49,443 nucleotides of DNA. It comes from a virus. A model generated the notes under the pieces. That model had not been told where the DNA came from and made no database searches. It saw only the letters and a list, made by a program, of their open reading frames with translations. This document shows, in pieces, positions 1-49,443 of the stretch (positions are counted from its first letter, which is position 1; each line of letters begins with the position of its first letter). The position numbers and the translations under genes were made by a program. The stretch spans positions 1 through 49,443 of IMG/VR virus record IMGVR_UViG_3300020473_000044. One strand, 5' to 3'.

Positions 1-1152
1 GCGGGTTACGGGGGGATGCTTCTAGACACGGAAGAAGTTGGCCTACATATGATGGGCTATGTGCAGCAAGTAGCGCATAGTCTATCACAGGACGGAAGCA
101 TGACTTCTGTGGCATTGACTAATGCCAGGCCCGTTAGAGATGTCGTATTAGGCATATACCGTGATGGGGCTAGATATGACATGAGTCCCGTGGAGCCTGT
201 TAGGGAGAACAGGCTACTACAGAAGTTTGAGAGTGCTAATCTGTATTACGAGAATGCCCTGTACCGCAGTCGCTCTGGAGATATAGTAGCGGATGCTGAT
301 GTATCTGAGGCTTTAGCAAATCAGATAGCTAAAGAGTATCAGCTTGCAGTAGCTAGGCAGGACTTAACAGAGGCATCTTCCTTAGCGGAGGATCCCACTA
401 CTACGGAGCGGCAAGCCTCTCTGGAGGCAGAAGTAGCCCGCCTAGAGGGAGAGGTTGACGCTATACTACGGCAAGCTTCTGGTCAGGCAACCGAGAATAC
501 AACCTCCTCCAACGCAGTAGCTAACTACAGTAAGCTCCTAGCAGTCTACAGCAGGGATATCGATGATCGATCCGATATATTTCCACTCGACTTTGGCGCT
601 ATGTCTAGCGTTGATCGTTTATCTCGAATCGACCAGATAGCGGAGGGCATACTAGTGCCCAGGGAGGGGTCTGAGAAGTTCTTCAGTTCCCTCGTATACG
701 CTATGAAGTACGTTAAGCGCCCGGTTTGTACCCTAGACCAGTATATTGACTTCTATGCTTCCCTGCCCAGCTTTGATGGGGTTACTGAGACCCTAGGGGG
801 TAGGGGTAAAGGGGTTGCTGGAGCCCCCTCTGACGAGATAGTACCCGGAGCTCAAAGAGCTCCCGTATTGATAAGAGAGTTCATTGGTGGCCCGGGCTAT
901 GAGCCGGGTTCTTTGTTTAGGTCCGGAAGACTAGACGACGGCGACGATGAGAATAGAGTGCCCGGCCAGCTAACTTATCTAACTGTAGAGGGCGGAGAAG
1001 TAGTAGAGAAGGTCTTTGCTGTGTTCGAGCCGGAGACTAAGGTACGGGTGTCCCAATTGCCCGATTCTAGGCTAGACTGGGTTAGAGTGTTGCGGCAGTA
1101 TAAGATTTTGATAGACAACACCGTAACCAGAGCTAGGACCACCCGGGGGTAG
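1..1152 (+). CDS. Baseplate hub-like tail protein (5' end cut off by window)
   Basis: The frame is open to base 1, and the first ATG (base 16) has only a G-run before it, so this is probably the C-terminal part of a longer gene. The visible N-terminus, with the pattern GYVQQVAHSLSQDGSMTS, resembles the C-terminal strand region of gpD/gp27-type baseplate hub proteins, where a similar V-x-H-S-x(4)-G-S-x-T-T/S signature is common. Residues about 120-150 are rich in E, A, L and R and look like a short coiled coil. It is followed four bases later by the sigma-like gene and then by gp25-like and J-like wedge genes, which fits a baseplate position. The hub call rests on a short motif and context; another tail-assembly protein is possible. 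Confidence 0.5.
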   Translation, partial: AGYGGMLLDTEEVGLHMMGYVQQVAHSLSQDGSMTSVALTNARPVRDVVLGIYRDGARYDMSPVEPVRENRLLQKFESANLYYENALYRSRSGDIVADADVSEALANQIAKEYQLAVARQDLTEASSLAEDPTTTERQASLEAEVARLEGEVDAILRQASGQATENTTSSNAVANYSKLLAVYSRDIDDRSDIFPLDFGAMSSVDRLSRIDQIAEGILVPREGSEKFFSSLVYAMKYVKRPVCTLDQYIDFYASLPSFDGVTETLGGRGKGVAGAPSDEIVPGAQRAPVLIREFIGGPGYEPGSLFRSGRLDDGDDENRVPGQLTYLTVEGGEVVEKVFAVFEPETKVRVSQLPDSRLDWVRVLRQYKILIDNTVTRARTTRG

Positions 1153-1155
1153 GTT

Positions 1156-1851
1156 ATGAATAGGCATGAAGAAGACGCTCAAGCCTGGGGTCAGTGGAAG
1201 TCCTCTGGTAATAAGCAAGACTTATCCACTCTTTTTAAGAGGGTTAACCCCATCATAAACAAAGAGGTTAATCGTTGGGCTACTGGTCCGGTGTCCAGGC
1301 CAGTACTCGTCATAGAGGCTAAAAAGATGGCCCTGAACGGGTTTAAGTCTTTCGATCCCAGTAAGGCCAAGCTGGGTACTCACGTCACTAACCAGCTCAA
1401 AGGCTTATCTCGGATAGTGTATACGTACACTAACCCCGCTAGGCTTCCGGAGAACAAGACTCTTAAAGTGGGTACCTACCTCAACGCCAAGATGACTCTA
1501 GAAGACGAGCTCGGTAGGGCACCTACAGTCAATGAGGTATCGGAGCACTTAGCTTGGAGTCCCAAAGAGACGGAGAGGTACTCAAATGAGCTGCGTGCGG
1601 GCTACTCAACCTCTAAGCCTGTACCTCCCGGATTTGAGAAGTATGACTCTGATGACGGCATAGTGGAGTTCCTGTACAACGACCTAGCAGACCAGGATAA
1701 GCTGGTCATGGAGCACACTACGGGGTACGGAGGGAAGCCCATACTAGACGCTAAATCTCTCATGGCCAAGACTGGCATGACCCAGGGCCAGATCAGCCAC
1801 GCGAAACGCCGTATCCGTAGGAAGATAGAAGAGGTTAGAGGCTTTAGATGA
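1156..1851 (+). CDS. Divergent sigma-70-family-like transcription factor
   Basis: A 231-aa protein with the layout of a small sigma factor. Residues 62-90 (FKSFDPSKAKLGTHV then a basic helix) match the region 2 pattern F-D-P-x-K/R-x-x-x-F/L-x-T/S-Y/H. Residues 95-135 (RLPEN, then LEDELGRAPTVNEVSEHL) match region 3, where bacterial sigmas have R-x-P followed by L-x-x-E-L-G-R-x-P-T-x-x-E-I/V-A. Residues 195-228 form a helix-turn-helix-like, basic C-terminus resembling region 4. It probably directs RNA polymerase to a phage promoter set, either for the phage-coded enzyme at 40100-47230 or for the host enzyme. Its place inside the baseplate cluster suggests late expression. It overlaps the next gene by four bases. 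This is family-level inference; the core-binding part is strongly diverged. Confidence 0.68.
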   Translation: MNRHEEDAQAWGQWKSSGNKQDLSTLFKRVNPIINKEVNRWATGPVSRPVLVIEAKKMALNGFKSFDPSKAKLGTHVTNQLKGLSRIVYTYTNPARLPENKTLKVGTYLNAKMTLEDELGRAPTVNEVSEHLAWSPKETERYSNELRAGYSTSKPVPPGFEKYDSDDGIVEFLYNDLADQDKLVMEHTTGYGGKPILDAKSLMAKTGMTQGQISHAKRRIRRKIEEVRGFR

Positions 1852-2243
1852 GTGCCTTAGCTTCCCTGTCGGACGCACAACTAGTGTCCCAGGTGTCCAC
1901 TATACTGGATAGCAAGGCATCCACGTCACTCCTCCGTACTGTAGGAGAGGAGTATCAGAAGCCCTCAGTAGCCGCCGAGTACTATCTGGCACTTATTCTG
2001 TACCGGGACGAGCTGGCTTCTAGGGTTAGGAACGTAGACACGCTCCTCTCTGCTTCATCAATGCTGCAGCTCTACTACGCAGTGTGCGCGGCTCTAAGAG
2101 CTATGCCCGTCCATCAAGAGAGCATAGAGTCCAACGAGGAGTTCATGTCTCAATCTTTGGAGCTTTCTATATCACGTGGAAACACCTCTGCAGAGAACGT
2201 AAGATTAAGCAATAACGTAGATTCGGGTCCGGTAGAGCTATGA
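1848..2243 (+). CDS. Small protein of unknown function in baseplate cluster
   Basis: A 131-aa protein that I do not recognise. It is mostly helical in character (residues 5-105) with a Ser/Asn-rich polar tail, and has no signal peptide, Cys motif or membrane segment. It starts with an ATGA overlap on the sigma-like gene and ends with an ATGA overlap on the gp25-like gene, so the three are translationally coupled. A chaperone or minor tail component is possible from position alone. Confidence 0.65.
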   Translation: MSALASLSDAQLVSQVSTILDSKASTSLLRTVGEEYQKPSVAAEYYLALILYRDELASRVRNVDTLLSASSMLQLYYAVCAALRAMPVHQESIESNEEFMSQSLELSISRGNTSAENVRLSNNVDSGPVEL

Positions 2244-2731
2244 AGCTAGATCTAATACTATTTCCGGATATAGACTATCAGACCGTCTATACCCAGGGCG
2301 AGGATTCCGCATTCCAGCCCAAAGCTACCGGGAGGCTTACTATGGGCCTAGACTCGGACGACGGAATAGTATTCTCCCGCGACGGAGCTGACATACTTGT
2401 ATCGACGTTTATAAAGACCTTGCTAACCCGCATAGGAAGTTGCCCTTATCAGCCTGCGGAGGGCACTCCGTTGTACGATATGCTGAGCTACCATAGCCCG
2501 GATACTCTCCAGGAAGACTTGTCTTTAGCGATTATTCGGGTTGAAGAGTTACTCAGTGGGAGGCAATCTTCTGACCTGGATCTACCGGATTCTGCAAGGT
2601 TGGCTAGTGCGAGGCTCCTAGAGGTAGTATCCCCCTCAGTGGGGGAAGTTAGAGCTACCATACAGCTCATTTCCGGGTCTGGAGAGGCCGCCACGTTCAC
2701 AGTTCCTGTAGGAGTCAGCAGTGATAGATAA
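2240..2731 (+). CDS. Baseplate wedge protein, gp25/GpW-like
   Basis: A 163-aa protein whose length, order and central pattern fit the T4 gp25 / P2 gpW family. These begin with a short segment before a beta strand (here residues 25-45, with FSRDGADILVSTFIKTLLT following) and continue with a helix carrying the L-x-T-x-x-G-x-x-P pattern (LLTRIGSCPYQPAEGTPLYDML, residues about 60-82). The C-terminus (residues 125-160) has the strand-rich V-x-A-x-I-x-L pattern typical of the family. In contractile tails this protein nucleates sheath assembly on the wedge. It is directly followed, with overlap, by the J-like wedge protein, the usual neighbour. The EPR core motif of classical gp25 is not evident. 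Confidence 0.68.
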   Translation: MKLDLILFPDIDYQTVYTQGEDSAFQPKATGRLTMGLDSDDGIVFSRDGADILVSTFIKTLLTRIGSCPYQPAEGTPLYDMLSYHSPDTLQEDLSLAIIRVEELLSGRQSSDLDLPDSARLASARLLEVVSPSVGEVRATIQLISGSGEAATFTVPVGVSSDR

Positions 2732-4355
2732 GCTTAGGGTTACTGCAGGTGAAGTGCGGGGGACTGAGGTCCGACTACGCTCTGTTCTGAGGGGCTTAGT
2801 TCCCGAGGCCAATCTGAAGTCGGGCAGTGTATTCAACGACCTCCTTATCCGGGGCCTAGCCTATGGGGCAGTTTTACTGGAGAAGGAGGCTGACGAAGTT
2901 CGTTCTAGAATGAGCTTATCCCTGTTAGCAGACCGCACGGACAATGCAGCGTCTATCGCTCTGGATGACTTAGTGTCTAACTGGCTTATAGAGCGCAAGC
3001 AGGGCGGCCTGGCTACAGGTGAGATCTTCCTAGCCACTTCAAGCTCAACGGGCTACGTCATACCGGCCAACATCCGCTTTACGGTGCCTGGTGGAGTAGC
3101 CTTCGTGCTAGCAGATTCCTCTTCGGATAAAGCTGTAAGCGCTGACGATCTAACTGAGGACTCTTCTGTAAGCCCTACTAGGTACTTATATAGATTAAGT
3201 GTTATATCCGCCAGCAGTGGCTTAGGGGGCAGCCTCCCTCCCTCAAGTTTCACTAGCTCTTTCCAACCAGCTAATTTCTCGTCTGCTTTTAGCGTGTCCC
3301 CCATGAGCGCGGTGGCGGCTATAGAAACCAACTCTGCTCTAGTAGACAGAGCAAAGAACTCTCTCAGCCTGCGGGGGCTTTCTACTGTTCGCAGCATAAA
3401 AGCTACTTTGGAGGATGAGCAGATACCAACACTCTATAATGTAGAAGTTGTATCTTCTGGCGATAGCGAGATGCAGAGGGACCTAGTCACCATTGGAGAC
3501 TACGCTACTACAGTACACTCTCTGGGCTACGCTAATATACTCCCGTATCTGGCGGTTATTTCCGAGCAGGTTACGGCTGAGCTATCAGCTGCCTCTTCCA
3601 GGATACAACTCCCTTCGCAGTATGCTATTATGGGGCTGAGGTCTGTTAAAGACTCCTCTAACAATGAGTTACCTAGAGTTAGCCAGACTTCACCTGGAAA
3701 GTATGCGGTCCGGGACGATTCTGGAGTCTCTGTAGTTTCGGCGCTACCGGCTTCGTATGTGGAGGTCAGTACCCTGCCCTACTCTGCAACCACCCATAAT
3801 ACAGTGGGAGATACGGTTGAGGTAAAAACTCTCGATTTAGCCCCTGTAAAGTACTCAGTAGCCTTGTATACCACTGCCGAGTTCGGCACCATAAATACCT
3901 TGGTGTCCTCAGAGGATAACCGTATTGCAACTGGTAATGCGGCTGTGGTCCTACCCAACTTGGTGGAGGTGTATCTAAAGCTGTGTTACGTTAGTAACTC
4001 CAACTCCCCAGTGCCCATTTCCACCTCTCAAATTCAGCAAGTAGCGGTATCATACATAAACTCCCACATTGGTAGCTTAACAGTATCGGGTATAGTCAGC
4101 CACCTTATACAAAATCTTTATCAGTATGTCGCTTCTATAGATCTTAGCGCGTCTACGTTTATGTATGTCTTAAATCTTCCGGATGGCACAGTTGCTCCGT
4201 ATTCCACCACGTCATCGTTCTCGGTGGAAGACGTGTCTAAGCTTTTGGACCCAGAGCAAGACCTTACTAAAGATTCACTCTTGGACATGCAGGTGTCTGA
4301 TAGAACCTGCCAGTTCTATGCTGGTACCCACACTGTTAGTGTAGAGGCTGTATAG
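2721..4355 (+). CDS. Baseplate J-like / gp6-like wedge protein
   Basis: A 544-aa protein that starts with GTG, preceded by AGGAG at good spacing inside the end of the gp25-like gene. The N-terminus (residues 15-75) has the arrangement seen in baseplate J proteins: a helical anchor, then G-S-x-F/x-D-L-L/I and a helix with L-L-E-K-E-A-D. A segment at residues 95-130 (LATGEIFLATSSSTGYVIPANIRFTV, split here as a G-x-V-x-I-P-x-G/N pattern) is the hallmark of the J family, which usually reads G-T-x-V-x-I-P-A-G-T. The middle and end are Ser/Val-rich beta structure. It would form the wedge ring that joins hub and tail fibres. The next gene starts one base after its stop. Confidence 0.75.
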   Translation: MIDKLRVTAGEVRGTEVRLRSVLRGLVPEANLKSGSVFNDLLIRGLAYGAVLLEKEADEVRSRMSLSLLADRTDNAASIALDDLVSNWLIERKQGGLATGEIFLATSSSTGYVIPANIRFTVPGGVAFVLADSSSDKAVSADDLTEDSSVSPTRYLYRLSVISASSGLGGSLPPSSFTSSFQPANFSSAFSVSPMSAVAAIETNSALVDRAKNSLSLRGLSTVRSIKATLEDEQIPTLYNVEVVSSGDSEMQRDLVTIGDYATTVHSLGYANILPYLAVISEQVTAELSAASSRIQLPSQYAIMGLRSVKDSSNNELPRVSQTSPGKYAVRDDSGVSVVSALPASYVEVSTLPYSATTHNTVGDTVEVKTLDLAPVKYSVALYTTAEFGTINTLVSSEDNRIATGNAAVVLPNLVEVYLKLCYVSNSNSPVPISTSQIQQVAVSYINSHIGSLTVSGIVSHLIQNLYQYVASIDLSASTFMYVLNLPDGTVAPYSTTSSFSVEDVSKLLDPEQDLTKDSLLDMQVSDRTCQFYAGTHTVSVEAV

Positions 4356-4356
4356 T

Positions 4357-6477
4357 ATGCTAGGCAGAACTCTATACAGTACTCTCCCCTCTGTATACCG
4401 CAAGGATACTTTTGCGGACGAAGAGATATTCCAAAGACTGTACTCAGTACTGGGGGATAAGCTAGGGGACGCCTACCGGTCTGTGGCCCAGACTCTTATA
4501 GACGGGTCCCTAGAATCTGCTGAGCTGTACAGAGTTATAAAATGCCAGGGTATTCCAGCAACCGACCTGGACTATCATACTCACTCCATGGAGGTGGCCC
4601 CCGGCGAGTTTAGCACCACAACTATAGTTGCGCTGCCCGGCTACATAACTTACGGATCTGAGTTAGTTACCCGGTCGTTGACCTCTGACCTAGGACTGGA
4701 GTCCCCATACTACTTCTCTATAGTAGACGAGCCCGAGGACTTAGATGCTCTACGGGGTCGCGTAGGTGATTTGGAGCTATTGAAGAGGTCCGACAGGTTT
4801 CTGATCCTCCATGAGTTCCCTCTAGACGTACTTGAACTGGATGGGACCGCAGCCTATAAGCCAGCTTCTGACTTTATTACCCGTGTTGGCGGATTCACGG
4901 CCCCACTCGAGGACAGCTTTCTCAACGCGGCAGACAAGCTAATCGCGGGGGCCCGCATACGGGTAGTTGCAGGGGGCTCAACCTATGAGTGCTTCCTGGC
5001 TTCAGATGCGGTAATCAGCCTCGGATCCGCACTCCTTAGTGTGGAGTACTCCAGCGCATCTATAGTAACTTCTGAGCTAGCTACCATCCTGTTGGGGCCG
5101 GAGCTAGTATCAAACCATGCAGAGCCTATAATATCCTCCACCCCAGCGGAAGAGCGCTGGATCTGGTTGAGGAACTGTAGGGTGGACCGCCTGGATCTGT
5201 ATTACAGGTTTGGTGAACCCTTCGGTGAGCCTATTGCCAGTTCGGAGAAGTACAGGGGAGTGTTAAAAGCTCTATGGGAGCTTAGCACCTCAGGTCCTGT
5301 CTTTTCCAAGGTCTCTAAGGCGATTAGCATCCTTTACGGCGTACCTACTCTTTTGGATCCCCCGGATTTCGATCCCATACAGTACATAGACTATGAGCAG
5401 AGGCTAGTTAAGACCGGCCTCCGTACCCATATGCTCGACTCTACCTTTCCCCTATCAGAAGTTGTTGCCCTCAGTGCTGCTAGCCATAGGTCTGGATACT
5501 CTGAAGTGGCGGGGGATATAGTCTCTTTAGAGCTTACTACCACCCAAGACCTTAGATTCCTCCTCTCCGACATGGGTCTACCCTCTGAAATAAGACCCTC
5601 TAGCGGCCTAAGTATACGAGACGCCCAAGACCTATCATCGGGTGTCCTTTGCAGATCAGAGCGGGGGTTTATCCTCGATAAACCATCTGGATCTGCAGCT
5701 ATTTCTGGGGACCTGCAGCTGGTCTCCAGCGAGCATGGGGTCTTATACACCATAGACGCAGAGGATTACTCTATTAGCGCTGCTGGGAGCAGGACGTACA
5801 CTGTTCCGCAGCCTATACAACAAGTAGCCTCTGTGAGAGATAATATCAGCCACCCTAATTGGTGGAAGTCTTCTATCGCCATTCCTTACGATTTGTTTAA
5901 GGACACAGAGCGGCGTAGGACAGTTAGGCCTAGAATCTGGGACTTAGTAGTGGGCCAGATGCCGGAGCACAGAGTAGGAGACTACGGCCTCAGAGTGGGC
6001 CTTGAGGAGCAGCATGAGGTAGCGTATCTTCTCATGCGTGATTTTCTTGCAGTAAAGTCTTTGCTCATTACCCTAGATGGCACCTCCTCCGCCCTCGGTA
6101 GAGTACGGTCCACCGTTGAAACCCTTAAGCCACTCTTAAAGACCGCAACTACAGCTTTGATGTCCGCGGTCGCCACCACGTTTTACAACTTCTTTAAAGA
6201 GCCTACTGAAGGTCTGGAGATATATATCATTCCACCAGGCCTATCGGATAGAAGCTTGGTTGTTAATGTGGCTTACGGGGACGAGGGGATTGGCGCTATT
6301 TCCAATCCCAGAGCGGACGGCTACAACGTGGTTGGCTCTACTCTTGGTCCCAACCCCGGACTAGTTGGTGGGGACTCTCCTAGATTCTCCCAGGACGATA
6401 GCGATCTTGGTCAGATAACTAGCACCATAGACTTAGTACATGATATTCCGGTTAGCATAACCGTAACTGAGCCTTGA
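4357..6477 (+). CDS. Large baseplate/tail protein, family not recognised
   Basis: A 706-aa protein immediately after the J-like gene. The N-terminus (residues 8-50: LPSVYRKDTF, then a helix RLYSVLGDKLGDAYRS) resembles the start of tail proteins that follow gpJ in many myophages (gpI-like or phage tail protein I class), which share a L-P-x-x-Y-R-x-x-D start and a helix. The remainder is mixed with many aromatic and acidic residues; no enzyme motif is seen. The likely role is a baseplate component linking wedge to fibres. The gpI comparison is weak because the protein is about three times longer than classical gpI. Confidence 0.6.
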   Translation: MLGRTLYSTLPSVYRKDTFADEEIFQRLYSVLGDKLGDAYRSVAQTLIDGSLESAELYRVIKCQGIPATDLDYHTHSMEVAPGEFSTTTIVALPGYITYGSELVTRSLTSDLGLESPYYFSIVDEPEDLDALRGRVGDLELLKRSDRFLILHEFPLDVLELDGTAAYKPASDFITRVGGFTAPLEDSFLNAADKLIAGARIRVVAGGSTYECFLASDAVISLGSALLSVEYSSASIVTSELATILLGPELVSNHAEPIISSTPAEERWIWLRNCRVDRLDLYYRFGEPFGEPIASSEKYRGVLKALWELSTSGPVFSKVSKAISILYGVPTLLDPPDFDPIQYIDYEQRLVKTGLRTHMLDSTFPLSEVVALSAASHRSGYSEVAGDIVSLELTTTQDLRFLLSDMGLPSEIRPSSGLSIRDAQDLSSGVLCRSERGFILDKPSGSAAISGDLQLVSSEHGVLYTIDAEDYSISAAGSRTYTVPQPIQQVASVRDNISHPNWWKSSIAIPYDLFKDTERRRTVRPRIWDLVVGQMPEHRVGDYGLRVGLEEQHEVAYLLMRDFLAVKSLLITLDGTSSALGRVRSTVETLKPLLKTATTALMSAVATTFYNFFKEPTEGLEIYIIPPGLSDRSLVVNVAYGDEGIGAISNPRADGYNVVGSTLGPNPGLVGGDSPRFSQDDSDLGQITSTIDLVHDIPVSITVTEP

Positions 6478-6495
6478 GTAAGATAGGGGTCACTA

Positions 6496-7107
6496 ATGTT
6501 AAAGAATGAGTTTTCTGTCTCTGGCAGAGTGACTATCTCGGTTACTGACATGCGTGGCACCCGAGTTGTTAGCGATAAGAGTAACGTTATTATACAGGAT
6601 GCAGCCCGCATACTGCTGGCCGGGATAGTACCCTCTACAGCACTGAGTTCCGATACTCAGTTCCCAGCAAGTGATGCCGGCAGGCCCGCTGTCTTAGCGT
6701 ATTCCGGCGGACCGTCAAATAGAAACTCTATCGCTTATATGGAGCTTGGGTATGTGGGGGCGGGAGCTCAAGTACCAGAGGTCACGGTAAGCAGGGACGA
6801 TATTATACTAGCTGCGGCAGATCCGGAACTAGCTGCGGCCGCTACGGAGTACATCTCTATTTCGGATGTTACTCTGGAGGACCACTCGGTGGTGCTTACT
6901 GCAACTAAGTCTGTAGATGTCGGGTCCGCTAATAATCAATATTTTGAGGTGGGGCTTAAGACCTCAGGCGCGGACAATCCCCAGCTACCTCCGGCGGATG
7001 ACTCCGCCACTAGGCTGTTCGCCCATCAAGTTCACGGGGCAGTTACCGCTAGTGACGGGGCTACTATACAGTATCAGTGGACTATCTCCATAAACCCACC
7101 GGCATAA
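6496..7107 (+). CDS. Probable tail fibre/appendage protein
   Basis: A 203-aa protein with a GGGG-type ribosome site upstream. The N-terminal part (residues 5-35) has the pattern G-R-V-T-I-S-V-T-D then R-V-V-S-D-K-S-N-V-I, similar to the start of short fibre or collar-like proteins in which a strand pair is followed by S/G-x-N-x-I. The rest is beta-rich, Ala/Ser/Thr-rich, ends in QYQWTISINPP and has no Cys. It lies between the large baseplate protein and a 496-aa fibre-like protein. Receptor binding or fibre attachment is inferred from position and composition only. Confidence 0.55.
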   Translation: MLKNEFSVSGRVTISVTDMRGTRVVSDKSNVIIQDAARILLAGIVPSTALSSDTQFPASDAGRPAVLAYSGGPSNRNSIAYMELGYVGAGAQVPEVTVSRDDIILAAADPELAAAATEYISISDVTLEDHSVVLTATKSVDVGSANNQYFEVGLKTSGADNPQLPPADDSATRLFAHQVHGAVTASDGATIQYQWTISINPPA

Positions 7108-7119
7108 CGGGAGGAACCC

Positions 7120-8610
7120 ATGCCTTTAACTCTAGAAACAGTTAATCTGATCTCAGACGGCGATGCGGTAACTGCCAATGCACTTAACGCTCCTTCAGTC
7201 AGTCTTAGGGGGCGCACCTCCTCCATTAAGTCTTCCTATGATGTAGCAGAGACGGAGAGGGTAATACTTAGAGGCTACTCTACTACTCTAAGAGGGGGGG
7301 CGCGGCCTACTCTTACGGTAACGGCCGGCGAAGTAACCTCGGGAGGGGATAAGTTTTACTCCCTGAGCCTGAGTACAGGCGCTAGCCTAAGGTACTCCTC
7401 CCCCCTGAGTAATATGGGCCGTATAGAGCTCAACCAAGCGCAATTATCCAGCTACTCTACTAATGTTGCCGGCAATGACTGGTCTAAGCACTTAGTTAGA
7501 GTGGGTGACACTCTAGCAATAGAGCTGGATGCACATTCAGACCTCTCTAGCGCCCCCGATGCTTCCTTGGTGGGGTCTGCTCAAGAGGACTCCTCTGACC
7601 TAGATAATTCCTTCACAACTGTAACCGGGGACGTACAGCTAGTTAAGTTACCGCATAGGGGCACCGTAGAGTTTGAGTCTTCTCAGACTTTGGCTGAGAT
7701 TTTATCACAGATCAATACTGAGCTGGACACTCTTAAGCCTGGGGCTAACTTTTCGCTGAATAGCGATAGTGTGCTACAGACAGGAAACGCTGGTGGGGGC
7801 GTATTAGAGATATCAGCTACTGGGGGCAACCTATATGGCGTAGTGTACTCCATGGTAGAAGGCTCTGACGGTAAGCTACATATCACTACTACTTCCGACA
7901 CTTCGTTTTTAGACTATGATACCAATATAGGGGTTAATTGTAGCTTTAGAGTCCGTGTTGTGGATGACTCCGTCACTGTGACGCCGCTTGCGCAAACCAA
8001 CAAGGCCGTTAAACCGGGTAGCGTCGATCTTAATAAGATTTACATCCCGGTAGCTACTCTGGAGGAAGATGGAGTTCGTATACATGGGGTGGGTAAGTGC
8101 CCTCTGCCGGCGGAGTCCGGGGATATTGAGGTCGTTGGCCCGAATGGTAGATCTACTAAAACTTACCTTCCGGGGCGGACTTACACAGTAGAAACCGCCT
8201 TGAGCCGCGAGTCCGGTGACGCCACAGATACCACTGCGGTTGTCTCTATACCGGATGCCCTAGCTGACCAAATACAAGATTACGGGGGCCATGTCCTGCT
8301 AAAGACTTTTAGCATTACCACGCTATCGAGCTTCGCCTCTGGTAATAGCCAGCCTACGTTTACAGCTACAGCGAGCCTGGATCGCTCCGGGGCTACTATC
8401 ACATCTCAGGTATTAGCGTCCGTGCTGCATATGCCTTCCGCCACTAATCACTTAGAGACTAGCATTAATGTGCTGGCGGACGCTATAAATAATACGTCTT
8501 GGGTCGACACCCCCTATGCGCCCTCAGTATCTGTAACTGTATCCGGGTCCAGCCCGGATAGTGATGCAAAAGCCCTGCTTAGACTTAGCTTTAGCTACGT
8601 ACCGGCCTAA
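7120..8610 (+). CDS. Probable tail fibre protein
   Basis: A 496-aa protein preceded by a strong GGGAGGAA ribosome site. It is Ser/Thr/Gly/Asp-rich with short alternating hydrophobic strands throughout and no Cys apart from two scattered ones, the composition of a trimeric fibre shaft. The conserved N-terminal stretch LNAPSVSLRGRTSSIKSSYDV (read in pieces) looks like an attachment segment. It is the last rightward gene before the leftward RuvC gene, and the two stops overlap by three bases. No chaperone or intramolecular peptidase domain is visible at its C-terminus. Confidence 0.6.
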   Translation: MPLTLETVNLISDGDAVTANALNAPSVSLRGRTSSIKSSYDVAETERVILRGYSTTLRGGARPTLTVTAGEVTSGGDKFYSLSLSTGASLRYSSPLSNMGRIELNQAQLSSYSTNVAGNDWSKHLVRVGDTLAIELDAHSDLSSAPDASLVGSAQEDSSDLDNSFTTVTGDVQLVKLPHRGTVEFESSQTLAEILSQINTELDTLKPGANFSLNSDSVLQTGNAGGGVLEISATGGNLYGVVYSMVEGSDGKLHITTTSDTSFLDYDTNIGVNCSFRVRVVDDSVTVTPLAQTNKAVKPGSVDLNKIYIPVATLEEDGVRIHGVGKCPLPAESGDIEVVGPNGRSTKTYLPGRTYTVETALSRESGDATDTTAVVSIPDALADQIQDYGGHVLLKTFSITTLSSFASGNSQPTFTATASLDRSGATITSQVLASVLHMPSATNHLETSINVLADAINNTSWVDTPYAPSVSVTVSGSSPDSDAKALLRLSFSYVPA

Positions 8611-9167
8611 GGCAGCCCCAGAGCGGAGAACACAGTGTCGTGTTTGGCTCTCACGTCCCGGATGACTTCTAGAGACGCCCTAGCCTTGGACATAGAGCCT
8701 TCCAGGCCTAGGCAAAGGTCCCTAGCTAGAAGGCCCATAATCCAGCTATCGCAGCAGTCTTCTTGCGCCACGGGGCAACCTAGCTCCTGGGCGCGAGAGA
8801 TCATCTGCTCTTTACTGGCCCTACCCTTACCGCAGCCGTACTTCTTAACTTGGGTGGGGGGTACGTTTATGGTCGGTATGTTGGCCTGTATCAGGGTTAG
8901 TTTAATCACCCCGAGCACCTCCCCCAGGATAAACTCCTTGTGTGTTGACTTGAAAGAGGGGGCCTCAACGCAGGCGAGATAGACGATATTGTCTCCTATA
9001 ATTTCCTTGAAGCGCTCGTGTATGTACTGTAGTCTCTCAGACTCTCGTAACTTACCGGGCCTTATGCGTGTAGTATAACCAGAGTTTTTCCCGATGAGGG
9101 ATATTCCGGTGCTGGTAGCGCTGGGATCGACACCAAGAAAGTAAGGCTCAACAATGGCGGTATCCAT
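8607..9167 (-). CDS. RuvC-like Holliday junction resolvase
   Basis: A 186-aa protein with the RuvC/RNase H-fold active-site order: GVDPSATSTG (D14), VEAP (E68) and the paired acids of EDCCDSW (D137 and D140), with a KGRASKEQM segment between, as in bacterial and phage RuvC. It should cut four-way junctions during phage recombination or trim branched DNA before packaging. It is the only leftward gene inside the tail cluster. Its ATG lies inside the start of the rightward gene at 9154, so the two starts overlap by 14 bases on opposite strands, and its stop overlaps that of the fibre gene. No promoter space exists outside neighbouring genes, so its promoter must lie within the next gene. Confidence 0.85.
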   Translation of the reverse strand: MDTAIVEPYFLGVDPSATSTGISLIGKNSGYTTRIRPGKLRESERLQYIHERFKEIIGDNIVYLACVEAPSFKSTHKEFILGEVLGVIKLTLIQANIPTINVPPTQVKKYGCGKGRASKEQMISRAQELGCPVAQEDCCDSWIMGLLARDLCLGLEGSMSKARASLEVIRDVRAKHDTVFSALGLP

Positions 9168-9558
9168 AACCTATACCTCTTCTTTAGTAGCCCCCGCAGA
9201 GGGAAGTGACGAGTACACCCTTACTTACACGATCCAACAGGAACCCCGGGAGGGTGGTATACCATTCTACCTGTTCGTGAACAAGGTTGACGTTCGGGGT
9301 CCGGAGCACGATACCTACTCTAGGGTTGCTTCTATCCGGGACTTATCTGAGCTAAGAGGGACCCGAGTAGGGGACGCTTTACACTACCGGACTAACGTGG
9401 CGGTTATAAAGGATAACTTACTCAATGTAGAAGCGGCTATGGCCAAGATTCCTAGCTTGCTGCAGACGTTGGTCGATGAGTACAAGACTCACAAGGACAC
9501 CATTGATCGTTTGGTAGCTGATGCCGAGCAGACGGTAACTGTAACCTCCACCACCTAG
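9154..9558 (+). CDS. Small probable tail-associated protein
   Basis: A 134-aa protein of unknown function. The first 80 residues are beta-rich (TYTIQQEPREGG, then FYLFVNKVDV); the last 50 form a predicted helix ending in a Thr/Val tail. This strand-then-helix layout suits a fibre-attachment or chaperone-like subunit, but no family is recognised. The next gene begins eight bases downstream. Confidence 0.5.
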   Translation: MAVSITYTSSLVAPAEGSDEYTLTYTIQQEPREGGIPFYLFVNKVDVRGPEHDTYSRVASIRDLSELRGTRVGDALHYRTNVAVIKDNLLNVEAAMAKIPSLLQTLVDEYKTHKDTIDRLVADAEQTVTVTSTT

Positions 9559-9566
9559 GGCATACA

Positions 9567-10427
9567 ATGTCTGATATTAAGTATAAGCTATATTTTGACC
9601 AATCAGTACCCTCCTGGAAGCTGGAGGTTGAAATTCAAGAAGGCGTAGATGCGCCTCAGCATCCCTTCGTTTATTTTGGGTTTTACTACCCTCAAGACTC
9701 TGGGTTGAGCTCTTCGGAAACCCCCACCCCTGAAAATAAGTCAGAGGCGGTTAGAGAGTCCGTAAGCAACCAGGGTTATCTCAGGATTGCAGCCGATGAT
9801 GAGTTCAGTTCTGTGGTTACGGAGGACCAGTTGGGTTCAAACATCCTCACAGACTATAGGCTTCGAGTGGGCTTGTTTGAGGATATTTCTATACCGTCAG
9901 GATCCGAACTAAATGATAAGTTTGACGATAATCAGGGGTGGGATGATGTGCCCACAATATCCGTGGATGACTCGGAGCAATACACGGAGTCAGGCTTAGC
10001 TTTACCTGGGTACATAAAGTTCCGCAAGGCAACTTTGTCTTCTAATTATCCCACATACAATCTAGCCCGTAAGGCCCTAGACTCTGTTAAATCTAGGCTA
10101 GCCAGCCTTATGGGTAAGTACTCAAGCACCCAAGCACCCCTAAGCCTTTCTATCCGAAGGATCTCAGAGCTACGTGGAGACAGCACCACGACGTGCTACC
10201 CGGGGGACTCGCTACGAGTAGAGATTTCCGGGGGCGTTGCTGGATATGAGATTACTCCTTCAGGCGATTATAGCATCACAGATCAGAACAATATTAGGAT
10301 CATCAAGAATACAGCGGGTGCTGTAACCCTATCTGTTCAAGATGCCTCGGGGGCGACTAAGTCCTTAACCCTAACCGTAATACTCCCAGAGGATTATACC
10401 TCAGCCTTTGTTGGAGACAGCTTATGA
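9567..10427 (+). CDS. Probable tail appendage protein with Ig-like end
   Basis: A 286-aa acidic protein. Residues 1-115 are rich in aromatic strands. Residues 195-275 (ISELRGDSTTTCYPGDSLRVEIS in pieces, then ITPSGDYSITDQNNIRI) have the strand pattern of a bacterial Ig-like (Big-type) domain, which is common in phage tail decorations. A short helix-rich stretch lies between. It overlaps the next gene by four bases (ATGA). Adhesion is an inference from fold pattern and position. Confidence 0.5.
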   Translation: MSDIKYKLYFDQSVPSWKLEVEIQEGVDAPQHPFVYFGFYYPQDSGLSSSETPTPENKSEAVRESVSNQGYLRIAADDEFSSVVTEDQLGSNILTDYRLRVGLFEDISIPSGSELNDKFDDNQGWDDVPTISVDDSEQYTESGLALPGYIKFRKATLSSNYPTYNLARKALDSVKSRLASLMGKYSSTQAPLSLSIRRISELRGDSTTTCYPGDSLRVEISGGVAGYEITPSGDYSITDQNNIRIIKNTAGAVTLSVQDASGATKSLTLTVILPEDYTSAFVGDSL

Positions 10428-11344
10428 GCACTACACAGCCACTTAAGCTAGAGCAGAGCCGATACGGGTCAGTCAGCTCATCAGGGGAGCCTCGCTATGG
10501 CGTGGAGACTATCGTAACGAGCAATCCTGAGTACGTTGGGCAAGAACGGTTAAAAGACCCTAATGTGTTTGTTTATTCCCTAGCAAACGGCACTGTAGAC
10601 AGCTCTGTTAGTCCTAGGTTTGCCACTTTGGCAGATATGGATTTGCTACACTCGAGTATAGACAGGGCTGTCAGTGCAGGGCACACTGAGTACCGTAGCA
10701 ACACCCTAACTATCCTATACTCCGATCTCGATACAGCTGTGGCTGGAGCTCAGGAGATTAGAGACGCTATTAGTAATCTAACTCAGGTTAGAGTTAGCCT
10801 GCTTAGTGATTTCATTGGATCCACTACGGAAGCCCTACCCTACCTAGTTACGGGATCCACCAAGAGGGACACCACTATCCAGGCATACGCCTCGGCTAAG
10901 GCAGCTAGGATCGCAGCTGAAGCAGAGTTAGCCGTCGTCAATTCGGATTACTCTGCTTCACAGCTAAAACAAGACTACCTAACGCAGTTGGAGACCCTAT
11001 CTAGGGAAGCTAGCGGTAGGCTTCAGGTTATAAGCGAGGCGGTAACTAAGATGTATAGGGACCTCTATAGGTCCGATGCTAACCCACCCAATGACCTACT
11101 AGTAAGTGATGCTGAAGGTAACAGCATGTATCTTGCCTCCTATGTCCAACAGACCTATATAGAGCTTAGCCAGAAGCTATCGTTGTACGGCCAGCTGGTA
11201 GGGGGCGCTTCTGCCACTCTGGACTCTTACCTCTCAGGGCTAAAAAACAGCCAAGCCTCCGTAGACGATGCCACGGAGGCAGAGGCTGCAGCGCTATCGG
11301 ATCTTAGGACTTTTTGTCCAGATATCGATCCAAGTACTCTATAA
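10424..11344 (+). CDS. Helical, coiled-coil-rich protein at end of tail cluster
   Basis: A 306-aa protein of unknown function. The first 60 residues are polar; residues 65-300 contain long stretches rich in A, E, L, Q and S with heptad-like spacing (for example AYASAKAARIAAEAELAVV), so it probably forms a rod or coiled coil. No Cys and no enzyme motif. Its last 41 bases overlap, tail to tail, with the 3' end of the leftward 734-aa gene. Confidence 0.5.
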   Translation: MSTTQPLKLEQSRYGSVSSSGEPRYGVETIVTSNPEYVGQERLKDPNVFVYSLANGTVDSSVSPRFATLADMDLLHSSIDRAVSAGHTEYRSNTLTILYSDLDTAVAGAQEIRDAISNLTQVRVSLLSDFIGSTTEALPYLVTGSTKRDTTIQAYASAKAARIAAEAELAVVNSDYSASQLKQDYLTQLETLSREASGRLQVISEAVTKMYRDLYRSDANPPNDLLVSDAEGNSMYLASYVQQTYIELSQKLSLYGQLVGGASATLDSYLSGLKNSQASVDDATEAEAAALSDLRTFCPDIDPSTL

Positions 11345-13508
11345 GAGTATCAGCGTAGGCGGATTCCTCTAATAGGGTAGGCTCTAGCATTCGGTAGTTA
11401 GCGCTCAGGCGTAGATTGCGAAGTACTACCACGTACTCCCTAAATGCCTTAGCGTAGTCCACCCCCATGTCTTGATCTACTAGTACCCAGCTAGCCACTG
11501 ACAGGAGGCCAGCAAAGGGTAGATCTAGCTCTTTATCTCCCTTCACAGTCCCGCAGAAGAACAGTAGTCTAAGACTAGAATTACCGGAGTCTTGATTGAC
11601 TCCTACAGAGGGGTTGGACTTGCTCCTTAGGTAGTGCCTATACAGGCTATTAGGGAAGGCCCGTATGCTCATCCTGGAAGCCTCCAGGATGTCGCACTCT
11701 ACCTCTTCTGGCTTTTTGTTATCCAAGACACACCAGGAGTGGTAGTTTTCTGACTCGGTTGACAGATATAGCTTTAGGCCCTTAAGTAGGCTCAAGCTCT
11801 CCCTTATATGCCCTGCAGGCTTAGCCGGCATAAGCTCTGTAACGCAAGCTGCTAGGGCCCTAACTCCTTGGCGGCTGACCCTGCACTCCGGCTCTACCCC
11901 GAACACTTCCCCCAAAGCAGAGACCTTCTCCATTACAGGCTCATTCTCCGGGATCAGCTTCATATTATTCCTAGATAGTACGGATCCTGAGCTAATAGCT
12001 CTGATCTTAACGGTTTTATGGAGTGCCAGGAACACGTCCTTATATGCCGCTATGGGGTACTTCCGATACCACTTTAGCTTAGAGGCGGAGATGCACTCTA
12101 GAGTATCTCTAAGAAGTCGCCCCTTCTCTACCCTAACATTTAAGGTGTCGTCATGTAGCTCCACGTCTTTTTTGGCCTCCGAAAGCGCTGCCAGGAACAT
12201 AGAGGACATTCGGTTGATGGCAGCCTTTAGCTCCGACTTAGGCAGCAAGCTGAGAGCCGCTACCCTCAGAGTTTCTGGTTCGTTAGGCAGAATCACTAAA
12301 TCACTAGATGCGGTTATTAGCTCACCGTCGTCTGGCTCCAGTCTAATCGGCGCCCCCGTTTTAAACTGGTTCTGAGAGTACCAGTGGGCTGGCTTGGGTA
12401 AGCTTTTTACGTGTGCAGAAAACTTTTCGTCCTCCATCCCCAGAGCCCTTAGGTATAGGCTGGAGTGCCTAGCTAGCATATCTACCGAGTCCGTTAGCCC
12501 CACTAGTTTAGACTCGAACATGCAAATAGACTCGGATAGGGCGTATCTTACACTAGATAATAGATCATCTTCTTTATCGCTGGATTTAGATATGTGTAGA
12601 TAGCTCTCCTCCCCCAAGAGCTCCTCCAAACCGGGGTACACCAGAGAGGCAATAGCAGACCGCCAGCTCTTCCCGGACTTACCCAGCAGGCTAGTAACCT
12701 TAGCTTCGTCTCCCTTGTATACTGCGGTAACCCCGCTATAGGCCTGGGGAGGCTCCAGCTGAGTCTTACTCCCCCGCCTTCTACTCAATTCATTACCGGG
12801 TAGCAGGCACGGCGGCCCTAGTATCAGGGATGCCGCTATGCTCCCTTCCTGTGTGCTCTCTCCTTGTGACGCTAGGTCAAGTGCTTTGGAGAAAATCTCC
12901 TGTTGTCTGTAGGACTGCCTCCTATTCTCTAGCCTACTTATGGAGGCACAAAGCACTTCCTCAGAGTTTCCCGGCGTAGGCAACATTTGATCCTTTATCT
13001 GGGCGATTCCGTGCTCCGCCACAACACTTAAGTTGTTCCCGTTTCGCGTACCAACAGTGTACGCTGAACGCAATAGGTCGTGTATTAGAGCCCGATCACC
13101 TGCGAGGACGCTGCCTCTAGTCCAAGTGTGAATTCCTATAAAGGTGGTTCCTGCTATCACCGGGCGATACAAAAACCTAGTATTGCTAGAACCATGTTGG
13201 CTGGATATAGAGGCCAGTTCCCCGACTAGATCCCCTGCCCTGTAGATATTATTCTGATGGTAGCCATGGGTGTGGGCGCTGGCGTACACGCTAAGAAGTG
13301 GGGATATCTCACTCTCAGTGGACTCACTAGAGAATTTCAGCATAGCGTAGATCATGCTGTGGTGGTAAGACCCAGTATCGGGTCCCACCTGAACGATATC
13401 CACCACAGTTCCTGGGCAGTCATCAATGGGCTCCAGGGGTAGATACTCAGTGTGAACCTCTCCGGCCTCACTTATGTGAAACCGCATCAAAGGGATTCTA
13501 GTGCTCAT
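11304..13508 (-). CDS. Large protein of unknown function, last gene of RT operon
   Basis: A 734-aa protein that I do not recognise. The N-terminal 170 residues are rich in His and aromatics, with a cluster SAHTHGYHQNN (about residues 81-91) that recalls, but does not match, the H-x-H-x(7)-S-x(2)-D JAMM metalloprotease motif: the Ser is absent and the Asp is one residue late. Residues 190-720 look largely helical. There is no obvious membrane segment or Walker motif. It starts in an ATGA overlap with the 90-aa gene upstream, so it is translationally coupled to the operon that contains the reverse transcriptase. Its end overlaps the rightward gene 10424-11344 by 41 bases. An effector or structural partner of the RT are both possible. 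Confidence 0.6.
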   Translation of the reverse strand: MSTRIPLMRFHISEAGEVHTEYLPLEPIDDCPGTVVDIVQVGPDTGSYHHSMIYAMLKFSSESTESEISPLLSVYASAHTHGYHQNNIYRAGDLVGELASISSQHGSSNTRFLYRPVIAGTTFIGIHTWTRGSVLAGDRALIHDLLRSAYTVGTRNGNNLSVVAEHGIAQIKDQMLPTPGNSEEVLCASISRLENRRQSYRQQEIFSKALDLASQGESTQEGSIAASLILGPPCLLPGNELSRRRGSKTQLEPPQAYSGVTAVYKGDEAKVTSLLGKSGKSWRSAIASLVYPGLEELLGEESYLHISKSSDKEDDLLSSVRYALSESICMFESKLVGLTDSVDMLARHSSLYLRALGMEDEKFSAHVKSLPKPAHWYSQNQFKTGAPIRLEPDDGELITASSDLVILPNEPETLRVAALSLLPKSELKAAINRMSSMFLAALSEAKKDVELHDDTLNVRVEKGRLLRDTLECISASKLKWYRKYPIAAYKDVFLALHKTVKIRAISSGSVLSRNNMKLIPENEPVMEKVSALGEVFGVEPECRVSRQGVRALAACVTELMPAKPAGHIRESLSLLKGLKLYLSTESENYHSWCVLDNKKPEEVECDILEASRMSIRAFPNSLYRHYLRSKSNPSVGVNQDSGNSSLRLLFFCGTVKGDKELDLPFAGLLSVASWVLVDQDMGVDYAKAFREYVVVLRNLRLSANYRMLEPTLLEESAYADTLIEYLDRYLDKKS

Positions 13509-13777
13509 TTAGCCTTAAGCTTACGTAGATTACGAGTAGGGCCGCCCTTAGCGGGAGCCGAGGTACCCGTCATCTCAGAGCATAGCTCAGCGTAGCTCTT
13601 CATAGATACGGGAACGTGAATCACGCTAAGGGTCTCCCCGTCACCGTCTAGTATATTTGCCTCGACGATAACCAGGCCTGACGCCCCAGTAATGCCGAAG
13701 TCCGCGCTAACTATCTCAATCTCACCTTTAGGTATGTGGCAGAATAGTTGAGCTAGCGTAATCTTTTTTGTCGCCAT
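13505..13777 (-). CDS. Small protein of RT operon
   Basis: A 90-aa protein with AGGAG nine bases before its ATG. The first 60 residues alternate hydrophobic and polar residues (LFCHIPKGEIEIVSADFGITG, in pieces) and look like a small beta domain. The last 25 are basic and flexible (PAKGGPTRNLRKLKAK), suggesting nucleic-acid contact. It overlaps the 734-aa gene by ATGA. No family is recognised. Confidence 0.55.
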   Translation of the reverse strand: MATKKITLAQLFCHIPKGEIEIVSADFGITGASGLVIVEANILDGDGETLSVIHVPVSMKSYAELCSEMTGTSAPAKGGPTRNLRKLKAK

Positions 13778-13779
13778 AG

Positions 13780-15429
13780 CTACTTACTCCTATCGATAAT
13801 GAGTTGCCTTAGCAGGTATTTAGAGAATCTAGCGGCTTCTGAAACCGTGCTAACCACCCGAAACCCCCACTTCCGTAGGGGTCGTTTTTTCTTGTTAGAA
13901 TACACGAGTGCCCCCGAGCGGGATCTACGTAGGATACCCAACTGGGTACCGTCTCCAATACCCATAAGTATCTTCCACTCTCTCCCGTCTAAGAATGGAG
14001 TTAGGGAGTAGGAGATAGTACTAGTGGATCCTGGCCACCCCCAGCCCCCACCTGATCTGTATTGATGGAGGAGAGGTAATCCGGACATTTGCAGGTACAG
14101 CCTGAAGAAGTCATCATCTGGGATGGGCATGCCCCCTTTTCCGTATGCCGGTCCCGTGAGTATCCTGCTAAGGGACACCACTGAGCAACTTCCGAACATT
14201 GCAGTCCACCCAGACAGCCCTTCTTCTAGGCTACCACCTCCGTTATTCCCTCCATACAGGGTTTGCGTGAGGCTTAGATACTCCCTTAGCCTATGATCGT
14301 CGGGGTCTGTTACTGTGCCCTTTATGCGCCTGTTTTTTAAGTATCCTATGGAGGAGTATCCCCGGATATGGCCATGATTCCCAGACATAGGCACCTGCGG
14401 CGATCTCAGGATAGCGAGCTTTGCTACTAGGGGTATAGTCTCCGGGAGTTCCCTCACGTAGGATTCCAATTTGCTTAGCATCTCCGAATTGGAGAAGGGC
14501 CGTTGGGTCGGCTTACAGTACTGGTTCCGGAGGTATAGGTGGTTTTCCAGGGTAGAGCAGTCTGCTAGCTGAGGGCACTGAGTCCGGCACATCTTAGATT
14601 GCCTCCTAGATGCCAGACTGCTCTCAACCCGCTCTCGAATAGTTCCCGCTACTTTAGCTATAGAGCTCTTCCCCATACTGACATAGCCGTCTTCTATTAG
14701 AGCTGAGCTGAACTCATTAATGGAGTCTGGCAGCAAGTAAGAAGCTGGTATTCTGGCCCACCCGGGCAGGGCCTCCTCTAGCATTTTGGATACTTCCATC
14801 TCCACTAGCCCAGTGTGGGGCTTAGAGCCAACCATGCCGGGAATGAGGGTAGTAAGGCATGGCTCAGAACTACCTTTATCCCCACCAACGGAGTGGGGGC
14901 AAGTGAAGCAGTTTGCTGGTTTTTCACCCGCCACATCCAGCTTCTCTGTACGGTAGCACAACTCTGGTAGTACAGAAGCATCCTCCAGGGCATCTCCTTC
15001 CGGACCGTAGATTGCCCTCACCGGCGTTATAGTAGCGGGTATACCCAGAACGCCCCTAGCAAGAACTAGAACGGACGTGTCCGCTGCCCTAGAAGACTTA
15101 ATTTCTAGATTGCGTATCAGGTAAGAGCAACCAGTGTTCCGCGTTCGGATTCCGTACATATTACCAGAGGTTCGGGCGCTCAGCTTACCAGATTTGCTTA
15201 GCGAGTCAACACACACTGAGGCTATGTACTCCCCGGTTCTACGAGCTAGGATCGACGCTACTTCTGCTTCATTATCTTTAGTACAGATTATTGCAACGTC
15301 TTCCTTTATAGGTAGCTTATGGTACACATAATGCCCGTACCCTCGGTCATCCGGGTTTACTAGGTTTACTATGCCGTAGCTCTTGTCTGGGCGGTACTCC
15401 CCAGACTCCACCAGCTTTAGGAAGCTCAC
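13780..15429 (-). CDS. Cys-cluster protein of RT operon, function unknown
   Basis: A 549-aa protein starting with GTG in a GTGA overlap with the gene upstream. It carries two possible metal-binding groups: C158, C174, C177 (CFTCPHS) and C191; and C281, C285, C291 and C305 (CRTQCPQLADC). The spacing resembles Zn knuckles or Fe-S clusters. The C-terminal third is rich in Gly, Trp and basic residues (KKKRPLRKW near residue 515), which would suit RNA or DNA binding. No catalytic motif is evident. Being fixed between the RT module and the 90-aa gene, it is probably a functional partner of the RT. Confidence 0.55.
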   Translation of the reverse strand: MSFLKLVESGEYRPDKSYGIVNLVNPDDRGYGHYVYHKLPIKEDVAIICTKDNEAEVASILARRTGEYIASVCVDSLSKSGKLSARTSGNMYGIRTRNTGCSYLIRNLEIKSSRAADTSVLVLARGVLGIPATITPVRAIYGPEGDALEDASVLPELCYRTEKLDVAGEKPANCFTCPHSVGGDKGSSEPCLTTLIPGMVGSKPHTGLVEMEVSKMLEEALPGWARIPASYLLPDSINEFSSALIEDGYVSMGKSSIAKVAGTIRERVESSLASRRQSKMCRTQCPQLADCSTLENHLYLRNQYCKPTQRPFSNSEMLSKLESYVRELPETIPLVAKLAILRSPQVPMSGNHGHIRGYSSIGYLKNRRIKGTVTDPDDHRLREYLSLTQTLYGGNNGGGSLEEGLSGWTAMFGSCSVVSLSRILTGPAYGKGGMPIPDDDFFRLYLQMSGLPLLHQYRSGGGWGWPGSTSTISYSLTPFLDGREWKILMGIGDGTQLGILRRSRSGALVYSNKKKRPLRKWGFRVVSTVSEAARFSKYLLRQLIIDRSK

Positions 15430-16022
15430 GCTTCTCTGTCGATATTAATCTGATTTAGTCTAGAGCACCTATTTCCCAAGGGAACGCAGTGATTAGGGTC
15501 TTGTGTTCTCTGCAGGCCGGCAGTGCACCTAGCGCACATATCCTCTATCATCCACACCTCAGACTTTCTGTCGTTTATAAGCAAACCCACAGGGCTCTCC
15601 CTAAGGTCCCCCATAGGACCGTTCATGGTGGTTATATCCCGCATAGACTGAGTAGCCGCACCACTCTCGGACACCGCGTGCGCTGCTGATAGATTTATCA
15701 GCTTGCTATTGTGCTTCTCGCGGTGCTCCATAGGAATTGCTAAGGCAAGCTGGTCTAGGGCTATAGCTCCGGTTTTCAGCAGGCACTTCGCAGATAGCAT
15801 TCCGTACTGCAGCTCTTTTCTCCCTAGACCTAGTATCCCTAGCAGCCTCTCGTCTAGCCTCTCAAGAGAACTAGAAAGCGCAGCCTCCGCTAGAGTCGGC
15901 GCCTCTTCAACCGTGACCACTGCAGTAATCGCTGACCGGTCGACTATGTACTGCAGCCCCTCTTCGTCTACTAGATGTACCGGGATGCCCGCCATCCCGT
16001 CTTTAGGTTTAGATTGAAGCAT
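15426..16022 (-). CDS. Small Cys-cluster protein adjoining the reverse transcriptase
   Basis: A 198-aa protein with AGGAG six bases before its ATG; that site lies inside the last codons of the RT gene, and the two genes overlap by 14 bases. Residues 40-120 are helical; the C-terminal 40 residues hold C163, C166, C179 and C186 (spacing 2, 12, 6), a probable zinc or iron-sulfur site. The tight coupling to the RT and the Cys group shared in style with the 549-aa protein suggest an RT accessory factor. Not a known Avd or retron effector as far as I can see. Confidence 0.55.
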   Translation of the reverse strand: MLQSKPKDGMAGIPVHLVDEEGLQYIVDRSAITAVVTVEEAPTLAEAALSSSLERLDERLLGILGLGRKELQYGMLSAKCLLKTGAIALDQLALAIPMEHREKHNSKLINLSAAHAVSESGAATQSMRDITTMNGPMGDLRESPVGLLINDRKSEVWMIEDMCARCTAGLQRTQDPNHCVPLGNRCSRLNQINIDREA

Positions 16023-17034
16023 TAGATACTCCTCTCATCAAGCCATTGAGCTTTTGAAGCTTTCCAGCCTCCAGGTACTGAGCGTAGTATGTCAGCATCC
16101 CAGAAACCGAAGCTATGTACTCCTCAGGGGTTAGACCCCTCCCGTCCTTAGTAGCCTCTAGTGCTACAGCACTCCTCCCTGCCTTAGCTGCCCTCTCCAG
16201 GTTGTATAGCCTAGCCTCTAGCTTCCGCCTAGCAGGCCGGGACATACGGGGCGTATCCCCGTTTACTATTAGTCCTAGAACTCTTTGCTGCTCAGCCCTT
16301 CCAGCGATTGAGAACTTGTGCAGCTGGAACCCTTGAGAGACTAATGGCTGCCCCTTTAAGAACTCTAGAAAAGCCTTACCTGACCTATAGCTCTTAAACT
16401 TGAAGTACAAGTTATCCGAATACCTGAAATAGTCTATAAAACCGTACTGCTTCCTCCACTCCTCCACCCTAGGATCTATAAACTTAGCCCCTATACGGTT
16501 AGAGATCATTGGAGATCTAGGCCCGCCCTGTACCAGCCTCCCTCCCCGCAGCATCATACCTACGACCTGAGTTATCTGGTGCTCGGATAACATGTCTTCA
16601 CCAGCTAAGGGGTCGTAGCTGCCGCCTCCAGACATATCGTGCCCCCCGTTGTAGTACTCTCGGACTAGCTTAGTTACGTGCCTACCAGTAATACTTCCGT
16701 AGAAGTTGACTATGTCAGCGTGCACCAAGCATGCGGAGTTACACATGCGCGTAGCTGCCTTGCATATATTGGTGCCCGGTTCGTATGCTGCACTCCTACC
16801 AGCAGGCATAGGCTGGTACACCAGGTCACCAAGTAGTCTCTGCGTCTTTTTGAGTATCGGCGCTACAGAGTATACCACCCTACCACTTTTGATAGTCACC
16901 GGATTGTATCCCAGGTACTCTCCGCTACCCCCCGCTTCCTTCTTTAGGAGAGACCGCGCCAACCCGAAGGCCTTGTACGACATGCCCAGGGCCAACGGTA
17001 TGGCGGAGGATCTACTATCGATAAATGGTGACAC
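16009..17034 (-). CDS. Retron-like reverse transcriptase with YSDN catalytic motif
   Basis: A 341-aa protein with the order of conserved blocks of bacterial RTs. Residues 44-70 resemble the fingers start (basic, then KKTQRLL); motif A is HADIVNFYGSI with D107; motif B is QGGPRSPMISN (Q169-N179); motif C is RYSDNLYF (residues 204-211); the thumb side has RVLGLIVN (251-258) followed by SRPARRKLEARLY. The QG-x(3)-SP-x(3)-N form and the VxGLxVN block point to the retron/Abi-type side rather than diversity-generating RTs. In motif C the usual Y-x-D-D is YSDN: the first Asp is D207 and the second is N208 (codon AAC at 16411-16413). Activity may be reduced or altered. The start is GTG, overlapping the VWA gene stop as TAGTG. 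It stands in a six-gene coupled operon. No space for an msr-msd RNA exists next to it. Confidence 0.85.
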   Translation of the reverse strand: MSPFIDSRSSAIPLALGMSYKAFGLARSLLKKEAGGSGEYLGYNPVTIKSGRVVYSVAPILKKTQRLLGDLVYQPMPAGRSAAYEPGTNICKAATRMCNSACLVHADIVNFYGSITGRHVTKLVREYYNGGHDMSGGGSYDPLAGEDMLSEHQITQVVGMMLRGGRLVQGGPRSPMISNRIGAKFIDPRVEEWRKQYGFIDYFRYSDNLYFKFKSYRSGKAFLEFLKGQPLVSQGFQLHKFSIAGRAEQQRVLGLIVNGDTPRMSRPARRKLEARLYNLERAAKAGRSAVALEATKDGRGLTPEEYIASVSGMLTYYAQYLEAGKLQKLNGLMRGVSNASI

Positions 17035-18671
17035 TAGTCATCCATTTTTAGGAATCTACCATAGCCCGTATCCCCCCGGGATTCGGTAGTAGACGCACCC
17101 CACCTGTGCTCAAGGGAAGGGATACTGCCCCTGGAAGTGATGAGCCACAGTACCTTATTAGCGGGGTAGGCATTCCGCAGCTCTTCATTAGGCATCGGGG
17201 CTTCGCCGTCAGTAGCGTAGATCAGTAGATCCGGCTTCCTATCTATAGACCAGCCCCCAATCCGCTGCTTAATAGCCAGCTCGAATGGCGGGTCGAAGTA
17301 GGTGCCCCCACGCCCCTTAACACTGAGGTCACGCTTATCATCTAGGTCATATAGGTCGCATATAGAAGTGTCGCATTCGCACACTGTTACTGCTACATCC
17401 CCCATCTTCTTTAGCGCCATTAGCTCTGCAAATATCTCTAGGATCTCCCCCCTACTAACGCTACCGGAGGTGTCGATAGCCAGAAGGAGGTTCTTCTTCC
17501 TGAGCTTCTTCTTGCCCCGGCGAAGGGATCTACCGAATGTAGGCTTGCGGGAAGGTCGGGCGAAAGTAGCAACTTTCTCCGCCTTACTTGACCCCGCGAA
17601 TCTACGTAGCTCTGTACGCCAGTTAATAGTAGGCTCTCGTAGGGATGCCTCGATCATCTCCTGCAGTGAGCCGGGGATGGTACCTCGGTTCTTAGCGGCC
17701 TGCTGTGCTACCGACATGACCTTCTTGAACTCCCTACGGAGGGAATTAATCTCCTCAAGAGACTCCGAAGGGTCCTTGCCTGCTAGATCAATCAGCTCCT
17801 TCTCGAGAGGAGTCAGTCCGCCCCTACCGGGACCGGGACCGGGGCCATCTCCATCCTCAATATCCGGCATGGAGTCCACCACCTTCCTTAGGTTACCTGG
17901 CTCTCCGCTGGAAGTACCTGAACCCCCCGCCTCCTCGGTACTGGCCCCTGAGCCTCCTCCCTCAGAGCCTTCGCCTTCGGAGCCTTCGCCTTCGGAGCTA
18001 GATTCCCCCGACTCATCGCTAGACTCGGAGTCCCCCTGTCCAGCACCCCCCTCTAGGTACTCTTTTACGAACTCCTCCCCATCATTATCCACAGACTCAC
18101 AGATGAGCCGTACGTAGGTTTCTAGGCTCTGTAGGACTGGGAAGCCTCTGTCTGTGGGGTGGATGCCCCTATACCTACCGTAGGGCCGGTTGTAGTCCGG
18201 AGACATCGACTCCGTTGGAGAGCCAATATCGCAGTGCAGAAACTCCAGGGAGAATGTTCTCATGTCGTCAATAAGAAAGGAGTTCAGTGCGTAATCCGCA
18301 CCAAAGTGAATTACCTTCATAGCCTTAGCTCGGTCTTTACCCTCAAACTCCATAAGGATGAGGGCCATGCGGCTGATATGATCCAGGAGTAGGTGGCCCA
18401 TCTCGTGCCACAGCACCGCAGACGTAGCTTCAAGGGTCAGCTCGTTGACCATATTCTCATTGTAGAGCAGGATATAACGGCCGTCCGAGATGGTAACGGC
18501 CATAGTAGGCACCTCTTCTGATTGCTTAATCAGCAGCGAAGACGCTATGGTAGAGCAAATACCTCCCACGCTTTTGCTCCCCGCTAGTATGGCTAGCCTA
18601 CTATGCAGGCTATCCTTTAGGGTAGGCTTTTGGGCTGCCTTAAGCCTGCTTAGGTTTAAGCTTCTTCTCAT
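17034..18671 (-). CDS. Metallopeptidase-like plus VWA-domain protein (DUF2201-like)
   Basis: A 545-aa protein. The N-terminal domain has WHEMGHLLLDH (HExxH at 89-93), a zinc-peptidase-type helix. Residues 205-285 are a low-complexity linker of S, G, E and P. The C-terminal domain has LLLAIDTSGSVS (DTSGS at 400-404), the MIDAS start of a von Willebrand A fold, followed by an acidic strand LLIYATDGEAP. This layout is that of the DUF2201 family, whose genes are commonly found beside MoxR AAA+ ATPases. The MoxR gene here is at 20342-21520, separated by two rightward genes. AGGAG precedes the ATG at seven bases. It is the first gene of the RT operon. It may act as the ATPase's adaptor; proteolysis is not assured. 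Confidence 0.82.
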   Translation of the reverse strand: MRRSLNLSRLKAAQKPTLKDSLHSRLAILAGSKSVGGICSTIASSLLIKQSEEVPTMAVTISDGRYILLYNENMVNELTLEATSAVLWHEMGHLLLDHISRMALILMEFEGKDRAKAMKVIHFGADYALNSFLIDDMRTFSLEFLHCDIGSPTESMSPDYNRPYGRYRGIHPTDRGFPVLQSLETYVRLICESVDNDGEEFVKEYLEGGAGQGDSESSDESGESSSEGEGSEGEGSEGGGSGASTEEAGGSGTSSGEPGNLRKVVDSMPDIEDGDGPGPGPGRGGLTPLEKELIDLAGKDPSESLEEINSLRREFKKVMSVAQQAAKNRGTIPGSLQEMIEASLREPTINWRTELRRFAGSSKAEKVATFARPSRKPTFGRSLRRGKKKLRKKNLLLAIDTSGSVSRGEILEIFAELMALKKMGDVAVTVCECDTSICDLYDLDDKRDLSVKGRGGTYFDPPFELAIKQRIGGWSIDRKPDLLIYATDGEAPMPNEELRNAYPANKVLWLITSRGSIPSLEHRWGASTTESRGDTGYGRFLKMDD

Positions 18672-18692
18672 CTTTAACTCCTAGGGTGTAAC

Positions 18693-19667
18693 ATGGATAT
18701 CAACACTGACGTTACTCAGCATCTACTTAGGGAGGTACTACAGGAGTACCCCGAGCTTGCAAAGCATGCTCAACTAGCTATTAGCGGGCCGGAGGTACGG
18801 GATAGTCTTCCCTTGTCTTCCTTTGCCGACCCGCACAATAGATACTATCCAGTACACACGCCGGAGCATGCGATACTGTCTAAGGCTTATACCACAAAAG
18901 TGGCAAATGTTGCGCCTCACGTGGTTTCCAGAATCGACGATGCCCTAGACCTCTTCGGCTTAGATTTACCCGAGTCGCGGACAGTCAAAGAGGCCTCTAA
19001 CTACGAGCCCCCCTACCTAATCCCTTCGCAGTCTAAGTTCCCGCTAAGAGATGCTTCGGATATCCCCTATGCGGAAGCGGCCTTACTTCGCAACCGCTCT
19101 AAGCTTCAGGTAAAGACCGCAGCTTCTGCGGCGATTACACTCGTAAAGTACGCAGCCGATGCGGGTATTAATGTTTCCTCAGAGATCCTTACCATGGCTG
19201 GCATTACCCAGTGTGACACCGAGAAAGCCTCTATGTGGATTGAAGCTAGGTCTGATGCAGCTTCAGAGCCAGAGCACTCTGAGGCCTACATCAAGGTTTC
19301 TGAGTTTGTTAAGAACTTGGGCTCAACGGCATCCAGGGCTGACCTCACTAAGCTAGCCGCTGCCGTAGAAGAACTAGACATTATGTCCGGGTTGTCAAAA
19401 CACTACGGGCGTAATCTACCAGACCCCATGGCTACCGTGTTCAACACTAAAGTAGCAATGCAGCCTTCTATGGACTTAGGCGGAACTATGGTGCCTGTGT
19501 CTAAGTTAGTGGGTATGGGCCCTGAGGTCATTGGAGACATTTTAGGGGACGACATCGTACCGGAGATTAGCTCTGATGGGGAGGTAGATCCCCAGAAGCT
19601 CATGGAGATCTTAGAGACGCTACCCAAAGACATGAAGGAGCTACTCGCTTCTAAGGTAGGTATGTAG
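18693..19667 (+). CDS. Protein of unknown function, possible virion assembly gene
   Basis: A 324-aa acidic, mostly helical protein. A polar patch near residues 44-68 (FADPHNRYYPVHTPEHAILSK) is distinctive but I do not know a family for it. Only 21 bases separate its ATG from that of the leftward VWA gene, and two bases from its stop to the next gene. Its position before terminase is compatible with a head or packaging role; that is inference. Confidence 0.55.
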   Translation: MDINTDVTQHLLREVLQEYPELAKHAQLAISGPEVRDSLPLSSFADPHNRYYPVHTPEHAILSKAYTTKVANVAPHVVSRIDDALDLFGLDLPESRTVKEASNYEPPYLIPSQSKFPLRDASDIPYAEAALLRNRSKLQVKTAASAAITLVKYAADAGINVSSEILTMAGITQCDTEKASMWIEARSDAASEPEHSEAYIKVSEFVKNLGSTASRADLTKLAAAVEELDIMSGLSKHYGRNLPDPMATVFNTKVAMQPSMDLGGTMVPVSKLVGMGPEVIGDILGDDIVPEISSDGEVDPQKLMEILETLPKDMKELLASKVGM

Positions 19668-19668
19668 C

Positions 19669-20319
19669 ATGAGGCTGGCCGGGGACAGGTATTCAAACAC
19701 GGAATACGCAAGGAAAATTCTGTGCAGGTCCGCCCGGACTCCGGCCACTCCTATAGTAGTGGCGGCTGATATTATAACCGGAGGCAAGGTTTTTTTGTGG
19801 GAGTACGAGACCACCTTTGACTACTTAGATGATAACAACTGCTTACCTAATGAGATGTTACGGGATCAGTTGCTGGCGGGCGTAGCAGCGATCCATAGTA
19901 GCAGTTTCCTGTGGGACGACAGGGCGTTCAGCGCTATAGCTGAGGCGTTCAACTCGGAGCTGGCTATACCAGAGATAGTCGACCCTCTGCGCCCGGCCCA
20001 GATATGTTATGCTCTAGACGAGCTAAACCGGCTGTACTCTATCTATGAGAACGCTACTGACCTCACCCCTCTGTACGGGGAATCGGTTAAGGTTTTTGTA
20101 GCTGGGTGTGCAGCGGTGCACGGTTTTCCTAAGCCACCAGCCAACCTCTCCTTTGTTAATGACGTCTACCACAGGTTCTTTGATAAGCCCGAGGACTTAG
20201 CGGACACTGCTACGAACACCGTGTTAAAACGTAAAGAAGAGGAGATAGCCGCTTACTGCTCTGCTATGAATAAGCTAAGTAGGGACATGCTCTCTCAGCT
20301 AAAAGAGAGCGGCAGCTAG
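19669..20319 (+). CDS. Protein of unknown function
   Basis: A 216-aa helical protein with one Cys-rich pair (CRSAR near residue 19 and C120 region) but no recognisable motif. It starts right after the stop of the 324-aa gene and ends 22 bases before the convergent MoxR gene, so it is the second gene of a two-gene rightward unit. Its N-terminus contains VVAADIITGGKVFLWEYE, reminiscent of a beta hairpin. Function unknown. Confidence 0.55.
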   Translation: MRLAGDRYSNTEYARKILCRSARTPATPIVVAADIITGGKVFLWEYETTFDYLDDNNCLPNEMLRDQLLAGVAAIHSSSFLWDDRAFSAIAEAFNSELAIPEIVDPLRPAQICYALDELNRLYSIYENATDLTPLYGESVKVFVAGCAAVHGFPKPPANLSFVNDVYHRFFDKPEDLADTATNTVLKRKEEEIAAYCSAMNKLSRDMLSQLKESGS

Positions 20320-20341
20320 TAGTGCTACAGCCCTCAAGCTA

Positions 20342-21520
20342 TTAGAAGTTACGACCAGCTTTCTTTATCTGCTCGATCGTGGAGTATAGCTCCCGCCACT
20401 CCTTAGGGTGGTGGGTGTTAATAGCTGTGGCCAGCTCATCGTGCCTCTGCCTATGACCACTAGCATTGTCGGTGGTCATAGCTATCAAGTGCTTAACTAG
20501 GAGATGCTTGGTCTCCTCAGTCAGCATAGCTGCTAGCTTGATAAAACCGGTAGCGAACTTGTCAGGCTGCCAGTCATCAGTAGCTGCGAGGTATTGACCC
20601 ACAGAGTTGACCGTTCTAGTGATAACATCACTACGACTATCCTTCTTCATCTTCTCTATGATAGGCTTAACCTTAGCAAAGTTAGTGAGCACGTCCTTCG
20701 GGTGGACTGAGTACTCTTTGTTCCGAGACCAGTCACAGAACGCAGCTGCGTGCTCAGAGCCGATTAGAGATGCGATGGCTGGCTCCACCATCCCAGCAGT
20801 TTCGTCGGCCACCTTCAGTAGGTTACTGACCTTATGCCAACTTGCGGGGGTCGGATAGAGCTTCTTAGCTGCACGAGCCTTCTCATCCAGTAGCGCCTCT
20901 GGGTTAATCTCAATAAAAGAGATAACCTCCTCCGACATGCCTACCTTCTTGGCATAGCGCAGCCATCCGCCTAGTGTGTGCTCCACCCAGTAGTGGCTAC
21001 CACGCCGTCGCCAAGCGGGGTCGCTAAGCATGTCAATGGTCTCGTAGTTCCCATCATCTGGGTTACAAGCGCACATGACGTATAGGTTCTCTGGCAACTT
21101 CTCCCCGTTAAGGGTGCGGTCACCAATCAGAGACCAAGCCACAGCGAGAGTAGCCTTATCCGCCCGGTTTATCTCGTCCAGGAACAGAATAACTGGCTTA
21201 CCTGCCTTAGCCTCTTCAATAGCGTCGTGGAGCTTCTTGGGCGGGAGCACATCGAAGTAGCTCGCCCCATCCTCTGGCCTCTGAGGAATACCAAAGCTAG
21301 TCTCATCCAGCTGGGCCATGTTATAGTCGTAAACTGAACCCCCGATGCTTACCCCCGCTTGATGTGCCATTGCAGTCTTACCGATGCCGGCGACACCCCA
21401 CAACACTACTACGTTGTGGGCTAGCATAGTATGAAGTAGGCTCTTAGACGGCCCCACTGCTACAGTGGGCATACCGTGTAGCGTCCCGAAGGACTTCTCT
21501 GAACTATCTAGGTTATTCAA
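20342..21520 (-). CDS. MoxR-type AAA+ ATPase
   Basis: A 392-aa protein with Walker A GVAGIGKT (42-49), Walker B ILFLDEINRA (D115, E116), a sensor 1 Asn in ACNPDD (about 152), and an arginine-containing stretch DPAWRRRGSHYW, as in MoxR ATPases. Start TTG at 21520 is chosen because GAGGGA lies at suitable spacing before it; an in-frame ATG at codon 17 lacks a good site. The start shares one base with the ATG of terminase on the other strand. MoxR ATPases usually work with VWA proteins; the DUF2201-like gene at 17034-18671 is the likely partner. Role in infection unknown. Confidence 0.85.
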   Translation of the reverse strand: MNNLDSSEKSFGTLHGMPTVAVGPSKSLLHTMLAHNVVVLWGVAGIGKTAMAHQAGVSIGGSVYDYNMAQLDETSFGIPQRPEDGASYFDVLPPKKLHDAIEEAKAGKPVILFLDEINRADKATLAVAWSLIGDRTLNGEKLPENLYVMCACNPDDGNYETIDMLSDPAWRRRGSHYWVEHTLGGWLRYAKKVGMSEEVISFIEINPEALLDEKARAAKKLYPTPASWHKVSNLLKVADETAGMVEPAIASLIGSEHAAAFCDWSRNKEYSVHPKDVLTNFAKVKPIIEKMKKDSRSDVITRTVNSVGQYLAATDDWQPDKFATGFIKLAAMLTEETKHLLVKHLIAMTTDNASGHRQRHDELATAINTHHPKEWRELYSTIEQIKKAGRNF

Positions 21521-23022
21521 TGTCTATTTCCCTCTCTAGGAAAGATCTAGCTGAATCTATCCTTCAGCTTGATGGTGATGACTTCTCTCTAGGGGACTAT
21601 CCCTTCTACGATGCCTTGTACACCGGGGAATACTCTAGAAGCATCCTCATGTGCGGTAGGCAGGTAGGGAAGTCCGTGTCTGCTGCTGCGTTCACAGTGT
21701 GCGAAGCCGTTGCTGTGCCTCACTTTAAGACACTGTATATATCGCCCACTCAGAAGCAGACTTCCACATTTAGTAACACCCGGATTAGTAAGCTGATTCA
21801 ACACTCCCCGGACTTGAGATCCATGATGGGTAGAGTTCTCAGCGACAACGTCTTTCTCAAAGTACTAGGCAACGGGTCGGAGCTCATCTTTAACTATGCT
21901 TCCGATGATGCTGACCGCGTCCGGGGTATCTCTGCAGACCGCGTTATCTACGACGAGGTGCAGGATATAGACTACCAGTCCGTAGTACCGGTAATTAACG
22001 AGTGCCTAGCTAACTCCAGGTTTGGGTATGTCTCCTACATGGGCACCCCCAAGACTATGGAGAACACCATTCAGTTTATCTGGGAACAGTCTACCCAGTC
22101 TGAATGGTGTATTAGGTGCGGCTCTTGCGGCAAGCGCTCATTCTACCGTAGCTCTCGCGGCATAACCGATACGGGCCTCGCATGCCTATCATGCGGAGCT
22201 CTCGTCGACGTTCGTGACGGTACTTGGGTAGACATGGCGCCTAACGCTAAAACCCAAGGGTTTCACATCCCCCAGGTTATCCTGCCCCAAAACCAGGTCC
22301 CTCACCGCTGGGAACGAATTACTCATAAACTCGAGACTTACCCAGAGAGTAAGTTTAATAACGAGGTTATGGGGGTTTCTGACTCCGTAGGCTCTAGGCT
22401 CATTGGTGTGGATGATCTAGCTGCCTGCTGCTCCGACTCGCCCCTGCCCGCTGCCGGATTTACCTGCGGAGGCGTAGACTGGTCTGGTGGCGGTACCTCT
22501 GGCGTGTCCCGCACCGTAGCGTGGGTGTTTTCCAACTCACCCGGCGGGACCTTCAACACCGTTGATTACAAAGTGTTTCCCAACCAGAACCCCGTCTCCA
22601 CCGTAGATGAACTAGCAACTTTCTTTTCTAGGTATCGCGTAAATCTAGTAATAGGCGATGCCGGAGAGGGGGCCTTGGCGAACTCACTGTTGCTCAGCAA
22701 GCTGCAGTGCCCCCTCTACCAGCTTCAGTACGGAAGCCAGACTAAACCTCTTAAATGGAATGGTATTGATCGCTACACTGCGGACCGCACCACTCTCATT
22801 GACTGCTTCTTTTATGACATCAAGAAAAAGCGTATAGCCTTTCTGGGCGAACCAAGGATGTCTGAAGCCTTCGAGGATTTTCTGGCTCTGTACGAAGAGG
22901 TCACTCCTGCTGGGAAGAAAGTCTGGCGACATTCTCCTAACAAACCGGACGACTGCTTACACGCCGCCGTCTTCTCATGGGTAGCCTGCAAAGTGCTTAC
23001 CCACGATATGACCTTTTACTAG
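21520..23022 (+). CDS. terL: Terminase large subunit
   Basis: A 500-aa protein with an N-terminal packaging ATPase: Walker A GRQVGKS (46-52), Walker B VIYDE (142-146), and a likely motif III YMGTP (173-177). The C-terminal nuclease has GGVDWSGGG (about 316), VIGDAGEG and a terminal KPDDCLHAAVF with an acidic pair, the RNase H-like TerL pattern. An insert at residues 197-225 carries five Cys (CIRCGSC, then CLSC), a zinc ribbon between the two domains; similar zinc ribbons are known in GpA-type terminases. It cuts and pumps concatemeric DNA into the procapsid. A terminator-like hairpin with a T run begins at the stop codon. The start overlaps the MoxR start by one base. Confidence 0.93.
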   Translation: MSISLSRKDLAESILQLDGDDFSLGDYPFYDALYTGEYSRSILMCGRQVGKSVSAAAFTVCEAVAVPHFKTLYISPTQKQTSTFSNTRISKLIQHSPDLRSMMGRVLSDNVFLKVLGNGSELIFNYASDDADRVRGISADRVIYDEVQDIDYQSVVPVINECLANSRFGYVSYMGTPKTMENTIQFIWEQSTQSEWCIRCGSCGKRSFYRSSRGITDTGLACLSCGALVDVRDGTWVDMAPNAKTQGFHIPQVILPQNQVPHRWERITHKLETYPESKFNNEVMGVSDSVGSRLIGVDDLAACCSDSPLPAAGFTCGGVDWSGGGTSGVSRTVAWVFSNSPGGTFNTVDYKVFPNQNPVSTVDELATFFSRYRVNLVIGDAGEGALANSLLLSKLQCPLYQLQYGSQTKPLKWNGIDRYTADRTTLIDCFFYDIKKKRIAFLGEPRMSEAFEDFLALYEEVTPAGKKVWRHSPNKPDDCLHAAVFSWVACKVLTHDMTFY

Positions 23023-23040
23023 CTTAGAGCTAGTTTTTTT
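23018..23040 (+). terminator. Intrinsic terminator-like hairpin after terL
   Basis: A six-base stem (ACTAGC and GCTAGT) with a five-base loop, directly followed by six T residues. It begins at the terL stop codon and should end rightward transcription. The stem is short and AT-rich, so termination may be partial. Confidence 0.65.
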
Positions 23041-23128
23041 ACACGCAGGGACTAATTAGTCCTGCCTTAGATGGGATGTAGGTCCTATCCCTATCTCTGC
23101 ACTAGTCACCGGCATAATGCCGGCATTA
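23041..23128 (-). repeat. Structured repeat unit 1 of 3 (leftmost)
   Basis: 88 bases. Read on the minus strand: GGTGACTAGTG at 23110-23100, then a hairpin GGGAT...ATCCC (loop with TAGGACC), then TAAG, then hairpin GCAGGACTAATTAGTCCCTGC (with one bulged base), then GTGT. On the plus strand it begins ACACGCA and the palindrome CCGGCAT-A-ATGCCGG closes it (23110-23124). It shares flanks with units 2 and 3, but the hairpin sequences differ, so pairing rather than sequence is kept. Confidence 0.75.
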
Positions 23129-23235
23129 ACACGCACCCCTAGAGGTGCCCTTATGTTGAGATGTCCGGAAAGATCGTCTTCCCGATCGTCCGGACATCCA
23201 ACCCTCCACTAGTCACCAACATACTGTCGGCATAA
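23129..23235 (-). repeat. Structured repeat unit 2 of 3
   Basis: 107 bases. Minus-strand order: GGTGACTAGTGG (23217-23206), a two-part hairpin with a 10-bp outer stem (GATGTCCGGA with TCCGGACATC, 23160-23199) and a 5-bp inner stem (CGATC/GATCG), then ATAAG, then hairpin GCACC-CTAGG-GGTGC, then GTGT. The plus-strand left edge is ACACGCA. The first hairpin is entirely different in sequence from those of units 1 and 3. Confidence 0.75.
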
Positions 23236-23339
23236 ACACGCAGGGCTTGTCAGCCCTGCCTTACGTGGAAGAGCTCGCCTGGCGAAAAATGTTTTCGCCA
23301 GGCGAGCTATGACTCCCTCCACTAGTCGCCCCACTCTAC
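23236..23339 (-). repeat. Structured repeat unit 3 of 3 (rightmost)
   Basis: 104 bases. Minus-strand order: GGCGACTAGTGG (23330-23319), a perfect 17-bp hairpin (AGCTCGCCTGGCGAAAA with its complement, three-base loop, about 23272-23308), then GTAAG, then a perfect 8-bp hairpin (GCAGGGCT-GACA-AGCCCTGC, 23240-23259), then GTGT. The plus-strand left edge is ACACGCA. It is the unit closest to the leftward promoter-like element at 23355-23392. Confidence 0.78.
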
Positions 23340-23354
23340 ATACGCAATAGTGGA

Positions 23355-23392
23355 ACGTTATCTTATACCACTATAGTGTGGATATTTGCGTG
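23355..23392 (-). promoter_or_regulatory. Leftward promoter-like element upstream of the repeat array
   Basis: Minus strand: CACGCAAA (23392-23385), 13 bases, then GTGGTATAAG (23371-23362), continuing to ACGT at 23355. The same two blocks at identical spacing occur at 33586-33616, and a close copy at 40058-40089. TATAAG with a TG two bases earlier looks like an extended -10 box; CACGCAAA sits where a -35 box would be (17 bases). It lies two bases after the polymerase stop codon and points into the array. Confidence 0.6.
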
Positions 23393-23393
23393 C

Positions 23394-26300
23394 TTAGCTA
23401 ACCTCCCCGTAGGAGGGGCCGATCTCTACATCATAGGGCATGGACACGGGCACCTCTGGAAACTCAGCTTTGATAAACTTGTCCACCTTCTCCGCTAGAA
23501 ACCCCTCTAGCTTCGGTACTTCTGACTTCGGCATTTCCCACACCATAGAGTCGTGTACCGTTAGCATCATCCTACCCCTAATCGCTTGCATGCTCTTCCA
23601 TAGATTAATCATCGTGCGGATGACTATCTCACCACAGAAGCCCTGCACTAGGTAGTTGATACCTTGCCGCTCGCACCGGGCTGCATACCAACCCCCCGCC
23701 CCAGCCGTGTAGAACCTTCTCGCCCTACCTGTAGGGGTACGGAGTATATTGTCGCTGCGTACCTTAGCCTTAATCCTATCTATGTAGTCCTTAATACCGG
23801 GGAAGCGGTTGAAGAACATAGCCATCAGCTTCGCCGCCTCATCCTCCGAAATCTTCAGATCCTCGCTTAGACCCTTTACCCCTGTGCCGTAGATAAGACC
23901 GAAGTTAACACTTTTAACACGCTTACGCATAGTGGTGTACTTGTCTCTTAGCTCAGCCTCTTCTGGATTAGTAGAGTTCCTGTAGTACTGGATGTCGTCA
24001 TACTTCTCCCCGAATATCTCACTCGCCACCCAAGAGTGCACATCCAAGCCATCTTTGAGAGCCTGTATTAGGGTGGGCTCGTCTGCGTACGCTGTAAGGA
24101 CCCTGATCTCTGCACCCCCAAAGTCCACATCCACTACTACTAGCTCCTCTCCAACCTCCCACCTGTACTTTTCCCGTAACGCAACCTCAGTTGCGCTAGC
24201 CTCAGACGAGGTATCAGTGGGCACAAACAGCTTCTTGATGTTTATCCCACCCAGCTTCTTAGGGAAGGTCTGTAGGTTAGGGTTGGATGAGCTGGTCCTT
24301 CCGGTAGCAGTACCATTGATATGGATGGTCCCCCGTAATCTACCGTCGTAAGCGGAACCTCTCTTGATTCCTAGTACAAAAGTAGTAAGCGCCTTAGATG
24401 ACTTCCTAACTTTGAGGAGGAGATTAGCTGGGTTGCTGGACAATAGCTCGTCCCGCATCTCGTCCGAGATATCTCCCAGTCCATTAGCCTCTAAGTACTC
24501 TTCTACATCCCTAGTGAGAAGGAGATCGATGTACTTCTTAAGGGATTCTTCATCAGCAGAAGCCTCCCCCGTCTCCGTAGTCTTAACTCTAGGCAACCCG
24601 TACCCAGCTATAAACACTTTAGAGACCAGCAATTTCTCTTGTATATCTATGTTGTCCGGCGTCAATCCTAGGTCTTTAGCTACTCTATCGTAGAATGCGG
24701 AGCTCCACTCCTGGATCTTACCCTCTAGGGACCTCTGGCAGTAATCGAGGTGTTCATAGTCTACTCTAATACCCTCGTACTGCATCTGAGCCAACATCTC
24801 AGTAGCGGGCAGGAAATGCCTGGACATTAGGGATATCATGGGGGCCAACCCCTCAGCTTTAGCCTGCTTAGGGCTGTGCTCTTTCCAAGCCCTCAGCCTC
24901 TGAGAATCGCTTATCCTCCAGGTTAGATCCGCGTCCACCGCAGCGTATTCCAACATCATCTGCATCGGGGGCTCTTCGTAAGTCACCCCGTCGTAGTGGG
25001 GATTGCCATCCCAGCGGTGCCGCTTTCTATGAGTAAAGAACTTCTTGAGTCCAGCCTTGGCTGCAGACATCTCCTTCTTACACTCTGCTGCCCACCCTTT
25101 TATGGCTGCAATAGCTCCGTCTATAGCTTCTTTATTCGCAGCAGTTTGTCCCTTCTTCATCTTTCTAAGCTTGGCCACATACTTTTTAGAAGAAGACTCG
25201 ACAGTAGTAAGATCAAACCCATGCCCTATGGGGGAGGTATCCGGGTAATACAACCCATCTACTTCGTTGGGGTCAGTAGAGGCTACCCGAGAAAATGACT
25301 CATCGAACTCTCGAACCGTAGCAGCATCTAGCGCCTCTTTGAGGCTGCTCTCGTAACCCACTAGCTCGGGGTGCTCCTCTACTGCAACAGTCTTAAGGCC
25401 GTAGAAGCTCTTTCTATCCTCATCCAGCATATACTCCCCAAGCATACCATCCCACTTAGTGTTTCTCACGGGGCCGAATTTCAGCATGTAGTCCATGCTC
25501 ATCCCGGAGACTTCCTCAATAGTTTCTTCCAGTCCGGGATGTAGCGCACAAGCCTCCGCCGTACGTAGCATTAGTGGGTACAGGGCCATGCTGTAGTCGA
25601 ACTTGTAGTTCCACCAGGTTTTAGGGTTGTCACATCCCAACACTTTCAGTACCCAAGGGATAATCTCGTGGAACTCGTATGGGGAGTCCTTATGATCCAC
25701 CGGCACAGCGAAAGACTTCCCTGGACCCACTGACCCCGACAGCGCAATAATTCTAGCAGTCTTGGACCACTGCCAGAGAGTAGTGGTCTCGAAGTCCAAA
25801 GCCATCATGCACTGATTAGCGGGCTTACCCCCTGTAGAGTAGTTGGCGTACTCGTCACAGATAGCTATAGCATCCTCCAGAGAGGTGGGTATGTCGAAAC
25901 CCTTTATTAGCTTGGGCACATCTAGAGCCTCAGCGCTGGACCCCGCTGCGGCTACGGCAGCTTTCTTGAGGTCGTTCTCTACTAGGCTATACAAGCCTGG
26001 GTTGCGGAAGAACCGAGCTAGGCTGAAAGTAGGCATGACCTTGAAAGGCCTGCCTGCAACCTGCACTGTTACTACCCTACCCCGTATCTCTTCAGCGTTC
26101 GCATCTAATCCCAAACCATTTAAGGGGCGGCTACCAAAGCACACAATAATCTTTGGATTTAGGTTGTGCACTTTCTGATATATAATGCTGGTAGCGCAGG
26201 TATTAAAAACCTCTTTAGTATTCTTACCGGGACAACAAGCCCCGTACATATAGTGTGCACGGGCAGCCATTGATTGTAGTGGCCCGTTTACCTTGCCGGA

Positions 26301-26492
26301 AATCCTTTCCGAACTAGCCATCTGGCTTACCATATGCTTTACTAGACGGCCTGCGTTGTCATTGAAAACTCCTCCCCACGGTGGAGGAGCTTCACCTAGA
26401 AATAGTACATCACAGGGGCTGGCGCCCACCCCAACCTCAAAGGTAGATTCCTTGAAATTAGGGCAGGATTGACACCCACTAGGCTTCATCAT
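23394..26492 (-). CDS. Family A DNA polymerase with N-terminal uracil-DNA-glycosylase-like domain
   Basis: 1032 aa from the ATG at 26492, chosen because AGAGG lies six bases before it and it forms ATGA with the primase stop; a GTG at 26513 is the longer alternative. Residues 1-180 resemble family 4-type UDG: C7, C10, about C87 and C99 for a 4Fe-4S cluster, GEAPP (33-37), CFGSRPLNGLG, and PTFS (154-157) where active enzymes have H-P-S. Next is a 3'-5' exonuclease: LDFET (D233, E235), NYKFDY, YAAVDAD. The polymerase has motif A DVDFGGAEIR (near 787), motif B RKRVKSVNFGLIYG (near 857) and motif C VHDS (near 980). SPO1 DNA polymerase is a known example of a UDG-like domain fused to PolA. It should be the phage replicase; proofreading looks intact, while the UDG domain may be non-catalytic. 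Confidence 0.92.
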   Translation of the reverse strand: MMKPSGCQSCPNFKESTFEVGVGASPCDVLFLGEAPPPWGGVFNDNAGRLVKHMVSQMASSERISGKVNGPLQSMAARAHYMYGACCPGKNTKEVFNTCATSIIYQKVHNLNPKIIVCFGSRPLNGLGLDANAEEIRGRVVTVQVAGRPFKVMPTFSLARFFRNPGLYSLVENDLKKAAVAAAGSSAEALDVPKLIKGFDIPTSLEDAIAICDEYANYSTGGKPANQCMMALDFETTTLWQWSKTARIIALSGSVGPGKSFAVPVDHKDSPYEFHEIIPWVLKVLGCDNPKTWWNYKFDYSMALYPLMLRTAEACALHPGLEETIEEVSGMSMDYMLKFGPVRNTKWDGMLGEYMLDEDRKSFYGLKTVAVEEHPELVGYESSLKEALDAATVREFDESFSRVASTDPNEVDGLYYPDTSPIGHGFDLTTVESSSKKYVAKLRKMKKGQTAANKEAIDGAIAAIKGWAAECKKEMSAAKAGLKKFFTHRKRHRWDGNPHYDGVTYEEPPMQMMLEYAAVDADLTWRISDSQRLRAWKEHSPKQAKAEGLAPMISLMSRHFLPATEMLAQMQYEGIRVDYEHLDYCQRSLEGKIQEWSSAFYDRVAKDLGLTPDNIDIQEKLLVSKVFIAGYGLPRVKTTETGEASADEESLKKYIDLLLTRDVEEYLEANGLGDISDEMRDELLSSNPANLLLKVRKSSKALTTFVLGIKRGSAYDGRLRGTIHINGTATGRTSSSNPNLQTFPKKLGGINIKKLFVPTDTSSEASATEVALREKYRWEVGEELVVVDVDFGGAEIRVLTAYADEPTLIQALKDGLDVHSWVASEIFGEKYDDIQYYRNSTNPEEAELRDKYTTMRKRVKSVNFGLIYGTGVKGLSEDLKISEDEAAKLMAMFFNRFPGIKDYIDRIKAKVRSDNILRTPTGRARRFYTAGAGGWYAARCERQGINYLVQGFCGEIVIRTMINLWKSMQAIRGRMMLTVHDSMVWEMPKSEVPKLEGFLAEKVDKFIKAEFPEVPVSMPYDVEIGPSYGEVS

Positions 26493-29400
26493 GTTGTACC
26501 TCTCTGATCCCACGAATCCAGCATCTCGGTGATATCATATATGGTGATATCTGATGCGGTGATTCCCGGACGTAGCACTGAGGTTAGCCCTCCAAGGCGA
26601 CGACGTACCGTGTGGTAGTTTTTAGTATTAGGGCTGGAGTCTCCCATCCGTTTTAGTCTCTCTGCGGTATCCTTACCATACCGGTTGGATCCCCTAAGCA
26701 GCTGTCTAACTACGTCTGGCCACATTACAATTAACCAGCGCTCTCGGTTACCGTTGTTTAGATCCTCAACATAGGATAGACCACAATCCATCTCTATTAG
26801 GCTGTGCCTCGCAGTGGGATCGGATAGTATAGTACGAACTGAGGTGTTACGACTTTCACTTCCCGGGCGCTTGTGCTCTACCTTCGAGCTTAGGATTGTA
26901 TCCAGTAGGTCCTGCTCCTGTGTAGATGTAGTGATTATCTCTAGGAGCTCTTTTTTCGATTTTATAACTCTTAGTATGTAGGAGTGTGGGTTCAGCCCAA
27001 CGCAAGCCACCATGGCTCCGGTCACTACCACCCCATCCAAAAACCTCGAGGGTACGGTTGCCCCGACCTCTTTACTTAGGGCATCCATTATAGCGGGCTG
27101 GCTGTATGTGGCGCGTAACTCTGTTAGATTTTTGAGGTACTCAGGGGCCAGCCTGTACATACCAGTAGATAGAGCCCTTCGATACTTCTGAATAGTTTCC
27201 TGCCCAAAGGTATTGAGCATAGTTGTATGTGGGTCACTTTTAGACTCACAACGTACTGTATGGATCTGCATGAATCGGCTTACATCAGCCTCTTCCCGCA
27301 AGTAGTTAATCGCGCCAGCCCAGATCTGACATCGTAGAGTGTAGACGGTTGCCTCTTTACTCTCTACGTTACCACGTGTGATTCGACATACTGGACTGTT
27401 AGTTAAGCCTCTGATATCCGTTAGTATTCCACGTACAGATCTGGAGTGCGAGTCGTCCCCCTTGTCTTCGAACTCATCAAGTGCGGCCCCTAGTGCGCAG
27501 TTGTTCATGTCCTTACGGAACCCGGCAGTGGTGTATGCCTGCTGAACATCCGCGGTGCATTCCAGCAATCTCACCGTGGGGTCGGAGCCCGCAATAATAT
27601 CTAAAAGCTTAGATTTGCCCGTGCCTCTAGCCCCGTTGATTAGCGTATACAGCTGCCTAGGTAAGCAGCTAGAGATGGCATTGACCATCATAGCTGCAGC
27701 GAGGTACTCACAGTCCTCCAAGCCCCCTTTTAGTGTCCAGCCCGTATGGATTGCAGATACTAGAAAATCATATACATCAGAGTGCTTTACAGAGTTTCCC
27801 TGCTCTAAATCTAGGCAACTAGTGATCTCGGTAGACCAAGGCGCCCGCACAATGTTGAAGTACCTATCTCCTAGACGCGGGCCGTCGAGACAAGTCCACT
27901 CCAACGTACACTCGTCCGTGTACCTACCTATATATACCTCATGCCCATTAACTAGAGCCCAGCAAGTCTCGGGTCCCGCCCCGAAGTCGTGCTCTACATA
28001 GTGTGCGCCAGCTTTGGTTTCGGTTAGGCTGCGCGTAGTAGGTAGTTCCCCGCATAACTGCGAAAGTGCTATCTGCATATACCCCCCCACTGTGGTGCTC
28101 TGTTCTGGTATTTTTATTGTACCGCCCTTGGAGGTCGTTATGATTGCCTGCGGAATGCCTACGGTACTTTTTAGCCAATAGAGTATGGACCCTAAGTCCT
28201 GAGATATTTGAGAGTAGAGCTCTGTTGTCCGGCTCATTCTCCACTCTCTAGGCTCCTTCTTCTTCCTGTGCCAAGCCCGGATGAGAGTGTCGCTACCCTT
28301 GCTTCCATCTATTCCAATGAAGAAGAACTCCTCCCTCAAGGCTTGTAGTATCCTAGCTATAAATCCCTCCTCGCTGTCGTCTCTCCCTACGACCAACTCT
28401 AGTATAGTCCCTATAGTTAGGGTGCACATTTTGCTTACCGCTCTAGCGTAGGCCATCTGTGCTTCAGGCTCCCTTAGGCAGCTCCCATCCTGCCCTATAA
28501 CTTCCTTCTGCCCCCTTAGGTCGTCTGGGTCTAAGGACGCTAACTTAGCCTTAGTAACACCCGCTAGCCATACGTGCGCAGCTTTGAAGTTAACCCACTT
28601 CTGATGAGTGCCTTCTGTTCTTTTAGCTGTTAGAGCTGATAACCAGGTCTCCCAGCCATGCTTCTTAATAGCCTTATCGGGATCTTTAGCCTCTACTTCT
28701 GGTGGCCAAGAAAATACCTTAACCGGCATGGAGGTCTGAGACATGATGATCTTAGCTATAGCGTCCCCTCCGTGATCCGGGTGGTCACATACCAGCATCA
28801 CTTCTGATACGCCGCAGTACTCTTTAAGAATATCCGGGCTAGATACGGATGCCCCGCCACAGGCAACTACTACTTCGTAGCTAAGGCCACTCTGGAACTC
28901 AACCATGTGTGCTAGTGCGTCTGTCTCCCCCTCCACTATCATGGCTCTCTTACCAGCCTTTTGTGCCCCCCACAGCATCGCTGAGTAGAATGGTAATCCA
29001 AAGAAGCCTATGGTCTCCTCATTCGCATCCGGGACATAGTGCGTGGATCTTGCTCCATCTGGTCGGAGGAAGTCTGATCTCAGCTTGAACCTAGTGATCT
29101 CAGTAGGAGATTTATGATACGCTAGGAGTAGTGCCCCGGTATTGGGCCCCGTCATAGAGGATTCTAAATAAGAAATAGAGTGCTCCAATATATCCTCAGG
29201 CAGATGCTTTACTAGTTCTACCCTGGGTGGCAGTACGCCTATCGGAAGCTTACCTAAAGTGTCATCTGTGGGGACTCCCCTAGACTCTAAGAAGTCTAGC
29301 AGAGGCACTGCGTATTTATGTCTTTCAGAGTCCTTTGACTTTGCCGCCATCACCAGAGCAGTGTTGCAGGCGGATAGTATCCCAGTTTTAATAGTCTGAC

Positions 29401-29743
29401 GTAGCTCCGCTACGTGCATGTCCTGCACTACTTTTCTAGGCAGCTTTAAGTTGGCTACTCTACCCAGTCGCTTCATGGATTCTGTCCATGAGCTAGAGGT
29501 AGCGGCAGCTAGAAATCTAATTGGGTCCGTCTCGGACTTACCGCAGGAGAAGCACTTCACCACCCCCATTTCTGGGGTCACGTGACATGTTGGATTATAT
29601 CCTGGGTGATAAGGGCACTTCCCTACTACGGATTTCCCCTTTATCTTCCACTCTCCGGGGGATCCAGAGAGGGCAGAGACCCATTCAGCTAGGCCAATAT
29701 CCCCCCATAGGGACCTAGGCCGGAAGGCCTTTTCTTGTGACAT
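26489..29743 (-). CDS. Primase-helicase: CHC2 zinc finger, TOPRIM and AAA+/SF3-like helicase
   Basis: A 1084-aa protein. N-terminal zinc finger with C43, H46, C64 and C67 as in DnaG-type CHC2 domains. TOPRIM at 262-330: MIVEGETDAL (E271) and CDHPDHGG (D320, D323). A long middle region precedes a helicase-like ATPase with Walker A INGARGTGKS (702-711) and Walker B ALDEFED (D756, E757), then a segment near 790-840 with WAGAINYL and ADVSRF typical of SF3/D5-like helicases rather than DnaB. It should prime and unwind phage DNA. It is followed by the polymerase in ATGA overlap and preceded by a nuclease gene two bases away. The DnaG-type primase joined to a non-DnaB helicase is uncommon; the helicase class is uncertain. 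Confidence 0.85.
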   Translation of the reverse strand: MSQEKAFRPRSLWGDIGLAEWVSALSGSPGEWKIKGKSVVGKCPYHPGYNPTCHVTPEMGVVKCFSCGKSETDPIRFLAAATSSSWTESMKRLGRVANLKLPRKVVQDMHVAELRQTIKTGILSACNTALVMAAKSKDSERHKYAVPLLDFLESRGVPTDDTLGKLPIGVLPPRVELVKHLPEDILEHSISYLESSMTGPNTGALLLAYHKSPTEITRFKLRSDFLRPDGARSTHYVPDANEETIGFFGLPFYSAMLWGAQKAGKRAMIVEGETDALAHMVEFQSGLSYEVVVACGGASVSSPDILKEYCGVSEVMLVCDHPDHGGDAIAKIIMSQTSMPVKVFSWPPEVEAKDPDKAIKKHGWETWLSALTAKRTEGTHQKWVNFKAAHVWLAGVTKAKLASLDPDDLRGQKEVIGQDGSCLREPEAQMAYARAVSKMCTLTIGTILELVVGRDDSEEGFIARILQALREEFFFIGIDGSKGSDTLIRAWHRKKKEPREWRMSRTTELYSQISQDLGSILYWLKSTVGIPQAIITTSKGGTIKIPEQSTTVGGYMQIALSQLCGELPTTRSLTETKAGAHYVEHDFGAGPETCWALVNGHEVYIGRYTDECTLEWTCLDGPRLGDRYFNIVRAPWSTEITSCLDLEQGNSVKHSDVYDFLVSAIHTGWTLKGGLEDCEYLAAAMMVNAISSCLPRQLYTLINGARGTGKSKLLDIIAGSDPTVRLLECTADVQQAYTTAGFRKDMNNCALGAALDEFEDKGDDSHSRSVRGILTDIRGLTNSPVCRITRGNVESKEATVYTLRCQIWAGAINYLREEADVSRFMQIHTVRCESKSDPHTTMLNTFGQETIQKYRRALSTGMYRLAPEYLKNLTELRATYSQPAIMDALSKEVGATVPSRFLDGVVVTGAMVACVGLNPHSYILRVIKSKKELLEIITTSTQEQDLLDTILSSKVEHKRPGSESRNTSVRTILSDPTARHSLIEMDCGLSYVEDLNNGNRERWLIVMWPDVVRQLLRGSNRYGKDTAERLKRMGDSSPNTKNYHTVRRRLGGLTSVLRPGITASDITIYDITEMLDSWDQRGTT

Positions 29744-29745
29744 CC

Positions 29746-30546
29746 TTATTCCTTATCACATACCCTCTTGAACGTACACCATTCACACAGCCGAGTTCTA
29801 GTCGGTGCTGCGCCAGTATCATAGTACGCCTTTGAGAGCTGGTTAATCTTAGTTACGGATGGGTTTTCTTCAGACAGTGCAAACTTTCGAGTCATCTTTA
29901 GAGGATTCCAGACTAGCTGGCTGTTCTCAGTAAAGTATATCGCCGTCTGCACTGTGTGTAACCCACGCTTATTAGCGTGCAGTAGCATTCCGTATGTTGA
30001 TAGCTGGATCTCATGATCCTCTATATTATTCACCCTCCCAGTTTTAATGTCAATAGCGATGGCGTGTAACCCTCCATTTTTGTTGACGATTATACACCTG
30101 TCTAGCACGCCTCTGATAACCCCGGAGTTGTTGAAGAAATAGGTTCCGGTCATGTCGGGCATAGCTGCAAACCTACACTCAGCTAGGTCCTCTACTACAG
30201 CGTGTCCCTGCTTGAACCTAATTAGTCTCTCTTCTAGGCCGCTCACAGACTCGAACGCTGCGTGTATCTTAGCCCTCTGGGGGTCGTTCATCTCTATCTG
30301 TACTTCGTCTAGAGCGGCATCTTGAGCGATATCCCTCGCCGCGCCCTCTTTCAGTAGCTCCGCATACTTATGTATCCCTTTACCTATTTCTAGAGCGCTC
30401 TTGTCCGTAGGATACACTTCGTCTTCTTCTAGGTACCTCTTTCGTACATAAGACCACTCGAACTTTCGGCTACAACCTTCAAGCATAGATACTTTAGTAG
30501 GCGACCATGGCCCCAGGGACTTAGCCTCTTGGCTAAAGAGATGCAT
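29746..30546 (-). CDS. Cas4/RecB-like Fe-S nuclease (first of two)
   Basis: A 266-aa PD-(D/E)XK-type protein: C25 in the starting helix, H59 (GKGIHKYAE), D149 (RGVLDR), AIDIKTG (D166, K168), then QLSTYGML (Q181, Y185) and a C-terminal C254-x2-C257-x5-C263. C25 plus these three match the four-Cys Fe-S cluster of Cas4 and AddB nucleases. Probably resects or processes DNA ends in recombination or replication. GGGAG lies six bases before the ATG; its stop region provides the ribosome site of the primase gene. A second, independent member is at 33142-33918. Confidence 0.85.
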   Translation of the reverse strand: MHLFSQEAKSLGPWSPTKVSMLEGCSRKFEWSYVRKRYLEEDEVYPTDKSALEIGKGIHKYAELLKEGAARDIAQDAALDEVQIEMNDPQRAKIHAAFESVSGLEERLIRFKQGHAVVEDLAECRFAAMPDMTGTYFFNNSGVIRGVLDRCIIVNKNGGLHAIAIDIKTGRVNNIEDHEIQLSTYGMLLHANKRGLHTVQTAIYFTENSQLVWNPLKMTRKFALSEENPSVTKINQLSKAYYDTGAAPTRTRLCEWCTFKRVCDKE

Positions 30547-30560
30547 AAGTATCTCCCGGC

Positions 30561-30589
30561 AGCCCTGGTCTAGCTTGTAGACCCGGGCT
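30561..30589 (-). promoter_or_regulatory. Strong hairpin in leader of nuclease gene
   Basis: An 11-bp stem with one mismatch: AGCCC and GGTCTA pair with TAGACC and GGGCT around a five-base loop. It sits between the SSB-like stop (30604) and the nuclease ribosome site (about 30552). No T run follows on the minus strand, so it is more likely an RNA stability, processing or pausing element than a terminator. Confidence 0.45.
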
Positions 30590-30603
30590 ACTTACGTAGG
30601 TTT

Positions 30604-31368
30604 CTAGATGTCGAAGCTAGGAACTTCGCCTTCAGGCTCTTTAACCTGAGATTCTATCTGCCTAGGAGCCCTGCGGGCCTCGATCTGAGCTAAGCCACGG
30701 CTCTCTAGGCGCTGCCGTAGCTGATTATAATCCTTCTCCATGTCCCCCTTAAGCTTGAAGCCGGCCTGAACTAGATCTTCAGGAACCGGAGAAGCCGACA
30801 GAGCAATATCGTACTGTAGCCAGCTGCGTCCGTTAGCCTGCTTCTTTGTAGTAGACAGGACAAATCGCTTAGCCCATAGTGGTCTAGAATCCCTCTTAGC
30901 AAGTCGGAAGAGGGCTTTGCCAGAGGACAAGCTAGTCTTGGAGAAAGTAGCTTTGACTAGTTGATATCCCCCTTGGTGCTCTACGACGCCGAATACATTG
31001 ATATTATCGAAGCACGCGGTGCGCTGACCATTACGCCAAGGCAGGTGGTCGCAATCAACGCAGGCGCCATACTTGCTGCCCTTCTTAGTGTCTAGAGATG
31101 AGCAGTCAATCATAGAAGTATCCCCGTCAAACTTGATGCGGCCCTTGTAGCCTAGTACCGGGACGAACTCAACGGAGCTGCCGAAGGTGGTTCCAGCAAT
31201 ACATAGATCCCCCGGCCGAGCAGCATCTGGACACCAGTCCTTGCCCATGCTGGCCGGATGAACTATCTTCATCACCGGGACCCGGATGCCGCCCTCCTCA
31301 CCGATTAGACCGTCCGTATTCGCGGTGACTCCCGCAATTATAGTCTCATAGAGATTGGAATCGCTCAT
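30604..31368 (-). CDS. Probable single-stranded DNA-binding protein
   Basis: A 254-aa protein. The middle (residues 50-215) is beta-rich, as in an OB fold, with a Cys group CVDC and two further Cys (C-x(15)-C-x2-C-x(12)-C overall, near 89-122) that could bind zinc. The C-terminus is flexible and ends in an acidic tip, EPEGEVPSFDI, similar to the partner-binding tails of bacterial and phage SSBs. It is first in a leftward replication operon that continues with nuclease, primase-helicase and polymerase, where an SSB is expected. AAAGGTG precedes its ATG inside the divergent sigma gene. The call rests on tail, size and context; no sequence motif is decisive. Confidence 0.55.
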   Translation of the reverse strand: MSDSNLYETIIAGVTANTDGLIGEEGGIRVPVMKIVHPASMGKDWCPDAARPGDLCIAGTTFGSSVEFVPVLGYKGRIKFDGDTSMIDCSSLDTKKGSKYGACVDCDHLPWRNGQRTACFDNINVFGVVEHQGGYQLVKATFSKTSLSSGKALFRLAKRDSRPLWAKRFVLSTTKKQANGRSWLQYDIALSASPVPEDLVQAGFKLKGDMEKDYNQLRQRLESRGLAQIEARRAPRQIESQVKEPEGEVPSFDI

Positions 31369-32031
31369 ATGCTAACGCACACCTTTCTAGATGTTTACTA
31401 CAACGATCTGTCTAAGGTTGTAGTCTTGAGCCGGGCCCAAGAAGACCAGCTGTTTAAGGAATATTATTCTCCAGAGGTCACTGAAGCCAGAAAAAAAGAT
31501 ATCCATCGGCAGATTGTAGAAAGTAATCTACGTTTGGTTTTCTTAATGGCCAAGCGTATTTGGAGAGATAAGGACCCCTCCACTTTGGAAGAGTTAATTA
31601 GTAACGGGAATGAGGGTCTTCTCTTGGCGTTTTCCAAGTTTGACCACACCCGTAATATAAGGTTCTGCACCTACGCCGGACATTGGATATTCATGTCCAT
31701 GCGCAAGCATAGTACCTCATTAGTTAGAGTTCCTCAGGGCAGGCCCATACCGGTGTACGTATCCGATATAGTCATACCTGAGGAGTCCACAGAGCACGCC
31801 TACTTCTCGTCTAGGCAATCTGCTGATGAGAAGCTAGCCCTCGCTGAGTTTCTTAGATTCCTCACTCAGCGAGAGCGCTTCATAGTAGAAAACAGCTATG
31901 GCCTCAACGGCGGCTCTTGCTGTTCCCTGAGAGAGCTGTCAACTACCCTAGGCCTGAGCTCAGAGCGCATCAGGCAAATCAAGTCTGAAGCAGTCGACAA
32001 GCTCTCTCGCTGGACCAAATACTACGAGTAA
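31369..32031 (+). CDS. Sigma-70-family RNA polymerase sigma factor
   Basis: A 220-aa protein with clear sigma regions. Region 1.2-like: FLDVYYNDLSKVVVLSRAQE; region 2: ESNLRLVFLMAKRIW (51-65), STLEELISNGNEGLLLAFSKFD, then RFCTYAGHWI (98-107), the -10 reading helices; region 3 is short (VRVPQGRPIP); region 4: LTQRERFIVENSYGLNG, then LSSERIRQIKSEAVDKL (195-211), the -35 helix-turn-helix. It should give promoter choice for host or phage core polymerase. Its ATG abuts that of the leftward SSB-like gene in CATATG, and its end overlaps the ParB-like gene by ten bases tail to tail, so it is a lone rightward gene in the replication region. Confidence 0.92.
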   Translation: MLTHTFLDVYYNDLSKVVVLSRAQEDQLFKEYYSPEVTEARKKDIHRQIVESNLRLVFLMAKRIWRDKDPSTLEELISNGNEGLLLAFSKFDHTRNIRFCTYAGHWIFMSMRKHSTSLVRVPQGRPIPVYVSDIVIPEESTEHAYFSSRQSADEKLALAEFLRFLTQRERFIVENSYGLNGGSCCSLRELSTTLGLSSERIRQIKSEAVDKLSRWTKYYE

Positions 32032-33155
32032 ATCTTCTCCGAAAGAACATCCTCTAGAGACTCGCCTAAGTCCTTAGCACCGGCCACACTCTTGAGCACA
32101 TCTAGAATCAGCTCTGCGTTGATTAGGGCGTTCTGATCCGAGTCCGTAGGCTCCTCGCCGTCCGACTTAGCTTCCTCCATACGGATGCTAATCTCTTCCC
32201 GCTCACCCGAAACCTCCAGGATAGCTCGGTGGAGCTGATCCTCACTAGCCATCTTAGAGGCACTCTTCTTAGGAGCCCGGTTACGGACGTCCTTGCGGAT
32301 AACCTCACCAGCCTCAACCTCCTTCTCTGCAATCATGGAGGATACCTCAGCCACAGTAGAGGACTTGGAAACCTTCCCTTCCTCGTCAGTGGAGCCCTTA
32401 GCCTTCTCTAGGATTTCACTGCGGACTTCGCTGTGTTCCTCCTTGATGTTAGCCAGGAGCTTACCTACAGAGAAAGATACGTCCCCCTCCTCGACGGCCT
32501 GAACCACGTCCGGCATGACATCTTCCTTAGCGAGGAGGGCCAAGCGACTGTTAAGGCTCTGCTTAGACATACCCGTGCGGGCACAGAAGTCCTCAATAGA
32601 TACACCGAGATCCAGCTGTGCCTGGGCAGCACGAGCTATCTCCATGTCGTTCCAGTTGAGGCGTAGGGTATTACGCACCAGCGAGTCACTGTTGATATGC
32701 GCACGGATGAGCTTCTCGAAGTGCTCCCGTACGTCATCCTGCAGCTCCTGATCTGCATCGGGATTTAGCGCGAACCACTCGTTGAAGTGCTCTTCAACTA
32801 AATCCTCTTCCGGCTTACGAACCTCTACCCGTACCTTAGTTAGAGCCTTGCCGTCATCAGTAGAAACGACCCCGTCCTCGTTGATGAGGGAGTTGAGGGC
32901 GAACATGCGGCGATTGCCCTCGATCACCCGATACTGCCCGTTATCCACAGGCATGACTATGGGGGATTCTAGTAGACCCTTAGCCTTGATAGACTCCTTA
33001 AGGGAGGCGATCTGATCCTCAGATCCGTAGTACTCCCGGGCCTGCAGCTCGTCAGGACTACCTTCGTTAGCGAAGATGAGATCCTTAGTATCTACTAGTC
33101 GATAGGTTGCGGACGCGATGCCGCTATTTACTGTTAGGTCTTCAAATATATTCAT
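32022..33155 (-). CDS. ParB/Srx-like domain DNA-binding protein
   Basis: A 377-aa acidic protein. Residues 40-90 carry the ParB/sulfiredoxin-fold signature: QIASLKESIKAKGLLESPIV then VIEGNRRMFAL (GNRR 80-83). A helix-turn-helix follows near 190-210 (DFCARTGMSKQSLNSRLALL). The C-terminal half is charged and probably extended. Phage ParB-like proteins act in partition, transcription or as nucleases; no parA gene is visible here, so genome partition is doubtful. A promoter-like element inside the upstream nuclease gene (33586-33616) points at this gene. It overlaps that gene by 14 bases. Confidence 0.82.
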   Translation of the reverse strand: MNIFEDLTVNSGIASATYRLVDTKDLIFANEGSPDELQAREYYGSEDQIASLKESIKAKGLLESPIVMPVDNGQYRVIEGNRRMFALNSLINEDGVVSTDDGKALTKVRVEVRKPEEDLVEEHFNEWFALNPDADQELQDDVREHFEKLIRAHINSDSLVRNTLRLNWNDMEIARAAQAQLDLGVSIEDFCARTGMSKQSLNSRLALLAKEDVMPDVVQAVEEGDVSFSVGKLLANIKEEHSEVRSEILEKAKGSTDEEGKVSKSSTVAEVSSMIAEKEVEAGEVIRKDVRNRAPKKSASKMASEDQLHRAILEVSGEREEISIRMEEAKSDGEEPTDSDQNALINAELILDVLKSVAGAKDLGESLEDVLSEKIYS

Positions 33156-33918
33156 GGATGTTCTTACCTCTACAGTTGCCCCAATTGCTGCACCATTTCT
33201 CGGAGCAGGCCCAGCTCGTGGGAGTGGTTCTAGGGAAGTTTCCTCTTGAAATATTTAGTGCAACCTCCCCAATAAGTTCCTCAAAGTAGTCGAGCTCGTG
33301 TTTAGCGAACTCGTAGCGGGCCACCGCCACTTTCGGAGTCTTGGTCTTTACAAGACTGTCGAAGCGGACGCAAGGGATATCCGTAGCCATAGAGTAGATA
33401 GCGAGCTGCACGGAGTCTCTAGCATCTCCGATGCTCTTAGCGCGCTTAGTTACCTTGAGGTCACAGACCTCTTGGTACCCTGCCCCGGCGTCGATATAGT
33501 CTACGAAGCCTTTGCAGGGGGCATCCCCGATCACCTTCTCTACCTCCATTTCTGTTGCTGTGATAGCGAGGTGTGGGGACACATCCTTATACCACACATT
33601 GTATAATTTTTGCGTGTAGTCCAGCCACTGCTCGAGGCCATCACCCTCTAGGTCTACAGTGGTAGGGTCGAAGTAGCCTCGAAGGTCATCCTCGATGATA
33701 TCCGTGATGTCCTCCGTGGTTAGTAGGGTGTCGTTTAGCGTGGCTTGGAGGTGTGTCTCCACCATCTTGTGCACTCCGCTACCTACACTCATAGCTGCGG
33801 GCCTCTTTACCTCTGGGCGAACTCCAAGCACGTACTCGGCCTCGTACTTCTTGGGACAGGTTAGATAGAGATTGATCTGACTAGCAGACAGATAGCCTTT
33901 TGGCAGATTAAGGGCCAT
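33142..33918 (-). CDS. Cas4/RecB-like Fe-S nuclease (second of two)
   Basis: A 258-aa PD-(D/E)XK-type protein: C21 in YLTCPKKYEAEY, H50 (GSGVHKMVE), D140 (GFVDYID), VCDLKVTK (D153, K155), QLAIYSM (Q171), and C238, C243 and C249 near the end, again a four-Cys Fe-S arrangement but with spacing 4 and 5 rather than 2 and 5. It differs enough from the copy at 29746-30546 to suggest an old divergence or separate acquisition. It is second in a helicase-nuclease-ParB operon, starting one base after the helicase stop; helicase plus nuclease may work as an end-processing unit. Confidence 0.83.
   Translation of the reverse strand: MALNLPKGYLSASQINLYLTCPKKYEAEYVLGVRPEVKRPAAMSVGSGVHKMVETHLQATLNDTLLTTEDITDIIEDDLRGYFDPTTVDLEGDGLEQWLDYTQKLYNVWYKDVSPHLAITATEMEVEKVIGDAPCKGFVDYIDAGAGYQEVCDLKVTKRAKSIGDARDSVQLAIYSMATDIPCVRFDSLVKTKTPKVAVARYEFAKHELDYFEELIGEVALNISRGNFPRTTPTSWACSEKWCSNWGNCRGKNIHEYI
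33586..33616 (-). promoter_or_regulatory. Leftward promoter-like element inside nuclease gene
   Basis: Minus strand CACGCAAA (33616-33609), 13 bases, GTGGTATAAG (33595-33586): the same 18 fixed bases at the same spacing as at 23362-23392. It is coding sequence, so chance is possible, but the agreement is strong. It would drive the ParB-like gene about 430 bases downstream. Confidence 0.5.
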
Positions 33919-33919
33919 G

Positions 33920-35797
33920 TTACAGCCTCCTCACAGGAATCTTTGTCTTCTCTACAGTGTCCTGAAGTATACACGCCCTATCGAAGGGCATGGTGCCCTC
34001 ATCCAAGCATTTCAGGGCGTTAACGCAGGTCACGCAGTTAGGCCTAGTGGACATCATACTGCTGACATCCACCTTGCTGTTTAGTAGCTCCATAGTGCTG
34101 TGAGCAATAGAGCCGTTAACCACCACGGCCTGCACTAGCAGCTTCCCGAACCCCTTAGCGCGGATGCCGTAGTTCCGGTCCAGGGACTGTAGCCAATGAT
34201 CCAGGCTCCAGCTTACCTCGCCATATATCATCACCGGGGCCTTGAACGTCACCCCGATGCCCATAGATATCTGAGCCACTATCACAGCGGGGCCCTCTAT
34301 GGAGTTGAACTTAGCCTCTACTTCACTGTGCGACTCAGTAGTAGAGTCATAGCGCAGTACCTCGCAGTCCAGAAGTTTAGTTAGATCTGCAGAGACCTGC
34401 TCCATGAAGTACTGATGTTTACCCCAAAGTATGACCTTCTTCCCGTTATTGACATGCTCTTCTACTAATCCCTTAACGGTATCCATGACGGGGGACCCAG
34501 GTACTGGTAGCACGTCTCTGCCGGGATCCTGCTGCTCGACCTGACAGGCAGTGGTGTACGGGGATATATTCTCCCTGACGCAGGATACTAGATGTGGGCA
34601 GTCCTCACAGATGTTGGGGTCCTTGCGGGATAGGTACACGAACCCACTGGACATCTGAGCCAGCCGTCCCATAGCCGTGATCGTATTTTCAGGGGAGGGC
34701 ACTACCTTACCAGATAGGGTAATAGGATCATGGGAGGCTACCGTGTTGTATAGCCTCTTTAGGGATGCTCCTGCATTCACTGGCACTACCTGTATAGTCC
34801 TCTCCGGGAGGTCTAAGCACTCTTCTGCAGTACGCCGCATACTACATAAGGAGACGAGGTCGTTAAGTATCCCCACGTTCTTAAAGCCAGTCACTATATT
34901 GGAGTTGTAGGGGCTGGTTATTACGTGCCTACCTCTGAACTTCCAGAAGTTGGGCACCAGGAAGTTACCGAGCAGCTTTAGTTGCGCCCACAGGTGTAGC
35001 GGGCTACCTAGAGACGGGGTTCCCGTTAGTATTAGTCTCCGAGTAACCCTAGGAGCATGGCCCTCTACTAGCTTCAGCACAGCGTCTGTTTTCTTAGATC
35101 TAGGATTACGCATACTGTGTGACTCGTCAGCGATGACGCACGTAAACGGTATAGTAGAGAGCAGCTCTGAGGCCACCCTACAGGTGTCGTAGGTTACCAC
35201 CACGCCAGCTAGTTTGCCGTCAGGGTTCTCTAGTATCTTAGCTAGCCTCTTTTCTCTCTGCTTTGGGGAAGTAGCTACCAGAGGCTCCAGTCTAAGATCC
35301 CCGCCACTATGAAACTCCATCTCTCTCTTCCAGGTGAACTGATTCACCTTTAGAGCAATGATGAAGGACATAAAATTAGGATCTTTAGCCCGGCAGTATT
35401 GTATTAGGTCGCAGCCGATCTTAGTCTTACCGAGCCCTGGATCAAGAAACAGAGCTACTCTAGGGCTGTGTATAGCCAGAGATAGTGCCTCAATCTGGTG
35501 GTCGTAGGGCTTCACTTTTGGACTGAAGCCATCTAGGCTGTGATTGCTCACAGCGTCGTTGACAGATTGTAGATTAGTTATTGCGGACTTTGCTCCTTCT
35601 TCCCAGGCCATTTCCGGGGCTAGGTTATCCACATCCTCCTTGACAACCAGCCCGTACGGGTACATAGCTGGAAGCAGCCATAGTCCTGCTCTAGAGTTCC
35701 ATGTAGCACCAAAAACCTTGTCTATTCTAAGGCCTCCTAAATCTGCAGGTGCAACTAGGAACACGGGATTCCCCCCGTTAGATGAATATCTAATCAT
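33920..35797 (-). CDS. SNF2-like superfamily 2 helicase with two Cys-rich inserts
   Basis: A 625-aa protein with SF2 motifs: motif I FLDPGLGKT (117-125), motif II IADESHSMRN (near 224), motif III LILTGTPSLG, and a C-terminal RecA-like domain with VILWGKHQ, IVAQISMGIGVTFK (motif V) and QSLDRNYGIRAKG (motif VI-like). The DESH form and motif III are those of SNF2/Rad54-type translocases, common in phage replication modules. Two Cys groups with identical spacing C-x2-C-x5-C-x11-C occur near residues 396 and 583, an apparent duplicated metal site. AGGAGG precedes the ATG. It heads a leftward operon whose promoter-like element is in the spacer before the portal gene. Confidence 0.88.
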   Translation of the reverse strand: MIRYSSNGGNPVFLVAPADLGGLRIDKVFGATWNSRAGLWLLPAMYPYGLVVKEDVDNLAPEMAWEEGAKSAITNLQSVNDAVSNHSLDGFSPKVKPYDHQIEALSLAIHSPRVALFLDPGLGKTKIGCDLIQYCRAKDPNFMSFIIALKVNQFTWKREMEFHSGGDLRLEPLVATSPKQREKRLAKILENPDGKLAGVVVTYDTCRVASELLSTIPFTCVIADESHSMRNPRSKKTDAVLKLVEGHAPRVTRRLILTGTPSLGSPLHLWAQLKLLGNFLVPNFWKFRGRHVITSPYNSNIVTGFKNVGILNDLVSLCSMRRTAEECLDLPERTIQVVPVNAGASLKRLYNTVASHDPITLSGKVVPSPENTITAMGRLAQMSSGFVYLSRKDPNICEDCPHLVSCVRENISPYTTACQVEQQDPGRDVLPVPGSPVMDTVKGLVEEHVNNGKKVILWGKHQYFMEQVSADLTKLLDCEVLRYDSTTESHSEVEAKFNSIEGPAVIVAQISMGIGVTFKAPVMIYGEVSWSLDHWLQSLDRNYGIRAKGFGKLLVQAVVVNGSIAHSTMELLNSKVDVSSMMSTRPNCVTCVNALKCLDEGTMPFDRACILQDTVEKTKIPVRRL

Positions 35798-35820
35798 CTT
35801 TGCCTCCTAGATGGATTAGG

Positions 35821-35836
35821 ACGTATACTTATAACA
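35821..35836. promoter_or_regulatory. 16-base promoter-like element between helicase and portal genes
   Basis: ACGTATACTTATAACA, identical to 40051-40066. On the minus strand it reads TGTTATAAGTATACGT, an extended -10-like box placed about 25-40 bases before the helicase start. On the plus strand TATACT/TATAAC could serve the portal gene. No CACGCAAA block is found at -35 here. The two intact copies both lie in divergent spacers. Confidence 0.6.
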
Positions 35837-35863
35837 CAAAAAACAGTAAAATAGGGTCCCGCG

Positions 35864-37588
35864 ATGCACGGTAATCACTCGAATCCAATAGGTACTGACG
35901 GGGCGCACATCGGGGCCTATCCTGACCCCATGAGGCTATGGGCTCACTCGTTTAGCCCCAGAAGCTTGAAACAGCTTTTTCGCTGGACAGAGTACCTATA
36001 CTACAACTCTGCTCAGATCTACGCTGGCGTTAAGAAGTTTGCCGAGTACCCGATCACAGAGGTGAACTATCTCAGTGATAGCGACAAGCTAACTGCAGCT
36101 TACAGGCGCCTGTTAGAGGATATACTAGGCGTGAAGAGGGCTCTCATACGTAGTTCCCTCGATCTACAGGTATACGGCAACGCTTTTTGCTCTATGCACT
36201 TCCCATTCAAGAGGTACCTGAAGTGTGGCTCCTGCAGCTACGAAGCAGACATTCACTCTTTGGATTTTAAGTACAAGCCCGATAGCGCCACCTTCTCTAT
36301 GGCCTGCCCAGAGTGTGAGCACTCGGGTAAAGTGGAGGTAAAGGACAAGCTCATCCTGGAGCCCGAGAAGATAAACATAGTTAGGTGGGACCCCAAGCTA
36401 GTAGACATTACACACAACCCAGTGACCGGAGAGAGTGAGTACTATCTTACCATAGCGTCGGATGTTAAGAGCAAGATCTTCAACGGGGATAAGCACTTAA
36501 TTTCTACTATGCCGATGTCCATGCTTAGGACAATAGCCGAAGACCAGCTATTCAAGTTTAATCGTGGTGAGATCTTCCACATGAAGGCGGACTCCCCTGC
36601 AGGGGTAGATAGTGGCTGGGGGTACCCTCCGCTAACGTCTACGATACACCTCTTCTACCACGCCTCGGTACTACGTAAGGCTAACGAGTCTATAGCTCTC
36701 GAACGTATTATCCCGATGAGGGTTATGCATCCCCAGCCTGTATCCGGTAACGCCGATCCGATCCTCACCCTGTCTATGTCTAAGTTTATGGCTGAGGTTG
36801 AGGACAACATTAAGAAGTGGAGGCGGGACCCGAATCATATCATGATGGCTCCAGTGGCCGTAGGAGTCTCTCAGGTGGGTGGAGAAGGCCGCGCCCTCAT
36901 GGTAGACGCAGAGATAAACCGAGCTGAAGACAACATCATAGCCGCCATGGGGTTCCCTAAAGAGTTTATCTACGGTGGCCTTAGCTTTACTGGGTCCAGT
37001 GTTACTCTACGCATGCTGGAGAATCAGCTAGAGAGTAGCACCTTCCAGCTAAACCAGTTGTTACACTGGATCACTAGTAAGTGCGGTAAGTTCCTAGGGT
37101 GGAACACCATCAAGACTGAGCTTGGAGACTTCCGTATGCTGGATGACATGGCTCAGAAGCAGATGGCCATGAACCTCTTCCAAAGTGGCATTGTCTCCAA
37201 GACGACCCTTGCTGATTACCACGGCATAGACCTCGATGAAGAGCGTCAGAAGCTTAAGAACGAGACCCTCACGGATACTAGGTCTCGGAAAGAGCTAGAG
37301 ATGGATATGGCTGAGCTAGAGAAGGACCTCAGTCAGCAAGCTCGACAGATGGCAGCCCAGCAGGGTGGTATGGGCCTAACCTACGACCAGCAAGCTGTAA
37401 TCGGAGAGGCAGACAACATCGCTATGCAGCTCATGCAAATGGATCAGGGTACTCGTAAGTCTCAGCTGTCTAGCTTGCAGGCGGAAGACTATGTTATGTA
37501 CAGCGTAGTGATTCAGAGGCTTGAGCAGCTACAGCTGGACCAAAAGAATATGGCTGTGCAACAGATGCAGCAAGGGGGTATGATGTGA
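35864..37588 (+). CDS. Portal protein
   Basis: A 574-aa protein with portal-like organisation: an N-terminal helix-strand part (residues 25-110), a wing with VGVSQVGGEGRALM (near 340), then the long helix with PKEFIYGGLSFTGSSVTLRMLENQ (365-390 in pieces), a signature of several portal families, and a Gln/Met-rich C-terminal helix. Residues 121-151 hold a zinc ribbon C121-x2-C124-x23-C148-x2-C151 (CGSC and CPEC), inserted in the wing region. It should form the dodecameric DNA gate bound by terminase. terL is 13 kb away on the same strand, with replication genes between, an unusual separation. No strong ribosome site is visible (only CCCGCG before ATG). Confidence 0.85.
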   Translation: MHGNHSNPIGTDGAHIGAYPDPMRLWAHSFSPRSLKQLFRWTEYLYYNSAQIYAGVKKFAEYPITEVNYLSDSDKLTAAYRRLLEDILGVKRALIRSSLDLQVYGNAFCSMHFPFKRYLKCGSCSYEADIHSLDFKYKPDSATFSMACPECEHSGKVEVKDKLILEPEKINIVRWDPKLVDITHNPVTGESEYYLTIASDVKSKIFNGDKHLISTMPMSMLRTIAEDQLFKFNRGEIFHMKADSPAGVDSGWGYPPLTSTIHLFYHASVLRKANESIALERIIPMRVMHPQPVSGNADPILTLSMSKFMAEVEDNIKKWRRDPNHIMMAPVAVGVSQVGGEGRALMVDAEINRAEDNIIAAMGFPKEFIYGGLSFTGSSVTLRMLENQLESSTFQLNQLLHWITSKCGKFLGWNTIKTELGDFRMLDDMAQKQMAMNLFQSGIVSKTTLADYHGIDLDEERQKLKNETLTDTRSRKELEMDMAELEKDLSQQARQMAAQQGGMGLTYDQQAVIGEADNIAMQLMQMDQGTRKSQLSSLQAEDYVMYSVVIQRLEQLQLDQKNMAVQQMQQGGMM

Positions 37589-37953
37589 ATCAGGATGCCA
37601 AACCGGGCTCTGACTACATAACTACTATGTCCCAGATGGCGGGCAATCGTCCGCTGGGCGTTCCAGACCCCTTCCCCTTCATTCCTGACCCTCCCCCAGG
37701 TTTTGATGCGGAGAGTAACCCTATCCGGACAGAGGGCTCAAATCCCCAGGAAGGTAAGCCTAAAAAAGTCGTCAATGACTTCATCCCAAATGCTAGGGTA
37801 TTTGTTATCGGGGAAGATGGCAATCCCGAGTACGATCACATACTCAGACAAGGTGCATCCGGGCAGCTTATCATAGGTAAAAAAGAAGTTGCAGACATGA
37901 GGGGCTCCGGTAGCTTCAAGGTATATCTGGAGTGGTTGGTGCCTGTTAAGTAG
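37585..37953 (+). CDS. Small protein after portal
   Basis: A 122-aa protein starting with GTG in a GTGA overlap with portal. The first 60 residues are Pro-rich and extended (PDPFPFIPDPPPGF), the last 50 are strand-rich (ARVFVIGEDGNPEYDHIL, then GQLIIGKKEV). It could be a head-completion or decoration protein; this is guessed from position. Confidence 0.6.
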   Translation: MNQDAKPGSDYITTMSQMAGNRPLGVPDPFPFIPDPPPGFDAESNPIRTEGSNPQEGKPKKVVNDFIPNARVFVIGEDGNPEYDHILRQGASGQLIIGKKEVADMRGSGSFKVYLEWLVPVK

Positions 37954-38008
37954 ACACTATAGATAAAGTAACTATGCTTGGGGCGGCTGCAACAATAAGG
38001 AGGCCCCA

Positions 38009-38188
38009 ATGCGCAGAGTAGTTACCTTGATTATGGCTTGTATCCTACCAGGATCCTGTGAGTTACAGAGTGAAGACCTGCCTAGGTTAGAGGATCCTAC
38101 TCTCACCCACAGGCACATTGTCTTAGATGGTGTGCCCGTACACGTCTTAGACTTCGGTACGCCTATAGTAGTTAAGTCTGATAGCTAA
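38009..38188 (+). CDS. Small putative lipoprotein (59 aa)
   Basis: Found by reading the gap after the portal-linked genes. AAGGAGG lies seven bases before the ATG, the best ribosome site nearby. The protein starts with MRRVVTLIMACILPGSC: positive, hydrophobic, then Cys at 17 with Gly-Ser before it, a lipobox-like end (Ser at -1 is allowed; Pro at -3 is unusual). The remainder is 42 residues, polar then strand-like (HIVLDGVPVHVLDFG). A small outer-membrane lipoprotein, as in lysis (spanin) or superinfection exclusion, is conceivable; there is no direct evidence. A large hairpin region follows. Confidence 0.6.
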   Translation: MRRVVTLIMACILPGSCELQSEDLPRLEDPTLTHRHIVLDGVPVHVLDFGTPIVVKSDS

Positions 38189-38190
38189 AG

Positions 38191-38240
38191 AAAAGCGGCC
38201 AGTCTGCCATTAGATGTCAGCACCTAGTGCTGACCGCTTT
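38191..38240 (+). terminator. Nested hairpin, likely terminator
   Basis: Outer arms AAAGCGG (38192-38198) and CCGCTTT (38234-38240); within them a perfect 8-bp stem GTCAGCAC-CTA-GTGCTGAC (38216-38234) shares its right arm and so competes. Three bases after the lipoprotein stop. The T run is only three long, so it may act as a weak or two-way terminator between convergent units (the leftward 121-aa gene ends at 38286). Confidence 0.5.
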
Positions 38241-38285
38241 CCTTACCTTAGTTGAAAGGGTTCACGTCTGTATGTCCACAAGACA

Positions 38286-38651
38286 TCATCGTCCTCCTTT
38301 CTTTCGTCGGGTATAGCCCTCACGGTTGTGTGCCGCGAGAGCTTTAGCTATGAGGTGCTCTCCAATCCATCCGCCCTCCTGCGTGGTATCGATCACTCTA
38401 CCCTGAGGGGTTTGAGTCACGTCCCCACAGAGGGAGTCTGCACTGGGTGAGAACCTCTGCCCCCCTACCGTAACCCTACCCTGCTGGTCAACCTCTCGGT
38501 ATCCAGCTTGGTGGGTTCCTGCAGGTGAGTAGACTACTGTGTCCTTAGCGATCTTCATGAGCTGCATAGCAGCCCAGAAGCCCACCGCCAGACCCAGTAG
38601 TAGACTGAAAGAGATTAGGCCTTCTCCTGCAGTCTCCGCTCCGGAGTCCAA
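38286..38651 (-). CDS. Single-pass membrane protein
   Basis: A 121-aa protein with one membrane segment at residues 13-32 (ISFSLLLGLAVGFWAAMQLM) and a hydrophilic, basic end (TRRKKGGR). The start shown is TTG with a poor ribosome site. The frame is open further upstream to a stop near 38745, reading a sensible acidic-hydrophobic stretch (VPELLATVIYDPDEVV) without an ATG, GTG or TTG, so the true start or a non-standard one is unclear. It follows the 395-aa gene on the minus strand. Lysis or envelope role possible; unproven. Confidence 0.5.
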   Translation of the reverse strand: MDSGAETAGEGLISFSLLLGLAVGFWAAMQLMKIAKDTVVYSPAGTHQAGYREVDQQGRVTVGGQRFSPSADSLCGDVTQTPQGRVIDTTQEGGWIGEHLIAKALAAHNREGYTRRKKGGR

Positions 38652-38724
38652 GTCACCGTTACTAACGACTTCGTCAGGGTCGTAGATAACGGTGGCCAGG
38701 AGCTCTGGTACCCAGATCCGCTTA

Positions 38725-39912
38725 TTAGAGATCCGCAGCCCGCTCTAGCATTTTGTCAAACCAATGAGCTGCGTCATACACCGCAGCCTTCTTGGTCTTA
38801 GTGGGGGGCGCTACCCACCCCGGGATTCCCACCCCCGCTTTGCGTATCTGCGGTATCGATGAGGCCTCATCGAGGCTATCCGTGTGGGCGGAGAACTCGA
38901 GAGAGGCCTCTTGAGCCAGCTCGTGGTTTAGAAGCCCCCGGCAATCGCCCTTGAGAGCGCGTAGCATGGCGCTCTTACGATACGCCACCTTTTGGAAGCG
39001 GCCGTCCAGCTCCCTCAGCTTCGCGATGGCCGCATTCCGGCGGCCGCCCTTGGCGTGCTTGATAGTAGCCCAGGCTGCCGCCAGCTCCCTATTATTCCCC
39101 CGCATAGCCCTCAACACGTTTACCTGAGGGTCCTCCGCCAAGATGGCGGAGTTGGCTTTATCCGCCTCCTTCGCAGCCTTCCGTCTCTCTGCGTCCTCGA
39201 GAGTGAGCCACTCTCTCGCCGCCGCCACTTGCGCCCCGTACTCCCGGAGGATGGAGGCCAATCCCGCCATTTTGGCCTCCCGGTTCACCTCCATTAGGGC
39301 TGCCTGGATCTCAGCATCTACGGCTGATTGGAGGTCTGCCTCCGCCTTGGCCGCCTCCTCAGCCGCTGCCGCCTCGGCATTGGCTGCCTCCTCCGCTTCT
39401 CGCGCCTTCTTCTCCGCCCACGCCTTTCGGCGCTCTAGGGCTTCGAAGGCTTCCCGTACTGGGCCACCGACCAGCCGGGATATAACAGTAGCATCCTCGC
39501 CCAGCAGCTGCTGTAGCGAGGCGATAGTGCGTAGTGGACCCCGGGAGGTCTTGACCGGCCCCAATTCCCGGTTGGGTAGGATCTCCACTAACCCTCTCCA
39601 GGACATCAGCGCCTCGCGGTGAGTAGCAGTAAGCTCGGCATTGCCGAGGAAGGAGATTACAGTGGAGCGAGCCCAATCGCCTAGCTCCACCACGTCCATA
39701 GTAAGCGGGGCACGCCACCTAAGCCCCGCCGGCCTGCCGCTTTCGCCCACAGGTGACATAATCTCCCCCACTTTCTGTTTCACCTCCAGCGCATCCTTCC
39801 CATGCGCTGCATAAACTTGCTCCAATGCGGCCTGGAGCTGCGCCCGGGTTGGACGCTTAGTAGTAGTAGTACGCTCGGATCCTGAGCGCTTAGTCTTACG
39901 TGAGTCAGCCAT
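38725..39912 (-). CDS. Ala-rich coiled-coil protein, GC-rich gene
   Basis: A 395-aa protein with AGGAAGGAG before its ATG. The N-terminus is basic and Thr-rich (residues 1-25), residues 155-260 are a long Ala/Glu/Lys coiled coil (EEAANAEAAAAEEAAKAEAD), and the C-terminus is mixed. The gene is visibly more GC-rich than its neighbours, with GCC, GGC and CTC codons where adjacent genes use CTA, GTA and AGG, suggesting separate origin or a protein-imposed bias. Scaffolding, filament or DNA-binding roles are possible. No family recognised. Confidence 0.6.
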   Translation of the reverse strand: MADSRKTKRSGSERTTTTKRPTRAQLQAALEQVYAAHGKDALEVKQKVGEIMSPVGESGRPAGLRWRAPLTMDVVELGDWARSTVISFLGNAELTATHREALMSWRGLVEILPNRELGPVKTSRGPLRTIASLQQLLGEDATVISRLVGGPVREAFEALERRKAWAEKKAREAEEAANAEAAAAEEAAKAEADLQSAVDAEIQAALMEVNREAKMAGLASILREYGAQVAAAREWLTLEDAERRKAAKEADKANSAILAEDPQVNVLRAMRGNNRELAAAWATIKHAKGGRRNAAIAKLRELDGRFQKVAYRKSAMLRALKGDCRGLLNHELAQEASLEFSAHTDSLDEASSIPQIRKAGVGIPGWVAPPTKTKKAAVYDAAHWFDKMLERAADL

Positions 39913-39948
39913 GCTGATCTCCTTCCTCTGGCTATGCCAGTGGAGTAT

Positions 39949-40027
39949 GGGGGCCGCTTATTAGTAGATAGGAGAAGCAGCCCCCTAGGTTAAGTCTCAT
40001 CACCCCCTCGGCCCTCGCGAGGGGCCG
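39949..40027. promoter_or_regulatory. Two strong hairpins in spacer before RNA polymerase gene
   Basis: First: GGGGGC-C-GCTT (39949-39959) pairs with AAGC-A-GCCCCC (39975-39985). Second: CGGCCC-TCGCGAG-GGGCCG (40009-40027). Both lie between the 395-aa gene start and the promoter-like element at 40051-40089, in what would be the leader of a leftward transcript. They may insulate the two divergent units or structure the leader. Confidence 0.45.
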
Positions 40028-40050
40028 GGGTTAGGTGCAGGGGTGTGAGA

Positions 40051-40089
40051 ACGTATACTTATAACAACTAAAACGGTTATTTTTGCGTG
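40051..40089 (-). promoter_or_regulatory. Promoter-like element before RNA polymerase fusion gene
   Basis: Minus strand CACGCAAA (40089-40082), 14 bases, TTGTTATAAG (40067-40058), running on to TATACGT. The block matches the elements at 23362-23392 and 33586-33616 (one base longer spacing), and its -10 half is identical to 35821-35836. Leftward use would serve the 395-aa gene; the plus-strand TATACT/TATAAC could also start the polymerase gene 34-40 bases downstream. Confidence 0.6.
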
Positions 40090-40099
40090 AGGGCTACGC

Positions 40100-43000
40100 A
40101 TGTCCGACAACAAAAGAGTTATGCCTATATTTCAGAGCCCGTATGTTAGGACGTCTAGGATACGTGAGAAGGCCATTGAGGGAGTTAGAGACCTGTTCCC
40201 CATAATAGGTACCCACTACGATATCCATGCAACCAACCTACATATGGACCCCCATAAAAGGTCTACATACTCTGAGCAAAAAAGAGCAATGTATAAGGGA
40301 GGGTCTATATACGACCCTATAAAAGCAACGATAGAGATACGGGATAAGTCCGGTAAAGTAGTCTCAAAAAAGAATAAACATACTGTGATGCATGTGCCTA
40401 CGGTTACTGGGCGCGGAACCATGGTAGTAAATGGCAACGAGTATGCAATGAAGCACCAGCTCCGTACTCTGCCGGGAGTGTACACCCGACGTAGGGGCAA
40501 TGATGAAATGGAGGCCAGCTTTAACTTATCTAAGGGGGCTAACTTCCGAGTATCTATGGATACCCGTAAGGGGCACCTTCAGATGGAGTATGGTACGGCA
40601 AAAATACCTATGTACCCCGTGCTGCGTAAGCTGGGTCTAGAGCATAACGATATATCTAAGTACTGGGGTAAGGGGCTAGCAGACCGCAATAGGGACTCCT
40701 ACGAAAAGAAGAGCGCCTCGGCGGTAGGTAAGCTCTACGAGAGGATCATCCCCCCATCTAAGAGGGTGCACAAGGGTACTAACGACAAAGTAAATGCCAT
40801 CAAAGACTACTTCGAGAATAATACCGAGTTATCCGAGGAGACTACTGCTCGAACTCTGGGTAAGTCGTTTAATAGGGTCACCCCGGAGTCCTTGCTGGCT
40901 GCTAGCCGTAAGCTAGTACGGGTTTACAATGAGGAAGAGGAAGAGGACGATCGAGACAGCCTAGAGTTTCAGAAGGTTTTGGCTCCCGAGGACCTAATCA
41001 AAGAGAGGCTGAGAAGCCGGGCTAGAGAGATTCAATTTAAGCTGCGTAATAAGCTGGACCTCGCTCAGGATGTTAGGGTGGGTAAGGTAATGCCTACCGC
41101 TACCACTGCCGCTGAGCTGAAGAAGTACATAGCTAGCTCCCAGCTAGCAGTGCTTCCCTCCCAGATAAATCCTATCGAGCAGGTGGATAGTCAAATGGCT
41201 GTTACTCGCCTAGGGGAGGGTGGTATCGCCAGTGAGCGGGCCATACCCGGGGGTGTCAGAAAGCTGCACCCTTCCACTCTAGGCGTTATAGACCCCTTTA
41301 GGACTCCAGAGTCCAGCCAGGTAGGCGTAGACGTTAGGTTTGCTTTGGGAGCCGGTAGGGACGCGAACGGCAGGATTTACTCCAAGCTCCGTAACCTTAA
41401 GACAGGTAAGATGGAGTACGTCCCTACTACTAAGATGCGTGACTTGACTATAGCATTTCCGGAGCAGGAGCTTAAAAAGGGTAATGTAGACGTCGTCGAT
41501 AAAGGCACGGTTTCCAAAGTAAAGGCAGGCAAAGCTCAGTACGCGGTGGACTCTGTTAAGGACATGTATACCGTAAACACCAATATGATACCCCTGATGG
41601 ATGGCTCCCAGGGCAACCGACTTATCATGGGCAGTAAGATGGTAGGACAGGCTCTACCTCTGGTTATGCGGGAGGAGCCTTTAGTACAGTCTGCAGTGGA
41701 TTCCAAAGAGTCTACTTCCATGGAAGAAGTAATCTCAGAGATGTCAGATATTCGTCTGTTCAAAGACAGGGGTACTGCCGAGGTTACTGAAGTAACTAAG
41801 GATGCGATCACTATAAAGCGGGATGGTAAGGTAGATAAAGTTAGCATAGCTAACAATCTACCTATGGCGTCTAAGACCTTCTTCCACCACAGCCCAGTAG
41901 TAAAGGTTGGAGACAAGCTGAAGCCGGGCGCTATACTGGCCAAGAGCAACTTCACACGTAATGGTAAGATGGCCTTGGGCAAAAATATGAATATCGCTTA
42001 CTTAGCGTATCATGGGCTAAACTCTAACGATGCTGTAGTCATCTCTAAGGGGGCCGCGGAGAAGCTGTCCTCCGTAAAGATGAGTAAGTATGTTATTGAA
42101 GAAGATAAAGAAACACGCGTAGACCATAATAAGCACTCTGCTAACTTCCCTAGAATCTTTAATAAAGACCAATATTCCAAGCTGAACAAGGGAGTAGTTC
42201 GTGTGGGGCAGAAGCTAAAGGCGGGGGACCCCATAGCTACGGTACTGAGGAAGAGGCCACCGTCTATTGAGAACCAGGTACTGGGTAAAATCCATAAGAG
42301 CCTACGTCAGGAGTTTAGTGATAACTCTGAGGTCTGGGACTCAGCCTCAGAGGGGGAGGTTGTAGCCGTAGAGAAAGAGGGTAAGCGTACTACAGTCATA
42401 GTTAAGTCCGTAGAAAAGATGAAGCTAGGGGATAAGGTCAGCAATCGCTACGGAGGCAAGGGTGTTGTCTCTAAGATAGTAGATGACGAAGATATGGTGC
42501 AGGATGAGTCGGGCAAGCCCATAGATATGCTTTGGTCTTCTTTGGGCGTAGTCAGCCGTATCAACCCCGCTCAAGTGGTTGAGACTGCTTTGGCTAAAGT
42601 AGCTCGTAAGAGAGGTAAAGCCTACAAGGTGGCTAGCTTTAAGAACCGAAACAACGTAGAGTTTGCCAGACAAGAGATGAAGAAGCACGGGGTCAAGGAC
42701 AAAGAGACAGTATACGACCCAATAACAGGGAAGAAGATACCCAATATCATGGTGGGACCTCAGTACACATATAAGCTGTTCAAGAGCACGGACACTAACT
42801 ACTCTGCCCGAGGCATCGACGGCAGCTATGACGTGAATGATCTACCCGCTAAGGGGGGCATCACGGGAGCTAAGGGCACGGGTATCATGGAGATTAATGC
42901 TCTCCTAGCCCATGATGCCCGGGATATCCTAAAAGAGAACGCCATTCTAAAGGGTACCCGCAATAGCGAGTACTGGAGGGCTATGCAGCTCGGCAGACCT

Positions 43001-44464
43001 CTACCTCCCCCTAAGACCAACTTCGCTTTTGATAAGTTTAAGTCTATGCTAGTGGGCGCGGGCTTGAACCTGCAAAAGCAAGGTAATCAGATGGCGATGG
43101 CTCCCCTAACAGACTCTGACGTTGAGAAGATGTCCAATGGAGAGATACAGACTGGCCGTATGGTTATCTCTAAGAATCTAAAGCCGGAGCGCGGAGGGCT
43201 GTTTGATCTTGGCGTTACCGGAGGTCTGACGGGCACAAAGCTATCCCACATCGAGCTGCCAGACAGCGTGATGAATCCTATTTTTGAGGATGCTGCCCGT
43301 AGGTTAGTTGGCGAGACTAAAGCTGGTCTACGAGATAGGATAGCTCAGAAGGGTGGAGATGTAGTACGACGGCAGCTCAACTCTCTTGACCCCGATAAAC
43401 TCCTACCAGACTTGCAAGCTAAGCTAAAGAAAGCCAAGGGCAGCAATAAGGATAACTACCTGAAGCAGGTAAAGGCTCTGACTGCTCTTAAAGAGAACGG
43501 CTTGAAGGCCGGGGACGCCTACATGATGAAGAAGTTCCCCGTGATCCCCCCTATACACAGGCCAGTGGTTCCTGGTGCGAAGGGGGATCTCCTCATCTCT
43601 GACGTTAATCACGTCTATAAGGATTTAGTGCTAGCTAAAGACAAGCTCAAAGAGGCTATAGATCTAGACCTACCAGACGAAGACGTGGCTGAGATGCGCA
43701 AGCACGTGTCAGATGCAGCAGCAGCGGTTATCGGAACAGCTCCACCGGTGTCAAAGAAGCTTCAAACCGCTGAAGTTAAAGGAATAGTGAATACTATAAC
43801 CGGTACCAAGACTGGATTCTTTAACGGTAAGGTCCTGTCCCGGAGGTTGGACTTTACTGGCCGCGGTACTGCTGCACCAGACCCCACCTTGGGTATGGAT
43901 GAAGTGGGGCTTCCAGAGGATATGATGTGGTCTATGTACAGCCCCTTCATAATGAAGAACCTAGTAAAGAAAGGCTATCCCGCCCTGCAAGCTAAGAAGC
44001 TCCTAGAGGACCGGAGCCTGCAGGCTAGAGAGTCTCTGGCTTTAGAAGCGAAGAACCGGCCCGTTATAATCAACCGAGCGCCTTCTCTGCACAGGTTCAA
44101 TATGATTTCGGCGTTCCCTCGCATGGTTAGCGGGAAGACGATAACGGTTAATCCTTTTATGGAGGATGGACAGAACCTAGACTACGACGGTGACGCTCTT
44201 CAGGTACATCTGCCCGTAACAGACGGTGCGGTAAATGACTCCAAGAAGATGCTGCTCTCTAACAACACCCTTGGGGATAAGCGCAAAGATCAGATACTGG
44301 CCTACCCCAAGCACGAGGCGATAGCTGGGATACACAAAGCGTTAACCGATAAAAAGTCCGGTAGGTCTTTTAGGTTTAACAGTGTAAGAGATGCACTAGC
44401 CGCATATCGCAGAGGCGAAGTAAAGCCTAACGACGAAGTAGAGGTCCCCGATGAACTACCTTAA
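40100..44464 (+). CDS. Multisubunit-type RNA polymerase: beta fused to N-terminal beta'
   Basis: A 1454-aa protein joining RpoB-like and RpoC-like parts. Beta part (1 to about 970): NGNEYAMKHQLRTLPGVY (111-128), FRTPESSQVG, MDGSQGNRLIMG (500-511), ALGKNMNIAYLAYHG (near 625), GDKVSNRYGGKGVVSK (777-792) and GGITGAKGTGIMEINALLAH (919-938), all recognisable beta blocks. Beta' part: SNGEIQTG, KPERGGLFD, IELPDSVMNP (near 1051) with the usual first zinc ribbon before it missing; PVIPPIHRPVV (near 1147); RPVIINRAPSLHR (1320-1332); and the catalytic NLDYDGD (1359-1365) in place of NADFDGD, keeping all three Asp. It ends shortly after, before the bridge helix; the rest of beta' is at 45455-47230. It should be the catalytic core of a phage-coded RNA polymerase. 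It lies in the portal/virion cluster. No alpha or omega gene is seen. Confidence 0.93.
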   Translation: MSDNKRVMPIFQSPYVRTSRIREKAIEGVRDLFPIIGTHYDIHATNLHMDPHKRSTYSEQKRAMYKGGSIYDPIKATIEIRDKSGKVVSKKNKHTVMHVPTVTGRGTMVVNGNEYAMKHQLRTLPGVYTRRRGNDEMEASFNLSKGANFRVSMDTRKGHLQMEYGTAKIPMYPVLRKLGLEHNDISKYWGKGLADRNRDSYEKKSASAVGKLYERIIPPSKRVHKGTNDKVNAIKDYFENNTELSEETTARTLGKSFNRVTPESLLAASRKLVRVYNEEEEEDDRDSLEFQKVLAPEDLIKERLRSRAREIQFKLRNKLDLAQDVRVGKVMPTATTAAELKKYIASSQLAVLPSQINPIEQVDSQMAVTRLGEGGIASERAIPGGVRKLHPSTLGVIDPFRTPESSQVGVDVRFALGAGRDANGRIYSKLRNLKTGKMEYVPTTKMRDLTIAFPEQELKKGNVDVVDKGTVSKVKAGKAQYAVDSVKDMYTVNTNMIPLMDGSQGNRLIMGSKMVGQALPLVMREEPLVQSAVDSKESTSMEEVISEMSDIRLFKDRGTAEVTEVTKDAITIKRDGKVDKVSIANNLPMASKTFFHHSPVVKVGDKLKPGAILAKSNFTRNGKMALGKNMNIAYLAYHGLNSNDAVVISKGAAEKLSSVKMSKYVIEEDKETRVDHNKHSANFPRIFNKDQYSKLNKGVVRVGQKLKAGDPIATVLRKRPPSIENQVLGKIHKSLRQEFSDNSEVWDSASEGEVVAVEKEGKRTTVIVKSVEKMKLGDKVSNRYGGKGVVSKIVDDEDMVQDESGKPIDMLWSSLGVVSRINPAQVVETALAKVARKRGKAYKVASFKNRNNVEFARQEMKKHGVKDKETVYDPITGKKIPNIMVGPQYTYKLFKSTDTNYSARGIDGSYDVNDLPAKGGITGAKGTGIMEINALLAHDARDILKENAILKGTRNSEYWRAMQLGRPLPPPKTNFAFDKFKSMLVGAGLNLQKQGNQMAMAPLTDSDVEKMSNGEIQTGRMVISKNLKPERGGLFDLGVTGGLTGTKLSHIELPDSVMNPIFEDAARRLVGETKAGLRDRIAQKGGDVVRRQLNSLDPDKLLPDLQAKLKKAKGSNKDNYLKQVKALTALKENGLKAGDAYMMKKFPVIPPIHRPVVPGAKGDLLISDVNHVYKDLVLAKDKLKEAIDLDLPDEDVAEMRKHVSDAAAAVIGTAPPVSKKLQTAEVKGIVNTITGTKTGFFNGKVLSRRLDFTGRGTAAPDPTLGMDEVGLPEDMMWSMYSPFIMKNLVKKGYPALQAKKLLEDRSLQARESLALEAKNRPVIINRAPSLHRFNMISAFPRMVSGKTITVNPFMEDGQNLDYDGDALQVHLPVTDGAVNDSKKMLLSNNTLGDKRKDQILAYPKHEAIAGIHKALTDKKSGRSFRFNSVRDALAAYRRGEVKPNDEVEVPDELP

Positions 44465-44678
44465 GATCGCTAAAGAGATAGGCTCTAACCTTGCGCTGCA
44501 GGAAGCTCTCGGTGATATGGCCCCCGCAGACCAGCTAGCTTTAGACTTAAAACTTTTGAGTGCCGACAGTGGTAATCCGAAGGATACCACGTCTGTAGTA
44601 GATGGGAGGCAGGAGGATAACTCAAGGGTGTACGGGAGTCCCATGGAATTGAGCCCAGAGCAGGTAGGTGATAAGTGA
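44451..44678 (+). CDS. Small acidic protein between RNA polymerase halves
   Basis: A 75-aa protein overlapping the end of the fusion gene by 14 bases and the next gene by four (GTGA). N-terminal helix YLKIAKEIGSNLALQEALG, then a Leu-rich helix and a polar acidic tail. The N-terminal helix resembles those of the 255-aa, 229-aa, 405-aa and last proteins in this cluster. It may be an RNA polymerase subunit or a virion-targeted peptide. No known family. Confidence 0.6.
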   Translation: MNYLKIAKEIGSNLALQEALGDMAPADQLALDLKLLSADSGNPKDTTSVVDGRQEDNSRVYGSPMELSPEQVGDK

Positions 44679-45442
44679 ATCCCTACCTAGAGCGGGCCAG
44701 AGACTTAGGTGCCAGTCTGGCTACCGAAGAGTTTGAGAAGCAGGCTTTTTTAGGTGCAGCCATGAGCGCTCTTAGGCCATTGGGCTTTCTAGCTGGCATG
44801 TCTGGTAGGTTCGGGACTCCCGGGTCCATGTTGTATCGGGCCACTAATCCACATATAGGCTCAGCTCTCGGATTCGGGGCTATGAGTGCTGCGGGGGAAG
44901 AGGAAGGGAACAGGCTCCATGGGTTCCTACAGGGGGCTGCCGGAGGACTATTATTCAGCGGGGGCATGGCGGCGGGGGGCAGGCTAGGAAAACGCCTCTT
45001 AGCCCCCATGTCTCGAACCGGGTCCAAAAGAACTACTGAGTTTTACAAGGGACTAGGCTTGAACGATGCTCAGATTACAGAGTTGGGGTCCATAGCTAGG
45101 CAGCGCAAAGAGCTAGCCCGCCTAAGCCGCTCCGGCAATCCCGTGGTAAAGCAGGAGGGAGCTTTCAACCCGGATCTTAGGTTTAACAGCAAGAGGGAGT
45201 TAGATAAGTATGTATCTAGTGCGCAGAAAGACCTCCAAGACCAGTATAAAGACCTCCTGGCAGGTATGGGGAAGGGGCAGCGAGCTGCCCTAAGAGGGGT
45301 AAGGTCCGCCAAGATGGTAGGGAGCATAGTAGGAGGTACCGCTCTAGGTATGGGGGCTGGTCACGCCCTACCAGAGCATATAATCCCAGATATGCGTACC
45401 TCCAGCGGCAGTATGTTTAACCCGTACGGTGCAGGCCGCTAG
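44675..45442 (+). CDS. Gly-rich helical protein between RNA polymerase halves
   Basis: A 255-aa protein starting with GTG. N-terminal helix YLERARDLGASLATEEFEK, then a Gly/Ala-rich hydrophobic stretch (residues 50-110: FGAMSAAGEEEGNRLHGF, GAAGGLLFSGGMAAGG), a charged helical middle and another Gly/Ala-rich end (GSIVGGTALGMGAGH). These glycine-zipper-like segments are typical of internal virion or pore-forming ejection proteins and recur in the 229-aa protein at 47230. Membrane insertion during DNA entry is a possible role. Twelve bases separate it from the beta'-C gene. Confidence 0.6.
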   Translation: MNPYLERARDLGASLATEEFEKQAFLGAAMSALRPLGFLAGMSGRFGTPGSMLYRATNPHIGSALGFGAMSAAGEEEGNRLHGFLQGAAGGLLFSGGMAAGGRLGKRLLAPMSRTGSKRTTEFYKGLGLNDAQITELGSIARQRKELARLSRSGNPVVKQEGAFNPDLRFNSKRELDKYVSSAQKDLQDQYKDLLAGMGKGQRAALRGVRSAKMVGSIVGGTALGMGAGHALPEHIIPDMRTSSGSMFNPYGAGR

Positions 45443-45454
45443 GGGGTAGATAGT

Positions 45455-47230
45455 ATGCGGGGCAAACTAAGTGATATATTGATTAATAGTAGGTTACCTC
45501 GGGGCCACCGGGTTTCCGGAGACCTAAACACTTCCAGCTTAAAAAAAGCTATGGTGGGCCTAGCTAAGTTAGACCCCGAGGCCTACGCCATAGCAGCTCC
45601 CAAAATTAAAAAACTTGGAGATGAGTTCTCCACGTTTGGGGGGATTAGCGTAGGCCTAGATGATATTGAGCCTGAGTACTCTAGGAGGGATCCCATAATA
45701 GCTAAGGCGAAGAGGGTGGTATTCAATCCCAATGCTAGCCGAAAAGCTAAAGTAGGCGCCTTACTCGAGGCGCAGGGGAAACTTAAAGAGCTAACTGGCC
45801 AACACAAGGGCGACATGGCTATGACGGCTAGGTCCGGCAGCCGTGGTAATATGGTTCAGCTCATGAAGATGGTCACCAGCCCTGTAGTGGTGGGTGACTT
45901 TGATGGTGCCCCTGTCCCCTTTCTGATTCAGAAGGGCTACTCAGAGGGGGTATCCCCCGCCGAAGGATGGATTGCTGGAGATGAGAGTCGGGCTCAGGTA
46001 GTCAAAGGGCTACTCGGTACAGCTGAGCCGGGGGAGATGCAGAAGGTTCTGGCTTCTGTGATGTCCGAAGGGGTGGTCGCTAAAGATGATTGCGGCACGA
46101 CTAATGGTATTACTCTTGGCCCGGATGACGCATCCATAGAAGGAAGGTACCTGCCTGGCTCTGGCGGGTACGTGGATTCCACAAAGGCTGCCCAACTCAT
46201 GCGTTCAGGTAGGCCTACCAAGGTTAGATCCCCCATGACCTGTGCCTTGGACCGGGGAGTGTGCCAGAAGTGTATGGGCTCAGGGCCTCGGGGTAAGCCC
46301 CTAGATATAGGAGTAAACGCCGGTATACGCTCTGCCCAAGCACTGTCAGAGCCCCTTACGCAGATGCAGCTATCCGCTAAGCACGGGGTATCGCTGGTTC
46401 AGGGAGACCATAACATTCCTAGGGGGCTAAAGGCATTTAAGCAGTTTGTAGAGGTGCCTAAAGCTTTCTTCTACAAGGCTCCTCTAGCTGAGTCTGGGGG
46501 CAAAGTAGAGTCTGTGGATAAAGCCCCCCAGGGAGGCTTCGACGTTAAAATAGGGGGGATTGCTCACTATGTCCCCCCTAATAGGAAGCTGCTCATTAAA
46601 AAAGGTGCTACTGTAGAGGCCGGAGATACTATAGCGGAGGGCATAGCGTCCCCGGATGAAGTTGTTCGCCATAAGGGCTTAGGTCATGGTAGAAATTACT
46701 TGGTTAAGTCTCTCCGTAAGGTGTATGACGAGTCCGCAGGTGGAGTTGATCCCCGCCACATAGAGTTACTGGCTAGAACACAGCTCAATTACGCTGAGGT
46801 GGTAGATGACGTTCCGGGAGCTAACCGTGGAGATATCCTCCCCCTACATAGGATATCTAAACACTTTCAGGGTAGGGGGACGGAGACGGACCTTAATAGT
46901 GCTATAGGTAAGGTAATCACGGAGCCAGCAGCCTACGTCACCCCGGGCACGTTGCTCACTAAGAGAGTGGTGGAAGATCTCAAGAAAGAGGGCATATCTC
47001 GGGTGAAAGCTTACGCGGGCAAGCCCCTCCTTAGACCGATTATGACCTCCGCCTCTAGGACTCCCTTGCTTAATCCAAACTGGATGCAGCGTTTGGGATA
47101 TCGATACCAGAAGCAAACACTTATAGACGCGGCTACCTTTGGTCAGAAGGGTGATATCCATACATATGATCCAGTCGCCGCTTTGGCCTTTGGCAAAGAG
47201 TTGAGGCGGGGTACGGGAGGCACCTACTGA
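45455..47230 (+). CDS. RNA polymerase beta' C-terminal chain
   Basis: A 591-aa protein covering the rest of beta'. Residues 120-145 (DMAMTARSGSRGNMVQL) match the bridge helix region, which bacteria write ...MADSGARGSAAQIRQL. Residues 165-185 match the trigger-loop start; where bacteria have the catalytic His of THGARKG, this chain has D176 in AGDESRA. The second zinc site is complete: C213 (DDCGTT), C263, C270 and C273 (C-x6-C-x2-C). Next is GIRSAQALSEPLTQMQLSAKHG (290-311 in pieces), the strongly conserved AAQSIGEP block. Later, PGTLLTKRVVEDL and a C-terminus with RLGYRYQKQTL fit the end of beta'. It pairs with the fusion protein at 40100 to complete the enzyme. Confidence 0.92.
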   Translation: MRGKLSDILINSRLPRGHRVSGDLNTSSLKKAMVGLAKLDPEAYAIAAPKIKKLGDEFSTFGGISVGLDDIEPEYSRRDPIIAKAKRVVFNPNASRKAKVGALLEAQGKLKELTGQHKGDMAMTARSGSRGNMVQLMKMVTSPVVVGDFDGAPVPFLIQKGYSEGVSPAEGWIAGDESRAQVVKGLLGTAEPGEMQKVLASVMSEGVVAKDDCGTTNGITLGPDDASIEGRYLPGSGGYVDSTKAAQLMRSGRPTKVRSPMTCALDRGVCQKCMGSGPRGKPLDIGVNAGIRSAQALSEPLTQMQLSAKHGVSLVQGDHNIPRGLKAFKQFVEVPKAFFYKAPLAESGGKVESVDKAPQGGFDVKIGGIAHYVPPNRKLLIKKGATVEAGDTIAEGIASPDEVVRHKGLGHGRNYLVKSLRKVYDESAGGVDPRHIELLARTQLNYAEVVDDVPGANRGDILPLHRISKHFQGRGTETDLNSAIGKVITEPAAYVTPGTLLTKRVVEDLKKEGISRVKAYAGKPLLRPIMTSASRTPLLNPNWMQRLGYRYQKQTLIDAATFGQKGDIHTYDPVAALAFGKELRRGTGGTY

Positions 47231-47919
47231 TGTCTAGTAAGATATTATCGTCTATAGCTAAAGGGTTAGGCTCCGCTGAGAGGGCACTACTCGGAGACGC
47301 GACCCTAAAGTATAACCTCAGCCGTAAAGAGCTGGCTCAGCTACGCAAGTATGTATCGGAGGCCGGCAGGGCTACGGATGCCTCCACCAAGGGCGGATCT
47401 GGGATACGTAGGGCTCTGGTAGGAAGCACTGCCGCCCCGGATATAATTAAGGCCCGATATCGTCAAGGGGGTCTAATAGGTCCTGGGGGTGTTTTTCTAG
47501 GTGACTTGGCTATGAGCGAGGCCTTAAGGCAGTCCTTAAAGAGAACTGGGGCTAGGCTGTCTGGCCGGGCCGTACAAGAGCGGGCCCCGTCTATAGGCCG
47601 GGACCTGAGGACAATGGCCGCCGGGATCCCGAGTCAGGGACTTAATCTAGGGTTTGGGTTAGGTTTTCCGGTCTCAGCAGCGCTAGCTGCCCAGAGCATG
47701 GACCCCAGACAGGACGACGGGGGGCTTAGTGGGGTTGGCCGGGCTTTAGGCAGCGGGCTGGGCTACCTGGGAGCTGCCCCCTTCGGGATTGGAGGGGGCA
47801 TGCTGGGATCTCACTTAGCTGGGGAGTTAGGGGCATCTATAGGCAATCTCTTTGATTCCTCTAGTGGAGAAGTAAATAATGTAGTAATGGACGCCGCTGT
47901 GCCTCAGCGGTATAATTGA
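47230..47919 (+). CDS. Gly-rich probable virion protein
   Basis: A 229-aa protein that starts in a TGATG overlap with the beta'-C stop. N-terminus SIAKGLGSAERALLGD resembles that of the 75-aa protein. Residues 135-215 are Gly/Ala-rich and hydrophobic (GFGLGFPVSAALAAQ, then LGSGLGYLGAAPFGIGGGML), probably membrane-active. Similar design to the 255-aa protein upstream. Candidate internal head or ejection protein; no family match by eye. Confidence 0.58.
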   Translation: MSSKILSSIAKGLGSAERALLGDATLKYNLSRKELAQLRKYVSEAGRATDASTKGGSGIRRALVGSTAAPDIIKARYRQGGLIGPGGVFLGDLAMSEALRQSLKRTGARLSGRAVQERAPSIGRDLRTMAAGIPSQGLNLGFGLGFPVSAALAAQSMDPRQDDGGLSGVGRALGSGLGYLGAAPFGIGGGMLGSHLAGELGASIGNLFDSSSGEVNNVVMDAAVPQRYN

Positions 47920-47945
47920 AAAGACTCAAACACGGAGAGCATAAC

Positions 47946-49133
47946 ATGTCGTTATTTAAGTTTGCTTATGTTAGGGGCGCTCAGAACGCTCTGGTATCAT
48001 CCGGGGCTATGGAATCTTACGGTTCCGAGGAGCACGCAGATCTAGCGGTTAAGCTAGCGGCGTTGTATATTCCCGACAACATGGAGGCCCTGACGGAGGA
48101 CAACCTAGCTAGCGCTATGTCCTCAATGGTCAAGCAGGCAGAACTAGACCTCAGTCCAGAGCAGGCAGCCATGTTGATGGCCGAGGGGGCTGATGAGGAA
48201 GGTCCTGCGGGGGAAGCTGCAGAGTCAATGACTGAAGCTGCAGAGGCATCTTCTAGCCAAGCTGCTGCTCTTCTAGAGGCCGCTCAGGCTCTGGAGGCTG
48301 CATCTGACGCAGGCATCGGTGATGAAGAAGCTGCCCGCATGGTAGTAGCCCACCTCAAGGCTGCTAATTCTGCGGCTAACAACCCAGACGCGTCTGCACT
48401 AGGTGGCGCGGGACTCGGCGGCAAAAAGGGCGATAAGGAGCATGATGGTATCCCGGACGCGTTCGCTCACTTAAATGGCAAGCAGGGCCCTAAGCCTGAC
48501 GCTAAGGGAAATGTCGGCCATGAGGTCGCTCTCAAGCCCCTAGCAGAGGGCGTCAACCTCGATGCTAAGACGGCTGCTGCTATTCTCCGTAAGCTTTCAG
48601 AGGATGCTGCTATGGGTGGGGATGCCTCGGCTCTAGGTGGGGACCATGATAAGGATAAAGAGAATGATGGTCGAGAAGAGGGTTACGCCAACATGGACGG
48701 CGAGCAGGGCATCTCTAAGAAAGTAGATCCTGACGAAGGTCACAAGGTCGAAATTGCCGGTGAGCCGGGCGGAGAGAAGCTCCCTAAGCAGGCTGCTTAC
48801 AACTTCCTCCTCGCTAAGACCGCTGAAGAGGTGGGAGCTTTCCTACCTTATGGGCTTAACCAGCAGGAGAAGCTTGCTGCTCTCCGCACCATGATGGGGA
48901 TGTCGAATCCAGAGCGCGCAGAGTACATCTCTAGGATTAAGCTAGCGATGGAAGAGGGTTCTGAGGATAAGGACGACAAAGACGACGAGGATAAGTACAA
49001 AGGCATGCCTGAAGGGCTCCGTAAAGCCCTGATGAAAAAAGAAGAGGGCAATAAAGACGACGACGACGAGGATAAAGACGACTCCGAGAAAGAGGCGGCT
49101 TACATCCTACGTCAGTTAGGGCTGGGCGTCTAA
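47946..49133 (+). CDS. Acidic, repeat-bearing virion-type protein
   Basis: 395 aa from the ATG at 47946 (GGAG eight bases before); a TTG at 47916 overlapping the upstream stop would add ten residues but has no ribosome site. N-terminus FKFAYVRGAQNALVSSG is shared in style with the last gene. Residues 85-130 are an Ala/Glu helix. Two diverged copies of one module follow: ASALGGAGLGGKKGDKEHDG and ASALGGDHDKDKENDG, each followed by an H-x-V/E stretch; their Asp spacing is like calcium-binding type 3 repeats. The end is Asp/Lys/Glu-rich. It may be a scaffold or head protein. Confidence 0.6.
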   Translation: MSLFKFAYVRGAQNALVSSGAMESYGSEEHADLAVKLAALYIPDNMEALTEDNLASAMSSMVKQAELDLSPEQAAMLMAEGADEEGPAGEAAESMTEAAEASSSQAAALLEAAQALEAASDAGIGDEEAARMVVAHLKAANSAANNPDASALGGAGLGGKKGDKEHDGIPDAFAHLNGKQGPKPDAKGNVGHEVALKPLAEGVNLDAKTAAAILRKLSEDAAMGGDASALGGDHDKDKENDGREEGYANMDGEQGISKKVDPDEGHKVEIAGEPGGEKLPKQAAYNFLLAKTAEEVGAFLPYGLNQQEKLAALRTMMGMSNPERAEYISRIKLAMEEGSEDKDDKDDEDKYKGMPEGLRKALMKKEEGNKDDDDEDKDDSEKEAAYILRQLGLGV

Positions 49134-49134
49134 T

Positions 49135-49443
49135 ATGAGCTCTATGAAGACCGCGTACATCATGGGTGCCGCTAAGGCCTTCCAGGACGGGGGTCTTCTG
49201 CCTGACGTACCTTTTCAGAAGGTGGCTCAAGGAGCCCAGATTGCAGCTAATGCAAATCCAGCTGAGGTGCAGGCAGTAGGGCAGTTCGTCCAGCAGCAGG
49301 ACCTAGATTCTATGCTTAAGATCCTTGAGGTCTTGACTGCTCTACTACAGCAGTACCAGCAGCAAGCGGGAGCTATGCCTCCTCCGGGAGCTATGCCTCC
49401 TCCGGGAGCTATGCCTCCTCCGGGAGCTATGCCTCCTCCGGGA
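49135..49443 (+). CDS. Virion-type protein with PPPGAM repeats (3' end cut off by window)
   Basis: The frame is open to the end of the window, so only the first 103 residues are seen. It starts one base after the previous stop. N-terminus MKTAYIMGAAKAFQDGG matches the helix of the gene before it. After a Gln-rich helix (LLQQYQQQAGAM) it enters repeats of GAMPPP. No function can be assigned; a structural or linker role is likely. Confidence 0.6.
   Translation, partial: MSSMKTAYIMGAAKAFQDGGLLPDVPFQKVAQGAQIAANANPAEVQAVGQFVQQQDLDSMLKILEVLTALLQQYQQQAGAMPPPGAMPPPGAMPPPGAMPPPG
49369..49443 (+). repeat. 18-base tandem repeat coding for GAMPPP
   Basis: GGAGCTATGCCTCCTCCG is repeated four full times with no mismatch and continues past the window edge. 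Identity at DNA level, including third positions, indicates recent expansion or slippage. Confidence 0.95.

What the first reader, a model, noticed from the sequence alone, without database searches (positions are those of the whole stretch)
23041..23354. Array of three two-hairpin units with conserved flanks and changed stems
Each unit has the order GGYGACTAGTG, long hairpin, AAG, short GC hairpin, GTGT (minus strand). The stems differ in sequence and length (5, 10+5 and 17 bp for the long one) while pairing is retained, i.e. covariation within one array. This points to selection on structure, in RNA or single-stranded DNA. It fills the only large gap in the window, between terL and the polymerase gene.
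Basis: seen in the sequence. Interest (0 to 1): 0.88.

Follow-up and report, generated by a model that had tools for sequence, protein, structure and literature searches.

The report
Phage RNA array of hairpin units
A group of uncultured phages carries, usually beside the DNA polymerase gene, a tandem array of folded RNA units whose sequences change freely while the fold is kept; it matches no catalogued RNA family and its job is unknown.

Summary
The array is real (minus strand, 23041-23357): three units of two hairpins each, two 7-bp/NUA-triloop hairpins between them, and a leader hairpin. Its fold is far more stable than shuffles (z = -9.6), and stems covary between units and between phages. 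About 20 related phage contigs hold an array or single unit in the same terL/DNA-polymerase gap; in one lineage the array and its promoter sit at another locus. In most relatives a unit is a closing stem P1 (6-14 bp, any sequence), GC directly inside its 5' strand, UUG/AAG/UCG directly before its 3' strand, and an arm of 7 bp capped by NNA. An exact 7-bp P1 at the 3' motif occurs 26 times (0.6 in shuffles), 23 with GC (0.05 in shuffles). The window and its two closest relatives are a diverged subtype without the P1-GC frame. G-U pairs are tolerated but A-C mismatches are not (31 versus 2) on one strand only, so selection acts on RNA of the minus strand. A phage-type promoter (ACGCAAAAA-TGKTATAAG) precedes most arrays. 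No Rfam family matches. Transcription and function were not shown; a multivalent protein-binding scaffold or decoy, made early in infection, is the best guess.

The parts
23385..23390 (-). upstream promoter box CGCAAA (in ACGCAAATAT), 17 nt before TATAAG
   Evidence: same box and spacing before most arrays of relatives and at 33594(-); one base longer at 40066(-)
23362..23370 (-). extended -10 box TGGTATAAG; transcript expected to start a few bases downstream (inferred)
   Evidence: 5 TGKTATAAG in the window against 0.93 expected; conserved in relatives; 13 of 18 exact hits of the full motif in viral contigs come from this phage group
23327..23357 (-). leader hairpin
   Evidence: RNA fold; also present in L003 and L004 with changed bases
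23318..23327 (-). unit 1 start, GACTAGTGGA
   Evidence: G, C, T, A and G of the GRCTAG core are invariant across the 13 aligned units
23265..23322 (-). unit 1 long hairpin, 17-bp upper stem at 23272-23308 plus lower stem GTGGAGG/CTTCCAC
   Evidence: folds; upper stem replaced by another paired sequence in L003 and L004
23240..23259 (-). unit 1 short hairpin between AAG and GTGT
   Evidence: folds; covariation
23215..23231 (-). 7-bp arm with GUA triloop between units 1 and 2
   Evidence: covariation
23207..23217 (-). unit 2 start, GGTGACTAGTG
23155..23202 (-). unit 2 long hairpin (GATGTCCGGA stem plus inner helix)
   Evidence: folds; nearly unchanged in L003 and L004
23133..23149 (-). unit 2 short hairpin
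23108..23124 (-). 7-bp arm with UUA triloop between units 2 and 3
23100..23110 (-). unit 3 start, GGTGACTAGTG
23070..23095 (-). unit 3 long hairpin (short version)
   Evidence: fold
23041..23065 (-). unit 3 short hairpin and final GTGT
23018..23040 (+). intrinsic terminator of terL on the other strand; boundary of the array, not part of the RNA
   Evidence: stem 23018-23034 followed by a T run

Best explanation
A non-coding RNA gene. A phage promoter just after the DNA polymerase stop codon makes a minus-strand transcript that folds into a chain of units (1 to about 14 per phage), with a 7-bp arm capped by an NNA triloop repeated along it. Strongly supported: structure, strand, conserved locus and promoter, free change of sequence under fixed architecture, variable unit number, presence at another locus in one lineage. 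Inferred: that it is transcribed, that it is made early or middle (promoter shared with replication-side genes), and that the repeated arm is bound by one protein, so that the chain acts as a multivalent scaffold or decoy, most likely sequestering a host factor. Confidence about 0.95 that it is a structured RNA, about 0.35 for the scaffold or decoy role.
For: Clusters of 7-bp/NNA hairpins occur only in terL-pol gaps of this phage group among about 160 loci; 48 perfect ones in 18.5 kb against 0.46 in shuffles. G-U 31 versus A-C 2 on the pol strand. P1-GC...NNG frame: 26 exact P1 against 0.6, 23 with GC against 0.045; about 40 units, 35 distinct P1 sequences, G-C closing pair in 37 of 42. The full description hits almost nowhere else in 3.4 Mb of strand sequence. 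P2 with a 3' bulge, mostly 4-9 nt and most often 7-8 nt, under the arm. Conserved promoter. Array and promoter at another locus in L173. Unit number 1 to about 14 and a near-identical recent tandem duplication in L059 (sequence) fit a multivalent binder.
Against: No expression data. No protein partner or host is known. The window's own subtype lacks the P1-GC frame, and a model built from it finds only the window, L003 and L004, so its kinship with the general type rests on locus, promoter, order of parts and the 7-bp/NNA arm. P1 and P2 were found by searching for pairing; shuffles control for this, but shared ancestry is not modelled. P1 mismatches are less one-sided (14 G-U, 5 A-C, 11 other). 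A few relatives (L019, L049, L050, L052, L053) show no array in the gap.
Confidence: 0.42

Rival explanations
1. Precursor of separate small RNAs: the transcript is cut between units and each P1-closed unit acts alone, as a regulator or as a cofactor of a phage protein.
For: In most relatives each unit is closed by its own stem, 94-206 nt; some phages hold a single unit (L011, L043).
Against: No conserved cleavage sequence was seen; in the window subtype units are not closed by a stem of their own. No unpaired stretch long enough for an antisense guide is conserved.
Confidence: 0.25
2. Structural RNA of a phage ribonucleoprotein or RNA-only assembly (in the virion or in replication bodies), in the manner of GOLLD or ROOL.
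For: Phage-coded, very stable, architecture conserved while sequence is free; GOLLD and ROOL are phage RNAs that form cages (PMC12286853).
Against: Unit number varies from 1 to about 14, which does not suit a fixed assembly; no Rfam match to GOLLD or ROOL.
Confidence: 0.15
3. Replication origin: the transcript primes DNA synthesis beside the polymerase gene and its structure controls the RNA-DNA hybrid.
For: It usually lies beside the DNA polymerase gene and has its own promoter.
Against: In L173 the array sits at another locus, away from polymerase and terL; nothing in an origin explains 7-bp/NNA arms repeated up to 14 times.
Confidence: 0.08
4. DNA element (cruciform or single-stranded DNA hairpins) read by a recombinase, packaging enzyme or RNA polymerase.
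For: Inverted repeats with free sequence are also typical of structure-read DNA sites such as integron attC (own knowledge).
Against: Mismatches are G-U, not A-C, on one strand only; a promoter with regular spacing precedes most arrays; no cassette genes lie between the units of the window.
Confidence: 0.05
5. Ordinary bidirectional terminators or a 3' UTR that protects the polymerase mRNA.
For: The locus lies between convergent genes; one array hairpin followed by GTGTTT passes a lenient terminator pattern scan; terL has its own terminator there.
Against: Three to fourteen elaborate units are not needed for termination, no real T run follows the units, the promoter lies between the polymerase and the array, and the array occurs without the polymerase in L173.
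Confidence: 0.05

Closest known systems
GOLLD and ROOL ornate RNAs of phages and prophages
   Same: phage-coded, long, extensively structured non-coding RNAs of unknown function (PMC12286853)
   Different: no match to their Rfam models; no tRNA in the window, whereas GOLLD and ROOL often lie near tRNA islands; built of a variable number of tandem units
Type III antitoxin RNAs (ToxI) and phage PhiTE pseudo-ToxI repeats
   Same: tandem structured RNA repeats; in PhiTE phage-borne, with copy number changing under host defence (PMC3475682, PMC5086642)
   Different: ToxI repeats are about 36 nt and nearly identical; here units are about 90-200 nt with unrelated sequences, and no toxin-antitoxin gene pair was recognised beside the array
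CsrB/CsrC-type protein-sponge RNAs (from own knowledge)
   Same: many copies of a small protein-binding hairpin in one RNA
   Different: the CsrA signal is GGA in the loop; here the loop is NNA on an exact 7-bp stem
Integron attC sites (from own knowledge)
   Same: hairpins read by structure with free sequence, arranged in arrays
   Different: DNA sites between gene cassettes with RYYYAAC/GTTRRRY boxes; here the constraint is on RNA and there are no cassettes

Membership tests
Any Rfam 15 family, including GOLLD, ROOL, OLE | covariance-model score above gathering threshold | tested here: not met
   window: 0 matches at gathering; five relatives: 0 at E<=1; arrays of the window, L012 and L054: no match near a gathering score at E<=5
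Type III toxin-antitoxin RNA or its phage mimic | near-identical tandem repeats of about 36 nt | tested here: not met
   units are about 90-200 nt and differ throughout their stems
Type III toxin-antitoxin RNA or its phage mimic | endoribonuclease toxin gene downstream | tested here: not met
   flanks are terL and DNA polymerase in the window and by homology in the relatives
tRNA or tmRNA arrays | cloverleaf recognised by ARAGORN | tested here: not met
   0 genes in the window
CsrA-type sponge RNA | binding of the cognate protein | not testable with these tools
   needs pull-down or gel shift
New class proposed here (general type) | P1 - GC ... NNG - P1' around a 7-bp/NNA arm | tested here: met
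   about 40 units in the relatives, enrichment over shuffles of 40-500 fold
New class proposed here (general type), window array | P1 - GC ... NNG - P1' | tested here: not met
   no P1-GC frame in window, L003 or L004
New class proposed here, window array | same locus, same promoter, tandem 7-bp/NNA arms | tested here: met

The most novel reading that the evidence does not exclude
A new class of phage RNA in which architecture, not sequence, is inherited: chains of structured units that a phage multiplies and diversifies, perhaps as decoys matched to changing host proteins.
Probability: 0.4. Interest if true: 0.92.

Novelty: categorically new. Interest (0 to 1): 0.82.

Why it matters
If transcribed as the sequence suggests, this is a non-coding RNA class absent from Rfam, carried by a group of uncultured phages one of which (the window) encodes its own multisubunit RNA polymerase. 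Its near-total loss of sequence similarity under a strict architecture explains why homology searches miss it, and the simple description given here (P1-GC...NNG-P1' around a 7-bp/NNA arm) makes it searchable. The variable unit number and fast stem turnover point to a role in conflict with the host, which is directly testable by pull-down.

Tried and rejected
Rfam at permissive thresholds gave only chance-level, unrelated hits. BLASTN against named phages found nothing. A covariance model of the 13 window-type units kept only five pairs because MAFFT cannot align the changed stems; it finds only the window, L003 and L004, so I replaced it by explicit structural counts. An alignment of P1 strands came out of register and was not used. 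N4-type DNA-hairpin promoters were considered because of the 7-bp/triloop shape; rejected for the one-sided G-U tolerance and the presence of an ordinary-looking promoter. Hammerhead and other self-cleaving ribozymes were considered; no conserved core was seen by eye and Rfam finds none. A second stable region at 38725-39912 turned out to be an open reading frame with a plausible coding sequence. The nearest named phage by terL and RNA polymerase, Salmonella phage Arash, has + strand genes after terL, and the parts of its genome read show no cluster of arms.

Full report
On the minus strand between terL (21520-23022) and the convergent DNA polymerase gene (23394-26513; identities) lie three units with the order GGYGACTAGTG, long hairpin, AAG, short GC hairpin, GTGT. 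The region folds 9.6 standard deviations below dinucleotide shuffles and holds the most stable of 146 sampled stretches. Two further hairpins were overlooked, each 7 bp with a UUA or GUA triloop, sitting between the units, and so was a promoter-like sequence just after the polymerase stop codon.

Relatives were found through TerL and polymerase. Two are close (polymerase 88-95%, L003 and L004); most others have polymerases of about 28-46% identity, and their intergenic DNA has little in common with the window's. About 20 contigs hold one to about fourteen units in the same gap. In the close relatives, unit 1 keeps its lower stem and replaces the upper stem by a different, equally paired sequence. 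In window-type arrays the triloop hairpin is paired in 54 of 54 cells with 8 double changes against 2.2 in shuffles, and the short hairpin has 9 against 4.1.

Which strand, RNA or DNA? In 18.5 kb of gaps there are 48 perfect 7-bp/NNA hairpins (0.46 in shuffles). Where one position departs from Watson-Crick pairing it is G-U 31 times and A-C twice on the polymerase strand; shuffles give about 1.3 and 1.1. A DNA cruciform would not show this bias on one strand. The promoter, CGCAAA followed after 14 bases by TGKTATAAG, precedes most of the arrays and reads into them; the -10 part occurs five times in the window against 0.93 expected, among other places upstream of the helicase gene and of an unidentified ORF at 38725-39912. 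An exact search of viral contigs for the full motif returned 18 stretches, 13 of them from this phage group.

That search also gave a strong argument for an independent gene. Two contigs (3300007539, 3300025674) whose terL-polymerase gap holds no array carry the promoter elsewhere, followed by an arm-bearing RNA; in L173, where the following kilobases could be read, it goes on, after one ORF, as a long array. The array is therefore not tied to the polymerase or terL.

The general unit in most relatives can be written as a rule: closing stem P1 of 6-14 bp with free sequence; GC directly inside its 5' strand; UUG, AAG or UCG directly before its 3' strand; inside, a short stem P2 with a 3' bulge of mostly 4-9 nt (7-8 most often) carrying a 7-bp arm with an NNA triloop, usually closed by G-C. 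Exact 7-bp P1 at the 3' motif occurs 26 times against 0.6 in shuffles, and 23 times with GC against 0.045. Some 40 units show 35 different P1 sequences. Applied to all loci on both strands (3.4 Mb) the rule hits these gaps and almost nothing else.

The window array is a diverged subtype. It has the arm (7 bp, NUA), an 8-nt GACUAGUG after it, a long hairpin, then AAG, but the P1-GC frame is absent, and the hairpin after AAG pairs locally. The order GC(G)-linker-arm-8 nt-hairpin-AAG is the same as in the general unit, so I take it as a rearranged form; this is inference.

What it does is not known. No Rfam family matches, and searches of open-access literature found no description. The promoter type, shared with replication-side genes, suggests early or middle expression. 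Repetition of one small arm, in variable number, with rapidly changing stems, most resembles an RNA that offers many copies of a protein-binding site. Phage pseudo-ToxI repeats (PMC3475682) show that phages do use tandem structured RNA against host defence, although those repeats are short and nearly identical, and GOLLD and ROOL (PMC12286853) show that phages carry large ornate RNAs of unknown function. Transcription, processing, partner and phenotype remain to be shown.

Noticed in passing
window 40100-44464 and 45455-47230 (+); 1156-1851 and 31369-32031 (+): Phage-coded multisubunit RNA polymerase (beta and part of beta' fused, rest of beta' separate) with two sigma-like proteins; nearest named phages are Salmonella phage Arash and Vibrio phages D69/D181/D148 at 33-34% identity.
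   Followed up: partly
window 40066, 35836, 33594, 18894 (-): Further copies of the TGKTATAAG promoter motif, two of them shortly upstream of protein genes; those at 40066 and 33594 also carry the CGCAAAAAT upstream box.
   Followed up: partly
L155 (QMZE01000001.1): A contig filed under an Archaeoglobales genome carries TerL (48%) and polymerase of this phage group in the same convergent layout; probably a misbinned virus or an archaeal virus.
   Followed up: no
L059 gap (contig IMGVR_UViG_3300047550_003468): Two almost identical array units in tandem, a recent duplication with a handful of differences.
   Followed up: no
window 17034-18671 (-): PHROGs calls the protein an HNH endonuclease, but Pfam finds DUF2201 metallopeptidase-like and VWA-like domains; with the AAA ATPase at 20342-21520 it looks like a MoxR/VWA-type pair.
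   Followed up: no
window 37954-38285: Second-largest gap; on the minus strand it holds a branched hairpin followed by TTTTCTTT, probably a terminator.
   Followed up: no
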